Shown one piece after another: positions 1 through 64,000 of a stretch of 64,000 nucleotides of DNA. The DNA lies in NCBI RefSeq assembly GCF_007746075.1, contig NZ_CP036339.1, positions 3,811,786 to 3,875,785 of the forward strand, given 5' to 3'. Position numbers and translations under genes: made by a program. Positions within the stretch are counted from its first letter, which is position 1. Every line of letters starts with the position of its first letter. The notes below the pieces were generated by a model. It did no database searches, was not told the DNA's origin, and saw only the letters and a list, made by a program, of their open reading frames with translations. Origin of the DNA: Lacipirellula limnantheis. Its GTDB lineage: Bacteria > Planctomycetota > Planctomycetia > Pirellulales > Lacipirellulaceae.

Positions 1-2
1 GC

Positions 3-3000
3 GCGAAACCGAATGAGTTCGTGCAGCCGCCGCCGCCGGCGGTGACGGTGGCCCAGCCGGTGGAGCGGGAGATCGTCCACCAGTTGGAGTTCACCGGCAG
101 CACGCGGGCGACCGAGGCGGTCGACGTCCGGGCGCGGGTGAACGGCTACCTGCAAAAGATTGAGTTCGTCGACGGGGCTGACGTCAACGCGGGCGACATT
201 CTCTTTATCATCGAGCCTGCGCCGTTTGAGGCGGCGCTCGATTCGGCGAAGGCCGCGCTGCAGAAGGCGGAAGCGACGCTCGCGCTAGCGAACGCTGACC
301 TGGCTCGAACGGAACCCTTGGTTCAGCGCGGGGCCTCCACGGAGCAAGAGCTCGACGTGAAGAAGGCCGACGTGGCGACGGCGAAGGCCGATGTGGCCGT
401 GGCAGAGCCGCAGACGCCGGAGGAAGTTCGCCGGCAAGGCATTACGGTCAAGAAGCAGTCGACCGCGATCGTGATCGTAGTGAGTTTGACGTCGGAGAAC
501 GACCGTTATTCGTCGTTGTACCTGTCGAACTACATGAGCCTGCGGATCAAGGATGAAATCAGCCGCGTGCCGGGCGTCGGCGGCGTGCAGATTTTCGGCG
601 GCAACAACTACTCGATGCGGGTGTGGCTGAACCCCGAGAAACTCAAGGCGCGCAATCTCACGACCCAAGACGTCTACGCCGCCATCCAGGAGCAGAACGT
701 CCAGGTGGCGGCGGGGCAAGTAGGGCAGCCGCCGTCGCCCAATACGCTCGACTTTCAGTACATCGTCTCGGCGCTCGGACGACTCAGCGATCCGGAGCAG
801 TTCGAAAACATCGTCATCAAGGCGAGTGCAGACGGCCGCGTGACGTATCTCAAAGACGTCGCCCGCGTCGAACTGGGAGGCCAGAACTACGACCAGTATG
901 CCGAGAAGGGGGGCGTTCCTTCGTCGAGCATGGCGGTCAATCAACTTCCGGGAGCGAATGCGTTGCAAGTCGCTCAGGGGGTGCGCGACGCCATCGCCAA
1001 GATGGAGCGATCATTCCCCGAGGGGATGCTGGTTGATTTCCCGCTCGATACCACCGCGTTCGTCGAGGCGTCGATCGAGTCGGTCTACAAGACGATCATC
1101 GAAGCCGGCATCTTGGTGCTCGTGGTGATTCTAGTCTTCTTGCAAGACTGGCGGGCGGTGCTCGTGCCGGCGACGACGGTGCCGGTGACGATCATCGGGG
1201 CCTTTGCCGCGATGTACGTGATGGGCTTCTCGGTGAACATGCTGACGCTGTTCGGCCTGGTGCTGGCGATCGGCATCGTGGTCGACGACGCGATCGTGAT
1301 CGTCGAAGCGGCGGCCCATCACATTGAAAACGGCATGCCGCCGCGCGAGGCGACCATTCGCGCCATGGAGCAGGTGCTGGGGCCGATCATCGGCATCACG
1401 CTCGTGCTGATGGCGGTGTTTCTGCCGACGGCGTTCCTGGGCGGCATCACCGGGCAGTTGTACCGGCAGTTCGCGCTGACCATCGCGGCGACGGCGCTCA
1501 TCAGCGCCATCAACGCGGTGACGCTGAAGCCCGCGCAATGCGCCACCTACTTGCGCAAGCCGCCGGAGCGGAAGAACTGGTTCTATCGCGGATTCAATTA
1601 CGTTTACGACAAGGTTGAGCGGGTCTATGTCGCCATCGTGCGAGGCCTGTTGCGGTTCCGTTGGGTGACGATGCTCGCGTTCGTCGGGCTTGTGAGCCTG
1701 ACGGCGTGGTGGTACGGCAAGGTGCCAACCGGCTTCCTGCCGATTGAAGACCAAGGCTACATCATCGCCGCGATTCAGTTGCCCGACGCGGCCTCGCAGT
1801 CGCGCACCAAGGCGGTCACCGACCAGATCAACGAGATCATGGAGAAGGAACCAGGCATCATGACCTGGTTCAACGTCGGCGGCCTGTCGCTGCTGGACGG
1901 CAGCGCCGCGTCGAATGCGGCAACCGTCTTTATGCGGTTCGACGACTGGGAGGATCGGCCAGGACAAAACTTGAGTCTGCAGGGGATTCTCAAAAGCCTC
2001 ATGGGGAAGTTCTCGCAGATTCGCGAAGCGCAAATCGTCGCCTTCCCGCCGCCGGCGATTCGCGGTCTTGGTTTCCGCAGCGGTTTCCAAATGCAAGTGG
2101 AAGATCGATCGGGGGTCGGGCTGGAAGAGCTCGGCGCCGCGACGGGACGGATTGTGGAAACGGCTAACTCGCAGAAAAAGTTGGCGGGCGTCAGCTCGAC
2201 GTTCCGCCCCGGCGTGCCGCAGTTGTACATCGACATCGACCGCGTCAAGGTGAAGACGCTCGATCTGCCGTTGTCGTCGGTCTTCGGCGCGCTGCAGACC
2301 TTCCTTGGCTCGGCCTATGTGAACGACTTCAACAAGTTCGGCCGCACCTTCCAAGTGCGGGTGCAAGCGGAGGAGAATTTCCGGCTTGATCCGCGCGACA
2401 TCGAACGGCTGGAAGTGCGTAACCTGCGCGGCCAGATGATTCCGCTCGGATCAGTCGTGAAGGTATCGCGATCGTTCGGTCCGCAGATTATTCAGCGTTA
2501 CAACCTCTACCCGACTGCAGCCGTCCGCGGCGAGCCGGCGCCTGGCGTCAGCTCGGGCGAGGCGCTGGCCATCATGGAAGAGATCGCCCGAACGCAACTT
2601 CCCGACTCGATGGGGTACGACTGGACCGGCGAGTCGTTCCAGGAGAAGCGGATCAGCGGGCAGGCAGTGTGGGTGTTCGCGTTCGCCGTACTGCTAGTGT
2701 ATCTGGTGCTCGCGGCGCAATACGAGAGCTGGATTTTGCCGGCGGCGGTCATTCTGGTGGTGCCGCTCGGCCTTCTCGGCTCGGTGGCGGCGGTGTCGTT
2801 CCGCGGAATGGACAACAACATTTACACGCAAATCGGCATCGTGCTGATCATCGCGCTGGCGAGCAAGAACGCAATCCTGATCGTGGAATTCGCCCGCGAC
2901 CTGCGCAAGGAAGGGCGTTCAATCTACGACGCCGCCGTGGAGGCGGCCCGGCTGCGATTCCGGCCGATTTTGATGACTTCGTTCGCGTTTATCCTGGGCG

Positions 3001-3254
3001 TGGCGCCGTTGGTGTGGGCGACTGGCGCGGGGGCGGCTGGGCAGCAAGCGTTGGGGACGGCGGTATTCGGCGGCATGATCACGTCGACGATTCTGGCGGT
3101 ATTCTTCACGCCGGTGTTCTTCCTGCTGCTGCAAGGGCTTTCGGAATGGTGGAAGCCGATGGCGGCCGAGCCGACGATCCATAAGTTTGCCGGTGACGAA
3201 GACGAAGAGCCGCCGGTGCGGAGAAAGCCGCTGCAGACGGCCGGAAAGCACTAA
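3..3254 (+). CDS. RND efflux chimera: adaptor N-terminus fused in frame to inner-membrane permease
   Basis: The frame is open from the window edge, so the true 5' end lies upstream; a GTG at 21 is the first internal candidate start and residue numbers count from it. Residues 1 to about 127 are the first part of a periplasmic adaptor (AcrA/HlyD type), with the lipoyl-half motif GYLQKIEFVDGADVNAGD and a helical hairpin. From about residue 128 (PEEVRRQG) the sequence aligns with AcrB from roughly its residue 116 to the end. The TM4 aspartate pair (D422, D423 in VVDDAIVIVE) and the TM10 lysine (K949 in ASKNAILIVE) of the proton relay are present. Missing are the C-terminal two thirds of the adaptor, the intergenic region, and TM1 plus the first porter strand of the permease. 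This is therefore either a genuine deletion fusion or an assembly error. As built it is unlikely to work as a normal pump, because trimer docking and TM1 are lost. Confidence 0.85.
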   Translation, partial: AKPNEFVQPPPPAVTVAQPVEREIVHQLEFTGSTRATEAVDVRARVNGYLQKIEFVDGADVNAGDILFIIEPAPFEAALDSAKAALQKAEATLALANADLARTEPLVQRGASTEQELDVKKADVATAKADVAVAEPQTPEEVRRQGITVKKQSTAIVIVVSLTSENDRYSSLYLSNYMSLRIKDEISRVPGVGGVQIFGGNNYSMRVWLNPEKLKARNLTTQDVYAAIQEQNVQVAAGQVGQPPSPNTLDFQYIVSALGRLSDPEQFENIVIKASADGRVTYLKDVARVELGGQNYDQYAEKGGVPSSSMAVNQLPGANALQVAQGVRDAIAKMERSFPEGMLVDFPLDTTAFVEASIESVYKTIIEAGILVLVVILVFLQDWRAVLVPATTVPVTIIGAFAAMYVMGFSVNMLTLFGLVLAIGIVVDDAIVIVEAAAHHIENGMPPREATIRAMEQVLGPIIGITLVLMAVFLPTAFLGGITGQLYRQFALTIAATALISAINAVTLKPAQCATYLRKPPERKNWFYRGFNYVYDKVERVYVAIVRGLLRFRWVTMLAFVGLVSLTAWWYGKVPTGFLPIEDQGYIIAAIQLPDAASQSRTKAVTDQINEIMEKEPGIMTWFNVGGLSLLDGSAASNAATVFMRFDDWEDRPGQNLSLQGILKSLMGKFSQIREAQIVAFPPPAIRGLGFRSGFQMQVEDRSGVGLEELGAATGRIVETANSQKKLAGVSSTFRPGVPQLYIDIDRVKVKTLDLPLSSVFGALQTFLGSAYVNDFNKFGRTFQVRVQAEENFRLDPRDIERLEVRNLRGQMIPLGSVVKVSRSFGPQIIQRYNLYPTAAVRGEPAPGVSSGEALAIMEEIARTQLPDSMGYDWTGESFQEKRISGQAVWVFAFAVLLVYLVLAAQYESWILPAAVILVVPLGLLGSVAAVSFRGMDNNIYTQIGIVLIIALASKNAILIVEFARDLRKEGRSIYDAAVEAARLRFRPILMTSFAFILGVAPLVWATGAGAAGQQALGTAVFGGMITSTILAVFFTPVFFLLLQGLSEWWKPMAAEPTIHKFAGDEDEEPPVRRKPLQTAGKH

Positions 3255-3272
3255 GGAGTCAGCAAGGCAGGA

Positions 3273-3308
3273 TGTCGTCCTGAGCGGCTTGAGGGGCTCA
3301 GGATGACA
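3273..3308. repeat. REP-like hairpin, copy 1
   Basis: Arms TGTCGTCCTGAGC and GCTCAGGATGACA are complementary except for one G-T position, around a 10-nt loop. The element sits 19 bases after the RND stop codon. A near-identical hairpin lies at 4926-4961 on the other side of the next gene. It has no T-tract, so a repeat or processing role is at least as likely as intrinsic termination. Confidence 0.6.
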
Positions 3309-3535
3309 CGCTGGATAGCGTTGGCATCAAGAGGCCCCCGGAGGGGTGACGCGGGAATTCGCCCCCCGATCCGCGTCGCTCCGACTGGGGCTGCCTTTTG
3401 CTTTTGTTGCGAGATTTCATGCTCGGCTAGCGAACGATAGCAGATGCTCGCGGCAACGGCGGGGGACTTCGTATACTGGAGCAACCGACCGGCCATTGGC
3501 CGGGACGCCACCGACTCCAAACATCGAGGTCATCC

Positions 3536-4900
3536 ATGTCGTTGCGTGACGCCGCCGATTCCCAAGTTCGCCGCTCGACCGCCCATCTCACTCGACGTGA
3601 CGCCCTGCGCCTCGGCGCCGCGGCGCTGGCGGCGGGCCCATTCCTTCGCACGCGGCGATCATTCGCCGCGGGACCGGAGCAGAAACTGCGGATTGCGTCG
3701 GTAGGCGTCGGCAACAAAGGACGGGATGATCTCGAGTGTATCGCCTCGGCGCCGGGCGCCGAGATCGTTGCGCTCTGCGACGTCGATACCAACTTTTTAG
3801 GTTCGGCCCAGCAAGCGTTCCCAAAGGCCGCCCCATTTCGCGACTATCGCGTGATGCTCGACAAGCTGGGCAAGGGAATCGACGCCGTCATCGTCTCAAC
3901 GCCCGATCATATGCACGGGGCGATTTCGCTGGCGGCGATGTCGCTCGGGAAGCACGTCTACGTGCAGAAGCCGCTGGCCCACAATCTGGCCGAGCTCCGC
4001 GCGATGTGCAATGCCGCGGCGGAACAAGGAGTCGTCACCCAGATGGGGACGCAGATTCACGGCGATCAATCTTACCGCACGGCCGCCAAGATGCTGCGGG
4101 ACGGGACGATCGGCAAGGTGAGCGAAGTTCACTGCTGGATCGGTCGGGGGTTGCCGCTGCCGGCGAAAGAACGGCCAAATCGGACTGACAAGGCGCCGGC
4201 CACGCTCGACTGGGAATTGTGGCAGGGCGTGGCGCCGGAAGAGCCGTTTGTGGAAGGATTCTACCATCCGTTCAACTGGCGGATGTGGCGTGACTATGGC
4301 TGCGGGATGCTCGGCGACATGGCCAGCCACTTGTTCGATCCGATTTTCACCGGTCTCGATTTGAAGGCGCCGCTGACGGTGCGCTCCGGCGGACCGGCCC
4401 ATCTGCGCGATACGTTCTCGCCTGATACCGAGGTCGAATATACGTTCGCCGGGACGCCGCTGACGGCGGAGATGGTGAAATTCCGTTGGACCAACGGCGA
4501 GTTCAAGCCAGACGCGTCGCGAGCTCAGTTGCCCGACGGCGTAGCGCTGCCGGACTCGGGTTCGTTCGCGGTCGGCGACAAGGGAGTCATGGTGCTGCCC
4601 CATTGGGCGATGCCCACCTTCTACTCCAACGGCAAGCCGATGGACGTCGAGGTCAAGTCTGCCGGAAGCGTCGACCACTACCACGAATGGGTGGCCGCGT
4701 GTCGGGGCGAGGGCAAGACTGGAACGCCGTTCAGCTTCAGCGGGCCGCTCACCGAAGCGGTGCTGGCCGGGACGGTGGCGGGGGCGTTCCCGGAGGAGAC
4801 CCTAGCCTGGGACTCAGCGGGCCTGAAGTTTGATCACGCCGGGGCGACGGCGCTGGTGCATCGGCAATATCGGGACGACTGGCGTCCGCTGGGGGTGTGA
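3536..4900 (+). CDS. Tat-exported Gfo/Idh/MocA family oxidoreductase
   Basis: 454-residue NAD(P)-dependent oxidoreductase of the Gfo/Idh/MocA superfamily, probably acting on sugars or cyclitols outside the cytoplasm. A twin-arginine leader (TRRDALRLGAAALAAG, residues about 21-36) precedes the Rossmann fold, which opens with RIASVGVGNKGRDD. The family motif around the catalytic-site lysine is seen as VQKPLAHN. The C-terminal alpha/beta domain carries the acidic, aromatic-rich stretch typical of planctomycete members. The ATG at 3536 is preferred because the leader follows directly. The gene stands alone, bracketed by two REP-like hairpins. The substrate cannot be read from sequence. Confidence 0.85.
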   Translation: MSLRDAADSQVRRSTAHLTRRDALRLGAAALAAGPFLRTRRSFAAGPEQKLRIASVGVGNKGRDDLECIASAPGAEIVALCDVDTNFLGSAQQAFPKAAPFRDYRVMLDKLGKGIDAVIVSTPDHMHGAISLAAMSLGKHVYVQKPLAHNLAELRAMCNAAAEQGVVTQMGTQIHGDQSYRTAAKMLRDGTIGKVSEVHCWIGRGLPLPAKERPNRTDKAPATLDWELWQGVAPEEPFVEGFYHPFNWRMWRDYGCGMLGDMASHLFDPIFTGLDLKAPLTVRSGGPAHLRDTFSPDTEVEYTFAGTPLTAEMVKFRWTNGEFKPDASRAQLPDGVALPDSGSFAVGDKGVMVLPHWAMPTFYSNGKPMDVEVKSAGSVDHYHEWVAACRGEGKTGTPFSFSGPLTEAVLAGTVAGAFPEETLAWDSAGLKFDHAGATALVHRQYRDDWRPLGV

Positions 4901-4925
4901 GCGAGTTTCAGATAGACGTAGCGCC

Positions 4926-4961
4926 TGTCATCCTGAGCCTTTCGCCCCGCTCAGGATGACA
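4926..4961. repeat. REP-like hairpin, copy 2, between convergent genes
   Basis: Perfect 13-bp stem TGTCATCCTGAGC / GCTCAGGATGACA with a 10-nt loop, extendable by GCGC/GCGC across one bulged base (4921-4965). It lies in the 75-bp gap between the ends of the convergent oxidoreductase (+) and aminotransferase (-) genes and could act as a bidirectional terminator. It matches the hairpin at 3273-3308. Confidence 0.65.
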
Positions 4962-4975
4962 GCGCTCGACCTCGC

Positions 4976-6403
4976 CTACGAAATGGCGTCGATGATGCCG
5001 TACATGGCGTCGAGGTATTCTTGCGCCTCGTCGAGCGGCATCACCAAGGGCGGGGCGATGCGGATGACGTCGCCCGATAGGGGGCCGAGGAGATGAATCG
5101 CGCGGCCTGCTTCGTCGCCATCGTAACAGGCACGGACAATCGCGCAGGCAACTTCCCGCGAGGTGCGACCGGGCAGGGGGGCGCATTGGACCCCCCAGAC
5201 ATTGCCCTCGCCGCGAATCGCGGCGACGGCGCGCGTCGCGGTAAGTCGTTGCAGGCCGGCTTCGAAGACGCGCGATAGCGCGCGGCCGTGGGCGAGGACG
5301 TCGGTCTGCTCGAATTCGTCGAGCGTGGCTAAGACGGCAGCGCAGCCCAGCGGATGGCCGCTCCAAGTATCGGAAACCTCGCCATAATGAAGCTTGTCGA
5401 ACAAGTCGGCGCGTCCGACGACCGCGTCGACGGGAATGCCGTTGCCCATTCCTTTGCCGAGCACCACCATATCAGGCTCGACGCCGTAGTCGGCGAAGGC
5501 GTAAAGCGACCCGGTGCGGCCGAAGTTTGATTGAACTTCGTCGAGGATGAACGGGATGCGCTGCTCGCGGCAAAAGGCTTGCAGCAACTGCAGATACTCG
5601 CGCTGGGGATGATAGGAGCCGCCGCCGCCGAGATAGGGTTCGGTAATTAAACAGCAGAGCTGATCACCCAACTCCGCGGCGAGCTGCTTTAACTCAGCGA
5701 TATAGGGCGCCAGATTGAGCGGTTCTTGGCGCTTCGCGAGCGAATAACATTCCTCGCGCGGAAAGCTGATGAAACGGACGCGGGCATCGCGTTCTGCGTC
5801 GCGTTCGCTCCCTGTGACAGCGCCGGCCAGACCTTTCTTGCCGTGAAAGCCGTGGCGAGTGGCGAGAATGATTTGCCGAGCCGGATCTTGCGCGAGCGCC
5901 GTACGAAGCGCCTTGATAACGCCTTCGCTGCCGCTGGCCGCCCAAACGACTTGCTCCAAGCGCCTGCCGCCGGGCAACGACTGGAGACTGGCAGTGAGCC
6001 GGCGGCACGCCTCGGCTTCGAGCGGGGTAATCGCGTTGTAGGCGGTAAGCGGGGCCGCCGCGAAAAAATCACTTTCCGCGGCAAGGCGTTCGCCGCTGCC
6101 ATCGTCTGACGCCCCGGCCACGACGGTCGGCGGATGTCCGAGATACTCGTGCACGCGACGCCACCAGCGGATCGGATTGTGGCCCAGATTGGCGACCAGC
6201 ACGCCGGAGGTAAAGTCCGCGAGTTTGGCGCCTTCGGCAGTGTAGTGATAACTGCCGGCGCTGCGCTCGATCACGGCGAGCGTCGGCGTGTACGTGCGCA
6301 GGGCCCGCGGCTCGGCGTGTGCAATCGCTCGCCGCGTCGCATCGCTTTCGGGTTCGCGGCGCTGGCGGGGCTGAACGGCGTTGATTTGCTCGGCAGAGCT
6401 CAT
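4976..6403 (-). CDS. Class-III pyridoxal-phosphate aminotransferase
   Basis: 475 residues, the usual size for class-III (ornithine/GABA/GSAM-type) aminotransferases. The phosphate-binding region reads VWAASGSEGVIKALR, the cofactor-holding acidic motif is ILDEVQSNFGRTG, and the Schiff-base lysine is K317 in LGKGMGNGIP. The enzyme moves an amino group between an amine or amino acid and a 2-oxo acid in the cytoplasm; the substrate is not evident. It is the last gene of a minus-strand operon, 46 bases after an oxidoreductase and downstream of a GntR regulator. That context suggests catabolism of an amino sugar or unusual amino acid, which is inference. Confidence 0.85.
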   Translation of the reverse strand: MSSAEQINAVQPRQRREPESDATRRAIAHAEPRALRTYTPTLAVIERSAGSYHYTAEGAKLADFTSGVLVANLGHNPIRWWRRVHEYLGHPPTVVAGASDDGSGERLAAESDFFAAAPLTAYNAITPLEAEACRRLTASLQSLPGGRRLEQVVWAASGSEGVIKALRTALAQDPARQIILATRHGFHGKKGLAGAVTGSERDAERDARVRFISFPREECYSLAKRQEPLNLAPYIAELKQLAAELGDQLCCLITEPYLGGGGSYHPQREYLQLLQAFCREQRIPFILDEVQSNFGRTGSLYAFADYGVEPDMVVLGKGMGNGIPVDAVVGRADLFDKLHYGEVSDTWSGHPLGCAAVLATLDEFEQTDVLAHGRALSRVFEAGLQRLTATRAVAAIRGEGNVWGVQCAPLPGRTSREVACAIVRACYDGDEAGRAIHLLGPLSGDVIRIAPPLVMPLDEAQEYLDAMYGIIDAIS

Positions 6404-6449
6404 GACGTGGGCGATGTTCCGGGTTAACTGGCGATGAGAGGTTGCTGAC

Positions 6450-7739
6450 TTAGACGGCGGGGGAGTAGAGAACTTCGACTTCGCGTTGTCCAGGGACCTG
6501 CAGAACTAACCCACCCGCCGGGCCGTTCACGTCCACAACGCAATCGGGCGTCCCCGCGGCGTGCCGGGCGAGAATGGCTTCCATTGCTTCGACGGCGGCG
6601 ACCACTTGGCGATCGGCCGCGAGGTCGTTGTAAGCGAGGGTTCGCGCTGCCGCGAGTCGCGCGGCGCGTTCGGGCAGCGGTCCGCCGTACTCGACCATGG
6701 CAGCCTCGCGCATAAAGCGCTCAATCACTTCGATGCCGTAGCCCCGCTGCGCACGCTCGCCCCAAGGTTCTAGAACGGCGGCATTGTAATGGTTGTTGAT
6801 CGTGTTTTTGATCGAATGGGGCGTCGCCCCCTCGACCGTGCACTCGACGCCCCGCTTGCGGCTGTGACCGTTCCAGACGCCGTTATCGAAGCGGAACTGG
6901 ACTTCCTGTTCGACGTAGCCGGGGAAATTGTCGGGCGTGACCCAACTGGTATGGACGTCGAACGCCGCCTCGCGACCGTCGGGGTAAGCATAGATCAGGC
7001 GAAGCTGGGTCGAATCCCAAGTCGGACCGTCGGCCGGCCCCACAATGCCCCGTTGGCCGGTGCAGGTGACGCGCTTCAACTGCAGGCCGAAGGTAAAATC
7101 GATTAATTTGATGTAATGGACCGCGACATAAGTTCCCGGATTGCGCCCGGTGATCCACTCGGCAAACTGCGAGTTGGCGATTGACTTTGGCTCAAGGAGC
7201 GAGCAATAGCCGTTGTTGACGTGCTGCAGCACGCCGTCGGCAACGAGGGTGCGGAGTTTCTTGTGGTCGGGATCGAGCAGTTTGTGGTAGACGACCTTCG
7301 CGAGCACGCCGTTGTCCTCGGCGAGCCGCTGAAGTTCATCGAGTTCGGCGAGCTTGAGGACGGAGGGCTTCTCGATCAGCACATGCTTGCCGGCCTCTAG
7401 CGCCAGCTTCGCGGCGGCAAAGTGGCGATCGTCAGGGGTGGCAACGCAGACGGCATCGACGCGACCATCGACGAGTTGCTCCACCGCGGCTTCGCTGGAG
7501 TAACTGACAAATTCGCACAAGTTTGGGGGGGCTTTCGCGCGATAGGCGTCGGCGCGTCGACCGGTGCGCGTGGCCACCGCGGCCAGGGGGACGGAACAGA
7601 CGCCAAACTCGGGGTCATACAGCGGGCGGCCCGATCTCCCTTCGAAAAAGGGGCGGTATGTTTCGTCGAAAATCATGCCCATGCCGACCATGCCGGCGCG
7701 GAGTTCGTGGACGGCGACATGTGTTGGAAGTGACGGCAC
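6450..7739 (-). CDS. Cytoplasmic Gfo/Idh/MocA family oxidoreductase
   Basis: 429 residues with no export signal. The N-terminal Rossmann fold begins AGMVGMGMIFDETY; the cofactor/active-site loop is VLIEKPSVLKLAELDEL. The C-terminal domain contains the sheet that forms the sugar pocket in this family. It lies 77 bases after the GntR regulator gene and 46 bases before the aminotransferase, all on minus, so the three are probably one transcript. An oxidoreductase followed by an aminotransferase would fit oxidation of a hydroxyl to a keto group and then transamination. Whether they act sequentially is not shown by the sequence. Confidence 0.85.
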   Translation of the reverse strand: MPSLPTHVAVHELRAGMVGMGMIFDETYRPFFEGRSGRPLYDPEFGVCSVPLAAVATRTGRRADAYRAKAPPNLCEFVSYSSEAAVEQLVDGRVDAVCVATPDDRHFAAAKLALEAGKHVLIEKPSVLKLAELDELQRLAEDNGVLAKVVYHKLLDPDHKKLRTLVADGVLQHVNNGYCSLLEPKSIANSQFAEWITGRNPGTYVAVHYIKLIDFTFGLQLKRVTCTGQRGIVGPADGPTWDSTQLRLIYAYPDGREAAFDVHTSWVTPDNFPGYVEQEVQFRFDNGVWNGHSRKRGVECTVEGATPHSIKNTINNHYNAAVLEPWGERAQRGYGIEVIERFMREAAMVEYGGPLPERAARLAAARTLAYNDLAADRQVVAAVEAMEAILARHAAGTPDCVVDVNGPAGGLVLQVPGQREVEVLYSPAV

Positions 7740-7816
7740 TGAGGCGAGAAGCTGTTGGGGGAGAGGGAACGATCGAAGTGCAAAAGGCCGCGTGAGAAGA
7801 CTCCGCTTGGGCGACG

Positions 7817-8521
7817 CTAGACGACTCGCCCTTCGGGACGATACGAGGAAGCTAAACGCAGGTGAAGTTCCATGGCCGCAGAGGCTGTGGCGCTATCTCG
7901 GGCCGCAATGGCCGCCAGGATGATGCGATGCTCGCGGAAGCCGCGCAGGATGGATTCAGTGCGATCTGGGCCAAGTTCGTAGGAGAGTTGCTTGAACTGC
8001 CAGCACTTGTTGATGGCGCGGCGAAGCGGTTGATTCTCGGAGTGATCCGCAATCGCCAGATGGATCGCGAAGTCGAACTCTTGAGCGAGCCGGGGCCAAT
8101 CGTCGTTGTTCTGCGGGTCGACGGCGTCGGCCTGGCGCTGCAGTTTTTGAATCACTTCGGCCGGCATGTGTTGCGCGGCCCGGGCGGCGGCCGCTGGTTC
8201 CAGCAACAGACGCAATTCGTGGATTTCGACGAGCCAGTTCTCGGCTCCCGGGCGGACCATGGCCCGCATGTTCATCCGTTGGGTGACGATGCCGTCGGCG
8301 ATTAGGCGCGACAGGGCTTGAACCACCGGCGTGCGGCTGACCCCGAGTGCGTTGGCGAGTTGCGTCGATTTGAGCTCGCTGCCGCCAGGAAGCTCGCCGC
8401 GGACAATACGGGCGAGAATTTCGCGGTAGACGTCATCGACCCGAGATTGCTGAGCGTCGTCCGCGGACGGGCCAAGCTCGGCTGGATCGGCGTCGGCGGA
8501 CTGGGGCTTCACTTTGGGCAT
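7817..8521 (-). CDS. GntR family transcriptional regulator, FadR/FCD subfamily
   Basis: 234 residues. A winged helix at about residues 28-90 carries the GntR signature (ARIVRGELPGGSELKSTQLA, then LGVSRTPVVQALSRL). A C-terminal all-helical FCD ligand domain covers about 95-225 and includes the metal-binding type helix HLAIADHSENQPL. FCD regulators are usually repressors released by a small organic acid or sugar acid. As the first gene of the operon with the oxidoreductase and aminotransferase downstream, it is probably autoregulated and controls them. Confidence 0.9.
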   Translation of the reverse strand: MPKVKPQSADADPAELGPSADDAQQSRVDDVYREILARIVRGELPGGSELKSTQLANALGVSRTPVVQALSRLIADGIVTQRMNMRAMVRPGAENWLVEIHELRLLLEPAAAARAAQHMPAEVIQKLQRQADAVDPQNNDDWPRLAQEFDFAIHLAIADHSENQPLRRAINKCWQFKQLSYELGPDRTESILRGFREHRIILAAIAARDSATASAAMELHLRLASSYRPEGRVV

Positions 8522-8695
8522 GGATCGACTGGTCGGGCGGCCAAGGGCTCGGCGGAAATGAATTCACTTTCGCCAGTCTGGTCGTTCGACGCCCCGCCGT
8601 CAAGCAACAAATCAGGAAAACAGGGGCCGCCACGCTTGTCGCGAGTGTATCACGCCGCTTGCGAAGGGCCACAGGATGCTTCGTCGTGCGGGGAC

Positions 8696-9970
8696 TTATA
8701 CGCTTGGTGCCCAGCCGGGACGGTAATCCCGAGCCCAAAATTTTGCCGCGGCCGCGTTGTCGACAATGTGGCCGGTCGAGGGGTCAATCCGCACTGACTG
8801 ACCGGAGCGGTAGGCGATATTGCCGAGGTGGCAGAACAGGGCGCTGCGATGCCCTTCTTCGATATGGGCGTGGGTCCGATGGCCGTCGCGGACAGCGTCC
8901 AGAAAGTCGCGCAGGTGTTCCGCGTCCCCGCGACCGCCCTGGAACTCGGCTAGTAGTTTGCGATCGCCGTCGTGAATCGTAGCCCCTTCGTCATTGATTT
9001 GCAGAATGCCCTCGGTGCCACGAATCTCGATGCCGAAAATGCTGGCGCTCTCCGACGGTCGAAGCCAACAAATCTGCTCCCAGACAATCATTTTGTCGCC
9101 GCATTCAAAAATGGCATTGGCGGTGTCGGGAGTCTCCTGGTCGTCGTCGAATCGCAGGCGACCGCCGGCGAACGTGACGCGCGTGGGGAAATCGACGCCT
9201 AGCGCCCAGCGACAAACGTCGATCGAGTGGACGCCGTTGTTGCCGATTTCGCCATCGCCCCAATTCCAGAAGAAATGCCAATTGTAGTGGAGCGTGTTGT
9301 CGCGAAACGGTCGCTCGGGCGCGGGGCCCTGCCACAACGAGTAGTCGAGCCACGCCGGCGGCGACGTCTCCTTGCCGACGCCGATCGAAGGCCGCGGCGT
9401 GTGGTACCACGACTTGGCGTGGAGCGGCTCGCCAATCGCGCCTTCGCGAACGCGCTGCACGGCTTCGCGGTAGAGAGGGCCGCTACGGCGCTGCGTGCCG
9501 ACCTGGACGACGCGGCTGGCCCGCGCCGCGGCGGCGATCATCAACTCGCCCTCTTCGGCCGAGTGACTGCAAGGTTTTTCGACGTACACATGTTTGCCGG
9601 CCGCGCAGGCCAAGATCGTCGCGGGCGCGTGCCAGTGATTCGGGGCGGCGCAGATCAAGGCGTCGACGGCAGGATCATCAAGCGCTTCACGAAAATCGCG
9701 CACGCCGCGCGGCTTCGCCGCGCCGCCCGACGTGGCCGCGTCGATGCCCTTGGCAATGGCACGCTCATCAGGATCGCACACATAGCCTATCCGACAGCCG
9801 GCCTGCTGGGCGAATTGGGCGGCAAGGTCGGAACCACGGCTGTTGGCCCCCATCAACGCGAGAACAACCTCGCTATTGGCGTCGGCGCCGCGGGTGCGGC
9901 CGGTCGATAACGCGGTCGCGGCGATGGCGGCCGTCGAAGCGACGAAGTGACGTCGAGTGAGCATCGACAT
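8696..9970 (-). CDS. Tat-exported Gfo/Idh/MocA family oxidoreductase
   Basis: 424 residues from the ATG at 9970. The frame is open further upstream, but this start is chosen because AGGAG sits about 8 bases before it and the protein then begins with a twin-arginine leader (LTRRHFVAST, then a hydrophobic run). The Rossmann start is VVLALMGANSRGSD; VYVEKPCSHS holds the family lysine. The long C-terminal domain matches the planctomycete Tat-Gfo/Idh group, and a histidine-rich C-terminal loop reads HLRDFLDAVRDGHRTHAHIE. It is 56 bases downstream of another Gfo/Idh gene on the same strand, so the two may be co-transcribed. The substrate is unknown. Confidence 0.85.
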   Translation of the reverse strand: MSMLTRRHFVASTAAIAATALSTGRTRGADANSEVVLALMGANSRGSDLAAQFAQQAGCRIGYVCDPDERAIAKGIDAATSGGAAKPRGVRDFREALDDPAVDALICAAPNHWHAPATILACAAGKHVYVEKPCSHSAEEGELMIAAAARASRVVQVGTQRRSGPLYREAVQRVREGAIGEPLHAKSWYHTPRPSIGVGKETSPPAWLDYSLWQGPAPERPFRDNTLHYNWHFFWNWGDGEIGNNGVHSIDVCRWALGVDFPTRVTFAGGRLRFDDDQETPDTANAIFECGDKMIVWEQICWLRPSESASIFGIEIRGTEGILQINDEGATIHDGDRKLLAEFQGGRGDAEHLRDFLDAVRDGHRTHAHIEEGHRSALFCHLGNIAYRSGQSVRIDPSTGHIVDNAAAAKFWARDYRPGWAPSV

Positions 9971-10026
9971 GGAACTCCTCTCCTGGCGGATTCGTGCGAC
10001 CTGACTCGTACGCGCGATTGAGCGGA

Positions 10027-11028
10027 TTATTTGTCGGCGCTCCGCTCGGTAATCTTCTGCTTCGCGCGATCGATCATCTCTTTCGTGCTGGTGAGCTGAC
10101 CGTCGCGTTGGAGGCTGGCGTCGGCCGCTTCCATGAACGCGAACATTTCGATGGTTTCCTCCGCCGTCACGGGGGCGCGTCGCGTTGCAAAAAACGTACA
10201 AATCTCGTCGACGAGCGGCTCGTAGCCGGAAAAGCCGCGGTCAAACGCCATTCCCTTGTCACCGAATGCGGTAAATGCGTAATCGCCGTGAGATTTTAGG
10301 CCGCGCCAGGTGGCGATGCGCCCGTCGCCCCAGCGGCCGGTGACGAGGGTTGCATTCGCCCCGTCGACGCGGCTGACCATTTCGCAACCAGGCCGCATCA
10401 TGGCGTAGATCGCTTCGACGCCATGGACGCCGTACCAAGCAAGATCGATATGGTGACTTTCGGTCTCGAAGGGACTGGCAACGCTGCAACCCGTGACGTT
10501 CCCCACCGCCGGGTCGTTGGCAAGCTTCGTAACCGCGGCGCAATAGCGCAAGGCTGATGACGAGAAACAGGGGGTATTCGTTTGTTCTGCCAACTGAAAA
10601 ATGGCGATCACGTCGGCGAGGTTGGCCGCCGCCGGCTTATCGATGAACACTGGCTTGCCGACGGCCAGCTGCTGGAATTGCCCCAGATGGGTGCGTCCGT
10701 CGACGCTTTCCAGCAGCACGACGTCGCATTTTTCCAGCAGCGCGGAAATCGAATCGACGATCTCCAGGCCCATGCCGCGAAGTTCGTCGGTATAGGGACC
10801 TACGCGGTCGGCGCTGCTGGGAATGTCGGGGCTGCCGCCGGGGAACGCAACAACGACCTCGACGCCAGCGCGCGGTCCCGTCGCCTCGGGCGCGTTGATC
10901 AGTTTAGTGAATGCAATCACGTGCGACGTATCGCAACCGACAATGCCGGCGCGCAGCGGTTCAGCGCCGCCGGCAGTGAGCGGCTTCACGACGATCGCGA
11001 GCAAAATAATGAAGGGAAAGAGCTTCAC
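10027..11028 (-). CDS. Secreted or periplasmic Gfo/Idh/MocA family oxidoreductase
   Basis: 333 residues from a GTG at 11028 that has GGAG 8 bases upstream and gives a clean signal peptide (KLFPFIILLAIVV, ending near TAGGAEP). An ATG at 11082 in the same frame would add 18 residues before the signal and is less likely. The nucleotide-binding start reads AGIVGCDTSHVIAF and the lysine motif VFIDKPAAANLADV. It is shorter than the Tat-leader paralogs and belongs to a divergent branch. It lies upstream of, and in line with, the oxidoreductase ending at 8696. Confidence 0.8.
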   Translation of the reverse strand: MKLFPFIILLAIVVKPLTAGGAEPLRAGIVGCDTSHVIAFTKLINAPEATGPRAGVEVVVAFPGGSPDIPSSADRVGPYTDELRGMGLEIVDSISALLEKCDVVLLESVDGRTHLGQFQQLAVGKPVFIDKPAAANLADVIAIFQLAEQTNTPCFSSSALRYCAAVTKLANDPAVGNVTGCSVASPFETESHHIDLAWYGVHGVEAIYAMMRPGCEMVSRVDGANATLVTGRWGDGRIATWRGLKSHGDYAFTAFGDKGMAFDRGFSGYEPLVDEICTFFATRRAPVTAEETIEMFAFMEAADASLQRDGQLTSTKEMIDRAKQKITERSADK

Positions 11029-11332
11029 GCTGCGATCTCCTGCTGGGGACGGGATGGATTGAGGGCGGTGAAGTGCATCCATTCCATGCGGCCACGGTAG
11101 CTAGAACGGTGATTTGCTGTCAATCACGCTCGTCGGCGCGAGTGCGACAGGCAACGAAGAGGTCGCACCGCCCCGAGTGATCACCAGAAATTTCAGGGCA
11201 TGTTGATTCTCGCCAAGCCGTTGAACTGTAAGGACTTGTGGCGCTAGCCCCGATTTCGACGACAGACGGCTCAAAGAATCTTGCAATTTTTCGATACCAG
11301 TTTTGCCCGTCGCGCGCCTTACTTGAGAGTTA
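11029..11332. other. Divergent intergenic region upstream of the sigma factor
   Basis: About 300 bases separate the minus-strand oxidoreductase from the plus-strand sigma factor and should hold both promoters. I see a small inverted repeat (GTGATT...AATCAC, about 11107-11125) but no convincing -35/-10 pair. A 61-codon open frame on minus here looks like chance. Confidence 0.4.
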
Positions 11333-11941
11333 GTGCTCCTCGCTTCTCACCGCATTCACGGCGGCATCGTGGCGGACGACATTCAGCGTACTTCAACCGG
11401 CGGCGACTCAACCGCGGCGGATCAGCGTCGCGATGCGTTTGCGCGCCTGTTCGCTAAGTACGACCGATGGCTGTTCTCGTACCTCGTGACATTGCTCGCC
11501 AATCCGGCACACGCGGAAGAAGTATTCCAGGAAGTTTGCGTTACGGTCTGGCGCATGTCTGATCAGTTCGAGCTCGGCACCGACTTCGTCCGCTGGGTGA
11601 GCGTGATTGCCCACAACCAGGTCCGCAAGTTTCGTCGCGAAGCGAAGCGAGAAGGCTTCCAATTGAGCGACGCAACCTGCGAGCGGCTGGCGGCCGACGC
11701 GGCGCGAGGGGCCGATTTGTTCGATTTTCGGCGCGAGGCCCTGCGTCAGTGCCTGGGCAAACTGCCGGCGAACGACCGTCAGCTGGTGCAGCAGTGCTAC
11801 GGCGAGGCCGACGCGAGCTTCAAAGCCATCGCCGAAAAGCTGGGGCGACCCGCCAACACCGTCTACAAGGCTCTCAATCGCATTCGTCGCTCGTTGCATC
11901 AGTGCATCGATCGCCGGCTTTCGGCGGAGGGCATCGTATGA
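11333..11941 (+). CDS. ECF sigma factor, Rhodopirellula/Verrucomicrobium type
   Basis: 202-residue sigma-70 family factor. Region 2 spans about residues 35-105 (FAKYDRWLFSYLVTLLAN, then AEEVFQEVCVTVWR for the -10-binding helix). Region 4 spans about 140-195 (LGKLPANDRQLVQQCYGE, then the helix-turn-helix KAIAEKLGRPANTVYKALNR). It begins at GTG 11333; a GTG at 11369 is an alternative. The stop overlaps the start of the FecR-like gene (ATGA), indicating translational coupling. This class is known from planctomycetes and verrucomicrobia next to FecR/LamG-type partners, which fits here. Likely targets are the surface-protein genes that follow; that is inference. Confidence 0.88.
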   Translation: MLLASHRIHGGIVADDIQRTSTGGDSTAADQRRDAFARLFAKYDRWLFSYLVTLLANPAHAEEVFQEVCVTVWRMSDQFELGTDFVRWVSVIAHNQVRKFRREAKREGFQLSDATCERLAADAARGADLFDFRREALRQCLGKLPANDRQLVQQCYGEADASFKAIAEKLGRPANTVYKALNRIRRSLHQCIDRRLSAEGIV

Positions 11942-13734
11942 AGGCCGACTGGACCACGGAGCGATTGCTGGAGGCGACCGGCAGCTTTTGCAACGGGACC
12001 ATCAGCGAGGCTGAGGGGCGCGAGTTGGATAAGTTGCTGGCTAGCGACGCCCAGGCGCGGCGGATCTACACCAACTATATGTGGACGCACGCTTGCCTGT
12101 TCGCCGAAGCGGGTTCACTGCACGCCGACGACGCGCCGGTCCACGACATCGACGTGGCGCAGTACGTCGAACATGAAGTTGACGACCGCTCCTCAGCGAA
12201 GCAATCGCGCAGGTCGTGGTATGGCCTTGCCGCCGCCATCGTCGCGGCGGCGGCGGTTTCTAGCTGGGCGACCTGGCACTGGACGAGCCGTCAGGTGGCC
12301 GATCGGGCGCCCCGGTCCGCTGAACAACTCGCAGTTCCGACTGGCGACGCGGTCGCACGCATCACTGGTACGCATAACTGCATTTGGCGCGATTCACAAT
12401 CTGGCGTTGGCTATGGTTCGTCACTGTATCCTGGTCAGCGGATTGAGCTGGCCGAAGGGCTCGCGGAGATCACCTTTGAGGACGGGGCAACGCTGCTCTT
12501 GGAAGGGCCGGCATCGTTCAACGTCGATAGTTCCAACAAGGTGGCGCTCGTCGCAGGCCGGCTTGCCGCCGTCGTACCGGAGCGCGCCGCGGGCTTCCAC
12601 GTCCACACGGCGGCCCTCGACTTGTTCGACGCCGGCACCGAATTTGGATTGGTGGCGCAAGAATCGGGCGCGGCGGAAGTTCACGTCTTTAACGGATTGC
12701 TGAAGGCCGACGTGCTCGACAACGCTGGGCGCGCGACGCGGCGGTTGGAATTGAACGCCGCTCAGGCGGCGCGGATCAGCCCGGTGTCGACGACCGTCGT
12801 CGAGTTCCCCGCCAGCGACGCCGGCTTCGTGCGAAATATCGCTCCCGCGGCGGGCCCCCATGACGGGCTGCTGGCGGACGAATCTTTTCGATATCCGGAG
12901 GGGCCGCTCGAAGCGCAGAACGGCGGCTTTGGGTGGGCAGGCCCGTGGTTCACCACCTCAGCAGATGACGAAGACGCGGGGCCAGACTCGAACCGGGTGA
13001 CTCCCGGGAGCCTAGCCATGCAAGGAATTGTGCCGGTCGGCAACCACGCCGTGCTCGTCGGGAACCGCAACCGCATTCGACGACAGCTTGCCACGTCGGT
13101 GGGCGGGGTCTTCGACGCTGAAGGGCTGGTCGAAAATCAGGATGAAGTTCGCCTCGTCGGTCGCGACGGCAAGAACGTGTACTTGAGCTTCGTTCAGCGG
13201 GTCTCGAAGGTAAACGACGGCTTTTACGGGCTGGAGCTTCATCGGGGGGATGGCAATGGCAACCGCGTGCTGTGCATTGGCAACGGCGCCGACGGCGCCG
13301 GGTATGGCGCCACCTCGAATATCAACGTCTATGGCGCGAAAAATCTTCCCTCGTTGGGCGTTGAATCCAGTGCACCGAACTTCTTCGTAATTAAGATACG
13401 GTTTGGCGTCGGCAACCGTGACACGGCGGAGGTCTATCGCAATCCGGCGTCGCTGCGGGACGAGAAAGAATGCGAACCCGACGCCGTGCTGCGCGGCAAC
13501 TTTGCCTTTGATCGCGTTAGCTTGGCCAATTTCGACGGCAGCAAGGTCCATGAAGTCGACGAACTCCGCGTGGGAACCCATTTCCTCGCGGTAACTGGTC
13601 GGTGGGGCAATAATCAGGGTCGGCTAAGACAGCCGATCGCTCATCTCGATGGATTCGACTCGCGGCCAACGGCAGTCAGTTTGGAAACAGGATGGATTAA
13701 TCGCTTCTGGCTCGTGGCCAGCAGCGGGCGGTAA
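11938..13734 (+). CDS. FecR-like membrane protein, putative anti-sigma partner, with LamG-like C-terminus
   Basis: 598 residues from the ATG at 11938, overlapping the sigma factor stop by four bases. Residues 1-85 form a short cytoplasmic helical part typical of sigma-binding domains. A TM segment follows (WYGLAAAIVAAAAVSSWATW, about 94-113). A FecR-type beta domain at about 140-275 contains AEITFEDGATLLLEGPASF and FDAGTEFGLV. From about 310 to the end is a concanavalin/LamG-like region beginning DGLLADESF. FecR proteins pass an envelope signal to a cognate ECF factor; the overlap and topology support that role. The ligand is unknown, though the sugar-binding-like C-terminus makes a polysaccharide plausible. 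Confidence 0.82.
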   Translation: MKADWTTERLLEATGSFCNGTISEAEGRELDKLLASDAQARRIYTNYMWTHACLFAEAGSLHADDAPVHDIDVAQYVEHEVDDRSSAKQSRRSWYGLAAAIVAAAAVSSWATWHWTSRQVADRAPRSAEQLAVPTGDAVARITGTHNCIWRDSQSGVGYGSSLYPGQRIELAEGLAEITFEDGATLLLEGPASFNVDSSNKVALVAGRLAAVVPERAAGFHVHTAALDLFDAGTEFGLVAQESGAAEVHVFNGLLKADVLDNAGRATRRLELNAAQAARISPVSTTVVEFPASDAGFVRNIAPAAGPHDGLLADESFRYPEGPLEAQNGGFGWAGPWFTTSADDEDAGPDSNRVTPGSLAMQGIVPVGNHAVLVGNRNRIRRQLATSVGGVFDAEGLVENQDEVRLVGRDGKNVYLSFVQRVSKVNDGFYGLELHRGDGNGNRVLCIGNGADGAGYGATSNINVYGAKNLPSLGVESSAPNFFVIKIRFGVGNRDTAEVYRNPASLRDEKECEPDAVLRGNFAFDRVSLANFDGSKVHEVDELRVGTHFLAVTGRWGNNQGRLRQPIAHLDGFDSRPTAVSLETGWINRFWLVASSGR

Positions 13735-13869
13735 GCGCCGCTGGGCGGCAATGACTTTTCTGTAGCTGTAGAACGTCAGTTGTTCGGAGAATGGCCGGCT
13801 CAACGCCTCGAGCGTTGGCGCGGCGCGTGACTTTTCCTTTTTTGGGGGATCTCTCCCGGAGGTAGCATC

Positions 13870-14787
13870 ATGAAGCGGATCTTGGGTTTACTTTTGGTCG
13901 GCCTGATGGCTGCGCCAGCGATGGCGCAGATCACGGTCGACGGGTCGCGCGACGCCGGCTACGGCGGTCCGGCGCTGGTGTTGATCGGGCCGAGCGGCCT
14001 GCCGTCGACTGCCGTGCAGACTGTCAACACCGAGTTTGGCAACAACGAGAGCGAGTGGAACGCCGGCTACGGAGTCATTGACGGCGGTCGCCTCAACTTG
14101 ATGCTAACCGGCAACTTGCAAGCGAACTTTAACAAGCTCGAAATCTTCATCGACTCGAAGGCAGGCGGCCAAAGCGTCTTCGACAGCTCGGGCAACGACA
14201 ACGCCGAGCGGATGGATGGCCTCGTCTTCGACGCCGGCTTCACGGCCGACTACCACCTGATAGCGCGCCGCGGTTCGGGTAAGTTCGACCTTGATTTCGC
14301 TAATCTCGGCGCCCAGACGTTTAACTTTTACGAAAACGTGTTCGGCGGAACCGATGCCGGCGCGGGCAACACCGGCACCGGCGTCAATGCGTCGCCGATT
14401 GGCGTCGCCTACGACGGCAGCAACATGCTGGGCGTCGGCGGCGGATCGGGCGCGGCTGACGAAACCGCGGCGGCGGCCGTGACGACCGGTCTGGAACTGA
14501 GCATCAGCTTGGCCGACCTCGGCTACGTCGGCGGTCCCTTGCATGTGATGGTTGGCCAAAACGGCGATGGGCATCACTATTGGTCGAACCAGTTCCTCGG
14601 CGGCCTGCCAGCGCCGCAAGGGAACTTGGGGGGCGACGGCAACGGCAACTTCACTGGCGAAGGCGCCATTGATTTCAAGCTGTTTGCCGGAAATCAGTAC
14701 TTCACCGTCGTGGTTCCGGAACCGGCCACGCTCGGCCTAGGTGCGCTGGGATGCGTGGGACTGCTGGCGCTTCGTCGCCGGAAGTAA
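13870..14787 (+). CDS. PEP-CTERM surface protein
   Basis: 305 residues. A signal peptide (MKRILGLLLVGLMAAPAMAQ) follows a good GGAGG site 7 bases upstream. The C-terminus has the exosortase tripartite signal: VPEPATLG, a hydrophobic helix, then RRRK. The body is rich in Gly, Asn and Asp and contains a segment LMLTGNLQANFNKLEIFIDS that recurs in the protein at 20743-22173 (IAGNLETNFNKIDLFIDS), so the two are paralogs. It is presumably exported, processed by an exosortase and attached to or shed from the cell surface. No catalytic motif is seen. Confidence 0.85.
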   Translation: MKRILGLLLVGLMAAPAMAQITVDGSRDAGYGGPALVLIGPSGLPSTAVQTVNTEFGNNESEWNAGYGVIDGGRLNLMLTGNLQANFNKLEIFIDSKAGGQSVFDSSGNDNAERMDGLVFDAGFTADYHLIARRGSGKFDLDFANLGAQTFNFYENVFGGTDAGAGNTGTGVNASPIGVAYDGSNMLGVGGGSGAADETAAAAVTTGLELSISLADLGYVGGPLHVMVGQNGDGHHYWSNQFLGGLPAPQGNLGGDGNGNFTGEGAIDFKLFAGNQYFTVVVPEPATLGLGALGCVGLLALRRRK

Positions 14788-14826
14788 CTGACGTTTGGTT
14801 TCGTTTGAATTTTTTACCAATGACAA

Positions 14827-14861
14827 CTTCGCTGCCCGCCGACTTGCGGCGGGCAGCGAAG
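14827..14861. terminator. Perfect 15-bp hairpin after the PEP-CTERM gene
   Basis: CTTCGCTGCCCGCCG and CGGCGGGCAGCGAAG pair perfectly around a 5-nt loop, 40 bases past the stop codon. No T-run follows, so it is a terminator, mRNA 3' stabiliser or repeat; the sequence does not decide. Confidence 0.5.
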
Positions 14862-14938
14862 CGATTTGCAGTGCAGGATGTCGCCGTTCTCCGGCAAGTA
14901 TGGAAACGGCGCGGCTTTTCTAGAGTAAAGGGCTCTTC

Positions 14939-16009
14939 ATGGGCAACTCAATCAATCGGTCGCGTCGCGGCTTCACGCTGGTCGAGCTGCTGGTGGTCAT
15001 CGCGATCATCGGCGTGCTGGTGGCCCTACTGCTGCCGGCGGTGCAGGCGGCGCGCGAAGCGGCGCGGCGGATGAGTTGCGGGAATAACATGAAGCAGATT
15101 GGCTTGGCGTGTCTGAATTACGCCGACGCGCACCAGGGCAACTTGCCCACTAGTATTTACAAGGATGCCGAGGACTTCGACATCAAGGGAAACTGGATCG
15201 GCCCGCCGGGCGGAACGAATGATCCATCCAACGGAGGCCCGGGAATCAGCGGCAAGGGCTGGATTGTTGAGATTCTGCCCTACATCGAACAGCAAGCAGT
15301 GCATCAAGGCATTAAGAACGGCTTGCAGACGACCAAGGGAAAGATGAAATTCGGCCCGCCGCGCGGAGCCAACGGATCTGGGATGGGAGCCCCGGACATT
15401 CGTCCATTCATTGAAAAGCAATACCCGTTCCTTACCTGTTCGTCCGATGACACAGCTCAGCCATCGACTGATTTCTGGTACTGGGAAGGGGTTTCCGTTG
15501 GAACGACCAACTACAAGGGCGTCATTGGCGACACCGTGATGTCAGACGGCATCGCGCGAGGCAGCCTTTCGCCCCCCGTCGGATTCCCGCTGACGACGGG
15601 ATCGGTCCCCGATAGCCACAATACGGTCGACACGAACGGATTATTCGGCCGAAACACGTCGGTGAAACCTATCGCGCTGAAATCCGTCACCGACGGCCAG
15701 AGCAACACGTTTATGGTCGGCGAAACCGTCGCCGGCCAGGACTTTCACGGATCGGCGTTCTTCGCCGACGGCGACTTCGCCACGTGCGGCGTCCCGATCA
15801 ACTATTTCCATGTTGGACTCGACGTCGCCACGATGAAGCTGAGTCCGCAATGGATGCAATCACGCGGATTCAAGAGCGTCCATCCGGGCGGGGTGAACTT
15901 TGTGATGGGCGACGGTTCGGTGCAGTTCGTCAACGAAGGGATCGACACGATTGCCTACCGCTCATTGGCCACGCGCGACGGCGGCGAGACGGCGTCGGTG
16001 AATCAATAA
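14939..16009 (+). CDS. DUF1559 protein with type IV pilin-like N-terminus
   Basis: 356 residues. The prepilin cleavage/methylation motif [20 protein letters not shown] at residues 7-26 is followed by [20 protein letters not shown], the diagnostic start of DUF1559. The C-terminus has the family ending [23 protein letters not shown]1559 proteins are strongly expanded in planctomycetes and are assumed to be pseudopilins or envelope proteins exported by a type II/IV-like system. Their function is not established. It lies between surface-protein genes on the same strand. Confidence 0.92.
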
Positions 16010-16057
16010 CGGCGTCTGCAACTTGTCCAAACTGACCTTGTTTATGTCCACGCATTC

Positions 16058-16717
16058 ATGAACGCATCGATCAAGTCTTGGGCTCCGCGCTTGGCCGCGC
16101 TAACGTCGGTTGCGGCAGTGCTCGGCTGCGGCGGCGCCAACGCGAAGTACGACGCCAACGTTCAGGGGACCGTCACGATTGACGGAGAATTGGCCCCGGG
16201 GGGATCGGTAACGTTTACCCCAGTGGAAAACGGGCCGACGGGGGTCGGCACGATCGCGGCTGACGGGAGTTACTCGCTACGCATCGGTCAAGGGGACGTC
16301 GGCAGTCCCGACAGCAGCGTAATACCTGCCGGCGAGTATGTCGTCACGGCGATGATCACTGGACCGTCGCCGAAGGATGCCACGTCAAGCGGCGGCCCGC
16401 CGCCAGCAGGGCCGAAGTTAATCGCCGACAAGTATGGAAGTCGTGCCACGAGTGATTTGAAGTTTGAGGTGAAGAAAGGCCCGAACATCATTGTGCTGAA
16501 GCTCGATGGCCCTTGGGCGAACCCGCCGGCGGAGGAGGAAGATAAGGGGGGCGACGAAGTCGCAACGTTGTCGACGGCTGACGAGGGTACCGAGGAGCCG
16601 ACGTCCGCTGACACTGCAGACGAATCCAATTCCGCCGGCGCTGCCACCGAGACCGATGGGAACTCAGAAGCGGCTGCAAAAGCGGAAATTGCGCCCGTCG
16701 AGGAGGCGAAGCCTTGA
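16058..16717 (+). CDS. Small lipoprotein with transthyretin-like beta domain
   Basis: 219 residues. A lipoprotein signal peptide ends at a lipobox (AVLGC, Cys about residue 23). The mature part has one beta-sandwich of the carboxypeptidase-regulatory-like kind (VQGTVTIDGELAPGGSVTFTP). It ends in an acidic, Ala/Glu/Thr-rich low-complexity tail from about residue 150 that is probably disordered. Planctomycete genomes carry many such lipoproteins beside DUF1559 genes. Its stop overlaps the start of the next lipoprotein gene (TTGA), so the two are translated together. The role is unknown. Confidence 0.8.
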   Translation: MNASIKSWAPRLAALTSVAAVLGCGGANAKYDANVQGTVTIDGELAPGGSVTFTPVENGPTGVGTIAADGSYSLRIGQGDVGSPDSSVIPAGEYVVTAMITGPSPKDATSSGGPPPAGPKLIADKYGSRATSDLKFEVKKGPNIIVLKLDGPWANPPAEEEDKGGDEVATLSTADEGTEEPTSADTADESNSAGAATETDGNSEAAAKAEIAPVEEAKP

Positions 16718-17178
16718 ACCAGCGTTACTCGCATGCCCGAGCACGGCTGTTGACCGCGTACCTCAGCCTGCTCGCGTTGGTTGGATGCGGCGGCCCTTAC
16801 GACGCAACCGTCTCAGGAACCGTGAAGTTCAATGGCTCCCCGGTGCCGCGCGGCACAATTTCATTTAAACCGCAATCAGCAGGCGCTGATGCGTTTGGAC
16901 AAATTAACGCGGACGGCGCCTACTTGCTGCGCACGGGGCGCGAGGAAGGTCTGAACTCGGGCTCGTATACGGTGAGCGTCGCCGCCAATGAAACGCCGCC
17001 GCCGAACCCCAAAGGGGGGCCGCCGCCGATGGGCAAGTCGCTCACTCCCGATTGGTACCGCGATCCGGCGACCTCGGGACTAACGTTCACCGTGGCGCCT
17101 GGCGACAACACGATCGATATCGATTTGAATGCCACGCCGCCGCCAGGATGGAAGCCGCCGCCTGCTCGTCGCCGGTAG
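16714..17178 (+). CDS. Small lipoprotein with transthyretin-like beta domain, paralog of its neighbour
   Basis: 154 residues from a TTG overlapping the upstream stop by four bases. The lipobox is ALVGC (Cys about residue 25). The beta domain VSGTVKFNGSPVPRGTISFKP closely resembles that of the upstream gene. The C-terminal half is Pro-rich and lacks the acidic tail. Tandem duplication followed by divergence is the simplest reading. The function is unknown. Confidence 0.78.
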   Translation: MNQRYSHARARLLTAYLSLLALVGCGGPYDATVSGTVKFNGSPVPRGTISFKPQSAGADAFGQINADGAYLLRTGREEGLNSGSYTVSVAANETPPPNPKGGPPPMGKSLTPDWYRDPATSGLTFTVAPGDNTIDIDLNATPPPGWKPPPARRR

Positions 17179-17287
17179 AGACGGCCTTTCAGATTCAGTG
17201 CATGAGAAGTGCTGATGAACCAGATATCACGACGATATCGACTTGTTTTGGAACCGCGCCGCAGGGCGGCGTTCTTGTTGGAATTCA

Positions 17288-20200
17288 ATGCAGCCGTTGG
17301 CTTCATCACGCTTGACTCACGCCTGCCGCGCATGGCTGATGCGAGCGGCGGTTCGTGCGCTCGCGTTCGCAGCGGCCAGCGCGTGGTTCGTCTGGCCGAT
17401 TGACTCGACGCGCGCTGAGACTGTTTCAGCGCCCGCCTTCTTGCAGATCTTCGAAGCGCGGTGGGAAACGATTGAGAATCGTCTGGCGGACATTCACGCG
17501 GCCGGATACGGACGACTCTGGTTGCCGCCGCCCGCGCGGGCCGACAGCGGCAATCAGTCGGTGGGATACGACGTGTACAACCGGTTTGATCTCGGCCAGC
17601 CCCGGAACGAGACCCTCTACGGGACCGAGACCGGTCTGAAGACGCTGGTGAGATCGGCTCATACGGCCGGGGTGCTGGTGAACACCGACTTCATCCCCAA
17701 TCACAACGGCTTTAGCGACATGAGCACCGTCGACACGCGCGGCACGGCGACGACGGCGGATGACGTGACGTTCGCCCAGAGCGGCGGCTACCCCGGCTTC
17801 GCCGTGACTTTGCCGGGAGATATCGACGGCGATTTTCACGGGGCTTTCGAGGGAGGCGAAGAGCACTTTCGCTTGTCGGGACTGATCGACGTCGCCCAAG
17901 AGAAGAATCATCAGTTCATTCGGCAACCCGTGGCCCCGGGGAATCCACAGAACATTCCCGCCGGGACGACGGGAATCTTCAATCGCCCGCCGGCCAACGT
18001 CCCTGGTCCGCAACACGCGCGATTCTATCCCGATCAGGGGCTCGGCGGCGCTACGGTGTTCGATCCGCGGTTGAACCAAAATGTCACGCTCTACAACTTC
18101 AACGCCGCGAACCCGCTCGCCGGCGACGCCGTCGCCGAGAACGCTCTCGGGCTGATCATGCGCAATGCGCGGTGGATGATTCAGGAGATCGGCATCGACG
18201 GTTTCCGGATCGACGCGGGGCGACACTTTCCGCGATGGGTGCTCGACTATATCGATCAAGGCGTTTTCCTGGCCAACCAACGTCCGCTGCTGGACGGCAG
18301 CCGCCAACATGCGTTTTCGTTCACCGAAACGGGCTACGACAGTTCCGCGTTTATCCAGGGCTTCATTCGCAAGGACGTCGACGACGCGAATTTGGGCCAG
18401 CTTGGCGGCAATCGAGACGCGCTCGATTTCAATCTATTCGGCGCCCTGAAAAGCAACCTCACCGCCAACGGACTGGCCAACAATTGGCATGCGATCCGCG
18501 GAGCGAGCATCGACCTAAATGACGACGGGCTGACCAACGGCAGCCAAGGGGTCGCATTCGCACAGAGCCATGACGAACTGGGGCCCTATCTACAAAACGT
18601 CGCGTACGCCTACACGCTGCTGCGACCTGGGAATGCAATCGTCTACACGAATGCTCGGGAGTTCGGCAACGGCCGCGATTTCCCGCGCGTCGGCAAGGAC
18701 GACGCGCTGGGAGGATTCTACGGAGATACCGTTACCAAGCTCGTCGAGCTGCGGAACAGCCACGGCCGCGGCGACTTCCGTGAGCGGTGGATCGACGAAG
18801 CGTTTGGCGACGGCAACGGTAATGGCAAGCAGGAGTCGACGATCTACGTCTACGAGCGGTCGAAGTCGGCGATTGTCGGCTTGAACAATCGGAACGATGC
18901 CTTCGTCGAGACGCGAAGCGGAGTGCAGACCGACTTCGCCCCCGGCGCCGTTTTGGTCGAGTTGACGGGCAATGCGGCGGACTCGACCGTCGATCCGGGC
19001 AATGCAATTCCGGAAGCGATTCGGGTGAACGGCTTGGGGCAGATCAATCTCAGCATCCCGAGCAATGCCGGACATGGCCGAGGTTATGTCGTCTATGGCG
19101 TCGCCCCGCCGCAGGGCTTGCTGACGCTGACCGGCGTTTCATCGACGCTTGCCGGCGCGACGCCGACCGCTGCCAACAACGGCACGGCACGGCTCACGAA
19201 CATCGACGTGTTTACTGGAAACACGTTCGCGGTGCAACTAAACACCACGCCCGTCACGCTGCCGGCTCCGGCAGGCGAAGCGAACGCCGTGCGCGATTTC
19301 CATGCCGACGGCGATGCGGCGCTGCTGATGATCGACGGCGGAATCAACTTGAACAACCAGCCGGGCGTCGACCATACCGCCCCGGGGAGCGTCGTTTACG
19401 GCTTCGAAGAATTTACCGATGTGCGCTCCCCGGGCTATGTCGACAACGGCGCCGGCGTCAACGTCGGCACCGGCGCCGGAATGTATTCGCAGACGATTGA
19501 CGCCAGCGCGCTGAGCGAAGGGCGCCACTACCTGACGGTGCGCGCCTTCCGTCATCGCGACGCTGCCACCGGCGGCGATGGCGGGCCGGCAGTGTTCACC
19601 GACTTCACGCGGACAATTTACGTCGACCGGTTACCGCCGGAAGCCGCCGTGGTGAGCTTCGCCCCATTCGCTAGCAGCCCCGCTACGTTGCAGAACCGCG
19701 ATCTCGTGGTGCGGTCCGCCGACGGCACGGCCGACAACATGCACTTCTTTCTCGACTTGCCCGCCAACATGAGCAACGCCCAGATCATGCAGATGGTGCA
19801 GAACGGCCAGGGGGACGCCGCCGACTACGATCGCGACAGCTTTATCTCGGGTTATTTCGGCGTGAGGACGGGGAACCATGTGGCCACCGTCGTCACGTTC
19901 GAGCCAACGGGTCGTTCGAACATCCAACGGTTCGCGGGAATGTTTACAGAGACAGGCGTCGGGGCCGGGTTTGGCGACATGAATGGGAATGGCGTTTACG
20001 CAGCGTCAGATATGCTCGGCGCCAGCAACGGCTCGTTTGAGCAGGTGTTGTACAGCCAGAACAATCTGTTCAACGCGGCCGGCGATGTGAACGGCGACGG
20101 GCGCGTGACCAACGTCGACCTGTTCGCGCTGGGCGACGAACTTTCGACCGAGGGGGCGAGCCCTGCGGCGCTAAATGCCTACGACCAACTGTTGGTGAAG

Positions 20201-20659
20201 CGCGGCGACGTCAACCTCGATGGCGTCACCAACGGAGCCGACGTCGCGGCGCTGCACGCGAGCTTCGGCCAATCGGGTTGGCAAGCCGATTTGAACGCAG
20301 ATGGCGTCGCGGGGCTGACTGACGTGTCGACATTGATCACGAAATTGGTCCGCACGAGCTTTGGCGACTTCAACCTCGATCGTCGCGTGGACGGCGCGGA
20401 CTTCTTGACCTGGCAGCGGAACGCGGGGATCGCGGGCGCTCGGTTCGACCAAGGCGACGCCGACCTTAACGGCGTCGTTGACGCCGCGGACTTGGCGCTA
20501 TTGCGAAACGATTTTGGAAAGGTGGCGCCGCTTAGCGCGATCGCCGCGACGGCCGCTGTGCCTGAACCGTCAGGCGCGGCATTGATTACGGTGGCAACAT
20601 CGGCGGTTGCGGGAGTTGCATCCGTCCCACTGAGAATTGGACATCGGCAACGTTCATGA
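17288..20659 (+). CDS. Secreted GH13 alpha-amylase with dockerin-like repeats and PEP-CTERM tail
   Basis: 1123 residues from the ATG at 17288; an ATG at 17339 would give an even tighter signal peptide (AVRALAFAAASAWFVW). The GH13 barrel occupies about residues 50-600. The nucleophile is D309 in GFRIDAGRH, the acid/base E347 in SFTETGYD, and the third acid D429 in AQSHDELG. After a beta-rich middle come several calcium-loop segments of dockerin type (GDVNGDGRVTNVDLFALG, GDVNLDGVTNGADVAALH, GDFNLDRRVDGADFLTWQ). The end is VPEPSGAA, a hydrophobic stretch and a basic tail. It should hydrolyse alpha-1,4-glucans at or outside the cell surface. It is the largest gene of a plus-strand surface cluster that starts with an ECF sigma factor. 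Confidence 0.88.
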   Translation: MQPLASSRLTHACRAWLMRAAVRALAFAAASAWFVWPIDSTRAETVSAPAFLQIFEARWETIENRLADIHAAGYGRLWLPPPARADSGNQSVGYDVYNRFDLGQPRNETLYGTETGLKTLVRSAHTAGVLVNTDFIPNHNGFSDMSTVDTRGTATTADDVTFAQSGGYPGFAVTLPGDIDGDFHGAFEGGEEHFRLSGLIDVAQEKNHQFIRQPVAPGNPQNIPAGTTGIFNRPPANVPGPQHARFYPDQGLGGATVFDPRLNQNVTLYNFNAANPLAGDAVAENALGLIMRNARWMIQEIGIDGFRIDAGRHFPRWVLDYIDQGVFLANQRPLLDGSRQHAFSFTETGYDSSAFIQGFIRKDVDDANLGQLGGNRDALDFNLFGALKSNLTANGLANNWHAIRGASIDLNDDGLTNGSQGVAFAQSHDELGPYLQNVAYAYTLLRPGNAIVYTNAREFGNGRDFPRVGKDDALGGFYGDTVTKLVELRNSHGRGDFRERWIDEAFGDGNGNGKQESTIYVYERSKSAIVGLNNRNDAFVETRSGVQTDFAPGAVLVELTGNAADSTVDPGNAIPEAIRVNGLGQINLSIPSNAGHGRGYVVYGVAPPQGLLTLTGVSSTLAGATPTAANNGTARLTNIDVFTGNTFAVQLNTTPVTLPAPAGEANAVRDFHADGDAALLMIDGGINLNNQPGVDHTAPGSVVYGFEEFTDVRSPGYVDNGAGVNVGTGAGMYSQTIDASALSEGRHYLTVRAFRHRDAATGGDGGPAVFTDFTRTIYVDRLPPEAAVVSFAPFASSPATLQNRDLVVRSADGTADNMHFFLDLPANMSNAQIMQMVQNGQGDAADYDRDSFISGYFGVRTGNHVATVVTFEPTGRSNIQRFAGMFTETGVGAGFGDMNGNGVYAASDMLGASNGSFEQVLYSQNNLFNAAGDVNGDGRVTNVDLFALGDELSTEGASPAALNAYDQLLVKRGDVNLDGVTNGADVAALHASFGQSGWQADLNADGVAGLTDVSTLITKLVRTSFGDFNLDRRVDGADFLTWQRNAGIAGARFDQGDADLNGVVDAADLALLRNDFGKVAPLSAIAATAAVPEPSGAALITVATSAVAGVASVPLRIGHRQRS

Positions 20660-20742
20660 CATTGATGACGGGGACGATCGGTCCCCTGGCTTTTCGACCA
20701 TCGGGTCACCGACGACCCCACATCAACGAGGGAGGAATGAAA

Positions 20743-22173
20743 ATGAAAACGTTTCGAATCGTGCGCCATGCCCTGGCGCTGACCGCACTGATGTCGTCCC
20801 CGGCGTGGGCGATTCCCGTCCTGGACGGAAAGGCCGACGCCGAGTACGGCGCCGCGCTCTCGACGCAAAATACCAACACCCAGTTCGGCAACGCCACCAG
20901 CGGCGACCCCATTAACGGAGGCGGCGGTTCGGAGATTGATCAGGTCTTCGCTGTGATTTCAGGGGGACGGCTGTACGTCACCATTGCCGGCAATCTGGAA
21001 ACCAACTTCAATAAGATCGACCTCTTCATCGACTCCGAGGCAGGAGGCGTCAACACCATTGATGGAGGCGTGCTGCCGGCAGGCGTCGATCAGTTCTGCT
21101 GCGGCGGCAACGGCACGAATCCTGACAACACAGGCGCCTTGCAGCGACTGACCGGGTTGACGTTCGACGCCGGCTTCACGGCCGATCACTATCTTACCTT
21201 CACGCATGGTTTCGAGAAGCTGCGCGAGAATCTTCCCGATCAACTGCAGTTTTACGCGGCGACCACCCACTACGCGGATCTGACCGATGGGGTCAACGGT
21301 CGCCACGGCGCGCTTGGCATGCAACTCGCACAGCGAGGACTGCCGAATGTGCTCCGCGGGACCACAGCCGACTTCGATACGGACGGCAACGTGGACGGCG
21401 GTGAGTTCCTTACCTGGCAGCGGAATGGGACCGTCACCACTGGCGGCACGCGCGCCATGGGCGACGCCGACGGCAACGGCGCCGTCAATGCGGCCGATTT
21501 GGCGACGTGGCAAGGGACGTTCGGCTTCAACGTCGCCAGCGCGCCGTTTGACGGATATTACTTCGCCCCGCAGAATCCCAACGTCGACAAGTCGGACATT
21601 TTGGTCGGACCGGCGCTTCCTGACCTGGCGCAAGGCGACTTGATCGACAAGGTTTATGCGCAAGGTGCCGGGACCGTCAACGGCAATCTTGTGACGCGGG
21701 AACTGGAGTTCTCGCTGCCGATCGACGGCAGCGACCCGTCAAACACGTTCAAGCGTCGCGACATGGAAAACATCGTCGATCTGCAGATGGCGATTGACAA
21801 TAGCAACGTCGCGGGAGTATCGGGCAACGGCCCATACGACGTCCCGACGACGGATGATCCCCAAAATGTGAAGTCTGGCATCGAGTTCTCCATCCCGCTG
21901 TCCGAGATCGGCTACACGTCGGGGCCGATCAAGCTCATTGCGTTCGTCAACAATGGCGGCCACGATTTCCTCGCCAACCAGGTCTCTGGCGAAGGAGTGC
22001 TCTTCGGCAACCTCGGCGGGCTGTTGCCGGACTTTGAACTGGAGTTCCCCGGTAATCAATTCGTCGTGGTGCCGGCCCCCGCGGTGGCGGCGGCAGCCGC
22101 CGTGCCCGAGCCGACCGCGGCGCTGTTGCTGCTGAGCGGCATCGGCCTGCTCGGCGTCAGCAGGCGTCGGTAA
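20743..22173 (+). CDS. PEP-CTERM surface protein with internal dockerin-like insert
   Basis: 476 residues from the second ATG at 20743. The first ATG (20737) is one base from the GGAGG at 20731 and so too close; the second is spaced correctly. The signal peptide is HALALTALMSSPAWA. The body is homologous to the protein at 13870-14787. Between its two homologous halves (about residues 205-265) is a dockerin-like pair (DFDTDGNVDGGEFLTWQRN and GDADGNGAVNAADLATWQ) matching the repeats of the upstream amylase. The end is VPEPTAALLLLSG, then basic residues (SRRR). It is presumably surface-anchored through an exosortase. It has no enzymatic motif; a scaffold or glucan-binding role is a guess. Confidence 0.85.
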   Translation: MKTFRIVRHALALTALMSSPAWAIPVLDGKADAEYGAALSTQNTNTQFGNATSGDPINGGGGSEIDQVFAVISGGRLYVTIAGNLETNFNKIDLFIDSEAGGVNTIDGGVLPAGVDQFCCGGNGTNPDNTGALQRLTGLTFDAGFTADHYLTFTHGFEKLRENLPDQLQFYAATTHYADLTDGVNGRHGALGMQLAQRGLPNVLRGTTADFDTDGNVDGGEFLTWQRNGTVTTGGTRAMGDADGNGAVNAADLATWQGTFGFNVASAPFDGYYFAPQNPNVDKSDILVGPALPDLAQGDLIDKVYAQGAGTVNGNLVTRELEFSLPIDGSDPSNTFKRRDMENIVDLQMAIDNSNVAGVSGNGPYDVPTTDDPQNVKSGIEFSIPLSEIGYTSGPIKLIAFVNNGGHDFLANQVSGEGVLFGNLGGLLPDFELEFPGNQFVVVPAPAVAAAAAVPEPTAALLLLSGIGLLGVSRRR

Positions 22174-22221
22174 GCGGTCGGCGCGCCACGAGCGCGAAAT
22201 TGGTTGAGTAGCGTTTGTTAA

Positions 22222-22270
22222 GGGGCGGCCGCGCGTTCGCCGGGGGCCAGCCGCGGTCGCCCCGTTTTTT
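22222..22270 (+). terminator. Rho-independent terminator
   Basis: Arms GGGGCGGCCGCG and CGCGGTCGCCCC (one G-T pair) are followed by a run of six T at 22265-22270. It lies 48 bases after the PEP-CTERM stop and just before the second amylase, suggesting the second amylase has its own promoter or depends on read-through. Confidence 0.8.
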
Positions 22271-22302
22271 CTCTAGACCTGTTGCGGAAGAGCGTTCATC
22301 TC

Positions 22303-24252
22303 GTGAATTCGACTGCGCGACTGATTGCGGCGGTCATCATCGGCGCCGCCGGATGCGGAGACGTGATCGCGCCCAGCCGGGTGGCGAACGTGGCCGAACT
22401 CACGGCCGCCGCAACCGACGGCTCGACGCCAATGCCGCCGGCAACAGCCGCTGAGTGGGACGGTGCGACATCGCTCGCGAACGTCCCGGCATGGGCGGCC
22501 GACGCCGTCTTCTACCAGATTTTCCCCGAGCGATTTCGCAACGGGGACTCCTCGAACGATCCGACGCACGCCTCCCTGGAGTTCGCCGAGGAAACGCCAA
22601 AGTCCTGGCGAATCACCCCCTGGACGGCCGATTGGTACGCACGGGCCGACTGGGAACGGGAAAGCGGCGAAAACTTTTACGAGAACGGCGTCTTCAACCG
22701 CCGCTACGGCGGCGACCTGCAGGGGGTGCTCGACAAACTCGATTACCTGCAAGACCTCGGCGTCAACGCGATCTACTTCAATCCGGTGTTTTACGGGCGC
22801 TCGCTGCATAAGTATGACGGCAGTTCCCTGCACCACATCGATCCCCACTTCGGTCCCGATCCCGCGGGCGACTTCGCCCTGATGGCGGCCGAAACCAGCG
22901 ATCCCGCGTCATGGCACTGGACGGCGGCCGACCAGCTCTTCCTGAAGTTGCTCGCCGAAGCCCACTCGCGCAAGATTCGCGTGATTATTGACGGGGTTTT
23001 CAATCACACGGGATGCGATTTCTTCGCCTTCGCGGATATTGTCAAGCGACGCGAACAGTCGCCCTACGCCGAATGGTATATCGTCGCCCACTTCGACGAT
23101 CCAACCACGCCCGCGGACGAGTTTCACTATAAGGGATGGTGGGGCAATCGCACGCTCCCCGAATTTTCCGACAACGCCGCGGGCAACGACCTCCACCCCG
23201 GGCCGAAGGCATATGTGCTGAACGTGACGCGTCGGTGGATGGATCCCAACAACGACGGCGATCCGGTGGATGGAATTGACGGCTGGCGCCTCGACGTGGC
23301 GGACGAAGTGCCGCTCCCTTTCTGGAAGGAGTGGAACGCCTTCGTGCGCCGCTTGAACCCGCAGGCTTACACCGTGGCGGAATTCTGGAACGACGCACGC
23401 CGGTTGCTCACTGAAGGAGGGTTTTCGGCGACCATGAATTACCATGCGTTTGCATTCCCGGTGAAGGGGTTCTTGATCGACGGGAGGATGTCGGCGCATG
23501 ATTTTGGTCGCGAGCTTCAGCTGCGGCGCGAGGCGTATCCAACGGCGATGCAATTTGCCCAACAGAACTTGATCGACTCGCACGACACGGAGCGCGTGGC
23601 GTCGATGATCGTCAACCGCCCATTCGAGCAGCACTACCGCAACGCCGATCGTTTCGATTACGACGAGGGGGGCGTCGTCTCGCCGCGCTACAACCCGTCG
23701 TATGCCGTGAGACCGCCCACAGAGCAAGAGCGTCGCCTGCAGCGCATGATCGTCCTGCTGCAGATGACGTACGTCGGCGCTCCCATGGTTTACTACGGGG
23801 ACGAGGCAGGGATGTGGGGCGGTGACGATCCGTGCGACCGCGCGCCGATGACTTGGGAAGATTTGCAATTTTGCGTGCAAAGTCACGATCCGCTTGGTCG
23901 CCCTCGGGAGGCCGTCGCCGTTGCATTTGATCATGAGTTGCATGATTTTTATCGCAGCGCGATCGCGCTGCGCAACAACGAGCCGGCCCTCCGGCGCGGC
24001 AGTTGGTCGCCCGTTGCCAGCGTTGACGATGCAAAGTTCTTTGCGTTCCGACGCAGCCTTGCGGGGCGGTCGCTGCTGGTCGCGTTCAATCGGGGCGCCG
24101 AGACTTTTCAGTGGGTACTACCTTCTCAAGTTGGGAAGAATGCCAAGATCATCTTCGCGACGGACCAAACCATTACTTTGGAAGATGGAGAACCTGCGGG
24201 TCCGCCCACGGCCCATCTGCCGGCCTTTTCGGGCGTTGTCGTGGCGGAGTGA
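22303..24252 (+). CDS. GH13 alpha-amylase family lipoprotein (cyclomaltodextrinase/neopullulanase-like)
   Basis: 649 residues from a GTG at 22303, chosen because it gives a short lipoprotein signal with lipobox GAAGC (Cys 18); a TTG at 22282 is in frame but has no ribosome site. Catalytic residues are D331 (GWRLDVADEV), E360 (TVAEFWNDARR) and D428 (DSHDTERV). The opening AVFYQIFPERFRNGD and the long pre-barrel loop resemble the neopullulanase/cyclomaltodextrinase subgroup. It is anchored to a membrane facing the periplasm and would cut oligosaccharides released by the secreted amylase upstream. Specificity is inferred from family resemblance only. Confidence 0.88.
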   Translation: MNSTARLIAAVIIGAAGCGDVIAPSRVANVAELTAAATDGSTPMPPATAAEWDGATSLANVPAWAADAVFYQIFPERFRNGDSSNDPTHASLEFAEETPKSWRITPWTADWYARADWERESGENFYENGVFNRRYGGDLQGVLDKLDYLQDLGVNAIYFNPVFYGRSLHKYDGSSLHHIDPHFGPDPAGDFALMAAETSDPASWHWTAADQLFLKLLAEAHSRKIRVIIDGVFNHTGCDFFAFADIVKRREQSPYAEWYIVAHFDDPTTPADEFHYKGWWGNRTLPEFSDNAAGNDLHPGPKAYVLNVTRRWMDPNNDGDPVDGIDGWRLDVADEVPLPFWKEWNAFVRRLNPQAYTVAEFWNDARRLLTEGGFSATMNYHAFAFPVKGFLIDGRMSAHDFGRELQLRREAYPTAMQFAQQNLIDSHDTERVASMIVNRPFEQHYRNADRFDYDEGGVVSPRYNPSYAVRPPTEQERRLQRMIVLLQMTYVGAPMVYYGDEAGMWGGDDPCDRAPMTWEDLQFCVQSHDPLGRPREAVAVAFDHELHDFYRSAIALRNNEPALRRGSWSPVASVDDAKFFAFRRSLAGRSLLVAFNRGAETFQWVLPSQVGKNAKIIFATDQTITLEDGEPAGPPTAHLPAFSGVVVAE

Positions 24253-24354
24253 CCGCCGAGGCGTTGGCCGATCCTGAGCCGACGCAAACGGTCGTCCCGC
24301 CGGCGCTTGAGCGCAATTGAACTGACTTCGCCAGGAGATTCTAATGACTTTGGC

Positions 24355-27303
24355 ATGATCATGAACGCGCCAATGCTGATGGCACGAACGTTCGCTGTCG
24401 TAGCGGCAACGCTGCTCGGCGGCGTCTTCGCGGTCGCAGCTGATGTCGCCTCGGAAGGCCCAATCGACGGGGCCCCGTTCAGCAGCGAGCAGATTGAATT
24501 CTTTGAGGCGAAAATTCGTCCGCTGCTCGTCACGCATTGCCAGGAGTGCCACGGGCCGGACCTGCAGGAGGCGAACCTGCGTCTCGATTCCCGCGCAGCC
24601 TTACTCTCGGGGGGCGATACCGGGGCCGCGATCGAACCTGGCCAGCCCGAGGCCAGTTTGCTCATTGATGCAGTCCGATATGGCGACGTCTACCAGATGC
24701 CCCCCACGGAGCAACTGGCGGCCGGTGACGTCGCGTTGCTGGAGGAATGGGTGCGGATCGGCGCGCCGTGGTCACCGGGAGCTGAGGGCGCCGTCGCGGA
24801 GGCCAAGCCGGCGTTCGACCTGCAAGCCCGCAAGGCTGGCCATTGGGCTTGGCATCGTGTCGTGCGGCCGTCGCCGCCGGAACTCGCGGACGCCAGCGCT
24901 ACAACGCCCATCGACGCGTTCGTGTTAGCGAAGCTCGACGACGCGGGACTGGCGCCGGCGTCGCAGGCTGATCGCGCGACGCTGCTGCGTCGCGCTACAT
25001 TCGATCTGACAGGCCTGCCGCCGACCTGGGCGGAAATCGAGGCGTTCGAACGTGACGAGTCCCCAGATGCGTTCGCACGTCAAGTCGACCGGCTCCTCGC
25101 ATCGCCCCATTTCGGGGAACGCTGGGGAAGACATTGGCTCGATGTAGTGCGCTACGCTGAAACGCTGGGACACGAATCAGACTTTCCGCTGACCAATGCC
25201 TGGCGCTACCGCGACTACGTGATTCGTGCGCTTAATGCGGACGTGCCGTACGACGAGTTCGTGCAGGAGCATATCGCAGGCGACCTGTTCGATTCGCCGC
25301 GCATTCACCCGACGGAGCGGTTTAACGAATCAATTCTTGCCACCGCATTCTGGTACCTCGGGGAGGCGGTGCACGCGCCGGTTGATTCCCGTGCGGATCA
25401 GGCAACCCGCTTGGAGAATCAAGTCGACGTTCTCACTAAGGCATTTCTCGGCCTGACGGTCGCTTGCGCCCGGTGTCACGATCATAAATTCGACGCCATC
25501 TCGACGCGCGATTACTACGCCCTCGCTGGCTTCGCGGCGAGTTCACATCAGCAGGTGGCTTGCCTGGATCCCAACGGTGAACTTGAGGCGGGTGCCGCAC
25601 GGCTCCAAGAACTCCATCGTCGCGGCGGCGAGGCGCTAGGGCTTGGCCGCGCGGGAACGTCGCAGGGAGTTCGTGGGACGCTGCCAGCGTCCCACGCTGC
25701 CGGCGCGCCTGCTACGTTCGAAGGCTTTGATGACGGAGGCGCCTCGTGGTTTCGCTCAGGATGGGCATTCGGCGACACGCTTGCGGACCGGGGCGACTGG
25801 CGCGTCACGCCGAGCGGGCCCGAAATGCTGGCCGCCGGTCTAGCGCACAGCGGCAGGTACGGCGACCGCCTGCCAGGAACGCTACGTTCCCAAACGTTCA
25901 CCATCGAAAAGCCCTACCTTCATTACCGCGTGGCAGGGCGCCAGGCAAAGGTGCGGCTAATTGTCGACGGCTACGCGATGGATCCATTCACGCCCCTACT
26001 GTTCGAGGGGTTTACGTTTGAACTCGATAGCGATGAGTTAGGCTGGCGCTCGCAGAACGCGTCCCGCTATATGGGACATCGCGCCCATATAGAGCTGATC
26101 GACGCCGGACCCGGATATCTGGCGGTCGATGAAATCGTGTTTAGCGACTCCGCGGAGCCGCCGACGCGGCGGCAAGATTCGGCGAGCGCGGCGACCAGCG
26201 ACATCGCGGTTGCCGCAGCCGACGCGGACGACGACCTGCCAAAGATTCTTGCAGAGATGTCGGCCATCGACGCCGCGCTGCCGGCGCCCGCGACCGCCGT
26301 GGCGATCGGAGACGGCAGTGGAGAAGATCTTCGCGTCCAAATCCGAGGCAATTACAAGACTCCGGGCGAGGAAGCGCCGCGGCGATTGCTCGAAGCAATT
26401 ACCGGCGACGACGAACCCGCTCCGCTCCAAGGCAGCGGCCGGCGCGAGTTAGCCGAGCGGATTACGGCCGCAGACAATCCGTTTCTCGCCCGCGTGATGG
26501 CGAATCGCGTCTGGCAGCATCTGTTTGGTCGGGGACTGGTGGGCACCGTCGACAATTTTGGCGTGCTCGGCGAACGGCCGACGCACCCGGAACTGCTCGA
26601 TTATGTGGCTTCGCGTTTTGTCGAAGAGAACTGGTCGGTCAAACGATTGATTCGCGAAATGATGTTGTCTGACGCGTATCAACGGGCGGCTGAAAGCTCC
26701 GCGGAAGCGGAGCGGCTCGATCCGCAGAATCGGCTGCTTCACCGTGCGAATGTGCGACGCCTGGAAGGCGAGGCGATCCGCGACGCACTTCTCGCAATCT
26801 CAGACCGCCTCGATCGGCAGCAGTTTGGACCGCCCGTGCCGATTCACCTGACTTCGTTCATGGATGGGCGCGGCAAGCCGGCCGAGAGCGGCCCGCTGGA
26901 CGGGGCGGGACGCCGCAGCGTCTACTTGGAAGTGCGACGTAATTTCTTGTCGCCGTTTCTGCTCGCGTTCGACATGCCTGTCCCGGCGACGTGCGTCGGC
27001 CAACGGAGCAGTTCGAATGTGCCGGCTCAAGCCCTCTGCCTGCTTAACGATCCTTTCGTTCTCGAGCAATGCGATCTCTGGGCGAAGAAAGTAATCGAGA
27101 ACCATGGCAACGCTGAGGATCGCATACGCGAAATGTATCGCAAGGCATTCGCACGGTCGGCAACTGGAGAGGAAATCGACGCCGCGAAGGCGTTTCTTGA
27201 TGACCAAGCGGCAACCTACGGCGTCGGCGGAGATGATGTTCGAGTTTGGAGAGACCTGTGCCACGTGCTGGTCAACCTGAAGGAATTCATCTATCTGAAT
27301 TAG
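24355..27303 (+). CDS. PSCyt1-PSCyt2-PSD1 cytochrome c domain protein
   Basis: 982 residues. The ATG at 24355 or 24361 begins a signal peptide (ARTFAVVAATLLGGVFAVAA). PSCyt1 (planctomycete cytochrome c) follows, with heme site CQECH at 62-66 and QMPP near 110. Next comes PSCyt2/DUF1549, with a second CARCH at about 370. A beta-rich insert follows, then PSD1/DUF1553 to the C-terminus. Such proteins are periplasmic and numerous in planctomycetes; proposed roles involve electron transfer linked to polysaccharide or sulfated-compound breakdown but are unproven. The downstream DUF1501 gene is its standard partner. A palindrome lies in the coding sequence at 25673-25695. Confidence 0.92.
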   Translation: MIMNAPMLMARTFAVVAATLLGGVFAVAADVASEGPIDGAPFSSEQIEFFEAKIRPLLVTHCQECHGPDLQEANLRLDSRAALLSGGDTGAAIEPGQPEASLLIDAVRYGDVYQMPPTEQLAAGDVALLEEWVRIGAPWSPGAEGAVAEAKPAFDLQARKAGHWAWHRVVRPSPPELADASATTPIDAFVLAKLDDAGLAPASQADRATLLRRATFDLTGLPPTWAEIEAFERDESPDAFARQVDRLLASPHFGERWGRHWLDVVRYAETLGHESDFPLTNAWRYRDYVIRALNADVPYDEFVQEHIAGDLFDSPRIHPTERFNESILATAFWYLGEAVHAPVDSRADQATRLENQVDVLTKAFLGLTVACARCHDHKFDAISTRDYYALAGFAASSHQQVACLDPNGELEAGAARLQELHRRGGEALGLGRAGTSQGVRGTLPASHAAGAPATFEGFDDGGASWFRSGWAFGDTLADRGDWRVTPSGPEMLAAGLAHSGRYGDRLPGTLRSQTFTIEKPYLHYRVAGRQAKVRLIVDGYAMDPFTPLLFEGFTFELDSDELGWRSQNASRYMGHRAHIELIDAGPGYLAVDEIVFSDSAEPPTRRQDSASAATSDIAVAAADADDDLPKILAEMSAIDAALPAPATAVAIGDGSGEDLRVQIRGNYKTPGEEAPRRLLEAITGDDEPAPLQGSGRRELAERITAADNPFLARVMANRVWQHLFGRGLVGTVDNFGVLGERPTHPELLDYVASRFVEENWSVKRLIREMMLSDAYQRAAESSAEAERLDPQNRLLHRANVRRLEGEAIRDALLAISDRLDRQQFGPPVPIHLTSFMDGRGKPAESGPLDGAGRRSVYLEVRRNFLSPFLLAFDMPVPATCVGQRSSSNVPAQALCLLNDPFVLEQCDLWAKKVIENHGNAEDRIREMYRKAFARSATGEEIDAAKAFLDDQAATYGVGGDDVRVWRDLCHVLVNLKEFIYLN
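25673..25695. repeat. Perfect palindrome inside the PSD1 gene
   Basis: GTGGGACGCT and AGCGTCCCAC flank a 3-nt loop, in frame within the beta-rich insert between PSCyt2 and PSD1. It encodes part of the tract RGTLPASHA. A palindrome of this shape in a gene suggests a small mobile repeat that landed in a tolerant linker. Confidence 0.55.
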
Positions 27304-27348
27304 TGCAGCCTCCATTTCGCCGACACTCCCCAACCTAAAACTACTTCT

Positions 27349-28764
27349 ATGCACTGCGGCCGATTCATCGATGCTCCTGTAACAAGGCGCCAAATGCTCC
27401 GGCGCAGCGCCGGCGGCTTCGGGGCGCTGGCACTTGCCGGATTGCTTGCTGAATCCGCCGCGGCAGGTGCAGATGGAATGCCTCGGGGCGCCCATTTCGC
27501 TCCCAAGGCGCGCAGCGTCATCTTCCTCTACATGGACGGCGGGCCATCGCAGATGGACACGTTCGACCCGAAGCCCAGGCTTCAGGCCGAGCACGGTCAG
27601 CCGTTCAAGATGAAGATGGAGCCGACGCAGTTCAACAACAACGGGCTAACGCTGGGAAGTCCCTGGAAGTTCGCCAAGCACTGCGACAGCGGCCTCGAAG
27701 TCAGCGAGTTGTTTCCGCACGTCGCCCGCTGCGCGGACGACCTGACGGTCATTCGCTCGATGACCTCGGAATTCTCCGAGCATACGAGCGCCAATTACTT
27801 TCTGCACACAGGCGCGGGCATTCAGGGACGGCCCACCGCGGGCGCCTGGACGATGTACGGCTTGGGAAGCCCGTGCCAGAACCTGCCTGGATTCGTCGTC
27901 CTTAACGGCGGGCTCATTCCGCCGGGCGGGATCGATAACTTCGGCAACGGATATTTGCCAGCCACGTGCCAAGCGTCGCTGCTGCGGCCCGAGGGCGAAC
28001 CGGTGGCAAACCTGCGACCGCTGGAGACGTTGCTGGCCGCCTCAGCGGCGAAAATCAATCTGCGGCAGCGGCTCGACCGATTTGTGGCGGAGCGCTTCCA
28101 CCACGCCGATCCGGTCGAAGCGGCGATTGCGAACTATGAGTTGGCGTACCGCATGCAAGCGGCCATTCCTGAGTTGGTGGACCTTGCCGACGAGACCGCC
28201 GCGACTCGACGGCTGTACGGTCTCGACGCGGAGTACGCCCCGACGCGGACCTTTGGCGCCGAGTGCTTGCTCGCGCGCCGCTTGGTGGAACGGGGCGTCC
28301 GATTTGTGGAGCTAACGTGCCCAGCAGCCGCGGGAATCGATCGTTGGGATCAGCACGCGAGGCTGGTCGAGGGGCACCAGAGCAACGCCCGCGCCGTCGA
28401 TCAGCCGATAGCAGGATTGTTGACCGATCTCAAGGCTCGCGGGCTGCTCGATGAGACGCTCGTTTGGTGGAGCGGCGAATTCGGGCGGACGCCATTCGCT
28501 CAAGGCGTCGATGGCCGCGACCATAATCCGTTCGGCTTTACCTGCTGGTTGGCCGGCGGCGGCGTACGGCGCGGCACGGTCTATGGAGCGACGGACGAAT
28601 ACGGCTACAAAGCCGTTGAGGATCGGGTCGAAATGCACGACCTGCACGCGACCATCTTGCACCTGCTCGGGATCGATCACGAGCGGCTGACGTTTCGCTT
28701 CAGCGGCCGCGACATGCGGCTGACCGACGTGGCCGGGCGGATACTGCACGGCATTCTGGCGTGA
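27349..28764 (+). CDS. DUF1501 family protein, Tat-exported
   Basis: 471 residues. A twin-arginine leader (VTRRQMLRRSAGGFGALALA) is followed by the family opening VIFLYMDGGPSQMDTFDPK, which resembles the metal-binding start of the alkaline phosphatase/sulfatase superfamily. Later come LVWWSGEFGRTP and DGRDHNPFGFTCWLAGGG, the second conserved metal-site region. DUF1501 genes regularly follow PSD1 genes in planctomycetes, as here with a 45-base gap, and the two are probably co-transcribed. The protein is exported folded. Hydrolase activity is suggested by the fold, but the substrate is not known. Confidence 0.92.
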   Translation: MHCGRFIDAPVTRRQMLRRSAGGFGALALAGLLAESAAAGADGMPRGAHFAPKARSVIFLYMDGGPSQMDTFDPKPRLQAEHGQPFKMKMEPTQFNNNGLTLGSPWKFAKHCDSGLEVSELFPHVARCADDLTVIRSMTSEFSEHTSANYFLHTGAGIQGRPTAGAWTMYGLGSPCQNLPGFVVLNGGLIPPGGIDNFGNGYLPATCQASLLRPEGEPVANLRPLETLLAASAAKINLRQRLDRFVAERFHHADPVEAAIANYELAYRMQAAIPELVDLADETAATRRLYGLDAEYAPTRTFGAECLLARRLVERGVRFVELTCPAAAGIDRWDQHARLVEGHQSNARAVDQPIAGLLTDLKARGLLDETLVWWSGEFGRTPFAQGVDGRDHNPFGFTCWLAGGGVRRGTVYGATDEYGYKAVEDRVEMHDLHATILHLLGIDHERLTFRFSGRDMRLTDVAGRILHGILA

Positions 28765-28918
28765 AACAGCCCGTCGCGGTTGATACGCTGCGCGAGCGCG
28801 GCGTATCGCCGCGAAAGCGCGATTAGCTCCAAATTTCCCGTCGAATCGAGTAAGATGTAGCGGTAGATTCCCGTGTGGGACGCTCTGCTCATTCCTACCT
28901 CCCTTGGTGACTGATTCG

Positions 28919-31900
28919 ATGATGTTCCGCAGTCATTGCCCCCGCGCATTGAGTTTGGCGCTAACTCTCATGACGCTGTCGCCTTCCCTCCGCGTCGCGT
29001 TGGGCAACGACAAAGCGACGAATGCGGGCGCAGCGAGCAACGATGCGGCAGCCGCCCGCTTGGCCACTAACGCTGATGACCCAACGGAGGTCGCTCAACC
29101 GTGGCCGCTCGATAAAGCGTTGGCATCAATCTTCCCCCAAAAAGGGTTCGTCATTGAAATCGCCGCGGCGGAACCGCTGGTCGCGGACCCGGTCGCCATT
29201 GATTTTGGCTCCGACGGCCGGCTGTGGGTCGCGGAGATGCCCGACTACTTTCGGTTCACCGACGAGAAGTTCGCGCCCAACGGCAGCATCCGCGTGTTGA
29301 CCGACCGCAACGGCGACGGCCGCTTTGATGAGGCCGCCACTTTCTGCGACGGGCTGCGGTTTCCCACGGACGTACTGGTATGGAACAAAGGCGTCATCGT
29401 CTGCGACGCGCCCGACGTGATTTACTTCGAGGATGCGGACGGCGACGGCAAGGCCGAGACGCGGAAGGTGTTGCTCACTGGCTTTGAAACGCACAATGCG
29501 CAGGCTCGGGTCAACAGCTTGCGGTGGGGCCTCGACAACTGGCTCTACGGTTCCTGCGGGATCTTTGGGGGCAAGATCCGCACGTTCGCGGGTAAGGAGT
29601 ATGAACTAGGAGGTCGCGATTTCCGCTTTCGCCCTGGTACCGGTGAATTCGAGGCGGCCACCGGCTCAACGCAACAAGGTCGCGCTCGCGACGACTGGGG
29701 CGATTGGTTCGGTTGCGAAAACAGCTCGCTAATGGACCATTATCCGCTGGAAGATCGCTATGTGGCGCGCAATCCTCACATCGCGCCGCCGCCGGTCGAG
29801 GTATCGATCTCTACGGGGACCGACGCCAATCAGCTCTATCCGATCGGCAAGCTGACGCTGTTCAAGATGTCGGGCCCGCCAGGTCGGCCGACGGCCGCCT
29901 GTGGGTTGGAGGTGTATCGCGATGAGTTGCTCGGCGCCGAGTACGCGAACAATGTGTTCGTCGCCGAGCCGGTTAATCAGCTCGTCCATCGTCGCATCCT
30001 CGAACCGCGCGGCGCCACGTTCGCAGGGGTGCGGGCGGAGGACGAGGCGGGTAGCGAATTTCTGGCGTCAACCGACCCTTGGTTTCGTCCGGTGCAGATT
30101 CGTACCGGGCTTGATGGCTGTCTGTACGTCGTCGACATGCACCGTGAGGTGATCGAACACAAGAAGTTTATTCCCGAGGAGGAACTGCGCGGATTGAATC
30201 TCACAGCCGGACGCGATCAGGGCCGCATTTACCGCATTCGGCCGAGCGGCGCTTTGCCGCGTCCGATCGCATCGCTTGGCGATTTGGGGGCGACTGAGCT
30301 AGCCGCCCAAATCGAGTCCCCCAACGGCCCACTGCGCGACCTCGTGCAGCAGATGCTGATTCTACGCGACGACGACGAGGCGGTCCCGAAGCTCGTCGAT
30401 GTTGCTCGTCGTTCGTCTCGACCTTCGTCGCGCCTGCAAGCCCTCTGCACGCTCGACGGTCTCCACGCGCTGGACGCCGCCTTGTTGATCGACGCGCTGG
30501 GCGACGCGGCTCCCGCGGTGCGTCGCCATGCAATTAGAATGAGCGAATCGTTGCTCGCCACGGAGCCAGAGTTGACCGATGCTATCCTGGCGCTCGTCGA
30601 AGACGACGACCCACAGGTTCAGCTCCAGCTCGCGTACACGCTGGGAACGAGTGACGATGCGCGCGTGCCGGCCGCGCTGGCACGAATCGCGGCGCGAAAC
30701 AGCGCAGACCCTTACATTCTCGGCGCCGTGTGGAGCAGCGTCGGCAAGCAGAACGTCGTGGCCGTCGCGGCCGCCCTGCTGCAGGAAGCCGTTGCAAAAC
30801 ATCTTCCGCCCCAGCAGTTGGCGCCCGTCATTCAGCTGGTCGCCAAGCTGGGCGAGCCAGACGATTTGTTGAGGTTTGCGAAGTCGTTGCAGTCGCAGGC
30901 AGTCGCGGAAGACGCCGATTGGCAACTGGCAGCGGCCGAACTGCTTGAGCAGTCGCGCCGGCGATCGCTGGCGGCGGAACCTATCCAACGATTGTTGGCG
31001 CCAATGGTTGCCGCGGCTCAACAATTGCTCAAAGAGGGTCGTGGAGACGAAGCGCAACAGCTGGCCGCGCTGCGCGTTCTGGTGGCCAGTGGAGCCCAAG
31101 GAGAAAACTTGCTCCCGCTGTTGGAGCGCTTGCTCGAACCGCAAAACTCTCCCGCCGTCCATCGAGCCGCCATCGAGCTCGGTGCGTCGCTTGGGACGTC
31201 GACGGCAGCCAAAACCCTGTTAGCGCACTGGAAGGCGTTTACATCCGCGACTCGCGCTCAGACATTCAACTTGATGCTCGGCAGCGTCGAAATGACCTCC
31301 ACATTGCTCGATCAAATCGACGCCGGAGTAATCGGCCCTGGCGATCTCGATGCCCTGCAGCGGCAGCGGCTCCTCGCTCATGCTGACGAACATGTCCGCG
31401 GCCGCGCCGCCGGAGCGCTCGCTGGCTCGACCGACCCCAACCGCGAGCAAGTGGTGCAGCACTACGTTGCCGAGGTCGCGCACGCGTCGCCTCCCGGCGA
31501 TCCTGCACGTGGTCGTCAAGCATTCGCCAAGCACTGCTCTGGCTGCCATCGTCTCGAGGGGCAGGGTTTTGCAGTCGGTCCCGACCTCGCGGCGCTGACT
31601 TCCCGCTCGCCTGCAGCGCTTATCGAGTCGATTCTGGATCCCAACCGCGCGCTCGACGAGCGTTATCGCAGTTTCTCCGCTCAGACTTCCGACGGACTGT
31701 CGCACGCAGGAATCCTCACCGCCGAGACCTCAACCAGCGTCACGCTGACGGAGCAGGAAGGAAAGCAGCACACGCTGCTGCGCTCCGACCTGGACCAATT
31801 TGAGAATACCGGCAAGTCGCTGATGCCCGAAGGATTGGAACGCGACCTGGCGCCCCACGATATTGGCGACGTCATCGCCTATTTGCGATCGATCGGTCCG

Positions 31901-33085
31901 ACGCCGAAGGTGATTGAGGGGAATCGGCCCGCCCTCGTCACCGCCGAGACCGACGGCTCGCTGCGGCTGCTCGCCGCCAACGGCTCGATCTTTGGCAAAG
32001 ACATCACCTACGAGCCGGAGCATGGCAACATTGGCTATTGGCATGATCAGCTGGATCATGTGGCCTGGGACGTCGACATTCCCGCGACCGGCGAATACGA
32101 AGTCATCCTCGACGCGGCTTGCATCGACGATGCGGCGGGAAATGGATTCGTCGTCGAAGGAGGCGCGTTGCCGTTGCATGCCACGGTCCCCGGCACCGGC
32201 AATTTCGATTCAGGCGTCGGCGAGTTCCATTCCTACCGCTCGAAGCCCATTGGCCGCGTCTCGCTCAGCGCCGGACCGGGTCGAGTGATCGTCCGCCCCG
32301 ACGGTCCCTTGCGGAGTCAGTACCTGATGGACATGCGCGGCCTGCAGCTGATGCCCGTCAGCACCCGGGCTCGGGCGACGGCAACGAAGGACGCCCCCGC
32401 GGAGATCACCAAGCTTCTCGATGGCTTGGCGGTCGGCAAGCCGGAAGAGTACGACCGCATCCCCGCCATTTGGGAGTTTGCCATCGCGGCCGCCCGCCGC
32501 AATGAGACGGGCGAATTGGTGCGCCTGCTCGAGCTGTCCCTTCCGGACAAAGGGGAGCCGCTTGCCGACTGGCAAGCCGTGGTGATTGGCGGCGGAATCA
32601 TCAATGGCGTGAGCCAAGTCGGCGAATGGCCCGCGCGCCGCATGGTCGAGCTCCTCAAAGACCGGCGCGACCTGCAGGAAAAGTGGGAACGCGCCATCCT
32701 CCTCGCCGACGCCATGGCGGACAACGAGAAGGTCAAAACCGGCACGCGCTACGACGCGCTTCGTTTCCTGGGAGCGAGCGATTGGGACAAGTACGGCAAG
32801 AAACTCGTGCGCTACCTGCAGGCCGACGTCGACGCCGAACTCAACATGGGCGCCGTCAGCGGGCTGAGCGATATGGAAGTCGCGGGCGTTATCCAACCTC
32901 TGATCGATGCGCTCCCGCGCCTCAACGACGAAAACCGGAAGCTCGCGATCGAGGGCCTCGCGCGCACGCCCGAGCGGGCGCAGCGGCTCGTAACGGCCAT
33001 CGACAGCAAGGAGATTCCCGGCGACGTGCTTTCGACGCCTCAGCTCGAACAGCTGCGGAAGATGGCTTCGACGGCGAAAGATTAA
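28919..33085 (+). CDS. PVC-type heme-binding membrane-bound dehydrogenase protein
   Basis: 1388 residues from the ATG at 28919 (TTG 28904 and GTG 28907 are also in frame). After the signal peptide, a six-bladed NHL/dehydrogenase-like propeller (about 60-430) begins FVIEIAAAEPLVADPVAIDF. HEAT-like helical repeats fill about 440-840. A cytochrome c domain (about 860-990) has heme site CSGCH near 872 and the family motif ESILDPNRAL. A beta-sandwich resembling a carbohydrate-binding module follows, then further helical repeats. Proteins of this build are periplasmic and specific to the PVC group. The likely role is oxidation of a sugar or alcohol with electrons passed to the heme. It follows the DUF1501 gene by 154 bases. 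Confidence 0.9.
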   Translation: MMFRSHCPRALSLALTLMTLSPSLRVALGNDKATNAGAASNDAAAARLATNADDPTEVAQPWPLDKALASIFPQKGFVIEIAAAEPLVADPVAIDFGSDGRLWVAEMPDYFRFTDEKFAPNGSIRVLTDRNGDGRFDEAATFCDGLRFPTDVLVWNKGVIVCDAPDVIYFEDADGDGKAETRKVLLTGFETHNAQARVNSLRWGLDNWLYGSCGIFGGKIRTFAGKEYELGGRDFRFRPGTGEFEAATGSTQQGRARDDWGDWFGCENSSLMDHYPLEDRYVARNPHIAPPPVEVSISTGTDANQLYPIGKLTLFKMSGPPGRPTAACGLEVYRDELLGAEYANNVFVAEPVNQLVHRRILEPRGATFAGVRAEDEAGSEFLASTDPWFRPVQIRTGLDGCLYVVDMHREVIEHKKFIPEEELRGLNLTAGRDQGRIYRIRPSGALPRPIASLGDLGATELAAQIESPNGPLRDLVQQMLILRDDDEAVPKLVDVARRSSRPSSRLQALCTLDGLHALDAALLIDALGDAAPAVRRHAIRMSESLLATEPELTDAILALVEDDDPQVQLQLAYTLGTSDDARVPAALARIAARNSADPYILGAVWSSVGKQNVVAVAAALLQEAVAKHLPPQQLAPVIQLVAKLGEPDDLLRFAKSLQSQAVAEDADWQLAAAELLEQSRRRSLAAEPIQRLLAPMVAAAQQLLKEGRGDEAQQLAALRVLVASGAQGENLLPLLERLLEPQNSPAVHRAAIELGASLGTSTAAKTLLAHWKAFTSATRAQTFNLMLGSVEMTSTLLDQIDAGVIGPGDLDALQRQRLLAHADEHVRGRAAGALAGSTDPNREQVVQHYVAEVAHASPPGDPARGRQAFAKHCSGCHRLEGQGFAVGPDLAALTSRSPAALIESILDPNRALDERYRSFSAQTSDGLSHAGILTAETSTSVTLTEQEGKQHTLLRSDLDQFENTGKSLMPEGLERDLAPHDIGDVIAYLRSIGPTPKVIEGNRPALVTAETDGSLRLLAANGSIFGKDITYEPEHGNIGYWHDQLDHVAWDVDIPATGEYEVILDAACIDDAAGNGFVVEGGALPLHATVPGTGNFDSGVGEFHSYRSKPIGRVSLSAGPGRVIVRPDGPLRSQYLMDMRGLQLMPVSTRARATATKDAPAEITKLLDGLAVGKPEEYDRIPAIWEFAIAAARRNETGELVRLLELSLPDKGEPLADWQAVVIGGGIINGVSQVGEWPARRMVELLKDRRDLQEKWERAILLADAMADNEKVKTGTRYDALRFLGASDWDKYGKKLVRYLQADVDAELNMGAVSGLSDMEVAGVIQPLIDALPRLNDENRKLAIEGLARTPERAQRLVTAIDSKEIPGDVLSTPQLEQLRKMASTAKD

Positions 33086-33526
33086 AATGGCAAACGCATC
33101 CCAGCAACGCAGGTTGGAGTCAACCTCGGTCGCAATTGCAGATTTTTCTTCATCGGCTGGTTGAGCCTCTGCCCGCGAGGCCGCTGTAGCGGGCAGGGGA
33201 GGATGTTGACCACTCGACGCCGCCGCGATGCGGAAGCTAACCTTCGCGCCGGCTCTTATCCTAACAGGGTATTATTAGGAAGTTTTTGTCTTCGCCATCG
33301 CTTTTAGTCTTTGCCGTGCTTTGTGCCGCACTGTTTTCCCGCTTTCGGCGCCACAGAACGACGGCTGTTGTGGTACGGTAATTGCCCTGAGGTGGACCAA
33401 CATCCCTGTGGCCAACCCCTCCTGACGCGCCTTCATGCCAGCGCCTACGCTTCGGCTGTCAGCTGCCGCGATGATTCAAACAAGCGGCGACCGCCCCATC
33501 ATTCGCGTGGAACCGCATGGCGAAGA
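33086..33526. other. Non-coding region at the left edge of a degraded island
   Basis: No gene is supported. It contains a hairpin at 33166-33199 and then a more AT-rich stretch (33250-33330). It runs into the broken end of the sulfatase fragment; the sequence below 33527 does not continue the sulfatase in any minus-strand frame. Confidence 0.5.
33166..33199 (+). terminator. Hairpin after the PVC heme gene
   Basis: CCTCTGCCCGC and GCGGGCAGGGG pair with one G-T wobble around a 12-nt loop, 80 bases past the stop. There is no T-run, so factor-independent termination is uncertain. Confidence 0.45.
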
Positions 33527-34051
33527 TCACCACGCTATCGCCGATTCAATTTCCGTCAAACTGAGGTGCCATTTACCAATGGCGCCCGTCCGGTAGCCCG
33601 CCAATTGCAGCACTTTAGGCAGCACTGGCTCGTCAACCGGAAGGTGATGCACCTCGGGCACGGCCAAGTGAGGGTTGACCATCCCTCGATCTACCACATG
33701 AACCATACCGTATCGATTCGGATCTCGACCCGTCAACGCCCCCGCACGGCTCGGCGAGCAGAGCGGCGTCGTCACGTAGAATCGAGTCAAGCGACAGCCC
33801 TCGCGAGCCAGCTGATCGAGCGAAGGCATCTTGATGACCGCATGTCCAAAGCAGCCCAGATCACCCCACCCCAACTCGTCGGTCAGGATCCATATAATGT
33901 TGGGTGGATTTCGCACGGCGCCGACCGCCGACGGCGCATCCACTCCGCGCGCCGTGGCAGCCAGCGATAGAACAATGGCAGCCTTTGCGGTCCATGTTTG
34001 GCATTTTATCATCACTTGCTCTGCCGCCGACATCAACGGCGCATGCTCCAC
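33527..34051 (-). pseudogene. Truncated sulfatase (N-terminal third only)
   Basis: 174 codons. After a signal-like segment (AAIVLSLAATARG) the sequence is a clear arylsulfatase start: PPNIIWILTDELGWGDLGCFG, with the metal-site acidic residues. Then comes the formylglycine motif CSPSRAGALTGR, with cysteine and arginine intact, and the conserved lysine/histidine region IGKWHL. Directly after GKWHL the family likeness ends and a stop follows within ten residues. Complete sulfatases have 450-550 residues, so the C-terminal domain and part of the metal site are missing. The remnant cannot form an active enzyme. The break lies at the left edge of a region with other mobile-element traces. Confidence 0.85.
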
Positions 34052-34112
34052 AGACCAAGCGTAAACTCTGCTGCCTTAGCTAGTCAACGTCGCAAAACCA
34101 GGACTACACGCT

Positions 34113-34502
34113 ATGCTTGTTACAGGACTCATTAATCCTCAGATACTTTCCCTAATCGCTCGCGTGCGACATACAGATGCTTTGGTAATTGCCGATGCTG
34201 CATTCAAATCATGGCCAGGCGTCGAAACGATCGACGTGTCGCTGATCAAAGGGGTACCCACCGTGCATCAAGTGATGGAGGCAGTGCTGGCGAACTGGAA
34301 ATGCGGCGAAGTTGTCAAGTCTCAGGAGTTTCTTACGTTCAACGGCGTCGACGTGCAAAACGACTTCCGCAGAATTGTCGAAGGCATCAAGGTTACATTC
34401 GAGCCGTTCGCTAACTTTAAAGCACGCGTGCCTTCAGCGGCAGGCATCATCCGCACAGGCGAAGTGATGGAGCACGGAAACGTCATTCTCATCTCAGCCT
34501 AG
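34113..34502 (+). CDS. RbsD/FucU family sugar mutarotase or pyranase
   Basis: 129 residues, the normal length for RbsD/FucU. Family signatures are ARVRHTDALVIADAAF near the N-terminus (the catalytic histidine and aspartate lie in HTDALVIADA), LIKGVPTVHQVM in the middle, and the C-terminal IIRTGEVMEHGNVILIS. These proteins interconvert pyranose and furanose forms or the anomers of ribose or fucose. The gene is divergent from the sulfatase fragment, with 61 bases between them. Fucose would make sense next to a sulfatase (sulfated fucans), but that link is inference and the neighbour is dead. Confidence 0.85.
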   Translation: MLVTGLINPQILSLIARVRHTDALVIADAAFKSWPGVETIDVSLIKGVPTVHQVMEAVLANWKCGEVVKSQEFLTFNGVDVQNDFRRIVEGIKVTFEPFANFKARVPSAAGIIRTGEVMEHGNVILISA

Positions 34503-35427
34503 ATTCTTACTCTAAGCAGAACTGACCCAATTCAAACCAGGCACTGGAGCTTTGGCGAATCGCGACTTGTCCGCTAAGGATCACCGCAGAGTAGTTTATG
34601 CGAAGAGCCGCGCGACGTTAGGACTTCGAAGCCAAACGTGAATGATAATAAGTGAACGCGCGTGAGCTTGGATCATTTCCGTGATTTTCCCGGCATCCAA
34701 TCGCCGGCGAATCTGGATCGCAGCCGGCTGGAGAGAGCCATGGTCCGCCGTTGGCGGAATTGCTGCGGAAGCAACCCGCAGCCCAGCTCGTCACGTGCGC
34801 CACGCAAACTACGTAGAACGACGACAGGATGGCGGCAACGTTGCACTCGTGCAGTAAATTCGCACGCCCGCGCGGCTCTGAGCAGAATCGCCGACGCGCC
34901 GCAGCGAAAGAAAACCAACAGAACGCATCCAGGCGCGCCGTAACCGATTCCCTCGCCTGGTTTTGGTGAGCAAGCGACTGATGGGCCTCGAGCACCCAAA
35001 GATATAGCGAATGAAAGAACCGAGCAGTCCTTGGTTTTCCTGAAGCCCGTCAACAATGGTCCGGTTGCCGAAGCTAACGTCGACCTTTTGCCGAGCCGTG
35101 GCATAAGGGCGCTTTATATTGACCAGAGCAAGCGGGCGCCGTTAACAATGACGAGACGCGGACCAGACGCCGCCGGACATGATGTCCGGCAACTTTCTCG
35201 TGATAACTGTCAGCAATGACGCTCAGGCCGGATCGTTGGCGATCGATCTCGCCCCGCCCGCTGCCCGTCACTTGGCATTTTTCGGCAAGGAATTCAAGTT
35301 CTACCGAGAACCAGCGCACTCCTCGTCGCTGATAGCTAAGCAAAGCCCCCCTTGCTCTTCAGGAGAGGGCAGGGCGGCCGCCAGCGCCAGAGCGCGCGCC
35401 CCGGCGCTGGCAGCTCTCCCGCGCGCT
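34503..35427. other. Region without a supportable gene
   Basis: About 900 bases. Open frames of 60-145 codons overlap on both strands, with arginine/cysteine-rich low-quality translations and no recognisable motif. The right end carries nested inverted repeats (35381-35429). Confidence 0.5.
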
Positions 35428-35429
35428 CT
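35381..35429 (-). terminator. Nested inverted repeats at the 3' end of the sigma-like gene
   Basis: AGAGCGCGCG (35389-35398) pairs with CGCGCGCTCT (35420-35429), and CCAGCGCC (35381-35388) pairs with GGCGCTGG (35403-35410). The two hairpins overlap and cannot form together. They begin at the stop codon of the minus-strand gene, so a termination or mRNA-end role is likely. No T-run is seen. Confidence 0.45.
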
Positions 35430-36030
35430 AGCACGGACTCGGAGCCGCATCTCCCACGAACAGCCGCCAGCTGTCGTGGAGCTCGCGCCACAGCTGGCTG
35501 ACTCGTCCGGCGGTCAGCCGACAGAGCTCCGCGACGGCGCTCGTCCGTTCCCCCTGCGCCAGCGCGTGGACCACGCGCTGATCACGACGGGAGAGCGAAC
35601 CGTACCACTGGCTGAAGTCAATTCGCAGCGCCGCCATCTCCGCGGGACTTGCCCGTCGGTAGTCGCTAAGGGACTGGGCGATCGAGTCGATCGGTTCGGT
35701 GCGACAGCCGCGCCGCCGGCATTTCACCGAGCCGACGTCCGCCGCGTTGTCACGGCTTCCGGTCAAGCGCCCGGATCGATAACGCCGCACGCCGTAACGG
35801 GCCAACGGCGTGGCGTAGCCGAGCTTCGCTCGACCCGCCTGCGCCAGCCCGGCATAGGCGACCGCAGCCGAAGCGATGACCGTTTGGATCGCCTCTTCGC
35901 GTTCTTCGGGGGCCAGTTCACGGAAGGCGATTCGTGCGTAGCGCCGGATCGTCGGCAGCATCTGGACGAACGAGGCTTGCCAGGGGAGGGGAGGGGCGTC
36001 ATCAGCAGCGACGATTGCTGAGCAGTTCAT
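35428..36030 (-). CDS. Sigma-like DNA-binding protein of an integrative element
   Basis: 200 residues from an ATG with GGAAAGGA about 7 bases upstream. The N-terminal helical part (PTIRRYARIAFRELAPEERE) resembles sigma region 2, and a central segment reads YGVRRYRSGRLTGS. The C-terminal 65 residues look like a region-4 helix-turn-helix (WYGSLSRRDQRVVHALAQGE, then LTAGRVSQLWRELHDSW). I recognise this build as a recurrent planctomycete family, often near recombinases, with no characterised member that I know of. It might redirect RNA polymerase to element genes. The gene sits behind a leader with alternative hairpins (36051-36097). Confidence 0.65.
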   Translation of the reverse strand: MNCSAIVAADDAPPLPWQASFVQMLPTIRRYARIAFRELAPEEREEAIQTVIASAAVAYAGLAQAGRAKLGYATPLARYGVRRYRSGRLTGSRDNAADVGSVKCRRRGCRTEPIDSIAQSLSDYRRASPAEMAALRIDFSQWYGSLSRRDQRVVHALAQGERTSAVAELCRLTAGRVSQLWRELHDSWRLFVGDAAPSPC

Positions 36031-36050
36031 GGGACGTTCCTTTCCAAAGG

Positions 36051-36097
36051 GACCGCCCCTGTCGAGGGCGGTCGTGTGAGGTACACAACCGCCCTCG
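36051..36097 (-). promoter_or_regulatory. Attenuator-like leader with mutually exclusive hairpins
   Basis: Read on minus, CGAGGGCGGTTGTGT (36097-36083) pairs with ACACGACCGCCCTCG (36077-36063) across a 5-nt loop: 15 bp with one wobble. The second arm contains GACCGCCC, which can instead pair with GGGCGGTC (36058-36051) downstream in an 8-bp hairpin with a 7-nt loop. The two folds exclude each other. The downstream hairpin ends just before a short CCTTT/AAAGG palindrome (36039-36050) that covers the ribosome-binding site of the gene starting at 36030. This layout is that of an attenuator or translational switch; the trigger is unknown. Confidence 0.5.
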
Positions 36098-36103
36098 CGA
36101 CAG

Positions 36104-36292
36104 GCGAGAGCTCAAAAATGTAGAGAGCAAGTCCGTGCGACAATCGTGGGATACGCTCTGGACGCCGTCGCAGCAGCCACTTCAAGGAGGGCGTAGGCGC
36201 TAAGCTCCCCAAGCATTCATGCCGCCAAACGGCACTGGATTTAGCGGTAGCCGGCTGCCTCGCGCAAAGCGATCGGTAACTTACAGGCTTAG
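36104..36292. other. Intergenic region between the sigma-like gene and the recombinase
   Basis: No complete gene is seen. A plus frame from 36219 reads IYRLSG-like residues that may be the displaced N-terminus of the recombinase (shared region about 36270-36310), which would imply a one-base frameshift near 36310. It should also hold the promoter of the minus-strand sigma-like gene. Confidence 0.4.
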
Positions 36293-36451
36293 CGGTGCGG
36301 ATTTGAAGAAGCAACACGCGACCTGCGACAGGGAGCTTATTGCAGATCTGCCAATGTTGCTTGGGATGCGTTCCGCGAACGCCATGAGCAACAAGTCCAA
36401 CGCGAGCAGGCGGAAACGACGCTGCTCAAAGTCATCAGCGTCTTCAATTCG

Positions 36452-37345
36452 GTGGAAGCAATCTGTGCTCCAAGACGACTTGGCGACTTGGACGAGCAAC
36501 GATTACTGCACTACAAGGACTCAATGATCCGTGCAAACAGCATCAACACCGCGGTTAGTTACCTGGCCCATCTCCGCGCGGCGCTGAACGCTGCGGTCGA
36601 GTGGGGAATGCTTCCGCGACTGCCGAAGATACCTAAAATCAAACGCGGCAAGGGAGTCAAGTTGATGAGGGGGCGAGCGGTGACGCCCGTCGAGTTTAGG
36701 GCAATGTTGGAAGCAACGCCTGCGGTCGTCAGCGAAGCTTCGGCAGCTACTTGGCAATTTCTGCTCCGCGGCCTTTGGCTGTCCGGCCTTCGTCTTCAGG
36801 AAGCGTGTCTGCTGCACTGGGACGGCTACCGGGGCCATACGATCGACATGGATGGCAAGCGACCCATGTTCATCATTCGGGGAGAGCTGGAGAAGGGTCG
36901 CCAGGATCGACGTTTACCGATGGCTCCCGAGTTTGTAGCGTTATTGGCCACGGTCCCGCTAGAAGCCCGCTCAGGACCAGTTTTTCGGCCCCAGGCAAAG
37001 CGGCGTGGCGGGCCAACCCCAAGTCTTCACCGCATCGGCGAAGTCATCGCCAAGATCGGCGAACAGGCCAAGGTCGTCGTCGACGCCGATCCGCGCACAG
37101 GCGAGCCCACGAAGTTCGCTTCCGCGCATGATCTTCGACGGGCTTTTGGGTATCGTTGGGCGCCGCGCGTGATGCCTGCGATCCTGCAGAAGTTAATGCG
37201 TCACGCCTCAATTCAGACGACGATGCAGTATTACGTCAACATCGAAGCCGATGATGTCGCCAACGCACTGTGGGCGGCGACTAGCAACACTTTTAGCAAC
37301 AGTTGCGATTTTGAGGCGGCGATCGAAGAAGCGACCGATTCGTAA
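36452..37345 (+). CDS. Tyrosine recombinase (integrase), 5' end broken
   Basis: 297 residues from a GTG at 36452. Catalytic set: R114 (GLRLQEA), H226 and R229 (AHDLRR), H251 (LMRHASIQTT) and nucleophile Y260 (MQYY), so the catalytic domain is intact. The start is not natural. The same frame runs upstream to a TAG at 36290-36292 and encodes clear family sequence (ANVAWDAFRERHEQQ) but has no ATG, GTG or TTG there. The arm-binding N-terminus has therefore been lost or displaced by a frameshift. The gene ends 27 bases from the 3' end of tRNA-Phe, the classic position of an integrase that uses the tRNA as attachment site. Confidence 0.8.
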   Translation: MEAICAPRRLGDLDEQRLLHYKDSMIRANSINTAVSYLAHLRAALNAAVEWGMLPRLPKIPKIKRGKGVKLMRGRAVTPVEFRAMLEATPAVVSEASAATWQFLLRGLWLSGLRLQEACLLHWDGYRGHTIDMDGKRPMFIIRGELEKGRQDRRLPMAPEFVALLATVPLEARSGPVFRPQAKRRGGPTPSLHRIGEVIAKIGEQAKVVVDADPRTGEPTKFASAHDLRRAFGYRWAPRVMPAILQKLMRHASIQTTMQYYVNIEADDVANALWAATSNTFSNSCDFEAAIEEATDS

Positions 37346-37372
37346 GGTCTGGCTCGCGAAGCACTTAGGAAG

Positions 37373-37445
37373 TGGACAGGGGCGGGATCGAACCGCCGAC
37401 ACATGGATTTTCAGTCCATTGCTCTACCAACTGAGCTACCTGTCC
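37373..37445 (-). tRNA. tRNA-Phe (GAA)
   Basis: Complete cloverleaf on minus: acceptor GGACAGG/CCTGTCC, D stem GCTC/GAGC with loop AGTTGGTA, anticodon stem ATGGA/TCCAT with loop CTGAAAA (anticodon GAA, phenylalanine), five-base variable region, and T stem GGCGG/CCGCC with loop TTCGATC. The discriminator base is A and CCA is not encoded. 73 nt. Its 3' end faces the recombinase gene. Confidence 0.97.
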
Positions 37446-37876
37446 CCGGGCATCATTGCCAGCGAAACGGCGCATCCTAAGAAGCGGGACCGCCGGTGTC
37501 AATGATTGGCGACCGCTTGGCGAGAAGAGTTTTCGGCTCGCTCAGGCCCCGTTGCCCAGTCGGCGTCCGCCGACTGTCATAACCGGTTCGAGCGTTGAAA
37601 CTGGACGGTCGCCCCGCTGCTTGACACGCCGGAAAAGCGGCAGCTACGATGAAGTGTCGCACGGCTGGCCGCAAGGCGTCGCGCGGCAGTCGCTGGCGCT
37701 CCCCGAGGCAGGAGGCGGCGCGACTGTGGACGGCTCACTCTGAGCAAGGCGACGGGCGCGACCCGAGCCTACGGTCCGGATTCGGAACATTGAAGTTACT
37801 TGAGGCACGCCACGCGATGATGGCCGTCGATGCTATCGATGCGCGCCGCTGCGGCAGGATCGCAGAGGGCGCCGCG
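37446..37876. other. Upstream region of the ExbBD cluster
   Basis: About 430 bases between tRNA-Phe and the preferred start of the cyclase-like gene. The frame of that gene is open back to 37649, but the extra residues are Arg-rich and lie before the signal peptide, so they are probably untranslated. No clear promoter is recognised. Confidence 0.4.
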
Positions 37877-39487
37877 ATGCGCGCACATGGCCAAGCGACT
37901 CGCCTTCTCGGCCGTTTGACGATTGCACTTCTTGGGTTTCTGGCCGCCAGCCAGCAGACCTCTCTGGCGTACACCCCGGAAAGTCCCGAGGTGCTGGCCG
38001 TCGTCGACAAAGGCCTGAAATTCCTCGAATCGCAGTCGCACGGCGAAGTCGGCGGCAAGTGCCTGATCGCCTTGGCGTTTCACAAGCGCGGGATGTCCCA
38101 GGGGCATCCGAAAATTCAAGAGGCGCTCGAATCGTGTCGCTCGTCAATCGACGAGGAGAAGCAGCGCGGCTACCTGTACGGCAAATGCATCGCGATCATC
38201 TTCCTGACGGAACTCGATGCCGCGGCGCATCGTGACCTGATCAACGCCTATGTCTCGCAGCTGAAGGACTACCAAAAAGAACACGGCGGATTCGGGTACC
38301 AGGGGATTCCGACCGGCGATACCTCTCAAACCCAGTACGCCGCCTTGGCGTATTGGCAATTGTTGAATCACGGAATCAGCCCCGACGCCGACTCGGTGCA
38401 GCGTTGCCTCAATTGGCTCATGCGCACACGCGATCCCTCGGGCGTGTGGGGCTACCAGGGGATCGACCCGGGAAACTTTAACCTTGTCGAACAGCCCGAT
38501 AAGCCTGGCCGTTCCATGGCGGCCGCGGGAATGAGCGGCACGCTGATCCTGGGGAACCTCGTCGGGCTGCTGCAACCTCCAAGAGCGGAAACAGCGCTCG
38601 TTTCGAGCGAGCTTCCTGCCGCGCTGAAGCGCGTCGAAGCGCCGGGAACGACGCGCGCCCCGTCCCTCCCGCCCGGGAACGTCGACCCGCAGCGTCTAAC
38701 GGAAACCGTAGCCGCCGGTCGAGCCTGGTTCGACAAGAACTTCGGCTTCGAAGTCCATGAATATCAAAGTTACTACTACTATTCGATCGAACGGTTCCGC
38801 AGCTTTCAGGAGTACCTCGACGGCGAAGTAGTGGAGGATCCGGAGTGGTACAACGAAGGCTTCAAACGCCTGAAAGAGACTCAATCGGCCGAAGGGAGCT
38901 GGAGCGACAGCTCAGGACAAGCTTGTGCGACGGCCTTCTCCGTACTTTTTCTGTTGCGGTCGACGCAGAAGAGCATTGCCGCAAGCTTGGGCGAAGGAAC
39001 CCTCGTCGGCGGCCGCGGGTTGCCTCGCGATTTGTCGAAGGTGAAACTCCGCGGCGGCAGGCTGGTCGTTGACCAGAAACCGACCGAAGTCGACCAGCTG
39101 TTAGGGATGTTGGATGAGTCGAATTCAAGCTCGCTCGACGATCTGCTCGACAATCCCGCCGCGTTGGACGTGCACAATGTCGACGCCCAGGACGCCCGTC
39201 GCTTGCAGCAAGTGGTGAAGAGCGGTCCAGCCGGCGCCCGGATTATGGCCGTGCGTGCGTTAGCGAAGCTACGCGATATTGATTACGCGCCAACGCTGAT
39301 CTATGCATTAACCGACCCCGACAAGCGCGTCGTCCGCGAGGCGCGCGACGGACTGAGATCCGTCAGCCGCAACTTTGAGGGGTACGGGCCGCCCGATAAC
39401 TTTGAGGATGCCGAGCGCCGGGTCGCCGTCGACCGCTGGAAGCAGTGGTACCAAACGGTTCGTCCGGAAGCTCCGCCGCTGCCGTAA
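37877..39487 (+). CDS. Exported cyclase-fold (prenyltransferase/squalene-cyclase-like) protein with HEAT-like C-terminus
   Basis: 536 residues from the ATG at 37877, chosen because a signal peptide follows (LLGRLTIALLGFLAASQQTS). Residues about 35-350 form alpha/alpha toroid repeats with QW-like motifs (GGFGYQGIPTGDTSQTQYAA, GVWGYQG, GSWSDSSGQACATAF). The DxDD acid motif of squalene-hopene cyclases is absent, so terpene cyclisation is unlikely. About residues 440-500 look like HEAT repeats (ARIMAVRALAKLRD). It is the first gene of an eight-gene plus-strand cluster with ExbB/ExbD proteins and probably serves there as a binding or structural component of the envelope. Confidence 0.78.
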   Translation: MRAHGQATRLLGRLTIALLGFLAASQQTSLAYTPESPEVLAVVDKGLKFLESQSHGEVGGKCLIALAFHKRGMSQGHPKIQEALESCRSSIDEEKQRGYLYGKCIAIIFLTELDAAAHRDLINAYVSQLKDYQKEHGGFGYQGIPTGDTSQTQYAALAYWQLLNHGISPDADSVQRCLNWLMRTRDPSGVWGYQGIDPGNFNLVEQPDKPGRSMAAAGMSGTLILGNLVGLLQPPRAETALVSSELPAALKRVEAPGTTRAPSLPPGNVDPQRLTETVAAGRAWFDKNFGFEVHEYQSYYYYSIERFRSFQEYLDGEVVEDPEWYNEGFKRLKETQSAEGSWSDSSGQACATAFSVLFLLRSTQKSIAASLGEGTLVGGRGLPRDLSKVKLRGGRLVVDQKPTEVDQLLGMLDESNSSSLDDLLDNPAALDVHNVDAQDARRLQQVVKSGPAGARIMAVRALAKLRDIDYAPTLIYALTDPDKRVVREARDGLRSVSRNFEGYGPPDNFEDAERRVAVDRWKQWYQTVRPEAPPLP

Positions 39488-39595
39488 GCAACGCCGCTTC
39501 CCGACGGGGAGGGCGCCGCTTTTGATCATCCCAACGACCCGGTTCGTGACAGGTCGAATCGCTTCACCATCCAGTCCGCCGCAGGCACTTCCAGC

Positions 39596-40228
39596 ATGAA
39601 CGCTGCCAACAGTTTCGCCTCCCTCCTTGAAGACTGGTGCTATGGATTCCTGGCGCTAAACTTCTTCTGGGGGCTCTACCACCTGGTTCTCGGTTTTCGC
39701 CGCGTCAAGCAGCTCAGCTTCAAGAGCCACGACGATCAGGCCGAACTCATGGACGAGTTGCTGCCGTTGATCGAGGCAGGGCAATTCGATTCGGTCGAAG
39801 AACTTTGCGCCGACGACGCCCGCGCACTGCCGCAGCTCGCCTACATGGCCGTCGAGAATCGCGACCTTGCGGAACCCCAGTTGCGTCAGCTGGTCGCTGA
39901 AGTCGTGCAGCGCGACATCTTCGGCGATCTGGAATATCGATCCCGCTGGATCGCCACCGTTATTAAGAGCGGTCCGCTGCTGGGCCTGTTCGGGACGGTG
40001 CTAGGCATGATGGCGGCGTTCGGGCGCATCGGCACTGGCGCCAAGATCCAACCCTCGGAAATCGCCGGTGAGATCAGCATCGCGCTCATCTGCACTGCGA
40101 TGGGACTGATCACCGCCATTCCGTTTAACTTCATGATGGCGAGCCTCAATAACAGGATTCGCAAGTTTCAGGACGCGCTCGGAGCCGGCCTCGTGCGGAT
40201 TCTCGACGCGCTCAAGCACCGTTCCTAG
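39596..40228 (+). CDS. MotA/TolQ/ExbB family proton channel subunit
   Basis: 210 residues. There are three TM segments: about 16-33 (YGFLALNFFWGLYHLVLGF), about 118-143 (IKSGPLLGLFGTVLGMMAAF) and about 156-178 (ISIALICTAMGLITAIPFNF). A cytoplasmic helical domain lies between the first two, as in ExbB/TolQ. The TM2 GLFGTVLGM and TM3 ALICTAMGL signatures carry the family's conserved small and polar residues. With ExbD partners it forms a proton-driven motor in the inner membrane. It is 19 bases upstream of the first ExbD gene. Confidence 0.93.
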   Translation: MNAANSFASLLEDWCYGFLALNFFWGLYHLVLGFRRVKQLSFKSHDDQAELMDELLPLIEAGQFDSVEELCADDARALPQLAYMAVENRDLAEPQLRQLVAEVVQRDIFGDLEYRSRWIATVIKSGPLLGLFGTVLGMMAAFGRIGTGAKIQPSEIAGEISIALICTAMGLITAIPFNFMMASLNNRIRKFQDALGAGLVRILDALKHRS

Positions 40229-40246
40229 GCCGAAAAAGGGGCACCC

Positions 40247-40738
40247 ATGCATTCTGGCGGCGTGAACTTGGGCGGCGCTCACGGGGCCGACGATACGCTT
40301 TTGGCGCGTCGTCCCCTTGAAGACGACGCCGAGTTCGACATCACCGCCATGATCGACCTGGTGTTCATGATGAACATCTACTTCCTCGTGTCGTTCCTCA
40401 CCGCCGCGATGGGCGAGATCGCCATGCCGACCGCGCGCCATGTCGCGGCGCTCGATCCCGACACGTCGGTGAGAATCACCGTTTTGGGCAGTCTCGATGG
40501 CGAATCCATCAGCGTCTATCTCGGCAACGGCAAAGAGGGCGAGGAGATCAAGGATCCCGAGCAGCAGGAAACCAAGGTTCGCGAGTACGTTGAAAAGGCG
40601 CTCGCGGACGGAAAGACCAACGTCCTCATCAAGGCCGAGGCCAAAGTCCAGGAAGGTCAGGTCAATCGCATCTCGCTCGCCGCTGCCGTCGAAGGGATGA
40701 AGCTTCATGCCGGCGTGACGGAGATCGACGAGCCATGA
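40247..40738 (+). CDS. ExbD/TolR family protein
   Basis: 163 residues. A short cytoplasmic N-terminus precedes one TM segment (DITAMIDLVFMMNIYFLVSF, about 34-53). The proton-carrying aspartate is in ITAMIDLVF. The periplasmic C-terminal domain has a beta-alpha pattern typical of ExbD (VLIKAEAKVQEGQVNR). It sits between the ExbB gene and a second ExbD gene, overlapping the latter by four bases (ATGA). Two different ExbD-type proteins with one ExbB suggest a heteromeric rod. Confidence 0.9.
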   Translation: MHSGGVNLGGAHGADDTLLARRPLEDDAEFDITAMIDLVFMMNIYFLVSFLTAAMGEIAMPTARHVAALDPDTSVRITVLGSLDGESISVYLGNGKEGEEIKDPEQQETKVREYVEKALADGKTNVLIKAEAKVQEGQVNRISLAAAVEGMKLHAGVTEIDEP

Positions 40739-41349
40739 CGATCTCATTCGCCTGCCCGCTTTGCGGCAAGAAGCTTTCAGCGCCAGAGTCGCTCGTCGGC
40801 CGCGAACGGACGTGCCCGAAGTGCCGAGCGTCGATCAAGGTCCCCACCGCCGAGCAGGCCGCGCGCCGGAAACCTGCAGGCGACTCCCACGGCAGTTCGC
40901 CCCATGGCCTGCTGAGTTCCTCGGGCCCCGCGCACGAAGAAGATCTGATCGACATGACGGCGATGGTCGACATCGTCTTCTTCCTCTTAATTTTCTTCAT
41001 GGTCACCTCGCTTAGCGCGGTCGAATCGGTCATCGGCCTCCCGCCGCCGCAGAAAAAGACGTCCGCGCCGGTAGCTCAGGCGACGCCCGATCTGGCGAAT
41101 GATCCCAGCTTTATCTCCGTGACCATTGAAGAGGACGACACCGTTTGGGTCGAAGACGAGCAAGTGTTCGGCTCGCAAAGTCTGCGGGTTAAACTGAGAG
41201 ACCTCCGCAATCGCGACTTTCAACCGACGGGGATGGTCATTACCTGCAACCCGAAGGCGAGTCACGGGACGGCGGTGATGGTGCTCGACTCGGGGGCCGA
41301 CGTCGGCATGGAAGACATGCGACTTGCCGTGACCGAGGCAGTTGAATAG
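40735..41349 (+). CDS. ExbD/TolR family protein with N-terminal zinc ribbon
   Basis: 204 residues. Residues 7-33 form a zinc ribbon (CPLCGKKL and CPKCRAS, four cysteines). A linker of about 40 residues is followed by the ExbD TM segment (IDMTAMVDIVFFLLIFFMVT, about 76-95) with the proton-path aspartate in AMVDIVF. A periplasmic domain completes the protein. Ordinary ExbD proteins are 130-150 residues and lack the ribbon. The ribbon would be cytoplasmic, so it may sense metal or bind another subunit. The start codon overlaps the previous stop, indicating coupled translation. Confidence 0.88.
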   Translation: MTISFACPLCGKKLSAPESLVGRERTCPKCRASIKVPTAEQAARRKPAGDSHGSSPHGLLSSSGPAHEEDLIDMTAMVDIVFFLLIFFMVTSLSAVESVIGLPPPQKKTSAPVAQATPDLANDPSFISVTIEEDDTVWVEDEQVFGSQSLRVKLRDLRNRDFQPTGMVITCNPKASHGTAVMVLDSGADVGMEDMRLAVTEAVE

Positions 41350-41442
41350 GTCGCTCGTAGCGCGCCATCGACGACTACTTATGACTGGACGCACCAAGAA
41401 CTAAAATTTCTCTGGACTTCGAGCCGCCCCGCCCGCCGACTT

Positions 41443-42375
41443 ATGGCCATCGCCCCGCCCCCCACTACTACAACTGATCGATCGACGCAGGCCCGCGAGC
41501 AGTCGGCGCTAACGGTCAGCTCGTACGAGCGGTCGGCGACGCTGGTGATTTCGCTACTAGTCATTTTCGGCACGATGTTCGGCGGCTTGGCGATGATCTT
41601 CTTCGCCGACAAATTCAACCGCGAAGAAGTAGTCGCCATCGAATTTGTTCCCATGGAGGCGACTAGCCCCACGGGAAACGGCGGCTTTGGCACCGACCCC
41701 GAGCCGCCTGGCGTGGAGGATGGCTCGGAACTTGCCGAGCCAAACCTGGCGGAAACGTTGGCAGCGGTTGAATCGACGACCGAACTATTGAGCGACGCTG
41801 TCATCAGCGACAATGTCGCCGCGGACCTTGCCGTTCAAGGCTCTGACGAGCAGGCGAGCAAAGGGGGCGGCGTTGGCGACGCCCGCCAGCCGGGCCCCGG
41901 CAACGATGGCGTCATCGAGCGCGTGCCCCGTTGGGAACGCTGGAAGATCCGCTTTGAGCCGCCGTCCGCGGCCGACTTTGCGAAGTGGCTCGACCAGTAC
42001 AAAATTCGCATCGGCGTCCTTGGCCGGGACAATCAAGTCCATGTGGCGTACGGATTCGCGTCGGGCACGCCCACAACGGAGTCCGCCAAGCCAATCGAAT
42101 ATGGCGGCTGGGGACAAACCCTCCCGGCCGACGGCCCCATGCCGGCGCTGACGAAAGACTTGGCGCGCAAGGCCGGCACGCTGCAGCGCGGGCCGATTGC
42201 ACTGTTGTTCTATCCGCGCGAGGTCGAGCAACTGCTCTACACGCTGGAAAAGAATCGCATGGAACAATCGGCCCAAAAGAAACACGAGCCCAATAAGATT
42301 CGAGAAACCGTCTTCACGGTCATTCCGGATCGCGACGGTTACAAATTTGAAGTCGTCGATCAAAAATACTTCTAG
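41443..42375 (+). CDS. Single-pass membrane protein of the ExbBD cluster, TonB-like position
   Basis: 310 residues. A short cytoplasmic N-terminus precedes one TM segment (TLVISLLVIFGTMFGGLAMI, about 32-51). An acidic, Pro/Gly/Ala-rich linker of about 90 residues follows, then a folded periplasmic domain (about 160-310) with the stretch WERWKIRFEPPSAADFAKWL. No TonB signature box is seen, yet the topology (one TM anchor, extended linker, periplasmic domain, directly after ExbB and ExbD) is that of TonB. I do not recognise the periplasmic domain. A force-transducing partner of the ExbBD motor is the most natural hypothesis. Confidence 0.7.
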   Translation: MAIAPPPTTTTDRSTQAREQSALTVSSYERSATLVISLLVIFGTMFGGLAMIFFADKFNREEVVAIEFVPMEATSPTGNGGFGTDPEPPGVEDGSELAEPNLAETLAAVESTTELLSDAVISDNVAADLAVQGSDEQASKGGGVGDARQPGPGNDGVIERVPRWERWKIRFEPPSAADFAKWLDQYKIRIGVLGRDNQVHVAYGFASGTPTTESAKPIEYGGWGQTLPADGPMPALTKDLARKAGTLQRGPIALLFYPREVEQLLYTLEKNRMEQSAQKKHEPNKIRETVFTVIPDRDGYKFEVVDQKYF

Positions 42376-42429
42376 CACGGCCCGTCGCCGCCAACTCACT
42401 CGCACTGCCTGGACCCGAACGCCGCCGTG

Positions 42430-45400
42430 ATGACTACCGACGACTTCATCGACCTTCTCGAACAGCAGCGGCTCGTGCAAGACGGGGTTGCCCGCCAGCT
42501 CCGCGCCAAGTCGCGTCAGGGCGACTCTCGGATCACGCCGCAGTCGATTCTCAAGTATCTCGTCAAAAAAGACTTGGTCACTCGCGCCCAGGCCCGGGTC
42601 CTCCTCGAAACGACGCTTGTCGTCAGCGACAAGGCCGAGTCAAGCATCCTCGGTCTCACGCCGCTGGGAAGCGCCGCCGCGCCCCGACCGCCGCAGGCCA
42701 TGCCCCATATCGTCGAGGACGACGAGCTGGAGATTGTCGAGTTCGAGGACGAAGCCGATGCCACGGGCCCCGCCGCGATTGCCGAACCGTTTGACGCCGG
42801 CGCCGCGGCGTTCGATGCGCCAACCGCAATCGACGGCGGCGGCGAGCTGACCGCCGAAGAAGACCGGCCCCGCCGTTCGGCGGCCGGCAGCAAACTGCGC
42901 CCCGCGTCGCTGCGGAAGCCCAAGGGCAAGAAGTCGAGTCCTCCCAAGAAAAAGAAGTCCGGCAACGACGGTGAAAAGAGCCAGTGGGACTCGCCGCTGC
43001 TGCTCATGGGAGGCGGCGCCCTGGCGGTGTTGGTCGTGGGCAGCGTCGTCCTCTGGTGGTTGCTGTTTCGCGAGACCGCCGACAAGTCGCTGAAGGAAGC
43101 GCAGGCTGCCTTCGACGGCGGCAACTATGCGCAGGCGACCACGCTCTACAAAGAATTCGTCACTAAGTATTCGCACCACAAAGACGTCAGCGAAGCCAAA
43201 GTTCGCGCCGGCCTCTCGCAGTTGTGGGACCTGTCGGAAAGCAGCAATTTCGCAGGCGCCGCCGACCTGGCCCCGACCATCCTGACCGAGATTGAAAACG
43301 AACCAGCGTTTATCTCGAACGCCGAGCAGAGCAGCAGTATCACCACGGCCAAACAAGAGTTGTCGCAACTCCTGCCGCGCATTGCTCGCGGACTTGCCGA
43401 CCAGGCGGAAAAGGCGTCGGACGAAGAAACCGTCACGAAGCGACTGGAACAGGCGAACGTCGTCCTCGCGCTCGCTTCCAATACGAAGTACATTCCGGAT
43501 GAGCTTCGACAGACGACCCAGATCGGCGAAATTCAGGAAACTCTCGCGCTTGTCCAAACGCGATTGCAACGAAAAGTCGATCTGGCGGCGGCCCTGGCGA
43601 AGATGGCAGAAGTCACCGCCGCGGGCAAACCTGCCGAGGCGCTGAAAATTCGCGACACGCTCCTGCTCACCCATCCAGCGCTGAGCGACGACCCGTCGCT
43701 CGCAGAAGCGATTTCGAAAGTCGGGGTCGCCGAACAAGCGGCCGTGAAATTCGTCGCATCGAAGCAGGTCGCGGTAACGACGCCGGCCGAAACTTCCATC
43801 GTGGCGGAACTCGCACTTGCTGATCGTCGCGGTCCAGCGGCGACAGGGGCCGCCGCGCCCGTCGTTGTCCGCATCGATGGCGCGCTCTATGGGCTGGGCG
43901 GCGGCGATGGAGCGCTCCTCTGGCGGCGATTCGTCGGACCAGACGTCGCATCGTATCCCGTGCTGCTCCCCAGCGGCGTGGTCGTCGCCGCCGACGCGCA
44001 GCGGCACGAGCTGGCAGCGTTCGACGGCAAGAGCGGCAAGCTCGTTTGGCGGTTGCCCCTTGCAGGCAGACTGGCGACTGCCGTGCCTTTCGGCACTCGC
44101 CTGCTGGTGGCTAGCGACGCAGGGCGCATCTACGTCGTTGATCAAGCGAGCGGTGAATCAGCGGGATACGTCGAGTTTTCGCAGCCCATTCGCCAGGCGC
44201 CTGTCGTCAATGAGCGCGGCGATCGCATTTATGTCCTTGGCGAACACTCGAACCTTTATACGCTCTCGGCCGACAAGCTCGCCTGCGTCGGCGTCTACTA
44301 TCTGGGCCACTCGGCCGGAGGGGCCGCGACCCCGCCCATCGCGGTGCTTAACAAAGTCATCGTCGCCGACAACTCGGGCGCCGAGACCTGCCAAGTCCGC
44401 GTGCTCGCCCTCAACGACCAAGGCGCTCCCGACGCCGACGCGGCGAACTACCGGCTGCCAGGACTCGTGACGACGCCGCTGCAGGTCGCCGGCAGACGTT
44501 TCGCGACGGTCACCTCGCAGGGACAGGCGATCGTCTTCGAAGTGGCCGCGGGAAACGACAAGTCAGCGCTGACGCCGCTTGCCTCGCGCGACGCGAAAGA
44601 CGGCGAACAGCTGGCGCGGTTCAGCCTGCTGCATGACGGTCATCTATGGCTCGCCGCGCGCGGTCTCACCAAGCTCGCCATCTTGCCCACGGGAAACCAA
44701 TTACCGGTCCGCAGCATCGAGCGCGACTATCGCGCGGACGCTTTTGACTATCCGTTACAGTCGATTGGCAGCCTGATCATCCACGTGCGACGGCCGGCAG
44801 GGCAGGGGGGCGCGATCGTTGCGGCCATGGACGCCTCGTCAGACAAGGCCCTGTGGGAAACGGCCATCGCCGTCCCTCCCGCCGGCCCGCCGGCGGTTGA
44901 CCCCAGCAGTCAGCAAATCATTGCCGGCTCGTCATCGGGCGCCGTTTATGTGCTGAACCGCGAAGCGCTCGCGCGCCGCGTGCAGGACCAAGCCCTGCGC
45001 ATCGATTCCGCTTCGCTCAAGCCGACTCTGTTCAACGACGCGCTCGACTTGGGCGGCGGACGACTGGCCCTCGCAGGCGCCGGAGCTGCGAAGATCGTCC
45101 ACTTTCGCCCGAACGACCCGCGGCAACAATTGCGCGAGATCGAACTCCCCGGCCCGCTCAGCGGCGCCCTGACCGCGTGGGGCGAAGGCTTCGCCGCTCC
45201 CAGCGAAGTAGGACAGGTCTTCCTGTACAACGCTGACGACGCGGCAGTGGCAGCGACGCCGTTTCAGCCGGAACTCACTCCCGGCACGACGTATCGCTGG
45301 CTGCCGTCGGCCGTCGCGGGCACAGGAACCAATGCACAACTCATCGCGTCCGACGGCGTTGGCAAAATCTACCTGGTGCGACTCGCGGCTGAACCTGACG

Positions 45401-45885
45401 CTCACCTGGAGGCAACTGCGAGCGTCGACGTCGGTCCTTCGCCGCTAGTGACGCGTTTGGCCGCCGTCGGCGAAACGGCATTCGTTGGCAATCAGGCCGG
45501 TAAACTCGCTCGCTTCGCGGTTCCTGACCTCGCGCCGGGTGAAACAACCGACGTCGGCGGACAAATTGCCTGGGGTCCGTATGCCGCGAGCGATGGCGTG
45601 CTGCTCGCCAACGATGCGAACGAACTGTTGCTCGTAGGCGTCGATGGCGCCGTCAAATGGCGCCAGCCGCTCGCCCACGGCGCCGTGGGCGGCGCACCGC
45701 TGCTGGCCGACGGCCATGCATTCTTGCTTCACCCCGTCGGCATCTCGAAGGTCAACCTGGCCGATGGCAGCGACGCCGGCTTCGTCGACGTCGGCCAAAA
45801 CCTCGCGGCCGGCCCCGTCGCATTCGCAGGTCGCTTAGTGGTGGCAGCCGCGGACGGCACGCTGCTCGTCGTCAACCAGCCCTGA
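42430..45885 (+). CDS. Membrane-anchored beta-propeller protein with N-terminal helical module
   Basis: 1151 residues from the ATG at 42430 (a GTG one codon earlier is possible). Residues 1-65 are a helical module (FIDLLEQQRLVQDGVARQLR, then ILKYLVKKDLVTRAQARVLL). An acidic and then a very basic linker (KPKGKKSSPPKKKKS) leads to a TM segment at about 190-212. TPR-like repeats follow (about 215-270: AQAAFDGGNYAQATTLYKEF). From about 460 on is a PQQ-type beta-propeller with repeated blades (DGKSGKLVWRLPLAGRL, DQASGESAGYVEF). The propeller is periplasmic. Quinoprotein activity is unlikely without a visible cofactor site; protein or glycan binding is more plausible. Confidence 0.82.
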   Translation: MTTDDFIDLLEQQRLVQDGVARQLRAKSRQGDSRITPQSILKYLVKKDLVTRAQARVLLETTLVVSDKAESSILGLTPLGSAAAPRPPQAMPHIVEDDELEIVEFEDEADATGPAAIAEPFDAGAAAFDAPTAIDGGGELTAEEDRPRRSAAGSKLRPASLRKPKGKKSSPPKKKKSGNDGEKSQWDSPLLLMGGGALAVLVVGSVVLWWLLFRETADKSLKEAQAAFDGGNYAQATTLYKEFVTKYSHHKDVSEAKVRAGLSQLWDLSESSNFAGAADLAPTILTEIENEPAFISNAEQSSSITTAKQELSQLLPRIARGLADQAEKASDEETVTKRLEQANVVLALASNTKYIPDELRQTTQIGEIQETLALVQTRLQRKVDLAAALAKMAEVTAAGKPAEALKIRDTLLLTHPALSDDPSLAEAISKVGVAEQAAVKFVASKQVAVTTPAETSIVAELALADRRGPAATGAAAPVVVRIDGALYGLGGGDGALLWRRFVGPDVASYPVLLPSGVVVAADAQRHELAAFDGKSGKLVWRLPLAGRLATAVPFGTRLLVASDAGRIYVVDQASGESAGYVEFSQPIRQAPVVNERGDRIYVLGEHSNLYTLSADKLACVGVYYLGHSAGGAATPPIAVLNKVIVADNSGAETCQVRVLALNDQGAPDADAANYRLPGLVTTPLQVAGRRFATVTSQGQAIVFEVAAGNDKSALTPLASRDAKDGEQLARFSLLHDGHLWLAARGLTKLAILPTGNQLPVRSIERDYRADAFDYPLQSIGSLIIHVRRPAGQGGAIVAAMDASSDKALWETAIAVPPAGPPAVDPSSQQIIAGSSSGAVYVLNREALARRVQDQALRIDSASLKPTLFNDALDLGGGRLALAGAGAAKIVHFRPNDPRQQLREIELPGPLSGALTAWGEGFAAPSEVGQVFLYNADDAAVAATPFQPELTPGTTYRWLPSAVAGTGTNAQLIASDGVGKIYLVRLAAEPDAHLEATASVDVGPSPLVTRLAAVGETAFVGNQAGKLARFAVPDLAPGETTDVGGQIAWGPYAASDGVLLANDANELLLVGVDGAVKWRQPLAHGAVGGAPLLADGHAFLLHPVGISKVNLADGSDAGFVDVGQNLAAGPVAFAGRLVVAAADGTLLVVNQP

Positions 45886-45917
45886 TCCGCGAGCACTTTC
45901 CGCAGTTCATCATCTCC

Positions 45918-48416
45918 ATGCGCACCTTCCCAGAATTCGCGATTCGCGTCAGCATCATCTGCATGCTGTGGGCCTGCGCGCCAAGGTGGAGTGCACCCCA
46001 CGCCTGGGCGCAGGAGTCGTCGACCCCGGCGGGGGGAGCGGCAGCTGCGAGCGCGCCGGCGGCCGCGTCGGGCTCCGCAACTGACGAGGCGGTCGAGATC
46101 GCCGTTCCCCTCCTCGAGCGCTCGCCGTTCGACCGAATCACGCTCGACGCGGCGAATCAGAACGCGGTGATCGAAACAGTCGTTCTCGACCTTCCCAATC
46201 GACAACTCCCCAACCCGCTGCCGACCACCGGTTCGCTCGATATCCGCCGTCTGCGCCACCCCTCGATTCCTTATACGGTGCAGTGGGCCGCGATTACCAA
46301 GGTCGAATTCTTCGAACAAATGCTTCTCGCCGAAGCCGAGCGGCTCACGGCCGAAGGCAAGTTCGGCGACGCCTTCGAATATCTGGCGTTCCTCACCGCC
46401 AACTATCCGCAGCTGCCGGGGCTCGAGCAGGCGCTGCAGACCCACCTCTGGCGCGAGGCTTCCGCCTCTTACGCGGCCAAGAAGCACGCCGAGGCGTGGC
46501 CGGCGCTAGTGGCGCTCTACGAGCGCAACGCGAACTATCCCCGGCTGGTCAACGCCGTCCAGGCGGTGAGCGACGACTTGATCGCCCGCAGGTTGCAGGA
46601 TCGCGACTACGCCGCCGCGCGAACGCTCGTCGAAGCACTCTCCCGCAGCTTCCCCAAGCTCAACCTCGCCAATGTCGCGCGCTGGCAGGGCCAGTTCCAG
46701 AGCGACGCCGAGGCGCAGCTCGCCCGAGCGCGGAAGGCGTTCGCTGCGAAAGACTATGGCGAGGCGCGCGACGCCATTGCCTTCGCCCGCTCGATCATGC
46801 CCGACATTCCCGGCGGCGTCGAACTGTGGAAAGAAATCCAAGCGACGGCGCCCGAAATTCGCGTCGGCGTGACGCAACCGGCTCCGCCGGGCGTCATGTC
46901 GCAGACGCCGACGTGGGCCGCAGCGCGAGTGAGCGACCTCGTCAATCCGCGGCTGGTGGAAATGGTCGACTTCGGCGCTGAAGGCGGCGTTTACGCATCG
47001 CGCTGGAGCGACTTGAAAGCCAGCGACGACGGACTCCGCACAGCGATCACGTTGAAGCCCCTTGCGGTCGAACGCGGCCTCCGCGCGAGCACCCTCGCCC
47101 TCCGACTAGTCGAAATGGCAAGCCTGCAAGGCGATCGCGCCCAGGCCGATTTCGCTGCCCTCACTGCCGGCGTCCAGTTGACGAAGGGCCGCGGCGTTGA
47201 AATTGTCTGGCGGCGCCCGCACGTCCGCCCGGAGGCGTTCTTGCAAATTCCGCTGCGCTGGCTCGCAACGGCGAGCGAGGCGCCGGGGCTGTGGTTTGAT
47301 CCGCAGCCGGCCAAGCGAGACGGCATCGAGCACCCCTTCGAGCGTTCCAGTCCCCCCTCCGCCGCTGCGGGGGAACCGCGACTCGTCGTCGAAATGCAAT
47401 ATCCCGACGACGAGTCGATGCTCGACGCCTTGATGCGCAACGACGTCGACGCCATCGACCGCGTGCCGCCCTGGCAACTCGCGAGCGTCGAGAACGCCGC
47501 CACGGTCTCGGTGGTCCCCTACCGATTGCCGACCGTCCATGTGCTGATCCCCAATCCTGCCAATCCTCTGCTGGAGGTCCGCGAATTTCGCCGCGCCCTC
47601 AACTATGGAATCGACGCCGAAAGCATCGTGCGGGACATCATCCTCGGCGGCGAAACTCGCGCCGGCTTTCGCACGCTCAGCGGTCCCTTCCCGGCCGGCG
47701 TGACGCTGAACGACCCCGGAGGTTATGCCTACAACCCCGAGGTGGCCCCGCGGCCCTACGAACCGCGCCTGGCGGCCCTACTCGCCGGCGTCGCCAGGAC
47801 GACGCTTGCCAAACGCGAGGAAGAAAAGAAAAAGGCCGAGGCGGAAGCCAAGGCCAAAGCGGCAGCCGCCACTGAGCCCCCAACGACCGAAGGAGACGCC
47901 GCGAAGAAACCAGCGGCTTCTAGCGATGCTCCCGCAGCCGAGACGCCCGCCCCGCCCCCGGCGCCGCTGATCCTCGCCCATGCCGCCGACCCGGTCGCCC
48001 GGCTGTCGTGTCAAACAATCAAGTTGCAACTCGACCTGATTGGCATCCCGATCAAGCTCGCCGAATTCAAAGGTTCCGCCCCGCCTGCCGAACTCAAGTA
48101 CGACTTGCTCTACGCTGAACTCGCCGTTTGGGAGCCCGTGTACGACGCCCGCCGGTTGCTTGGCGCCACTGGCGTCGCGGGGCGTGCCAGCGCCATGATG
48201 GCCGCCGCCCTCGATCAACTCGACCGTGCGGAGAATTGGAACCAGGCCCGCGACCAGCTGCGCGAAATCCACCGCATCGCTCACTACGATCTGCCGTTGA
48301 TTCCGCTCTGGCAAACGGTTAACCATTTCGCCCACCGCAAGTCGCTCAGCGGCGTCGGCGCGTCGCCAGTCACCCTGTATCAGAATCTCGCTAATTGGCG
48401 TAAGTCGATCGAATAG
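45918..48416 (+). CDS. Periplasmic solute-binding protein family 5 with N-terminal TPR-like region
   Basis: 832 residues from the ATG at 45918. The signal peptide is FAIRVSIICMLWACAPRWSA, ending near AWAQ. Residues about 130-310 are helical TPR-like repeats (LLAEAERLTAEGKFGDAFEY). A family-5 (peptide/nickel) solute-binding domain follows (about 320-830), with VSDLVNPRLVEMVDFGAEGG and VREFRRALNYGIDAESIVRD. A charged, Lys/Glu/Ala-rich insert sits near 635-680. No ABC permease or ATPase is encoded nearby, so it is unlikely to feed a normal importer. It lies 32 bases after the propeller gene and 8 before the next, hence in the same transcript. Confidence 0.8.
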   Translation: MRTFPEFAIRVSIICMLWACAPRWSAPHAWAQESSTPAGGAAAASAPAAASGSATDEAVEIAVPLLERSPFDRITLDAANQNAVIETVVLDLPNRQLPNPLPTTGSLDIRRLRHPSIPYTVQWAAITKVEFFEQMLLAEAERLTAEGKFGDAFEYLAFLTANYPQLPGLEQALQTHLWREASASYAAKKHAEAWPALVALYERNANYPRLVNAVQAVSDDLIARRLQDRDYAAARTLVEALSRSFPKLNLANVARWQGQFQSDAEAQLARARKAFAAKDYGEARDAIAFARSIMPDIPGGVELWKEIQATAPEIRVGVTQPAPPGVMSQTPTWAAARVSDLVNPRLVEMVDFGAEGGVYASRWSDLKASDDGLRTAITLKPLAVERGLRASTLALRLVEMASLQGDRAQADFAALTAGVQLTKGRGVEIVWRRPHVRPEAFLQIPLRWLATASEAPGLWFDPQPAKRDGIEHPFERSSPPSAAAGEPRLVVEMQYPDDESMLDALMRNDVDAIDRVPPWQLASVENAATVSVVPYRLPTVHVLIPNPANPLLEVREFRRALNYGIDAESIVRDIILGGETRAGFRTLSGPFPAGVTLNDPGGYAYNPEVAPRPYEPRLAALLAGVARTTLAKREEEKKKAEAEAKAKAAAATEPPTTEGDAAKKPAASSDAPAAETPAPPPAPLILAHAADPVARLSCQTIKLQLDLIGIPIKLAEFKGSAPPAELKYDLLYAELAVWEPVYDARRLLGATGVAGRASAMMAAALDQLDRAENWNQARDQLREIHRIAHYDLPLIPLWQTVNHFAHRKSLSGVGASPVTLYQNLANWRKSIE

Positions 48417-48424
48417 GAATCGCG

Positions 48425-49939
48425 TTGCCGCCCTCCACCATTCACCAACGACCTCCGTCGCGTCCCCGCTGCTTGAGCGGCCGGACGTCGTGGTTAGCCT
48501 GCGCGGCGATGTTGGTCGCTGGCTCGCTGGACGCCCGCGCCGCTGAACGCGCCGTGTGGGAACATTCGCCCTACCGAGTCCTCGCAACCCTCGCCGTCGA
48601 CGACCACTCCCGCCCGCAGCTTGACCTGCCAACCTCGCTGAGCGGACAAATCGCCGCCCGCGTCGAAGGTTCGCTCCGTCCGCTCTGGGACTTCAAGATT
48701 GATAGCCCCGACGCTGGGGCCGCCCGCCGGCAATGTTTTGAGCTGCGTGAGATTCCTTGGGATGAACTCTCGGCCGACCAGAAAGCCAATGACAAGCTCC
48801 TCTGGCTCGGCGTGCGGGTCCTCCCGCATGGCTACGAGCTCGCGGCTCGCGAATTCGACGTCCACATGCGCCGGTGGGGCCCCGTCCAACGCCGCGTCGT
48901 TCAACAGTCCTCGTTTCTGGCAGAAGCGAGTTTCGAGCTGCTGCAGGCGACGTTTTCGCCGCTGGCCATGGTCGAGCCCATCGAGGGCAACGATGAACAA
49001 GTGCAACTTGTCTTTCGAGGCAGCCAGTTGCCCCGACCATCCGGCGAGGAAAGCTTCGTGACGCCAGGCGAGGCGTACTTGCCGCTGCTGCGCCGCACCG
49101 ATCGCTCGGGCAAAGTGATTGAAGGCGGCATCCTTCCCGTCCCCTGGACCTATCTCACGGCCACCGAAGCCAACGATGCCGGTTGGCTCGCCAGCGTCCA
49201 CAGCGGGGTGCGTCGCCCTTTCGGAACTGGCAAGAAGGGCCTCGTCGAACAAATCGCCGTCGGCCTCCGTCTGCCGCCCGGCGCGACGCCCGTCCGCTTC
49301 CACGCCCGCACCGATAAGTCGCAAGGGCTCGCCGGCTACGAAGTCTTTCGCGAAACGCCCGACGGCGGCAGCGAACGCGTCGGCGTCACCGATCGTAACG
49401 GCATGATTGTCGTCCCGCCAAACGGCGCAGCAGTCTCGATGCTCATGCTCCGCAGCGACGGGCAAGTCCTCGCCAAGGTGCCGGTGGCCAGCGGCGGCAG
49501 CGACGTCCAGCAAACGCCCATCGCCGACAATGTGACCCGGCTGCAAGCGCAGGCCGAGGCACAAGTCGTTCGTGAAGAACTCATCGACCTCGTGGCTCGG
49601 CGCGCAATCGTGATGGGCCGGGTGAAGGCGATGCTCAAGAAAAACCGCATCGACGACGCCAAGGAGCTGATGAGCGAGCTCGACGCGATGCCGTCGCCGT
49701 CGGTCTTCGGTCGCACCATCGAAAACGCGGCCCGTCGCATTCCGAAGTCCGACGACGCATCGGTGCAGAAACGAATCGATTCGCTCTTCAGTTCAACGCG
49801 CGACATGCTGACGAAGTTTCTGAACACCCGCCCCGTCACCGAGCTGCAAGACCAGGTGAACGAGGCGGCCAAGACTCAGCCCCCGGCCGCTGCCGAGACG
49901 ACCGAAGCGCCCGCCGACGCGGCGGCGCCGACTAGCTGA
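48425..49939 (+). CDS. Exported protein of unknown function, last gene of the ExbBD cluster
   Basis: 504 residues from a TTG 8 bases after the previous stop. The signal-like run is TSWLACAAMLVAGSLDARA, so an internal start nearer this is possible. Residues about 45-300 are beta-rich with no motif I know. About 290-345 resemble a beta-sandwich (AGYEVFRETPDGGSERVGVT). The C-terminal third is helical, probably coiled coil (LQAQAEAQVVREELIDLVAR), ending in an Ala/Glu/Pro tail. The gene overlaps the convergent kinase gene by 8 bases. Its fixed place suggests a periplasmic partner of the solute-binding protein. I do not recognise the family. Confidence 0.72.
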   Translation: MPPSTIHQRPPSRPRCLSGRTSWLACAAMLVAGSLDARAAERAVWEHSPYRVLATLAVDDHSRPQLDLPTSLSGQIAARVEGSLRPLWDFKIDSPDAGAARRQCFELREIPWDELSADQKANDKLLWLGVRVLPHGYELAAREFDVHMRRWGPVQRRVVQQSSFLAEASFELLQATFSPLAMVEPIEGNDEQVQLVFRGSQLPRPSGEESFVTPGEAYLPLLRRTDRSGKVIEGGILPVPWTYLTATEANDAGWLASVHSGVRRPFGTGKKGLVEQIAVGLRLPPGATPVRFHARTDKSQGLAGYEVFRETPDGGSERVGVTDRNGMIVVPPNGAAVSMLMLRSDGQVLAKVPVASGGSDVQQTPIADNVTRLQAQAEAQVVREELIDLVARRAIVMGRVKAMLKKNRIDDAKELMSELDAMPSPSVFGRTIENAARRIPKSDDASVQKRIDSLFSSTRDMLTKFLNTRPVTELQDQVNEAAKTQPPAAAETTEAPADAAAPTS

Positions 49940-51293
49940 AAATCGCCAGTGCCGCGGCCGCAATCGCCACGATCATCGCCATTCCGAGCAGCATAAACAG
50001 GCCGAAGCTCACGCCCGCCCATTCCCATGGCTTGACGGCCGCTGGCCCCGCCGACTTGGAAAAGATTAGCGCCGAGTCGCCGAGCGTCATGGGCAGCCCC
50101 GCCAGCGGCATGGCAGTCGATGTTCGTGTCGGCGTTTGTTCGCCCGTGTCGATATCGCCGGGGTCGACCGTCACCGTGTCCGCCAAGTTTCCGGCAATAA
50201 ACGACTTCTCGCCCGGGTCCGCGGCGTACTGGCCAATCTGACGCCACGTATTTTCGTCGGCCGTCGCCGTCCAGGGGCGTAGCCGCTCGACCACTTCGGC
50301 GGCTGATCCGATCCGCTCTTCAGGCCGCTTGTGCATCATCTGGGCGATCAATTCCGCCAGCGCTTGATCGAGCTGCGGCGTGAAGCGCGTCGGCGTCAAC
50401 GGCGCCTCTTCCAAGTGGCGACGCAGCTTGTCGCGCGTGGCGCCCCCTGGGTACGGCACCTTCCCCGTCACGGCGTAGTAGAGCGTGCAGCCAAGCGAAT
50501 AAATATCGCACGATCGCCGCACTTCGCCCGGATTGGTGATCGCTTCCGGTGCGATGAAGTCGGGCGTGCCGACGATATGTCGAGGCCCCCCCGCCGCGGC
50601 CGGCGCGTCTGAAGAGAACGAGGCCAGTCCCAGGTCCGTCAACTTCGTCAAACCCTCCGGCGTGACGAGCAAGTTGCCAGGCTTCACGTCGCGATGCACC
50701 AGCCCGCGTTCGTGCGCGTACGCCAGCGCCTCGGCTCCCTGCGACACGACCAGCGCCGCCTGCCGCTCGGTCAGCGGGCCATGATGTCGTACGAGGCGAC
50801 GAAGATCGCTGCCGGGCACGAATTCAGTAACGAGGAAATAGGTCTCGCCTTCTTTATCGGCGAACGACAGGCGCACCAGATTGGGATGATCGAGCTGCGC
50901 CTGCGCGCGGATTTCGCGCCGGAAGGCCTCGATCGAGCGCGGGTCCATCTGCGTTTTGGGCAGTACCTTGATCGCCTCGATCCGCCCCAGCAGGAAATGC
51001 TCTCCCTTGAACACGTATCCCATCCCGCCGTGACCGATCGCGTCCAGAATTCGATACGGCCCCAGCGTGAACTTGGTCCGACCATGCCGAAGTTGCTCAG
51101 CTTGCCAAGGATTGAGGTAGCCCAGCTTGATCAATTGCTCGCTGAGCACGTCGTCGGAGAGATTGTTCAGCGAGCGAATCCCCGATCGCAACGGATCGAC
51201 CATCGCATGCCAGGCGCGGTCAATTTGCTCCTGCGTCAGCAATCCGCTGGCGAGGCCCGCTTCTTCAAGAATGGAGTGATGCGCGTGCGCCAA
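49932..51293 (-). CDS. Membrane-anchored Ser/Thr protein kinase
   Basis: 453 residues. An N-terminal helical module at 1-75 (LLTQEQIDRAW, then LGYLNPWQAEQLRHGRTKFT) precedes the kinase domain, about 75-340. Glycine loop IGHGGMGYVFKG, lysine in EAIKVLP, catalytic loop VHRDVKPGNLL, metal motif DLGLASF and the region IVGTPDFIAPEAI are all intact, so it should be active. The C-terminal TM segment is VSFGLFMLLGMAMIVAIAAA (about 428-447). It phosphorylates unknown Ser/Thr targets from the inner membrane. The stop overlaps the convergent ExbBD cluster by eight bases. Confidence 0.92.
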   Translation of the reverse strand: MAHAHHSILEEAGLASGLLTQEQIDRAWHAMVDPLRSGIRSLNNLSDDVLSEQLIKLGYLNPWQAEQLRHGRTKFTLGPYRILDAIGHGGMGYVFKGEHFLLGRIEAIKVLPKTQMDPRSIEAFRREIRAQAQLDHPNLVRLSFADKEGETYFLVTEFVPGSDLRRLVRHHGPLTERQAALVVSQGAEALAYAHERGLVHRDVKPGNLLVTPEGLTKLTDLGLASFSSDAPAAAGGPRHIVGTPDFIAPEAITNPGEVRRSCDIYSLGCTLYYAVTGKVPYPGGATRDKLRRHLEEAPLTPTRFTPQLDQALAELIAQMMHKRPEERIGSAAEVVERLRPWTATADENTWRQIGQYAADPGEKSFIAGNLADTVTVDPGDIDTGEQTPTRTSTAMPLAGLPMTLGDSALIFSKSAGPAAVKPWEWAGVSFGLFMLLGMAMIVAIAAAALAIFS

Positions 51294-51547
51294 AGAACGC
51301 TCGATGCCGTGTTACTGAGTCCGCGGCGCGCCGCCGCGCTCGCGGGGAATAGCAGCCGACTCGCCGCCATATTATAGCCCATGCAACACCAGGGCCAGAG
51401 TCGCCCCTAACGGCCGATCGGGCCGCAAATCCTCATGCTTTGAGCCCGTCGTCGAGGCAACGATCGCTGACGAATGCCGAGAGAAAGGAACCGCGCGGCG
51501 TAATCGCCGGGGGTCTCGGCATCGCAGGACGTCGTTGCTCCCGTCGA

Positions 51548-52273
51548 TCAATGTCGCTCGCCCTGCTCCTTGGCAGGCAACGGCAGCTTGCTCGTCGGGG
51601 CGGACCTCCGCCATGACGCCGGCAATGGCGCCGTCAGCGTCAACGGCTCGCGGCGAACAGGGTGTTCCAACTCTAATTGACGAGAATGCAGCGCGATCCC
51701 CCGCGGAAACTCCAGCGTCGCGCCATACTTGCGATCGCCGACGATTGGACAGCCGATTTTCGCCAGCTGCACGCGAATTTGGTGCTTGCGGCCCGTATCC
51801 AGTTCCACTTCGAGCAGCGTCAGACCGCTCGCGCTCCCCATGACTCGATAGTGGAGTCGGGCCGCCTGCGCTCCTTCCGCCCCCGCTTGCGTGACGTGCA
51901 CCTTGCGATGCCGTTCGTCCTTTCGCAAAAAGTGCTCCAGCGTCCCAGTCGCGGCGGGTGGCGTCCCTTGCACAGCCGCCAGATAGACTTTGCGAACGTC
52001 GCGGCTCCGGAACGATTCGCTCAGCCTCGCCGCCGCCTTCGACGTCCGAGCGATCAGGACCAACCCGGTCACCGGTGCGTCGAGTCGGCTAACGATGCCG
52101 AGGTAAACGTTTCCCGGCTTCTGATACGCCTGTCGAACGTATTCCTTCGCCACCGTGAGCAGGCTTTCTCGACCCTCTTCCACCCCCATCGTCGGCAGCA
52201 TCGCTGGTTTGTTCACGGCGAGCAGGTGGTTGTCCTCGTAGAGAACCTCAAGCTCGTCTCGGCAATCAGACAT
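51548..52273 (-). CDS. RluA family pseudouridine synthase
   Basis: 241 residues, without an S4 domain. The sequence starts LEVLYEDNHLLAVNKPAMLP, the family's first motif. The catalytic aspartate is D65 in SRLDAPVTGL (usually HRLD, here Ser replaces His), and the later motifs TGRKHQIRVQLAKIGCPIVG are intact. It isomerises specific uridines in rRNA or tRNA to pseudouridine. The length fits the TruC/RluA group. It stands alone between the kinase and the divergent Maf gene; substrate specificity cannot be told. Confidence 0.9.
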   Translation of the reverse strand: MSDCRDELEVLYEDNHLLAVNKPAMLPTMGVEEGRESLLTVAKEYVRQAYQKPGNVYLGIVSRLDAPVTGLVLIARTSKAAARLSESFRSRDVRKVYLAAVQGTPPAATGTLEHFLRKDERHRKVHVTQAGAEGAQAARLHYRVMGSASGLTLLEVELDTGRKHQIRVQLAKIGCPIVGDRKYGATLEFPRGIALHSRQLELEHPVRREPLTLTAPLPASWRRSAPTSKLPLPAKEQGERH

Positions 52274-52436
52274 GGCTCAGCAATCGAACGGCGTGATGAC
52301 AGGGCAAGGCGCTTCACGATACCACGAAACTCGCGTGCCTTGCCGCCAAATTCCCGCAGCGCTTCTCGAAGCCAACAGGCTGGCAAGCTATCCTAAACTC
52401 CGCCGGCGCCCGCCACGTTCACCGCTGATCTCGCCC

Positions 52437-53045
52437 ATGCCCACCCGCCGATTGATCCTCGCCAGCAGCTCGCCTCGCCGCCATCAACTGCTGCGCGAGG
52501 CCGGCTACGAATTCGAGTCGCTCGCGCCGCACGAATCGGTCGAGTGCGGCATCTGCTCCACCGGCGGCCCCGCGTCGCTCGTCGTTGAACTGGCCATGAA
52601 CAAGGCGGCCAACGTCCTCGCCCAGCTCAAAGAAAGCGGCGATTTCGACGATCGCTGCGTCATCATCGCTTGCGATACCGTGGCCGAGTGCGGCGGCATG
52701 GTCTTGGGCAAGCCCGCGGACGAGGCCCACGCGCGCGATATGCTCGAGCGACTCCGGGGCAGCCTGCACCGCGTCTACAGCGGCCTCTGCGTCTGGCAGC
52801 CCGGCAGCGCCGCCGCCGGGCTGCCAGATGTGCGGCTGGCCGTTTCGGAGCTGCGCATGGACCCGCTCAGCGACCAGCAACTGGACGAGTATCTCGCCAG
52901 CGGCCTGTGGGAGGGCAAGGCGGGGGCGTTTGGCTATCAAGATCGCGCCGGCTGGCTCCACCTGTCCAAAGGAAGTGAATCGAACGTCGTCGGCCTTCCC
53001 ATGGAACTGCTGACCGAGATGCTCGCCGAGCTCCCTGCCGACTGA
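52437..53045 (+). CDS. maf: Maf-like nucleoside triphosphate pyrophosphatase
   Basis: 202 residues from the ATG at 52437. The N-terminus LILASSSPRRHQLLREAGYEF is the Maf signature, with the substrate-binding SSSPRR. The general-base aspartate is in IIACDTVAE, followed by GKPADEAHARDML and the C-terminal GAFGYQDRAG. Maf proteins hydrolyse non-canonical or surplus dTTP, UTP or modified nucleotides. Which of these this one prefers is uncertain; the frame is open farther upstream, but the family starts here. Confidence 0.92.
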   Translation: MPTRRLILASSSPRRHQLLREAGYEFESLAPHESVECGICSTGGPASLVVELAMNKAANVLAQLKESGDFDDRCVIIACDTVAECGGMVLGKPADEAHARDMLERLRGSLHRVYSGLCVWQPGSAAAGLPDVRLAVSELRMDPLSDQQLDEYLASGLWEGKAGAFGYQDRAGWLHLSKGSESNVVGLPMELLTEMLAELPAD

Positions 53046-53212
53046 CGCAAGCGACGAATGTTCCGGTTGCAGGGCCCCCGCGGCCGGCCGACCCGACAAT
53101 GCCGGCGCCCAGTCGTGATGCCGCTGGGACGAGCGTCGCGGGTCCGGTATACTTCACTGGCTTTTTCGCCGACTCCCGCCCCCGGCCGTTAACCGCTCCG
53201 CGCACCGAGATT

Positions 53213-54202
53213 ATGAAGATCAGGGTTGGCGTCGTCGGCATTGGACCGCTGTGGGAGTCGCGACATCTGCCCGCGTTGCGCGCCCTCTCCGATCGATTTG
53301 AGATCACCGCGGTGTGCGACCCGGTCCATCATCGCGCCGCCCTCGCGGCCCGCCAGCTCAACGCCGCGGTGCACGACGGCTACCGAGCGCTCACGGCCCG
53401 CGGCGACGTCGACGCCGTGCTGCTGCTGTCGCCGCAATGGTTCGGTCCGCTCCCCATCTACGCCGCCTGCGAAGAGGGCAAGGCAATCTACTGCGCCGCT
53501 GCCATGGAGTTGAAAGACGACGAGGCGGCCATCCTCCGCGACCGCGTGCGCGAGGCCGGAATTGCCTTCATGGCGGAGTTTCCCTGCCGACTGTCGCCCG
53601 CCACGCTGCGGCTGAAGGAATTGATCGCCACTCGGCTCGGCACGCCTCGCATCCTGTTCTGCAATCGCCGTCGCACGATGGAGGCCGCGGGCGAACACGG
53701 CACCCGTTGCGAGCTCGACCTGGTCGAGCTGATCGATTGGTGTCGCTACGTGGTCGACGCTGAACCGAGTTCGCTCGTCGCGGTCTCGCACAATCCACGC
53801 GGCGACGGCTGCGCCGACTACTTTTCCCTCAGTCTCGACTTCGCCGATCCATCCGCCGCCGGCAAGGGGGCGATGGCGATGATCGCCTGCGGCCAGTACG
53901 TCCCCAAGTCGTGCGAGGAATCTCTTGCCTATCGCCGTCCCGCCGACTTGAAGGTCGTGTGCGACAACGGCCTGGCCTTCGTCGATTTGCCGAACACCGT
54001 GGCCTGGTTCGACAACGCCGGCCAGCACCTCGAAACGCTCGATCACGAACGCCCCGTCGGCGAGCAATTGCTGATGCACTTCCATCGCGCCGTCGAAAGC
54101 CTAGTGCTCAAGACGGCCAGCCTGGAAGACGCCCACCGCGCACTCTCGATCGCCTCGCTCGCCCGCCAGAGTTGCACAAGCGGGCAGCGCGTCTACTGCT
54201 AG
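53213..54202 (+). CDS. Gfo/Idh/MocA family oxidoreductase
   Basis: 329 residues from the ATG at 53213, where the Rossmann fold begins directly (IRVGVVGIGPLWESRHLPAL), so it is cytoplasmic. The usual EKP lysine loop is altered: the corresponding segment reads GKAIYCAAAMELKDDEAAIL, so the conserved lysine-proline pair appears to be missing. Some subgroup members lack it; such proteins may bind sugar without standard dehydrogenase chemistry. It is unlinked to the other four paralogs in this window. Confidence 0.8.
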   Translation: MKIRVGVVGIGPLWESRHLPALRALSDRFEITAVCDPVHHRAALAARQLNAAVHDGYRALTARGDVDAVLLLSPQWFGPLPIYAACEEGKAIYCAAAMELKDDEAAILRDRVREAGIAFMAEFPCRLSPATLRLKELIATRLGTPRILFCNRRRTMEAAGEHGTRCELDLVELIDWCRYVVDAEPSSLVAVSHNPRGDGCADYFSLSLDFADPSAAGKGAMAMIACGQYVPKSCEESLAYRRPADLKVVCDNGLAFVDLPNTVAWFDNAGQHLETLDHERPVGEQLLMHFHRAVESLVLKTASLEDAHRALSIASLARQSCTSGQRVYC

Positions 54203-54791
54203 ATTTGGTCGCGCCCTCGCGATTGCTCCCGCTAGCCTCTTCGCATCTTGATTGTGGGCAGGGCATCAAGTTGTGCGGTCTCGTACATAAGTACAAGCGT
54301 CTAGAAATTGGCCACTCGATTCGCTATAGTGATCGCATGTTCATATTTCCATAGGCTTTGCACACCCTGATTTTTTGCAACGGCCCTACTCAGCCCAACC
54401 CGCCCGGCGCCTCGTCGATGGCGGCGCGATAACTAGCGGCCCCCGATCTCTGTCGCCGTCGTCGGTGCGGCGACCACCGAGTTCGTCACTGCAAATCCAA
54501 GCATCACAACAACTTCCGAATTCTGTCGCGTAAACTGCGGAAAACGACAAATCTCGCGCCGCGACAAAAATCGTCCGCCCGAGCGAGCGCAAGCGTACCG
54601 TTCGCCCAAGTCGGCAAGTCACTGTTGGCAGACTTGGCAGAGATCGCAGACGTGACCAACTAGACCGCGTCGGTGTCATCCCGGCCGGCACGCCGCGGAG
54701 AGTTGCCTGGCGTTTTGCTCGCCACTGCGGAGCGACAACTTGAGAATATGCGTAACCCCTCAGTTCAATTGCACTTAACAAGCGCAATGGT
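54203..54791. other. Intergenic region upstream of transketolase
   Basis: Roughly 590 bases without a convincing gene. A 139-codon minus frame (54386-54805) is Arg/Ser-rich with no motif and runs across the transketolase promoter, so I do not accept it. Confidence 0.45.
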
Positions 54792-54837
54792 TTGACACCT
54801 CGCAAATGCGGTCCCTATATTTGCGGTTTGCGCAAAT
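54792..54837 (+). promoter_or_regulatory. Near-consensus sigma-70 promoter with overlapping inverted repeat
   Basis: TTGACA at 54792-54797, an 18-bp spacer, then TATATT at 54816-54821. An inverted repeat ATTTGCG-N5-CGCAAAT (54819-54837) overlaps the -10 box and the expected start of transcription. A further CGCAAAT (54801-54807) lies in the spacer. The arrangement suits a repressor operator. It is 46 bases before the transketolase start codon. Confidence 0.65.
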
Positions 54838-54882
54838 CCCGGCGAGCACGCCATCGATTCCTTTTTCGCGGAACGTCTCTGC

Positions 54883-56943
54883 ATGGCCACGACCACGAGC
54901 AATGTCGCTGAACTGACGATCAACACCATCCGCACCCTCGCGATGGATGGGGTCGAGAAGGCCAACTCCGGCCACCCGGGCACCCCCATGGCGCTGGCGC
55001 CGGTCGCCTACGAGCTCTGGGCCAACACGCTCAACTACGACCCTAACGCCCCGCTCTGGCCGAACCGCGATCGCTACGTCCTCTCGTGCGGCCATGCATC
55101 GATGCTGATCTACTCGCTCCTTCACCTCGCGGGGGTGAAGAAAGTCGATGATCACGGCAAGGTCGAATCGGGCCTGTCGGTCACGCTGGAGGACCTAAAA
55201 AACTTTCGCCAGTGGCACAGCAGCACCCCTGGTCACCCGGAGTACGGCTTCACCACCGGCATCGAGACGACCACTGGCCCGCTGGGACAGGGGATTGCGA
55301 CCAGCGTCGGGTTTGCGATTGCCGAACGTTGGCTCGCCGCCCGCTACAATCGTCCCGGGTTCGAGCTCTTCAATTACAACGTCTACGCCCAGTGCAGCGA
55401 CGGCGACCTGATGGAAGGGATCTCGCACGAGGCCGCGTCGATCGCCGGGCATCTGCGTCTCTCCAACCTCTGCTGGATTTACGACGACAACAACATCACC
55501 ATCGAGGGGCGGACCAACCTCGCCTTCAGCGAGAACATTCCCGACCGCTTCCGCGCCCTCGGCTGGCATGTGGTGGAGGTTGAAGACGCGAACGACCTGA
55601 ACTCCCTCGCCGACGCCTACCAATCCTTCCTCGACAATGTCGAGAGCCCCACGCTGATCGTGGTCCACAGCATCATCGGTTACGGCGCTCCCAAAAAGGC
55701 GAACACGTCGGCCGCCCATGGCGAACCGCTCGGCGCCGAAGAAATTCGCGCCGCCAAGGCCGCGTACGGCTGGCCCGAGGATGCCTCCTTCCTCGTGCCC
55801 AAGGAGGCGACCGAGCATTTCGCCGCGACGCTCGGCGCCCGCGGCCGCGCGGCGCGCGAGGAGTGGGAAGCGCTGTTCGCCAAGTACAAGCAGTCGCATC
55901 CCAAACAAGCGACGGAACTCGAAGGCATCCAGCGCCGCGAGCTCCCCGCGGGTTGGGATGCCCCGGTCCCTGAATTCCCCGCGGACCCCAAAGGGATGGC
56001 CACGCGCATCTCGGGCGGCAAGGCCCTCAACATGTTTGCCGAGCGGGTTCCGTGGCTGCTGGGAGGTTCGGCCGATCTCGCCCCGTCGACCAAGACGCTG
56101 CTCACCTTCGAAGGCGCCGGCACGTTCTCGGCCGACGATTACGCGGGTCGCAACTTTCACTTTGGCATCCGCGAGCACGGCATGGCCGCCGCGGTCAACG
56201 GTATGAGCCTCAGCGGCCTGCGGGCCTACGGCGCGACGTTCTTCGTCTTTAGCGACTATCTACGACCCTCGATGCGTCTGGCGGCTCTGATGAGCGCACC
56301 GTCGATCTTCATCTTCACGCATGACTCGATCGGCGTCGGCGAAGACGGACCAACCCATCAGCCCGTCGAACATCTCGCGGCGGCCCGCGCCATCCCCGGA
56401 CTGATCGTCCTACGACCGGGCGACGCCAACGAGGCGATCTACGCCTACCGCGTCGCGATCAAGCAGACCAAACATCCAGTCGCCATGGTTCTCACCCGCC
56501 AGAACATGCCGACGCTCGATCGGACAAAGTACGCGCCAGCGGCGGGCGTCGAACGCGGCGGCTATACGCTCATCGATGCTCCCGGCGGCAAGCCGCAGGT
56601 GCTGCTGCTCGCCACCGGCAGCGAGTTGGCGCTGGCATGCGACGCATTCGACGAGCTCGCCAAGGAAGGCATCGCCGCCCGCGTGGTGAGCATGCCATCG
56701 TTCGAACTGTTCGAGCAGCAGGACGCCGCGTACCGCGACCAAGTGCTGCCAAAGTCGATTACCGCGCGAGTCGCCGTCGAAGCAGGCATCCGCCAGCCAT
56801 GGGACCGCTACCTCGGTTTCGCCGGCGGGTTCGTCGGCATGCACAGCTTTGGCGGATCGGCCCCGGCCCAGACCGTGTACAAAAAGTTCGGCATCACCGC
56901 CGCGGGCGTCGTCGCCGAAGCCAAGCGAGTTCTCGGCAAATAA
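54883..56943 (+). CDS. tkt: Transketolase
   Basis: 686 residues, typical for bacterial transketolase. The opening ELTINTIRTLAMDGVEKANS and GHPGTPMALAP carry the first thiamine-diphosphate contacts. The metal/cofactor motif is CSDGDLMEGISHEAASIAGH followed by DDNNITIEG. The pyrimidine-domain signature NFHFGIREHGMAAAVNGMSL includes the catalytic glutamate. The C-terminal domain runs from about 540. It transfers two-carbon units between sugar phosphates in the non-oxidative pentose phosphate pathway. It has its own promoter and terminator. Confidence 0.96.
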   Translation: MATTTSNVAELTINTIRTLAMDGVEKANSGHPGTPMALAPVAYELWANTLNYDPNAPLWPNRDRYVLSCGHASMLIYSLLHLAGVKKVDDHGKVESGLSVTLEDLKNFRQWHSSTPGHPEYGFTTGIETTTGPLGQGIATSVGFAIAERWLAARYNRPGFELFNYNVYAQCSDGDLMEGISHEAASIAGHLRLSNLCWIYDDNNITIEGRTNLAFSENIPDRFRALGWHVVEVEDANDLNSLADAYQSFLDNVESPTLIVVHSIIGYGAPKKANTSAAHGEPLGAEEIRAAKAAYGWPEDASFLVPKEATEHFAATLGARGRAAREEWEALFAKYKQSHPKQATELEGIQRRELPAGWDAPVPEFPADPKGMATRISGGKALNMFAERVPWLLGGSADLAPSTKTLLTFEGAGTFSADDYAGRNFHFGIREHGMAAAVNGMSLSGLRAYGATFFVFSDYLRPSMRLAALMSAPSIFIFTHDSIGVGEDGPTHQPVEHLAAARAIPGLIVLRPGDANEAIYAYRVAIKQTKHPVAMVLTRQNMPTLDRTKYAPAAGVERGGYTLIDAPGGKPQVLLLATGSELALACDAFDELAKEGIAARVVSMPSFELFEQQDAAYRDQVLPKSITARVAVEAGIRQPWDRYLGFAGGFVGMHSFGGSAPAQTVYKKFGITAAGVVAEAKRVLGK

Positions 56944-56978
56944 CCGATGGCAACGTCGACAACGCACCAACGCCCTTA

Positions 56979-57011
56979 GCCCCCGGTTCTTCAAACCGGG
57001 GGCATTTTTTT
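56979..57011 (+). terminator. Rho-independent terminator of transketolase
   Basis: GCCCCCGGTT and AACCGGGGGC form a perfect 10-bp stem with a 5-nt loop, followed after one A by seven T (57005-57011). It lies 36 bases past the stop codon and ends just before the next gene, whose start is at 57021. Confidence 0.92.
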
Positions 57012-57020
57012 CAACAAACC

Positions 57021-57704
57021 ATGCCCCTCACCCCGATCCCAGGATTCGCCGATCCCTTCGCCAGTCTAAGCCACCTCTTCGGAGCCCTCGTCTTCCTCGC
57101 GCTTGGCTTCCTTCTCGTCAGGCGCGGCCGCGGCAGCCTGCCTCGCATGATCAGTTTGGCGATCTTCGTCTTCGGCGCCGTTTTGCTCCTCTCAGTCAGC
57201 GGCACTTACCACCTGCTCGCGGCAAACGGCTCTGCTCGCGAAGTGATGCGCGTCCTTGACCACGCGGCCATCTTCACGCTCATCGCGTGCTCGTTTACGC
57301 CCATTCACTTCATCCTCTTCCGCGGCGTCGGGCGGTGGGGCCCGCTGATTCTGATTTGGGGATTCGCCTTCGTGGCGATTACTTGCAAGTCGATCTATTT
57401 TAATACGATGCCCGAGTGGCTCGGTCTTTCGCTGTACCTTGGCATGGGCTGGATCGGACTTGCTTCAGGGAGCGCCCTTTATCGCCGGTTCGGATTTGCA
57501 TTTGTAGCGCCAATTCTGTGGGGCGGCCTCGCTTACTCGGTCGGCGCCCTGCTCGATCATTTGAAATGGCCCGTACTCGTCCCCGGAGTCGTCCGTTCCC
57601 ACGAAATCTTTCACGTGGCCGTACTGATCGGACTCGCGTTTCACTGGTCTTTCATCTACAGCATCGCCGACGGTCGACTAACTCCGCTGACGGACGACGC
57701 TTAG
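57021..57704 (+). CDS. Hemolysin III family membrane protein
   Basis: 227 residues from the ATG at 57021. Seven predicted TM helices start with LFGALVFLALGFLLV. Family motifs include SGTYHLL in the second or third helix, LDHAAIFTLIACSFTPI and the closing SHEIFHVAVLIGLAFHWSFI with conserved histidines that bind a metal in this superfamily (YqfA/hemolysin III, PAQR-like). Whether bacterial members lyse cells is doubtful; a membrane-lipid or metal-dependent hydrolase role is more likely. The gene starts 10 bases after the terminator, so its promoter must overlap the transketolase end or it depends on read-through. Confidence 0.85.
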   Translation: MPLTPIPGFADPFASLSHLFGALVFLALGFLLVRRGRGSLPRMISLAIFVFGAVLLLSVSGTYHLLAANGSAREVMRVLDHAAIFTLIACSFTPIHFILFRGVGRWGPLILIWGFAFVAITCKSIYFNTMPEWLGLSLYLGMGWIGLASGSALYRRFGFAFVAPILWGGLAYSVGALLDHLKWPVLVPGVVRSHEIFHVAVLIGLAFHWSFIYSIADGRLTPLTDDA

Positions 57705-57854
57705 CCGCAAGCGTCGCTTGCTCCCGCTCGCGGCGGGATGGATAATAACAGCCAATCTCGCCGTATTTCCCATGAGCTCAGGCGGACGCGCCCGCGGTGA
57801 CGGCGCGTCGTGTACTCGGACAAACCAGCGATCAATCGATCACGAGAATTCAAG

Positions 57855-59609
57855 ATGCCACGCCTACCGCTGCGGCCGTTGCTTGCCGTACTGATGCTGC
57901 TCGGCAGTCAAGATACCGGTCGCGCGGCCGGCATACTCGACCAGCTCCCCGCCGATGCGACAGGCTTCGTCGCCGTTCATCGTCTGTCGGCGGCGAGCGC
58001 GAAGGTGGAGCGCGTGTTGGCAATCTTCCAAGACCTGACGCCCGGGCCGCTACCCGCGCCGCTCGCCCTCGCGATGGGCGCCACGGGCATGGGCCCTGGG
58101 TTGAATCAAGACGGCAATGCCTTGCTGGCCCTTCTTCCCAGCGACGACGCGCCATTTCCGCCGCAGCCGCTGTTGCTCATACCGGTTTCTAACTACGCGG
58201 AGTTTGCCGGGAGCATTGGCGGCGACGCCGCTGGGGAGATTTGCCGGGTGACCATCGCCGGCGAAGAGGTGTTGCTCGCCAAGCGTGGCGATTTCGCAGC
58301 CTTGATGAACATCGAGCATCGCGCGCAATTCGAAAAAGTCCTCGCCGCCGCGCCGGCCGCGCCGGCCGACCTGGCTCCGCTGGCCGATTGGTTGGCGACG
58401 ACTGATATTGCCGCCGGGCTAACACGCGCGGGCGTCGAGCGACTAACTGCCTTGGGACGGCGACAGGCCGCCGACTGGCGACAACGTGCGGAGGCGAACG
58501 CCGACGATCCCTTTGCGACTCCCGAGTTGCAACAGATTCGAGAAAGCATGCAGACCTACGAACTCATCTTCGAATTTCTCGGCGCCGAAATGAAGGCTGG
58601 CGCCGTCGGACTTTCAATCGATGAGTCGACCAACGTGAAGTTAGCGAAGCGCATCATCCTCTCGGAAGCGGGCGCATTCTCGACGCTCGCCAACGCTAGC
58701 CCCATCGCGGCGTCGCCGCTCAGTCGCTTCGCTGCGGGCCAGTACGTTGTCGCCGGCGGCGGACCAATTCCACCCGGCTTCGGCGCCGCATTCGCTTCGC
58801 TGGTCCGCCGTTTCGCCGAACAACTTCCCGCCGGCCAAGGATACGAAGGCTTTGCCGCCGAAGATTGGGAAAAGCTCGAAGAGTCTTATCGCTCGTCGCT
58901 CGACGGCGTCACGGCCATGGCGTTCGTCCTCTACGCCGGCGCGAAAGACGAGGGCCTCTTCAGCAACTACTACATGGTTTGCGACGTTGCTGATTCCAAC
59001 GCTTACCTGGCAGGATTCCGGCGGTCGCTGGAACTCGACAACGAGCTCATGGCCAAAGCCGAAAACGACCTTGCATTCCCGTTTGAACTATCCGAGGCGA
59101 CGATCGGCGGCAAGGGAGCGGTGGTCGGCGTCGCCGATGTTGGAGGGGCCGTCGCCGACCCGAACGTGCCGGCCGTCGAGTCCCTCATGAAGGCGCTGTT
59201 TGGCCCCGACGGCAAGATGCACCTCTACGCCGTCGCCGCCGATGCGAATACGACCGTCATCGGGTCGGCCACTCAAGAGCAGTTAGCCGAGGCCGTCGAG
59301 TTTGCTTTGAACGGCCAGTCCAGCCGCGCAGTCGAGTCGTCCGTCGGCGCCACGACGAAGCTACTCGACCCCGCGGCGCCGTGGCAAGCACTGATCAACC
59401 CGGCGGGCGCCATCGCCTGGGCGATGCGGGGCGCCCAGACGTGGGCCGCGACGTTCGGCGACGATGCGAGCGTCCCCCCATTCCCCGCGACGTCGCCCGT
59501 CGGCATCTCGCTGAATCTAACGAACGGGCTGGTCCAAGGGGAGCTCGTGATCCCGGTCGACTTACTCCAGGGGATCGCCGACTACGCGCTTAAGCTGCAA
59601 TCAAAGTAG
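57855..59609 (+). CDS. Exported protein of unknown function
   Basis: 584 residues from the ATG at 57855. The signal peptide is RPLLAVLMLLGSQDTGRAAG. The mature protein begins QLPADATGFVAVHRLSAAS, a pattern I have seen in other planctomycete exported proteins, and continues with alternating alpha/beta segments and no TM segment, cysteine cluster or enzyme motif. Its end overlaps the convergent amidohydrolase gene by 20 bases. Composition and length suggest a periplasmic binding or structural protein. I do not recognise a named family with confidence. Confidence 0.75.
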   Translation: MPRLPLRPLLAVLMLLGSQDTGRAAGILDQLPADATGFVAVHRLSAASAKVERVLAIFQDLTPGPLPAPLALAMGATGMGPGLNQDGNALLALLPSDDAPFPPQPLLLIPVSNYAEFAGSIGGDAAGEICRVTIAGEEVLLAKRGDFAALMNIEHRAQFEKVLAAAPAAPADLAPLADWLATTDIAAGLTRAGVERLTALGRRQAADWRQRAEANADDPFATPELQQIRESMQTYELIFEFLGAEMKAGAVGLSIDESTNVKLAKRIILSEAGAFSTLANASPIAASPLSRFAAGQYVVAGGGPIPPGFGAAFASLVRRFAEQLPAGQGYEGFAAEDWEKLEESYRSSLDGVTAMAFVLYAGAKDEGLFSNYYMVCDVADSNAYLAGFRRSLELDNELMAKAENDLAFPFELSEATIGGKGAVVGVADVGGAVADPNVPAVESLMKALFGPDGKMHLYAVAADANTTVIGSATQEQLAEAVEFALNGQSSRAVESSVGATTKLLDPAAPWQALINPAGAIAWAMRGAQTWAATFGDDASVPPFPATSPVGISLNLTNGLVQGELVIPVDLLQGIADYALKLQSK

Positions 59610-60774
59610 CGCGAGCATCAGGAGCGATCAACGCCTCGTACGGCGCGCGGCAGGCGCTGTCGCAGCGGACCATCGCTAAGTCAGCGCGCTTACCGGGGGC
59701 CAGGCTGCCCGCCGCTTGGCCTAGCCCCAACGCTTCGGCCGCATCGAGCGTCGCCATCCGCACCAGCACCGCCGAGTCGAGCTTCGGGAAGCGAGCGGCG
59801 GCGAACTGAATTTCGCCGAGCAAGTTGAGATCGGGGTTCGACGCCCGACTATCCGTTCCGAGCACCACGCGCACGCCCGCGCGTAGCATCGCTGGCAGGG
59901 GATACGGCGGGTGTTGAAAGTAGGCGTGCGTCCGCGGGCAGTAGACGACGCTCAACCGCTCCCGTCGCGCGGCGACGAAGGCGATCTCGTCGCTGTCAAA
60001 ATAATTTCCGTGAATGGCCAGCGCGCGGGGAGCCTCGGCAAGTTGCCGCAAATAGTCGAGCGGCCGACTGCCGCGCGGAATGGCGTCTCCGTCCCACATG
60101 CTGCGCTCCTCGAGCAGTTCCCGAAATGGCCCGGCTCCGTCCCGCAGCAGCTGGAGTTCCTCAGGAGATTCGGCCAAATGCATCGCCACGGGCAGGCGCC
60201 GCGCTGACGCAATCGCGACGAGTTTCTGCAGCAGGTCTGGATGGACCGTGTAGGGGGCATGCGGACTAATTCCCGCGGCGGCGCCGGCGGCGGCGACGCG
60301 CCGTTCCATCTCAGCGGCAACTGAGTCAACGCGCCCCGCGGAGAACCCAATCGCTTCTTGAAATTGCACCATCCGCGCACCTGCGCGGCCCTGATAGAAC
60401 GCGGCCGGCGAGGTGGCAATCTCGCCGATGGCCGTTACTCCGGCCGCCGCGGACTCGCGCAGCCCTGCGGCGATGGCCTCCTCGGGACGGCGATCGCCGC
60501 GGCCGCGGTCGGCGATCACCGTGCGGATCCAGGCCGGCAGGCTCATCCCCGGCCTGCCGAGCGGTTTAGCAAGACCGCTAAACTCTAAGTGCGTGTGGGC
60601 GTTGACCAGCCCAGGGAGCAGGACAACGTCGCCGAGATCGGTCACGGGGCCGCGATCCGGGTCGTCGGCGCCCACCTCGGCGATCATGCCGTCCGAGATG
60701 GCGACATAACCCCCTTCGATGGGCGGGGCGTCGATCGGCAGGACCCAGCGGGCTCGCAGCGTGCGGGCGGTCAT
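59590..60774 (-). CDS. Amidohydrolase family metal-dependent deaminase or hydrolase
   Basis: 394 residues from the ATG at 60774 (a GTG at 60786 would overlap the previous gene by 8 bases). The metal-binding HTH is in LVNAHTHLEFSG, a second histidine in PVAMHLAESPEE, a third in ALAIHGNYFD, and the catalytic aspartate in VLGTDSRASNPDLN. This is the pattern of the chlorohydrolase/cytosine-deaminase (SsnA, MtaD-like) branch. It probably deaminates a heterocyclic or guanidino compound in the cytoplasm; the substrate is unknown. It is the third gene of the operon with the NatA/NatB-like ABC system. Confidence 0.85.
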   Translation of the reverse strand: MTARTLRARWVLPIDAPPIEGGYVAISDGMIAEVGADDPDRGPVTDLGDVVLLPGLVNAHTHLEFSGLAKPLGRPGMSLPAWIRTVIADRGRGDRRPEEAIAAGLRESAAAGVTAIGEIATSPAAFYQGRAGARMVQFQEAIGFSAGRVDSVAAEMERRVAAAGAAAGISPHAPYTVHPDLLQKLVAIASARRLPVAMHLAESPEELQLLRDGAGPFRELLEERSMWDGDAIPRGSRPLDYLRQLAEAPRALAIHGNYFDSDEIAFVAARRERLSVVYCPRTHAYFQHPPYPLPAMLRAGVRVVLGTDSRASNPDLNLLGEIQFAAARFPKLDSAVLVRMATLDAAEALGLGQAAGSLAPGKRADLAMVRCDSACRAPYEALIAPDARATLIAA

Positions 60775-60778
60775 AGGG

Positions 60779-63091
60779 TTACGCACCGAGAAGCGGAGAG
60801 TCTTGCCGTTGCCGCGCTTCTTCGAGTTGCTCCTCGACGGTTCTGGAGTAGCGCACGCCGTGCAAGCGCCAGAGAATGGCGGCCGCGACTGCCGCGCAGA
60901 TCAGCACGCTCGGCGTTCGGTAGAGCAACGGCGACTCGCCGCCGAAGAGCACCCCCACGGGCGACGAGGGGTTCAACTCAGCCGTCTGGGCCAGTTTGTG
61001 AATCGAGAGTTGCAACGAATTATGGATGGTATGCAATAGAACGCAGGGCCAAATGCTTTCCGTTTGAACGGCGACGTAACCGATGATCATCCCCATCATC
61101 GTCGCCGAGATCTTCTGGTGGAGGAATGTGTGGACGAGTCCAAACGCCACCGCTGAGAGTGCGATCGCCCACCACTTGTGACCGACGTGGCGGAAGCCCG
61201 AGAGCACGAACCCGCGGAATGCGAGCTCCTCGCACAACGCCGGCAGGAGTGCCATGAGAGCGAGCGCCGCCAGCCAGTGAGGCGCTCCGTCGAGCGCTGA
61301 ACCGATCGATTCGGCGATCTGCTCGGTCGCCTCGGGGACTGGATAGATTTTGGTGATTTGATTGGCGCCTGCGACGACGACAGGATGGAGGGCCAACGCT
61401 AGCACGGCCATCAACCAGAGGTGGCTCCATCGCGGGGTCCGCTCCAGCAGAAGCGTCTTGGCGGGCTCGCGGGTGAGCATAATCGTCATGAGGATCGATG
61501 GCGCAAAGACGCATGCCAGCTGACTCACCAAAATCGCCTTGGCAAGGAAGGCAAAGTCGAATTCGCCCGTCATCCCGGCGGAGAGGCTCACGAAAAACTG
61601 CGTGATCAAGATGATCGCGACGCAGAGCGCAGCCTGGGCGAAGCTCGGCGTTGCCTGTCGATCTCGCACCAAATGGACCAGCCAGCGTCCGATCTCCAGT
61701 CGTTCGCTTTCGCGGAAGAGGACCGACTCGCGATTGAACTGCTCCTCAGCCCAGCGAATCGCCAGCAGGCAGCAGATCAAGGTCACTCCCAACACGGGCC
61801 AAACGAACTTCAGGACGAGGGCAAACTGCCCTTCAATCACCGACCGCAGCAGCAGCACCATCCCGGTCACTGGAATAAAGCTGTTGCCCAGGTTCAACTC
61901 CACGCCGGGCGACATCGGCAACATCATCAGCGGCATCGTCACCAGCATGATCGGCATCAGATAATATTGGCCCTCCTTCGTGCTGCGTGCGAACGCCGCA
62001 CAAGCCAGACACAGGGCGCTGAAGAGCGCCGAAATCGGCACGAGCGCCACCGCCAGCCACAGCAGCGACGTGAGCGGCGGCATCGTCATCGCCTCGGTAG
62101 CGCCGAACGCCCCCGACTTGCTGAGGTTGTCGATCACGAACTTGCCTGTCATCCCCAGGCTCCCAAGATTGAGCAGCGCCGTCACGACGCTGAACGTCAT
62201 CACCGTCAGGAGCTTGCCCCAAACAATCTCGCGGCGCAGCGCAGGGCTCGTCAGCAACGTTTCGAGCGTGCCGCGCTCCTTCTCGCCGGCGCAAAGATCG
62301 ACCGCCGGATAAAAGGCCCCGGTGAGGGCCCAGATGAAAACGAAGAACGGCAGCACCTTCGACCAGACGGCGGCCTGCCGCTGCTGCATCTGTGCCATGT
62401 CGCGCGGTCGCAACTCAAACGGGGTCGTCGCCTCGACGGGCACATTGCTCGCGGTGAGATTCTCGGCCGTGACCTCGTTCCGCCATCGCCGGAGAATTTG
62501 ATCGACGCGCAGCTGAGTGACTTGGGACTTATCGTCGGCGGAATTGTAGAGAATGATCGGCTCGGGGAACGCCGTCGCTCCGGCCGCCTTGCGCTGGACG
62601 AGCGCCTGCCGCACGTCGCGGAGCCGGTCCTCGAATCCGTTCGGAAAGACCAACACGGCCTCGACTTTGCCTGCATCCAACAACTGCTTGGCCGCGGCGT
62701 CGAAGGCCGCTTCGTCGGCCGACGCTTGCGGCGCCGCGCCGGCGATCGGCAGCGATTTTCCCTTGCGCAGATCATCGGCCAGGTCGGGAAAATCCCGCGG
62801 CGAGTAAAGCTCGATCTTGTCGTGCCAATCGGGCTGATCGAACAGCTGGAGATCGAACCGGTTGTCGCGGATAAGCGGCGGCAGCCAGTCGGCGCTGCGC
62901 AATTGCCGCGTTCCCACGACGAGGACTCGCGCTTCGACCTTTTGCAGGAACTGCGTCAGTTGAAAGAAGCTCGTCCCCAGCAGCGGATAGAGGAGCAGGG
63001 GCAGCACGGCAATCAGAAACAACGTCCGCCGATCGCGCAGTTGATCGCGCATCTCGCGTAGGTAGATCAGTTTGACGTTCTTCAGTTGCAT
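60779..63091 (-). CDS. ABC-2 type permease fused to CPBP intramembrane protease (NatB-like)
   Basis: 770 residues. The N-terminal part (about 1-400) is an ABC exporter permease of NatB type, with a first TM segment (LFLIAVLPLLLYPLLGT), a large extracytoplasmic loop (about 45-240) and TM helices from 250. The C-terminal part (about 520-700) is a CPBP (Abi) domain: E621/E622 in CEELAFRG, histidine in FGLVHTFLH and the last motif LLHTIHNSL. Fusions of this kind occur in planctomycetes. It begins two bases after the ATPase gene. Function: ATP-driven export (sodium is one guess) joined to a glutamate-type membrane protease. Confidence 0.88.
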   Translation of the reverse strand: MQLKNVKLIYLREMRDQLRDRRTLFLIAVLPLLLYPLLGTSFFQLTQFLQKVEARVLVVGTRQLRSADWLPPLIRDNRFDLQLFDQPDWHDKIELYSPRDFPDLADDLRKGKSLPIAGAAPQASADEAAFDAAAKQLLDAGKVEAVLVFPNGFEDRLRDVRQALVQRKAAGATAFPEPIILYNSADDKSQVTQLRVDQILRRWRNEVTAENLTASNVPVEATTPFELRPRDMAQMQQRQAAVWSKVLPFFVFIWALTGAFYPAVDLCAGEKERGTLETLLTSPALRREIVWGKLLTVMTFSVVTALLNLGSLGMTGKFVIDNLSKSGAFGATEAMTMPPLTSLLWLAVALVPISALFSALCLACAAFARSTKEGQYYLMPIMLVTMPLMMLPMSPGVELNLGNSFIPVTGMVLLLRSVIEGQFALVLKFVWPVLGVTLICCLLAIRWAEEQFNRESVLFRESERLEIGRWLVHLVRDRQATPSFAQAALCVAIILITQFFVSLSAGMTGEFDFAFLAKAILVSQLACVFAPSILMTIMLTREPAKTLLLERTPRWSHLWLMAVLALALHPVVVAGANQITKIYPVPEATEQIAESIGSALDGAPHWLAALALMALLPALCEELAFRGFVLSGFRHVGHKWWAIALSAVAFGLVHTFLHQKISATMMGMIIGYVAVQTESIWPCVLLHTIHNSLQLSIHKLAQTAELNPSSPVGVLFGGESPLLYRTPSVLICAAVAAAILWRLHGVRYSRTVEEQLEEARQRQDSPLLGA

Positions 63092-63093
63092 GT

Positions 63094-63861
63094 TCAGTTC
63101 GCTGCCGGCGCGCCAGCCAATCGTCGTTCGTTCGCACGAATCAAGTCAAAAAAGAGATCTTCGAGATCATGCTGGGCATGCTTCTCCCGCAGTTCGTCGA
63201 TCGGTCCTTCCGCCAGCAAGCGACCATGGTGGACGATCGCCACCCGATTGCAGAGCCGCTCCGCCTCGCGCATGATGTGCGTCGAAAAGATGATGCACTT
63301 TCCTTGGTCGCGCAGTTCAGCCACCGCCTCGAGCAGCGAGCGCGCAACTAGAACATCGAGGCCATTGGTTGCTTCGTCAAAGATCAACACAGGCGGGTCG
63401 TGAACGATAGCGCGGGCGATCGACACTTTCTGCTTCATGCCGGTCGACATCTTGGCGCCGAGCAGGTCGCGAATCTCTTGCATCTGCAGACGATCGAACA
63501 GATGCTCCATGCGGTCTCGGAGCCGCTCGTCGTCAATGCCGTAGAGCTTGCCGAAGTATTCGACCATCTCCCATGCCGTCATCCGATCGTAGACGGCGGT
63601 GTTCGCCGACATGAAGCCAATGTGCGCCCGCACTTGGCTCGGCTGGGTGACGACGTCGAAGCCGTTGATGATCGCCGTGCCGCCCGTCGGCTGAAGCACG
63701 GTGCTGAGAATGCGAAGCGCCGTCGTTTTGCCGGCGCCGTTGGGACCGAGCAGGCCGTAAACCTCGCCCGGTTTGGCGGTGAACGACAGTCCGTCAAGGG
63801 CCACAAACTGCCCGCGATGGAGATCGGCGTAAGCCTTGCTAAGATTGCGGGCTTCGATCAT
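63094..63861 (-). CDS. ABC transporter ATP-binding protein, NatA-like
   Basis: 255 residues from the ATG at 63861; a GTG at 63921 in frame would add 20 residues of non-family sequence. Walker A is GPNGAGKT (residues 39-46), the signature is [14 protein letters not shown] (a common variant of LSGGQ in this group), Walker B is [12 protein letters not shown], and the switch histidine is in IIFSTHIM. It drives the fused permease encoded two bases downstream. It is the first gene of the operon. Confidence 0.93.
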
Positions 63862-64000
63862 GGCAACGTCGCGCGGCTCTCCGGCCTGCCGGCGCGCCGT
63901 CGGCCCGCCCGCTGATTCCACAGTCTGGCCACGTCGCCCGACTTACCATGAAGCTTACCAGCGGGGTATGGAAAAGTCGACGCAAGCTGCCTTTGCGACT

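Follow-up and report, generated by a model that had tools for sequence, protein, structure and literature searches.

Systems in which a TolQR or ExbBD motor energizes work across the envelope are already known as a kind. In planctomycetes, Speth et al. found TonB in only four genomes and read its absence as the lack of a bridge across the periplasm (PMC3422733), and a 2025 survey of force transducers described other planctomycete tolQ-tolR-tolR loci, which carry vWA transducers (PMC12204202). Budding is the mode of division in Planctomycetia and binary fission that in Phycisphaerae, and crateriform structures, the fibers of which bind dextran (PMC5394234), are missing from cells of the Phycisphaeraceae (PMC8882080). 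The partner set presented here was not found described: a literature search returned no published account of a planctomycete ExbBD/cyclase/solute-binding protein (SBP) cluster, and Exb, Tol, and TonB go unmentioned in the main text of a Planctopirus limnophila TraDIS paper (PMC10632474).

The locus, from Lacipirellula limnantheis, resembles each of the described systems in part. With Tol-Pal (TolQRAB-Pal-CpoB) it shares a TolQ/TolR-type motor, a protein made of a transmembrane (TM) helix, linker, and globular domain, a TolB-N-like fold, a propeller, and TPRs. Unlike Tol-Pal, it has two different ExbDs and no TolA, its propeller is membrane anchored and of the BamB type, and extra SBP and cyclase-fold proteins are present; TolB_N (PF04052) is absent by sequence from the order, with no match in 39 Pirellulales genomes including that of the window, while the Escherichia coli control was positive. 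As in Ton (ExbB-ExbD-TonB), an ExbB/ExbD motor accompanies a single-TM periplasmic protein, but the window's genome has neither a TonB_C domain (PF03544) nor a TonB-dependent receptor plug (PF07715), the latter occurring in 4 of 18 class genomes; the initial annotation, which saw no TonB receptor nearby, was thus right genome-wide. The vWA force transducer loci of PVC bacteria (PMC12204202) are alike in their tolQ-like gene with two different tolRs, a non-TonB transducer candidate, and a TPR partner. They differ from the present locus in gene content and order, and gene 5 lacks their TM His motif (SHLS), its C-domain having neither a vWA match nor a confident counterpart of any other fold in the PDB.

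Products of the eight-gene block

Eight open reading frames are tightly packed on the plus strand at positions 37877 to 49939 of the window, by which we mean the whole 64,000-nucleotide stretch analyzed, with successive gaps of 108, 18, -4, 93, 51, 29, and 8 bases (Table 1). This bears out the initial annotation, which had placed eight packed plus-strand genes there with gaps of -4 to 108. The genome measures 6.83 Mb and holds five MotA/ExbB-type loci. Pfam searches also upheld the earlier domain labels, apart from a "TonB-like" one for gene 5, with matches to SQHop_cyclase_C plus a weak HEAT, MotA_ExbB, two ExbDs, a PQQ_2/BamB propeller, and SBP_bac_5; genes 5 and 8 matched no Pfam family, and no Pal lipoprotein or OmpA-like domain was found within the block. 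Genes 1, 7, and 8 have hydrophobic export-type N termini. Lipoboxes in these three number only 10 to 17 of 66 to 96, a chance-like frequency, and we make no claim of lipoprotein status for them.

Table 1. Genes of the cluster and its flanking features, in window positions
Feature	Coordinates	Strand	Product or description
Gene 1	37877..39487	+	Exported protein with an alpha/alpha-toroid (C-domain fold of squalene-hopene cyclase) and HEAT
Gene 2	39596..40228	+	Proton channel subunit of ExbB/TolQ type (a swapped "type II" form in the window's genus); PF01618 1.3e-23
Gene 3	40247..40738	+	ExbD/TolR-type subunit 1; PF02472 2e-8; TM aspartate retained
Gene 4	40735..41349	+	ExbD/TolR-type subunit 2; PF02472 1.7e-19; N-terminal cytosolic zinc ribbon
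Gene 5	41443..42375	+	One TM helix (27-58) joined through a long, disordered linker to a globular C-domain of alpha/beta type (161-310)
Gene 6	42427..45885	+	Helical domain of kinase-N type in the cytosol, then a TM helix, a BamD-like TPR part, and two propeller stretches of BamB type
Gene 7	45915..48416	+	Exported TPR + NikA/DppA-family solute-binding protein; PF00496 2.7e-13
Gene 8	48425..49939	+	Exported; TolB-N/FlgT-like domains (48-282), CnaB/transthyretin-like sandwich (284-367), helical C terminus
Ser/Thr protein kinase (context)	49932..51293	-	Convergent with gene 8; Pkinase 1.8e-52
tRNA-Phe(gaa) (context)	37372..37445	-	Conserved upstream neighbor of the gene cluster

Genes 2 to 4 belong by Pfam to the MotA/TolQ/ExbB and ExbD/TolR motor family, with the TM aspartate of ExbD in place; in alignments the ExbB pore threonines are invariant, and the TM Asp motif of gene 3 is present in 65 of 71 relatives. 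Scores against the NCBI equivalog models fall short of the cutoffs (tolQ, 63.9 bits versus 221; tolR, 20.9 and 27.3 versus 127.3), and the motor is related to TolQ/TolR at the level of the homologous family only.

Gene 5 has, in its AlphaFold model, the topology of TonB or TolA, with a TM helix, a disordered linker, and a globular C-domain whose pLDDT lies mostly above 90. The "TonB-like" label itself did not survive: gene 5 contains no TonB_C, matches no other Pfam family, and has no relative in the PDB, whether judged by sequence or by fold, Foldseek and VIA-align returning only weak, unrelated matches. A histidine in the TM region is found in just 2 of 85 gene 5 proteins. We rejected identity with TonB or TolA as unsupported by sequence, motif, or fold. 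The gene is single copy and is retained even in genomes where the cluster is split, and we propose that its product is a force transducer.

The other products combine recognizable parts. Gene 1 matches SQHop_cyclase_C (6e-8), with HEAT_2 under the cutoff, and PDB profiles match the squalene-hopene cyclase C-domain and HEAT repeats. Absent in the window, the catalytic DxDD is seen in 11 of 66 relatives, where its positions are scattered and due to chance; a working cyclase is rejected, as the motif is not conserved. In gene 6, for which an alternative ATG start at 42430 is possible, profile searches match the TPR part to BamD and the propeller parts to BamB, and the cytosolic domain resembles the N-domain carried by Ser/Thr kinases of planctomycetes (hhalign probability, 97.9), that of the neighboring kinase being related as well. 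Gene 7 spans the NikA/DppA fold from end to end (NikA, profile positions 273 to 722, E = 2e-22). Its full-length SBP_bac_5 fold is that of NikA/DppA-type ABC SBPs; unlike these, it is fused to TPRs in a block with no permease or ATPase.

The AlphaFold model of gene 8 (pLDDT, 84.7) gave Foldseek matches to a FlgT ring chain (8z5n_0, 3.6e-7) and TolB (4.3e-7), and the top folds also include PelC, CsgG, and several CnaB pilins. VIA Z scores are 9.0 to 9.2 for FlgT (residues 48 to 282; rmsd of about 9 over two domains) and 8.0 to 8.7 for the TolB N-domain (residues 49 to 180). At Z of 8 to 9, this predicted likeness is moderate and suggestive only. FlgT, of the flagellar H ring, likewise works at the outer membrane for a motor driven by ions, but gene 8 has no detectable sequence similarity to it and no flagellar context, and adds CnaB-like and helical parts.

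Conservation of the block across Planctomycetia

Searches of 59 relatives recovered gene 5 from 45 and gene 8 from 44. Both are essentially single copy, and across the order they lie ~8 to 10 kb apart where on one contig, a pairing that goes beyond chance. A gene 8 match was obtained in 171 of the 198 genomes from Planctomycetia. Matches to gene 5 below an E value of 1e-50 are confined to this class among 244 genomes of the phylum, as found with a profile built from Pirellulales, which could miss distant homologues outside Planctomycetia.

The ancestral order, taken over 40 order-level loci, is 1-5-ExbB-ExbD1-ExbD2-6-7-8. Gene order was surveyed at class level in 100 loci, several of them cut by contig ends. 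Genes 6-7-8 are contiguous in 54/58 Pirellulales, 19/21 Planctomycetaceae (f21), and 13/18 Isosphaeraceae (f93) loci, and the complete set stands together in 40 of the 58 Pirellulales loci and in 6 Planctomycetaceae loci. Splits of the cluster are also seen in the Planctomycetaceae, gene 5 nonetheless being kept, and in family f94 the set is scattered and gene 7 is present without its partners. A scan of named genomes agreed with this and turned up some solitary gene 1 homologues. We conclude that the eight-gene block is real, old, and class-wide, and that the undescribed envelope system linked to the proton motive force (PMF) put forward in the initial annotation is supported, its gene order being conserved across the class.

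The surroundings are conserved too. A convergent Ser/Thr kinase adjoins the cluster downstream in 29 of the 100 loci, an RluA-like gene is another conserved neighbor, and tRNA-Phe also lies upstream at L044, L046, L047, L048, L053, and L088. A tyrosine recombinase and a tRNA just upstream in the window had raised the possibility of a recent island, which is rejected because tRNA-Phe and the cluster are conserved together into the Pirellulaceae (L088).

Clusters without the motor, and a motor swap

The five non-motor genes occur without ExbBD in the cluster in the Isosphaeraceae, the Lacipirellulaceae genus g12, and genomes G053, G054, and G327; in 12 of 18 Isosphaeraceae loci they are still together after the motor left. 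With a model of the cluster-type ExbB, a single unlinked copy scores 246 to 250 bits in G016, G024, and G053 and 159 to 190 bits in six Isosphaeraceae, the next-best ExbB in all of these falling below about 100 bits. Each unlinked copy is followed by two ExbDs. Those of the Isosphaeraceae form their own branch in the tree and are likely orthologous to the cluster ExbB. No high-scoring cluster-type ExbB was found in G054, G327, f94, or G028, the last being 58% complete. The neighbors of the relocated ExbBD, considered as a functional clue, proved not to be conserved (amidase-like in L287 and L288, pectate lyase in L289).

In the window and in G003, the motor triad is placed between genes 1 and 5. 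Trees were made for ExbB and gene 5. The window ExbB falls in a clade with 100/100 support that holds the unlinked copies of G016, G024, and G053, the cluster copy of G048, and a second copy in G036, whereas a different clade holds the native ExbB from this genus (G002) and from the family. Gene 5 of the window groups with its genus. The ExbD2 zinc ribbon (CxxC..CxxC) is likewise present in the window, in L044, and in the unlinked copies of G016, G024, and G053, and absent from every native Lacipirellulaceae cluster copy examined. With ExbB in a separate, fully supported clade and gene 5 in that of the genus, it follows that a foreign-type triad replaced the native motor in the window's genus and gene 5 was inherited vertically. 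Such a swap under a vertically inherited gene 5 is the strongest genetic sign bearing on the other proteins and argues that all five need a motor.

The proposal of the initial annotation that ExbBD is coupled to the other five genes holds in part. By its own account the proposal would fall if the five were commonly found apart from ExbBD, and this is partly so, the five having no neighboring ExbBD in the Isosphaeraceae, in a single genus of the Lacipirellulaceae, and in a few more genomes. Its two suggested roles, uptake of large molecules and control of envelope shape, are treated here as hypotheses. The motor link survives, because most genomes with such clusters keep an ExbB-ExbD-ExbD triad elsewhere and the window's genus had its motor replaced in situ.

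A proposed trans-envelope machine and its alternatives

We propose that the eight genes encode one PMF-driven trans-envelope machine, Tol-Pal-like in action but built of other parts, with a role in envelope tethering or remodeling; we hold this to be an evenly balanced proposition. What the sequences show is the motor components, the topologies (protein 6 in the inner membrane, proteins 1, 7, and 8 exported), the conservation, and the swap; the working scheme that follows is inferred. Proton flow through ExbB, ExbD1, and ExbD2 would move gene 5, whose periplasmic C-domain would act on a partner at the outer membrane or wall side. Protein 8, with its TolB-N/FlgT-like domains, would be the likeliest receiver of force, near the outer membrane. 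Protein 6 may be the propeller/TPR scaffold joining the motor to the periplasmic parts, its cytosolic domain offering a link to Ser/Thr-kinase signaling, and proteins 7 and 1 may supply ligand or muropeptide sensing and scaffold. The job would be cyclic tethering or remodeling of outer membrane and wall, perhaps at the bud, in hosts that appear to have no TolB and mostly no TonB. Near-single-copy conservation and fixed order across the class, the confinement of gene 5 matches below 1e-50 to it in the phylum sample, the motor swap with its zinc-ribbon ExbD2 marker, the triads kept elsewhere by most genomes whose cluster has no motor, the fold of gene 8, the lack of TolB_N, TonB_C, and plug, and the budding and crateriform structures of the class, as set against the Phycisphaerae and Phycisphaeraceae, all speak for this machine. 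Against it, gene 5 is without the histidine that TolA and TonB carry in the TM helix and its C-domain has no known fold, the matches of gene 8 are moderate, and the five genes persist without a cluster-type ExbB in G054 and G327 and are scattered in f94, implying either that the system can at times do without a dedicated motor or that the motor goes unrecognized.

The main rival, possible rather than probable in our judgment, is macromolecule uptake, in which ExbBD and gene 5 would drive polysaccharide or polymer entry across the outer membrane. In this reading the gene 7 SBP would catch cargo, and the propeller/TPR and TolB-N/CnaB proteins would form an entry port, for instance at crateriform structures. 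The SBP domain of gene 7 is complete, the window's genome has no other TonB/TBDT route, and dextran is bound or taken up by the class at fibers from crateriform structures (PMC5394234); the Phycisphaeraceae lack these structures, and gene 5 is not convincingly found outside Planctomycetia. The crateriform link is, however, one of co-distribution only, the eight genes include no outer membrane beta-barrel, ABC permease, or ABC ATPase, and the cluster is also kept in G335, G360, and G017, which have a true Ton system with both TonB_C and plug. The FlgT (of the LPHT ring), PelC, CsgG, and CnaB pilin folds matched by gene 8 would also suit a system that builds or runs a surface structure (crateriform pore, fiber, or stalk base), FlgT/CsgG/PelC-like and CnaB-like folds being part of a ring or pilus base energized by ExbBD as MotAB energizes the flagellum. 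We think this unlikely, as TolB, LpoB, and numerous lipoproteins have the gene 8 fold too, CnaB/TTR sandwiches are widespread, and Pfam finds no pilin, secretin, or flagellar family in the eight genes.

It is quite improbable that the motor and the five other genes adjoin through inherited order only, with no joint function. Synteny here is generally stable, given that tRNA-Phe, the kinase, and the RluA-like gene are also conserved neighbors, and several lineages have no motor in the cluster; yet the five genes stay together after the departure of the motor in most Isosphaeraceae loci, most motor-less clusters have the ExbBD triad kept elsewhere, and a foreign motor was reinserted inside the cluster. 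A broader form of the Tol-Pal-like machine, which we offer tentatively and regard as doubtful, is a class-defining Planctomycetia motor, a Tol-Pal replacement that would power outer membrane and wall remodeling in FtsZ-less budding (or a crateriform uptake apparatus) and be coupled to Ser/Thr-kinase signaling.

The likely orthologues in Planctopirus limnophila (L304, L305) provide a tractable test system. Planctomycetes divide without FtsZ, and their handling of macromolecules and the energization of their outer membrane are open questions. The picture of an envelope without a bridge (PMC3422733) would be altered by a proton-driven candidate that is class-wide and has its genes named.

Flanks of the cluster

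A tyrosine recombinase gene adjoining tRNA-Phe lies directly upstream of the cluster, and this pair is possibly the remnant of an integrative element. The planctomycete Ser/Thr kinase encoded convergently downstream has an N-domain in common with residues 1 to 65 of gene 6, the cytosolic part of a membrane propeller protein that is itself not a kinase.

Coordinates of features in the window and in other loci
Feature	Locus	Position	Strand
Tyrosine recombinase	window	36452-37345	+
tRNA-Phe	window	37372-37445	-
Ser/Thr kinase	window	49932-51293	-
Type II triad, gene-5 paralogue	L081 (G036)	4464-7765	
Regulator-like gene	L128	2849-3484	
ExbB-ExbD pair, cyclase-like gene	L300 (C1 ~6.115 Mb)	4467-7761	

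Related genes in other loci

In one relative (G036), a type II ExbB-ExbD-ExbD triad is accompanied by a second paralogue of gene 5, divergent from the triad; the swapped motor may have come from this system. Near gene 8, a regulator-like gene recurs in 13 Isosphaeraceae loci (L128-L143). Upstream of the cluster in L154, L155, L158, L160, L166, and L171, additional cyclase-like and propeller-like genes form a divergent pair. The window's own genome carries a second ExbB-ExbD pair followed by another cyclase-like gene, and thus the association of ExbB-ExbD with cyclase-like genes recurs.
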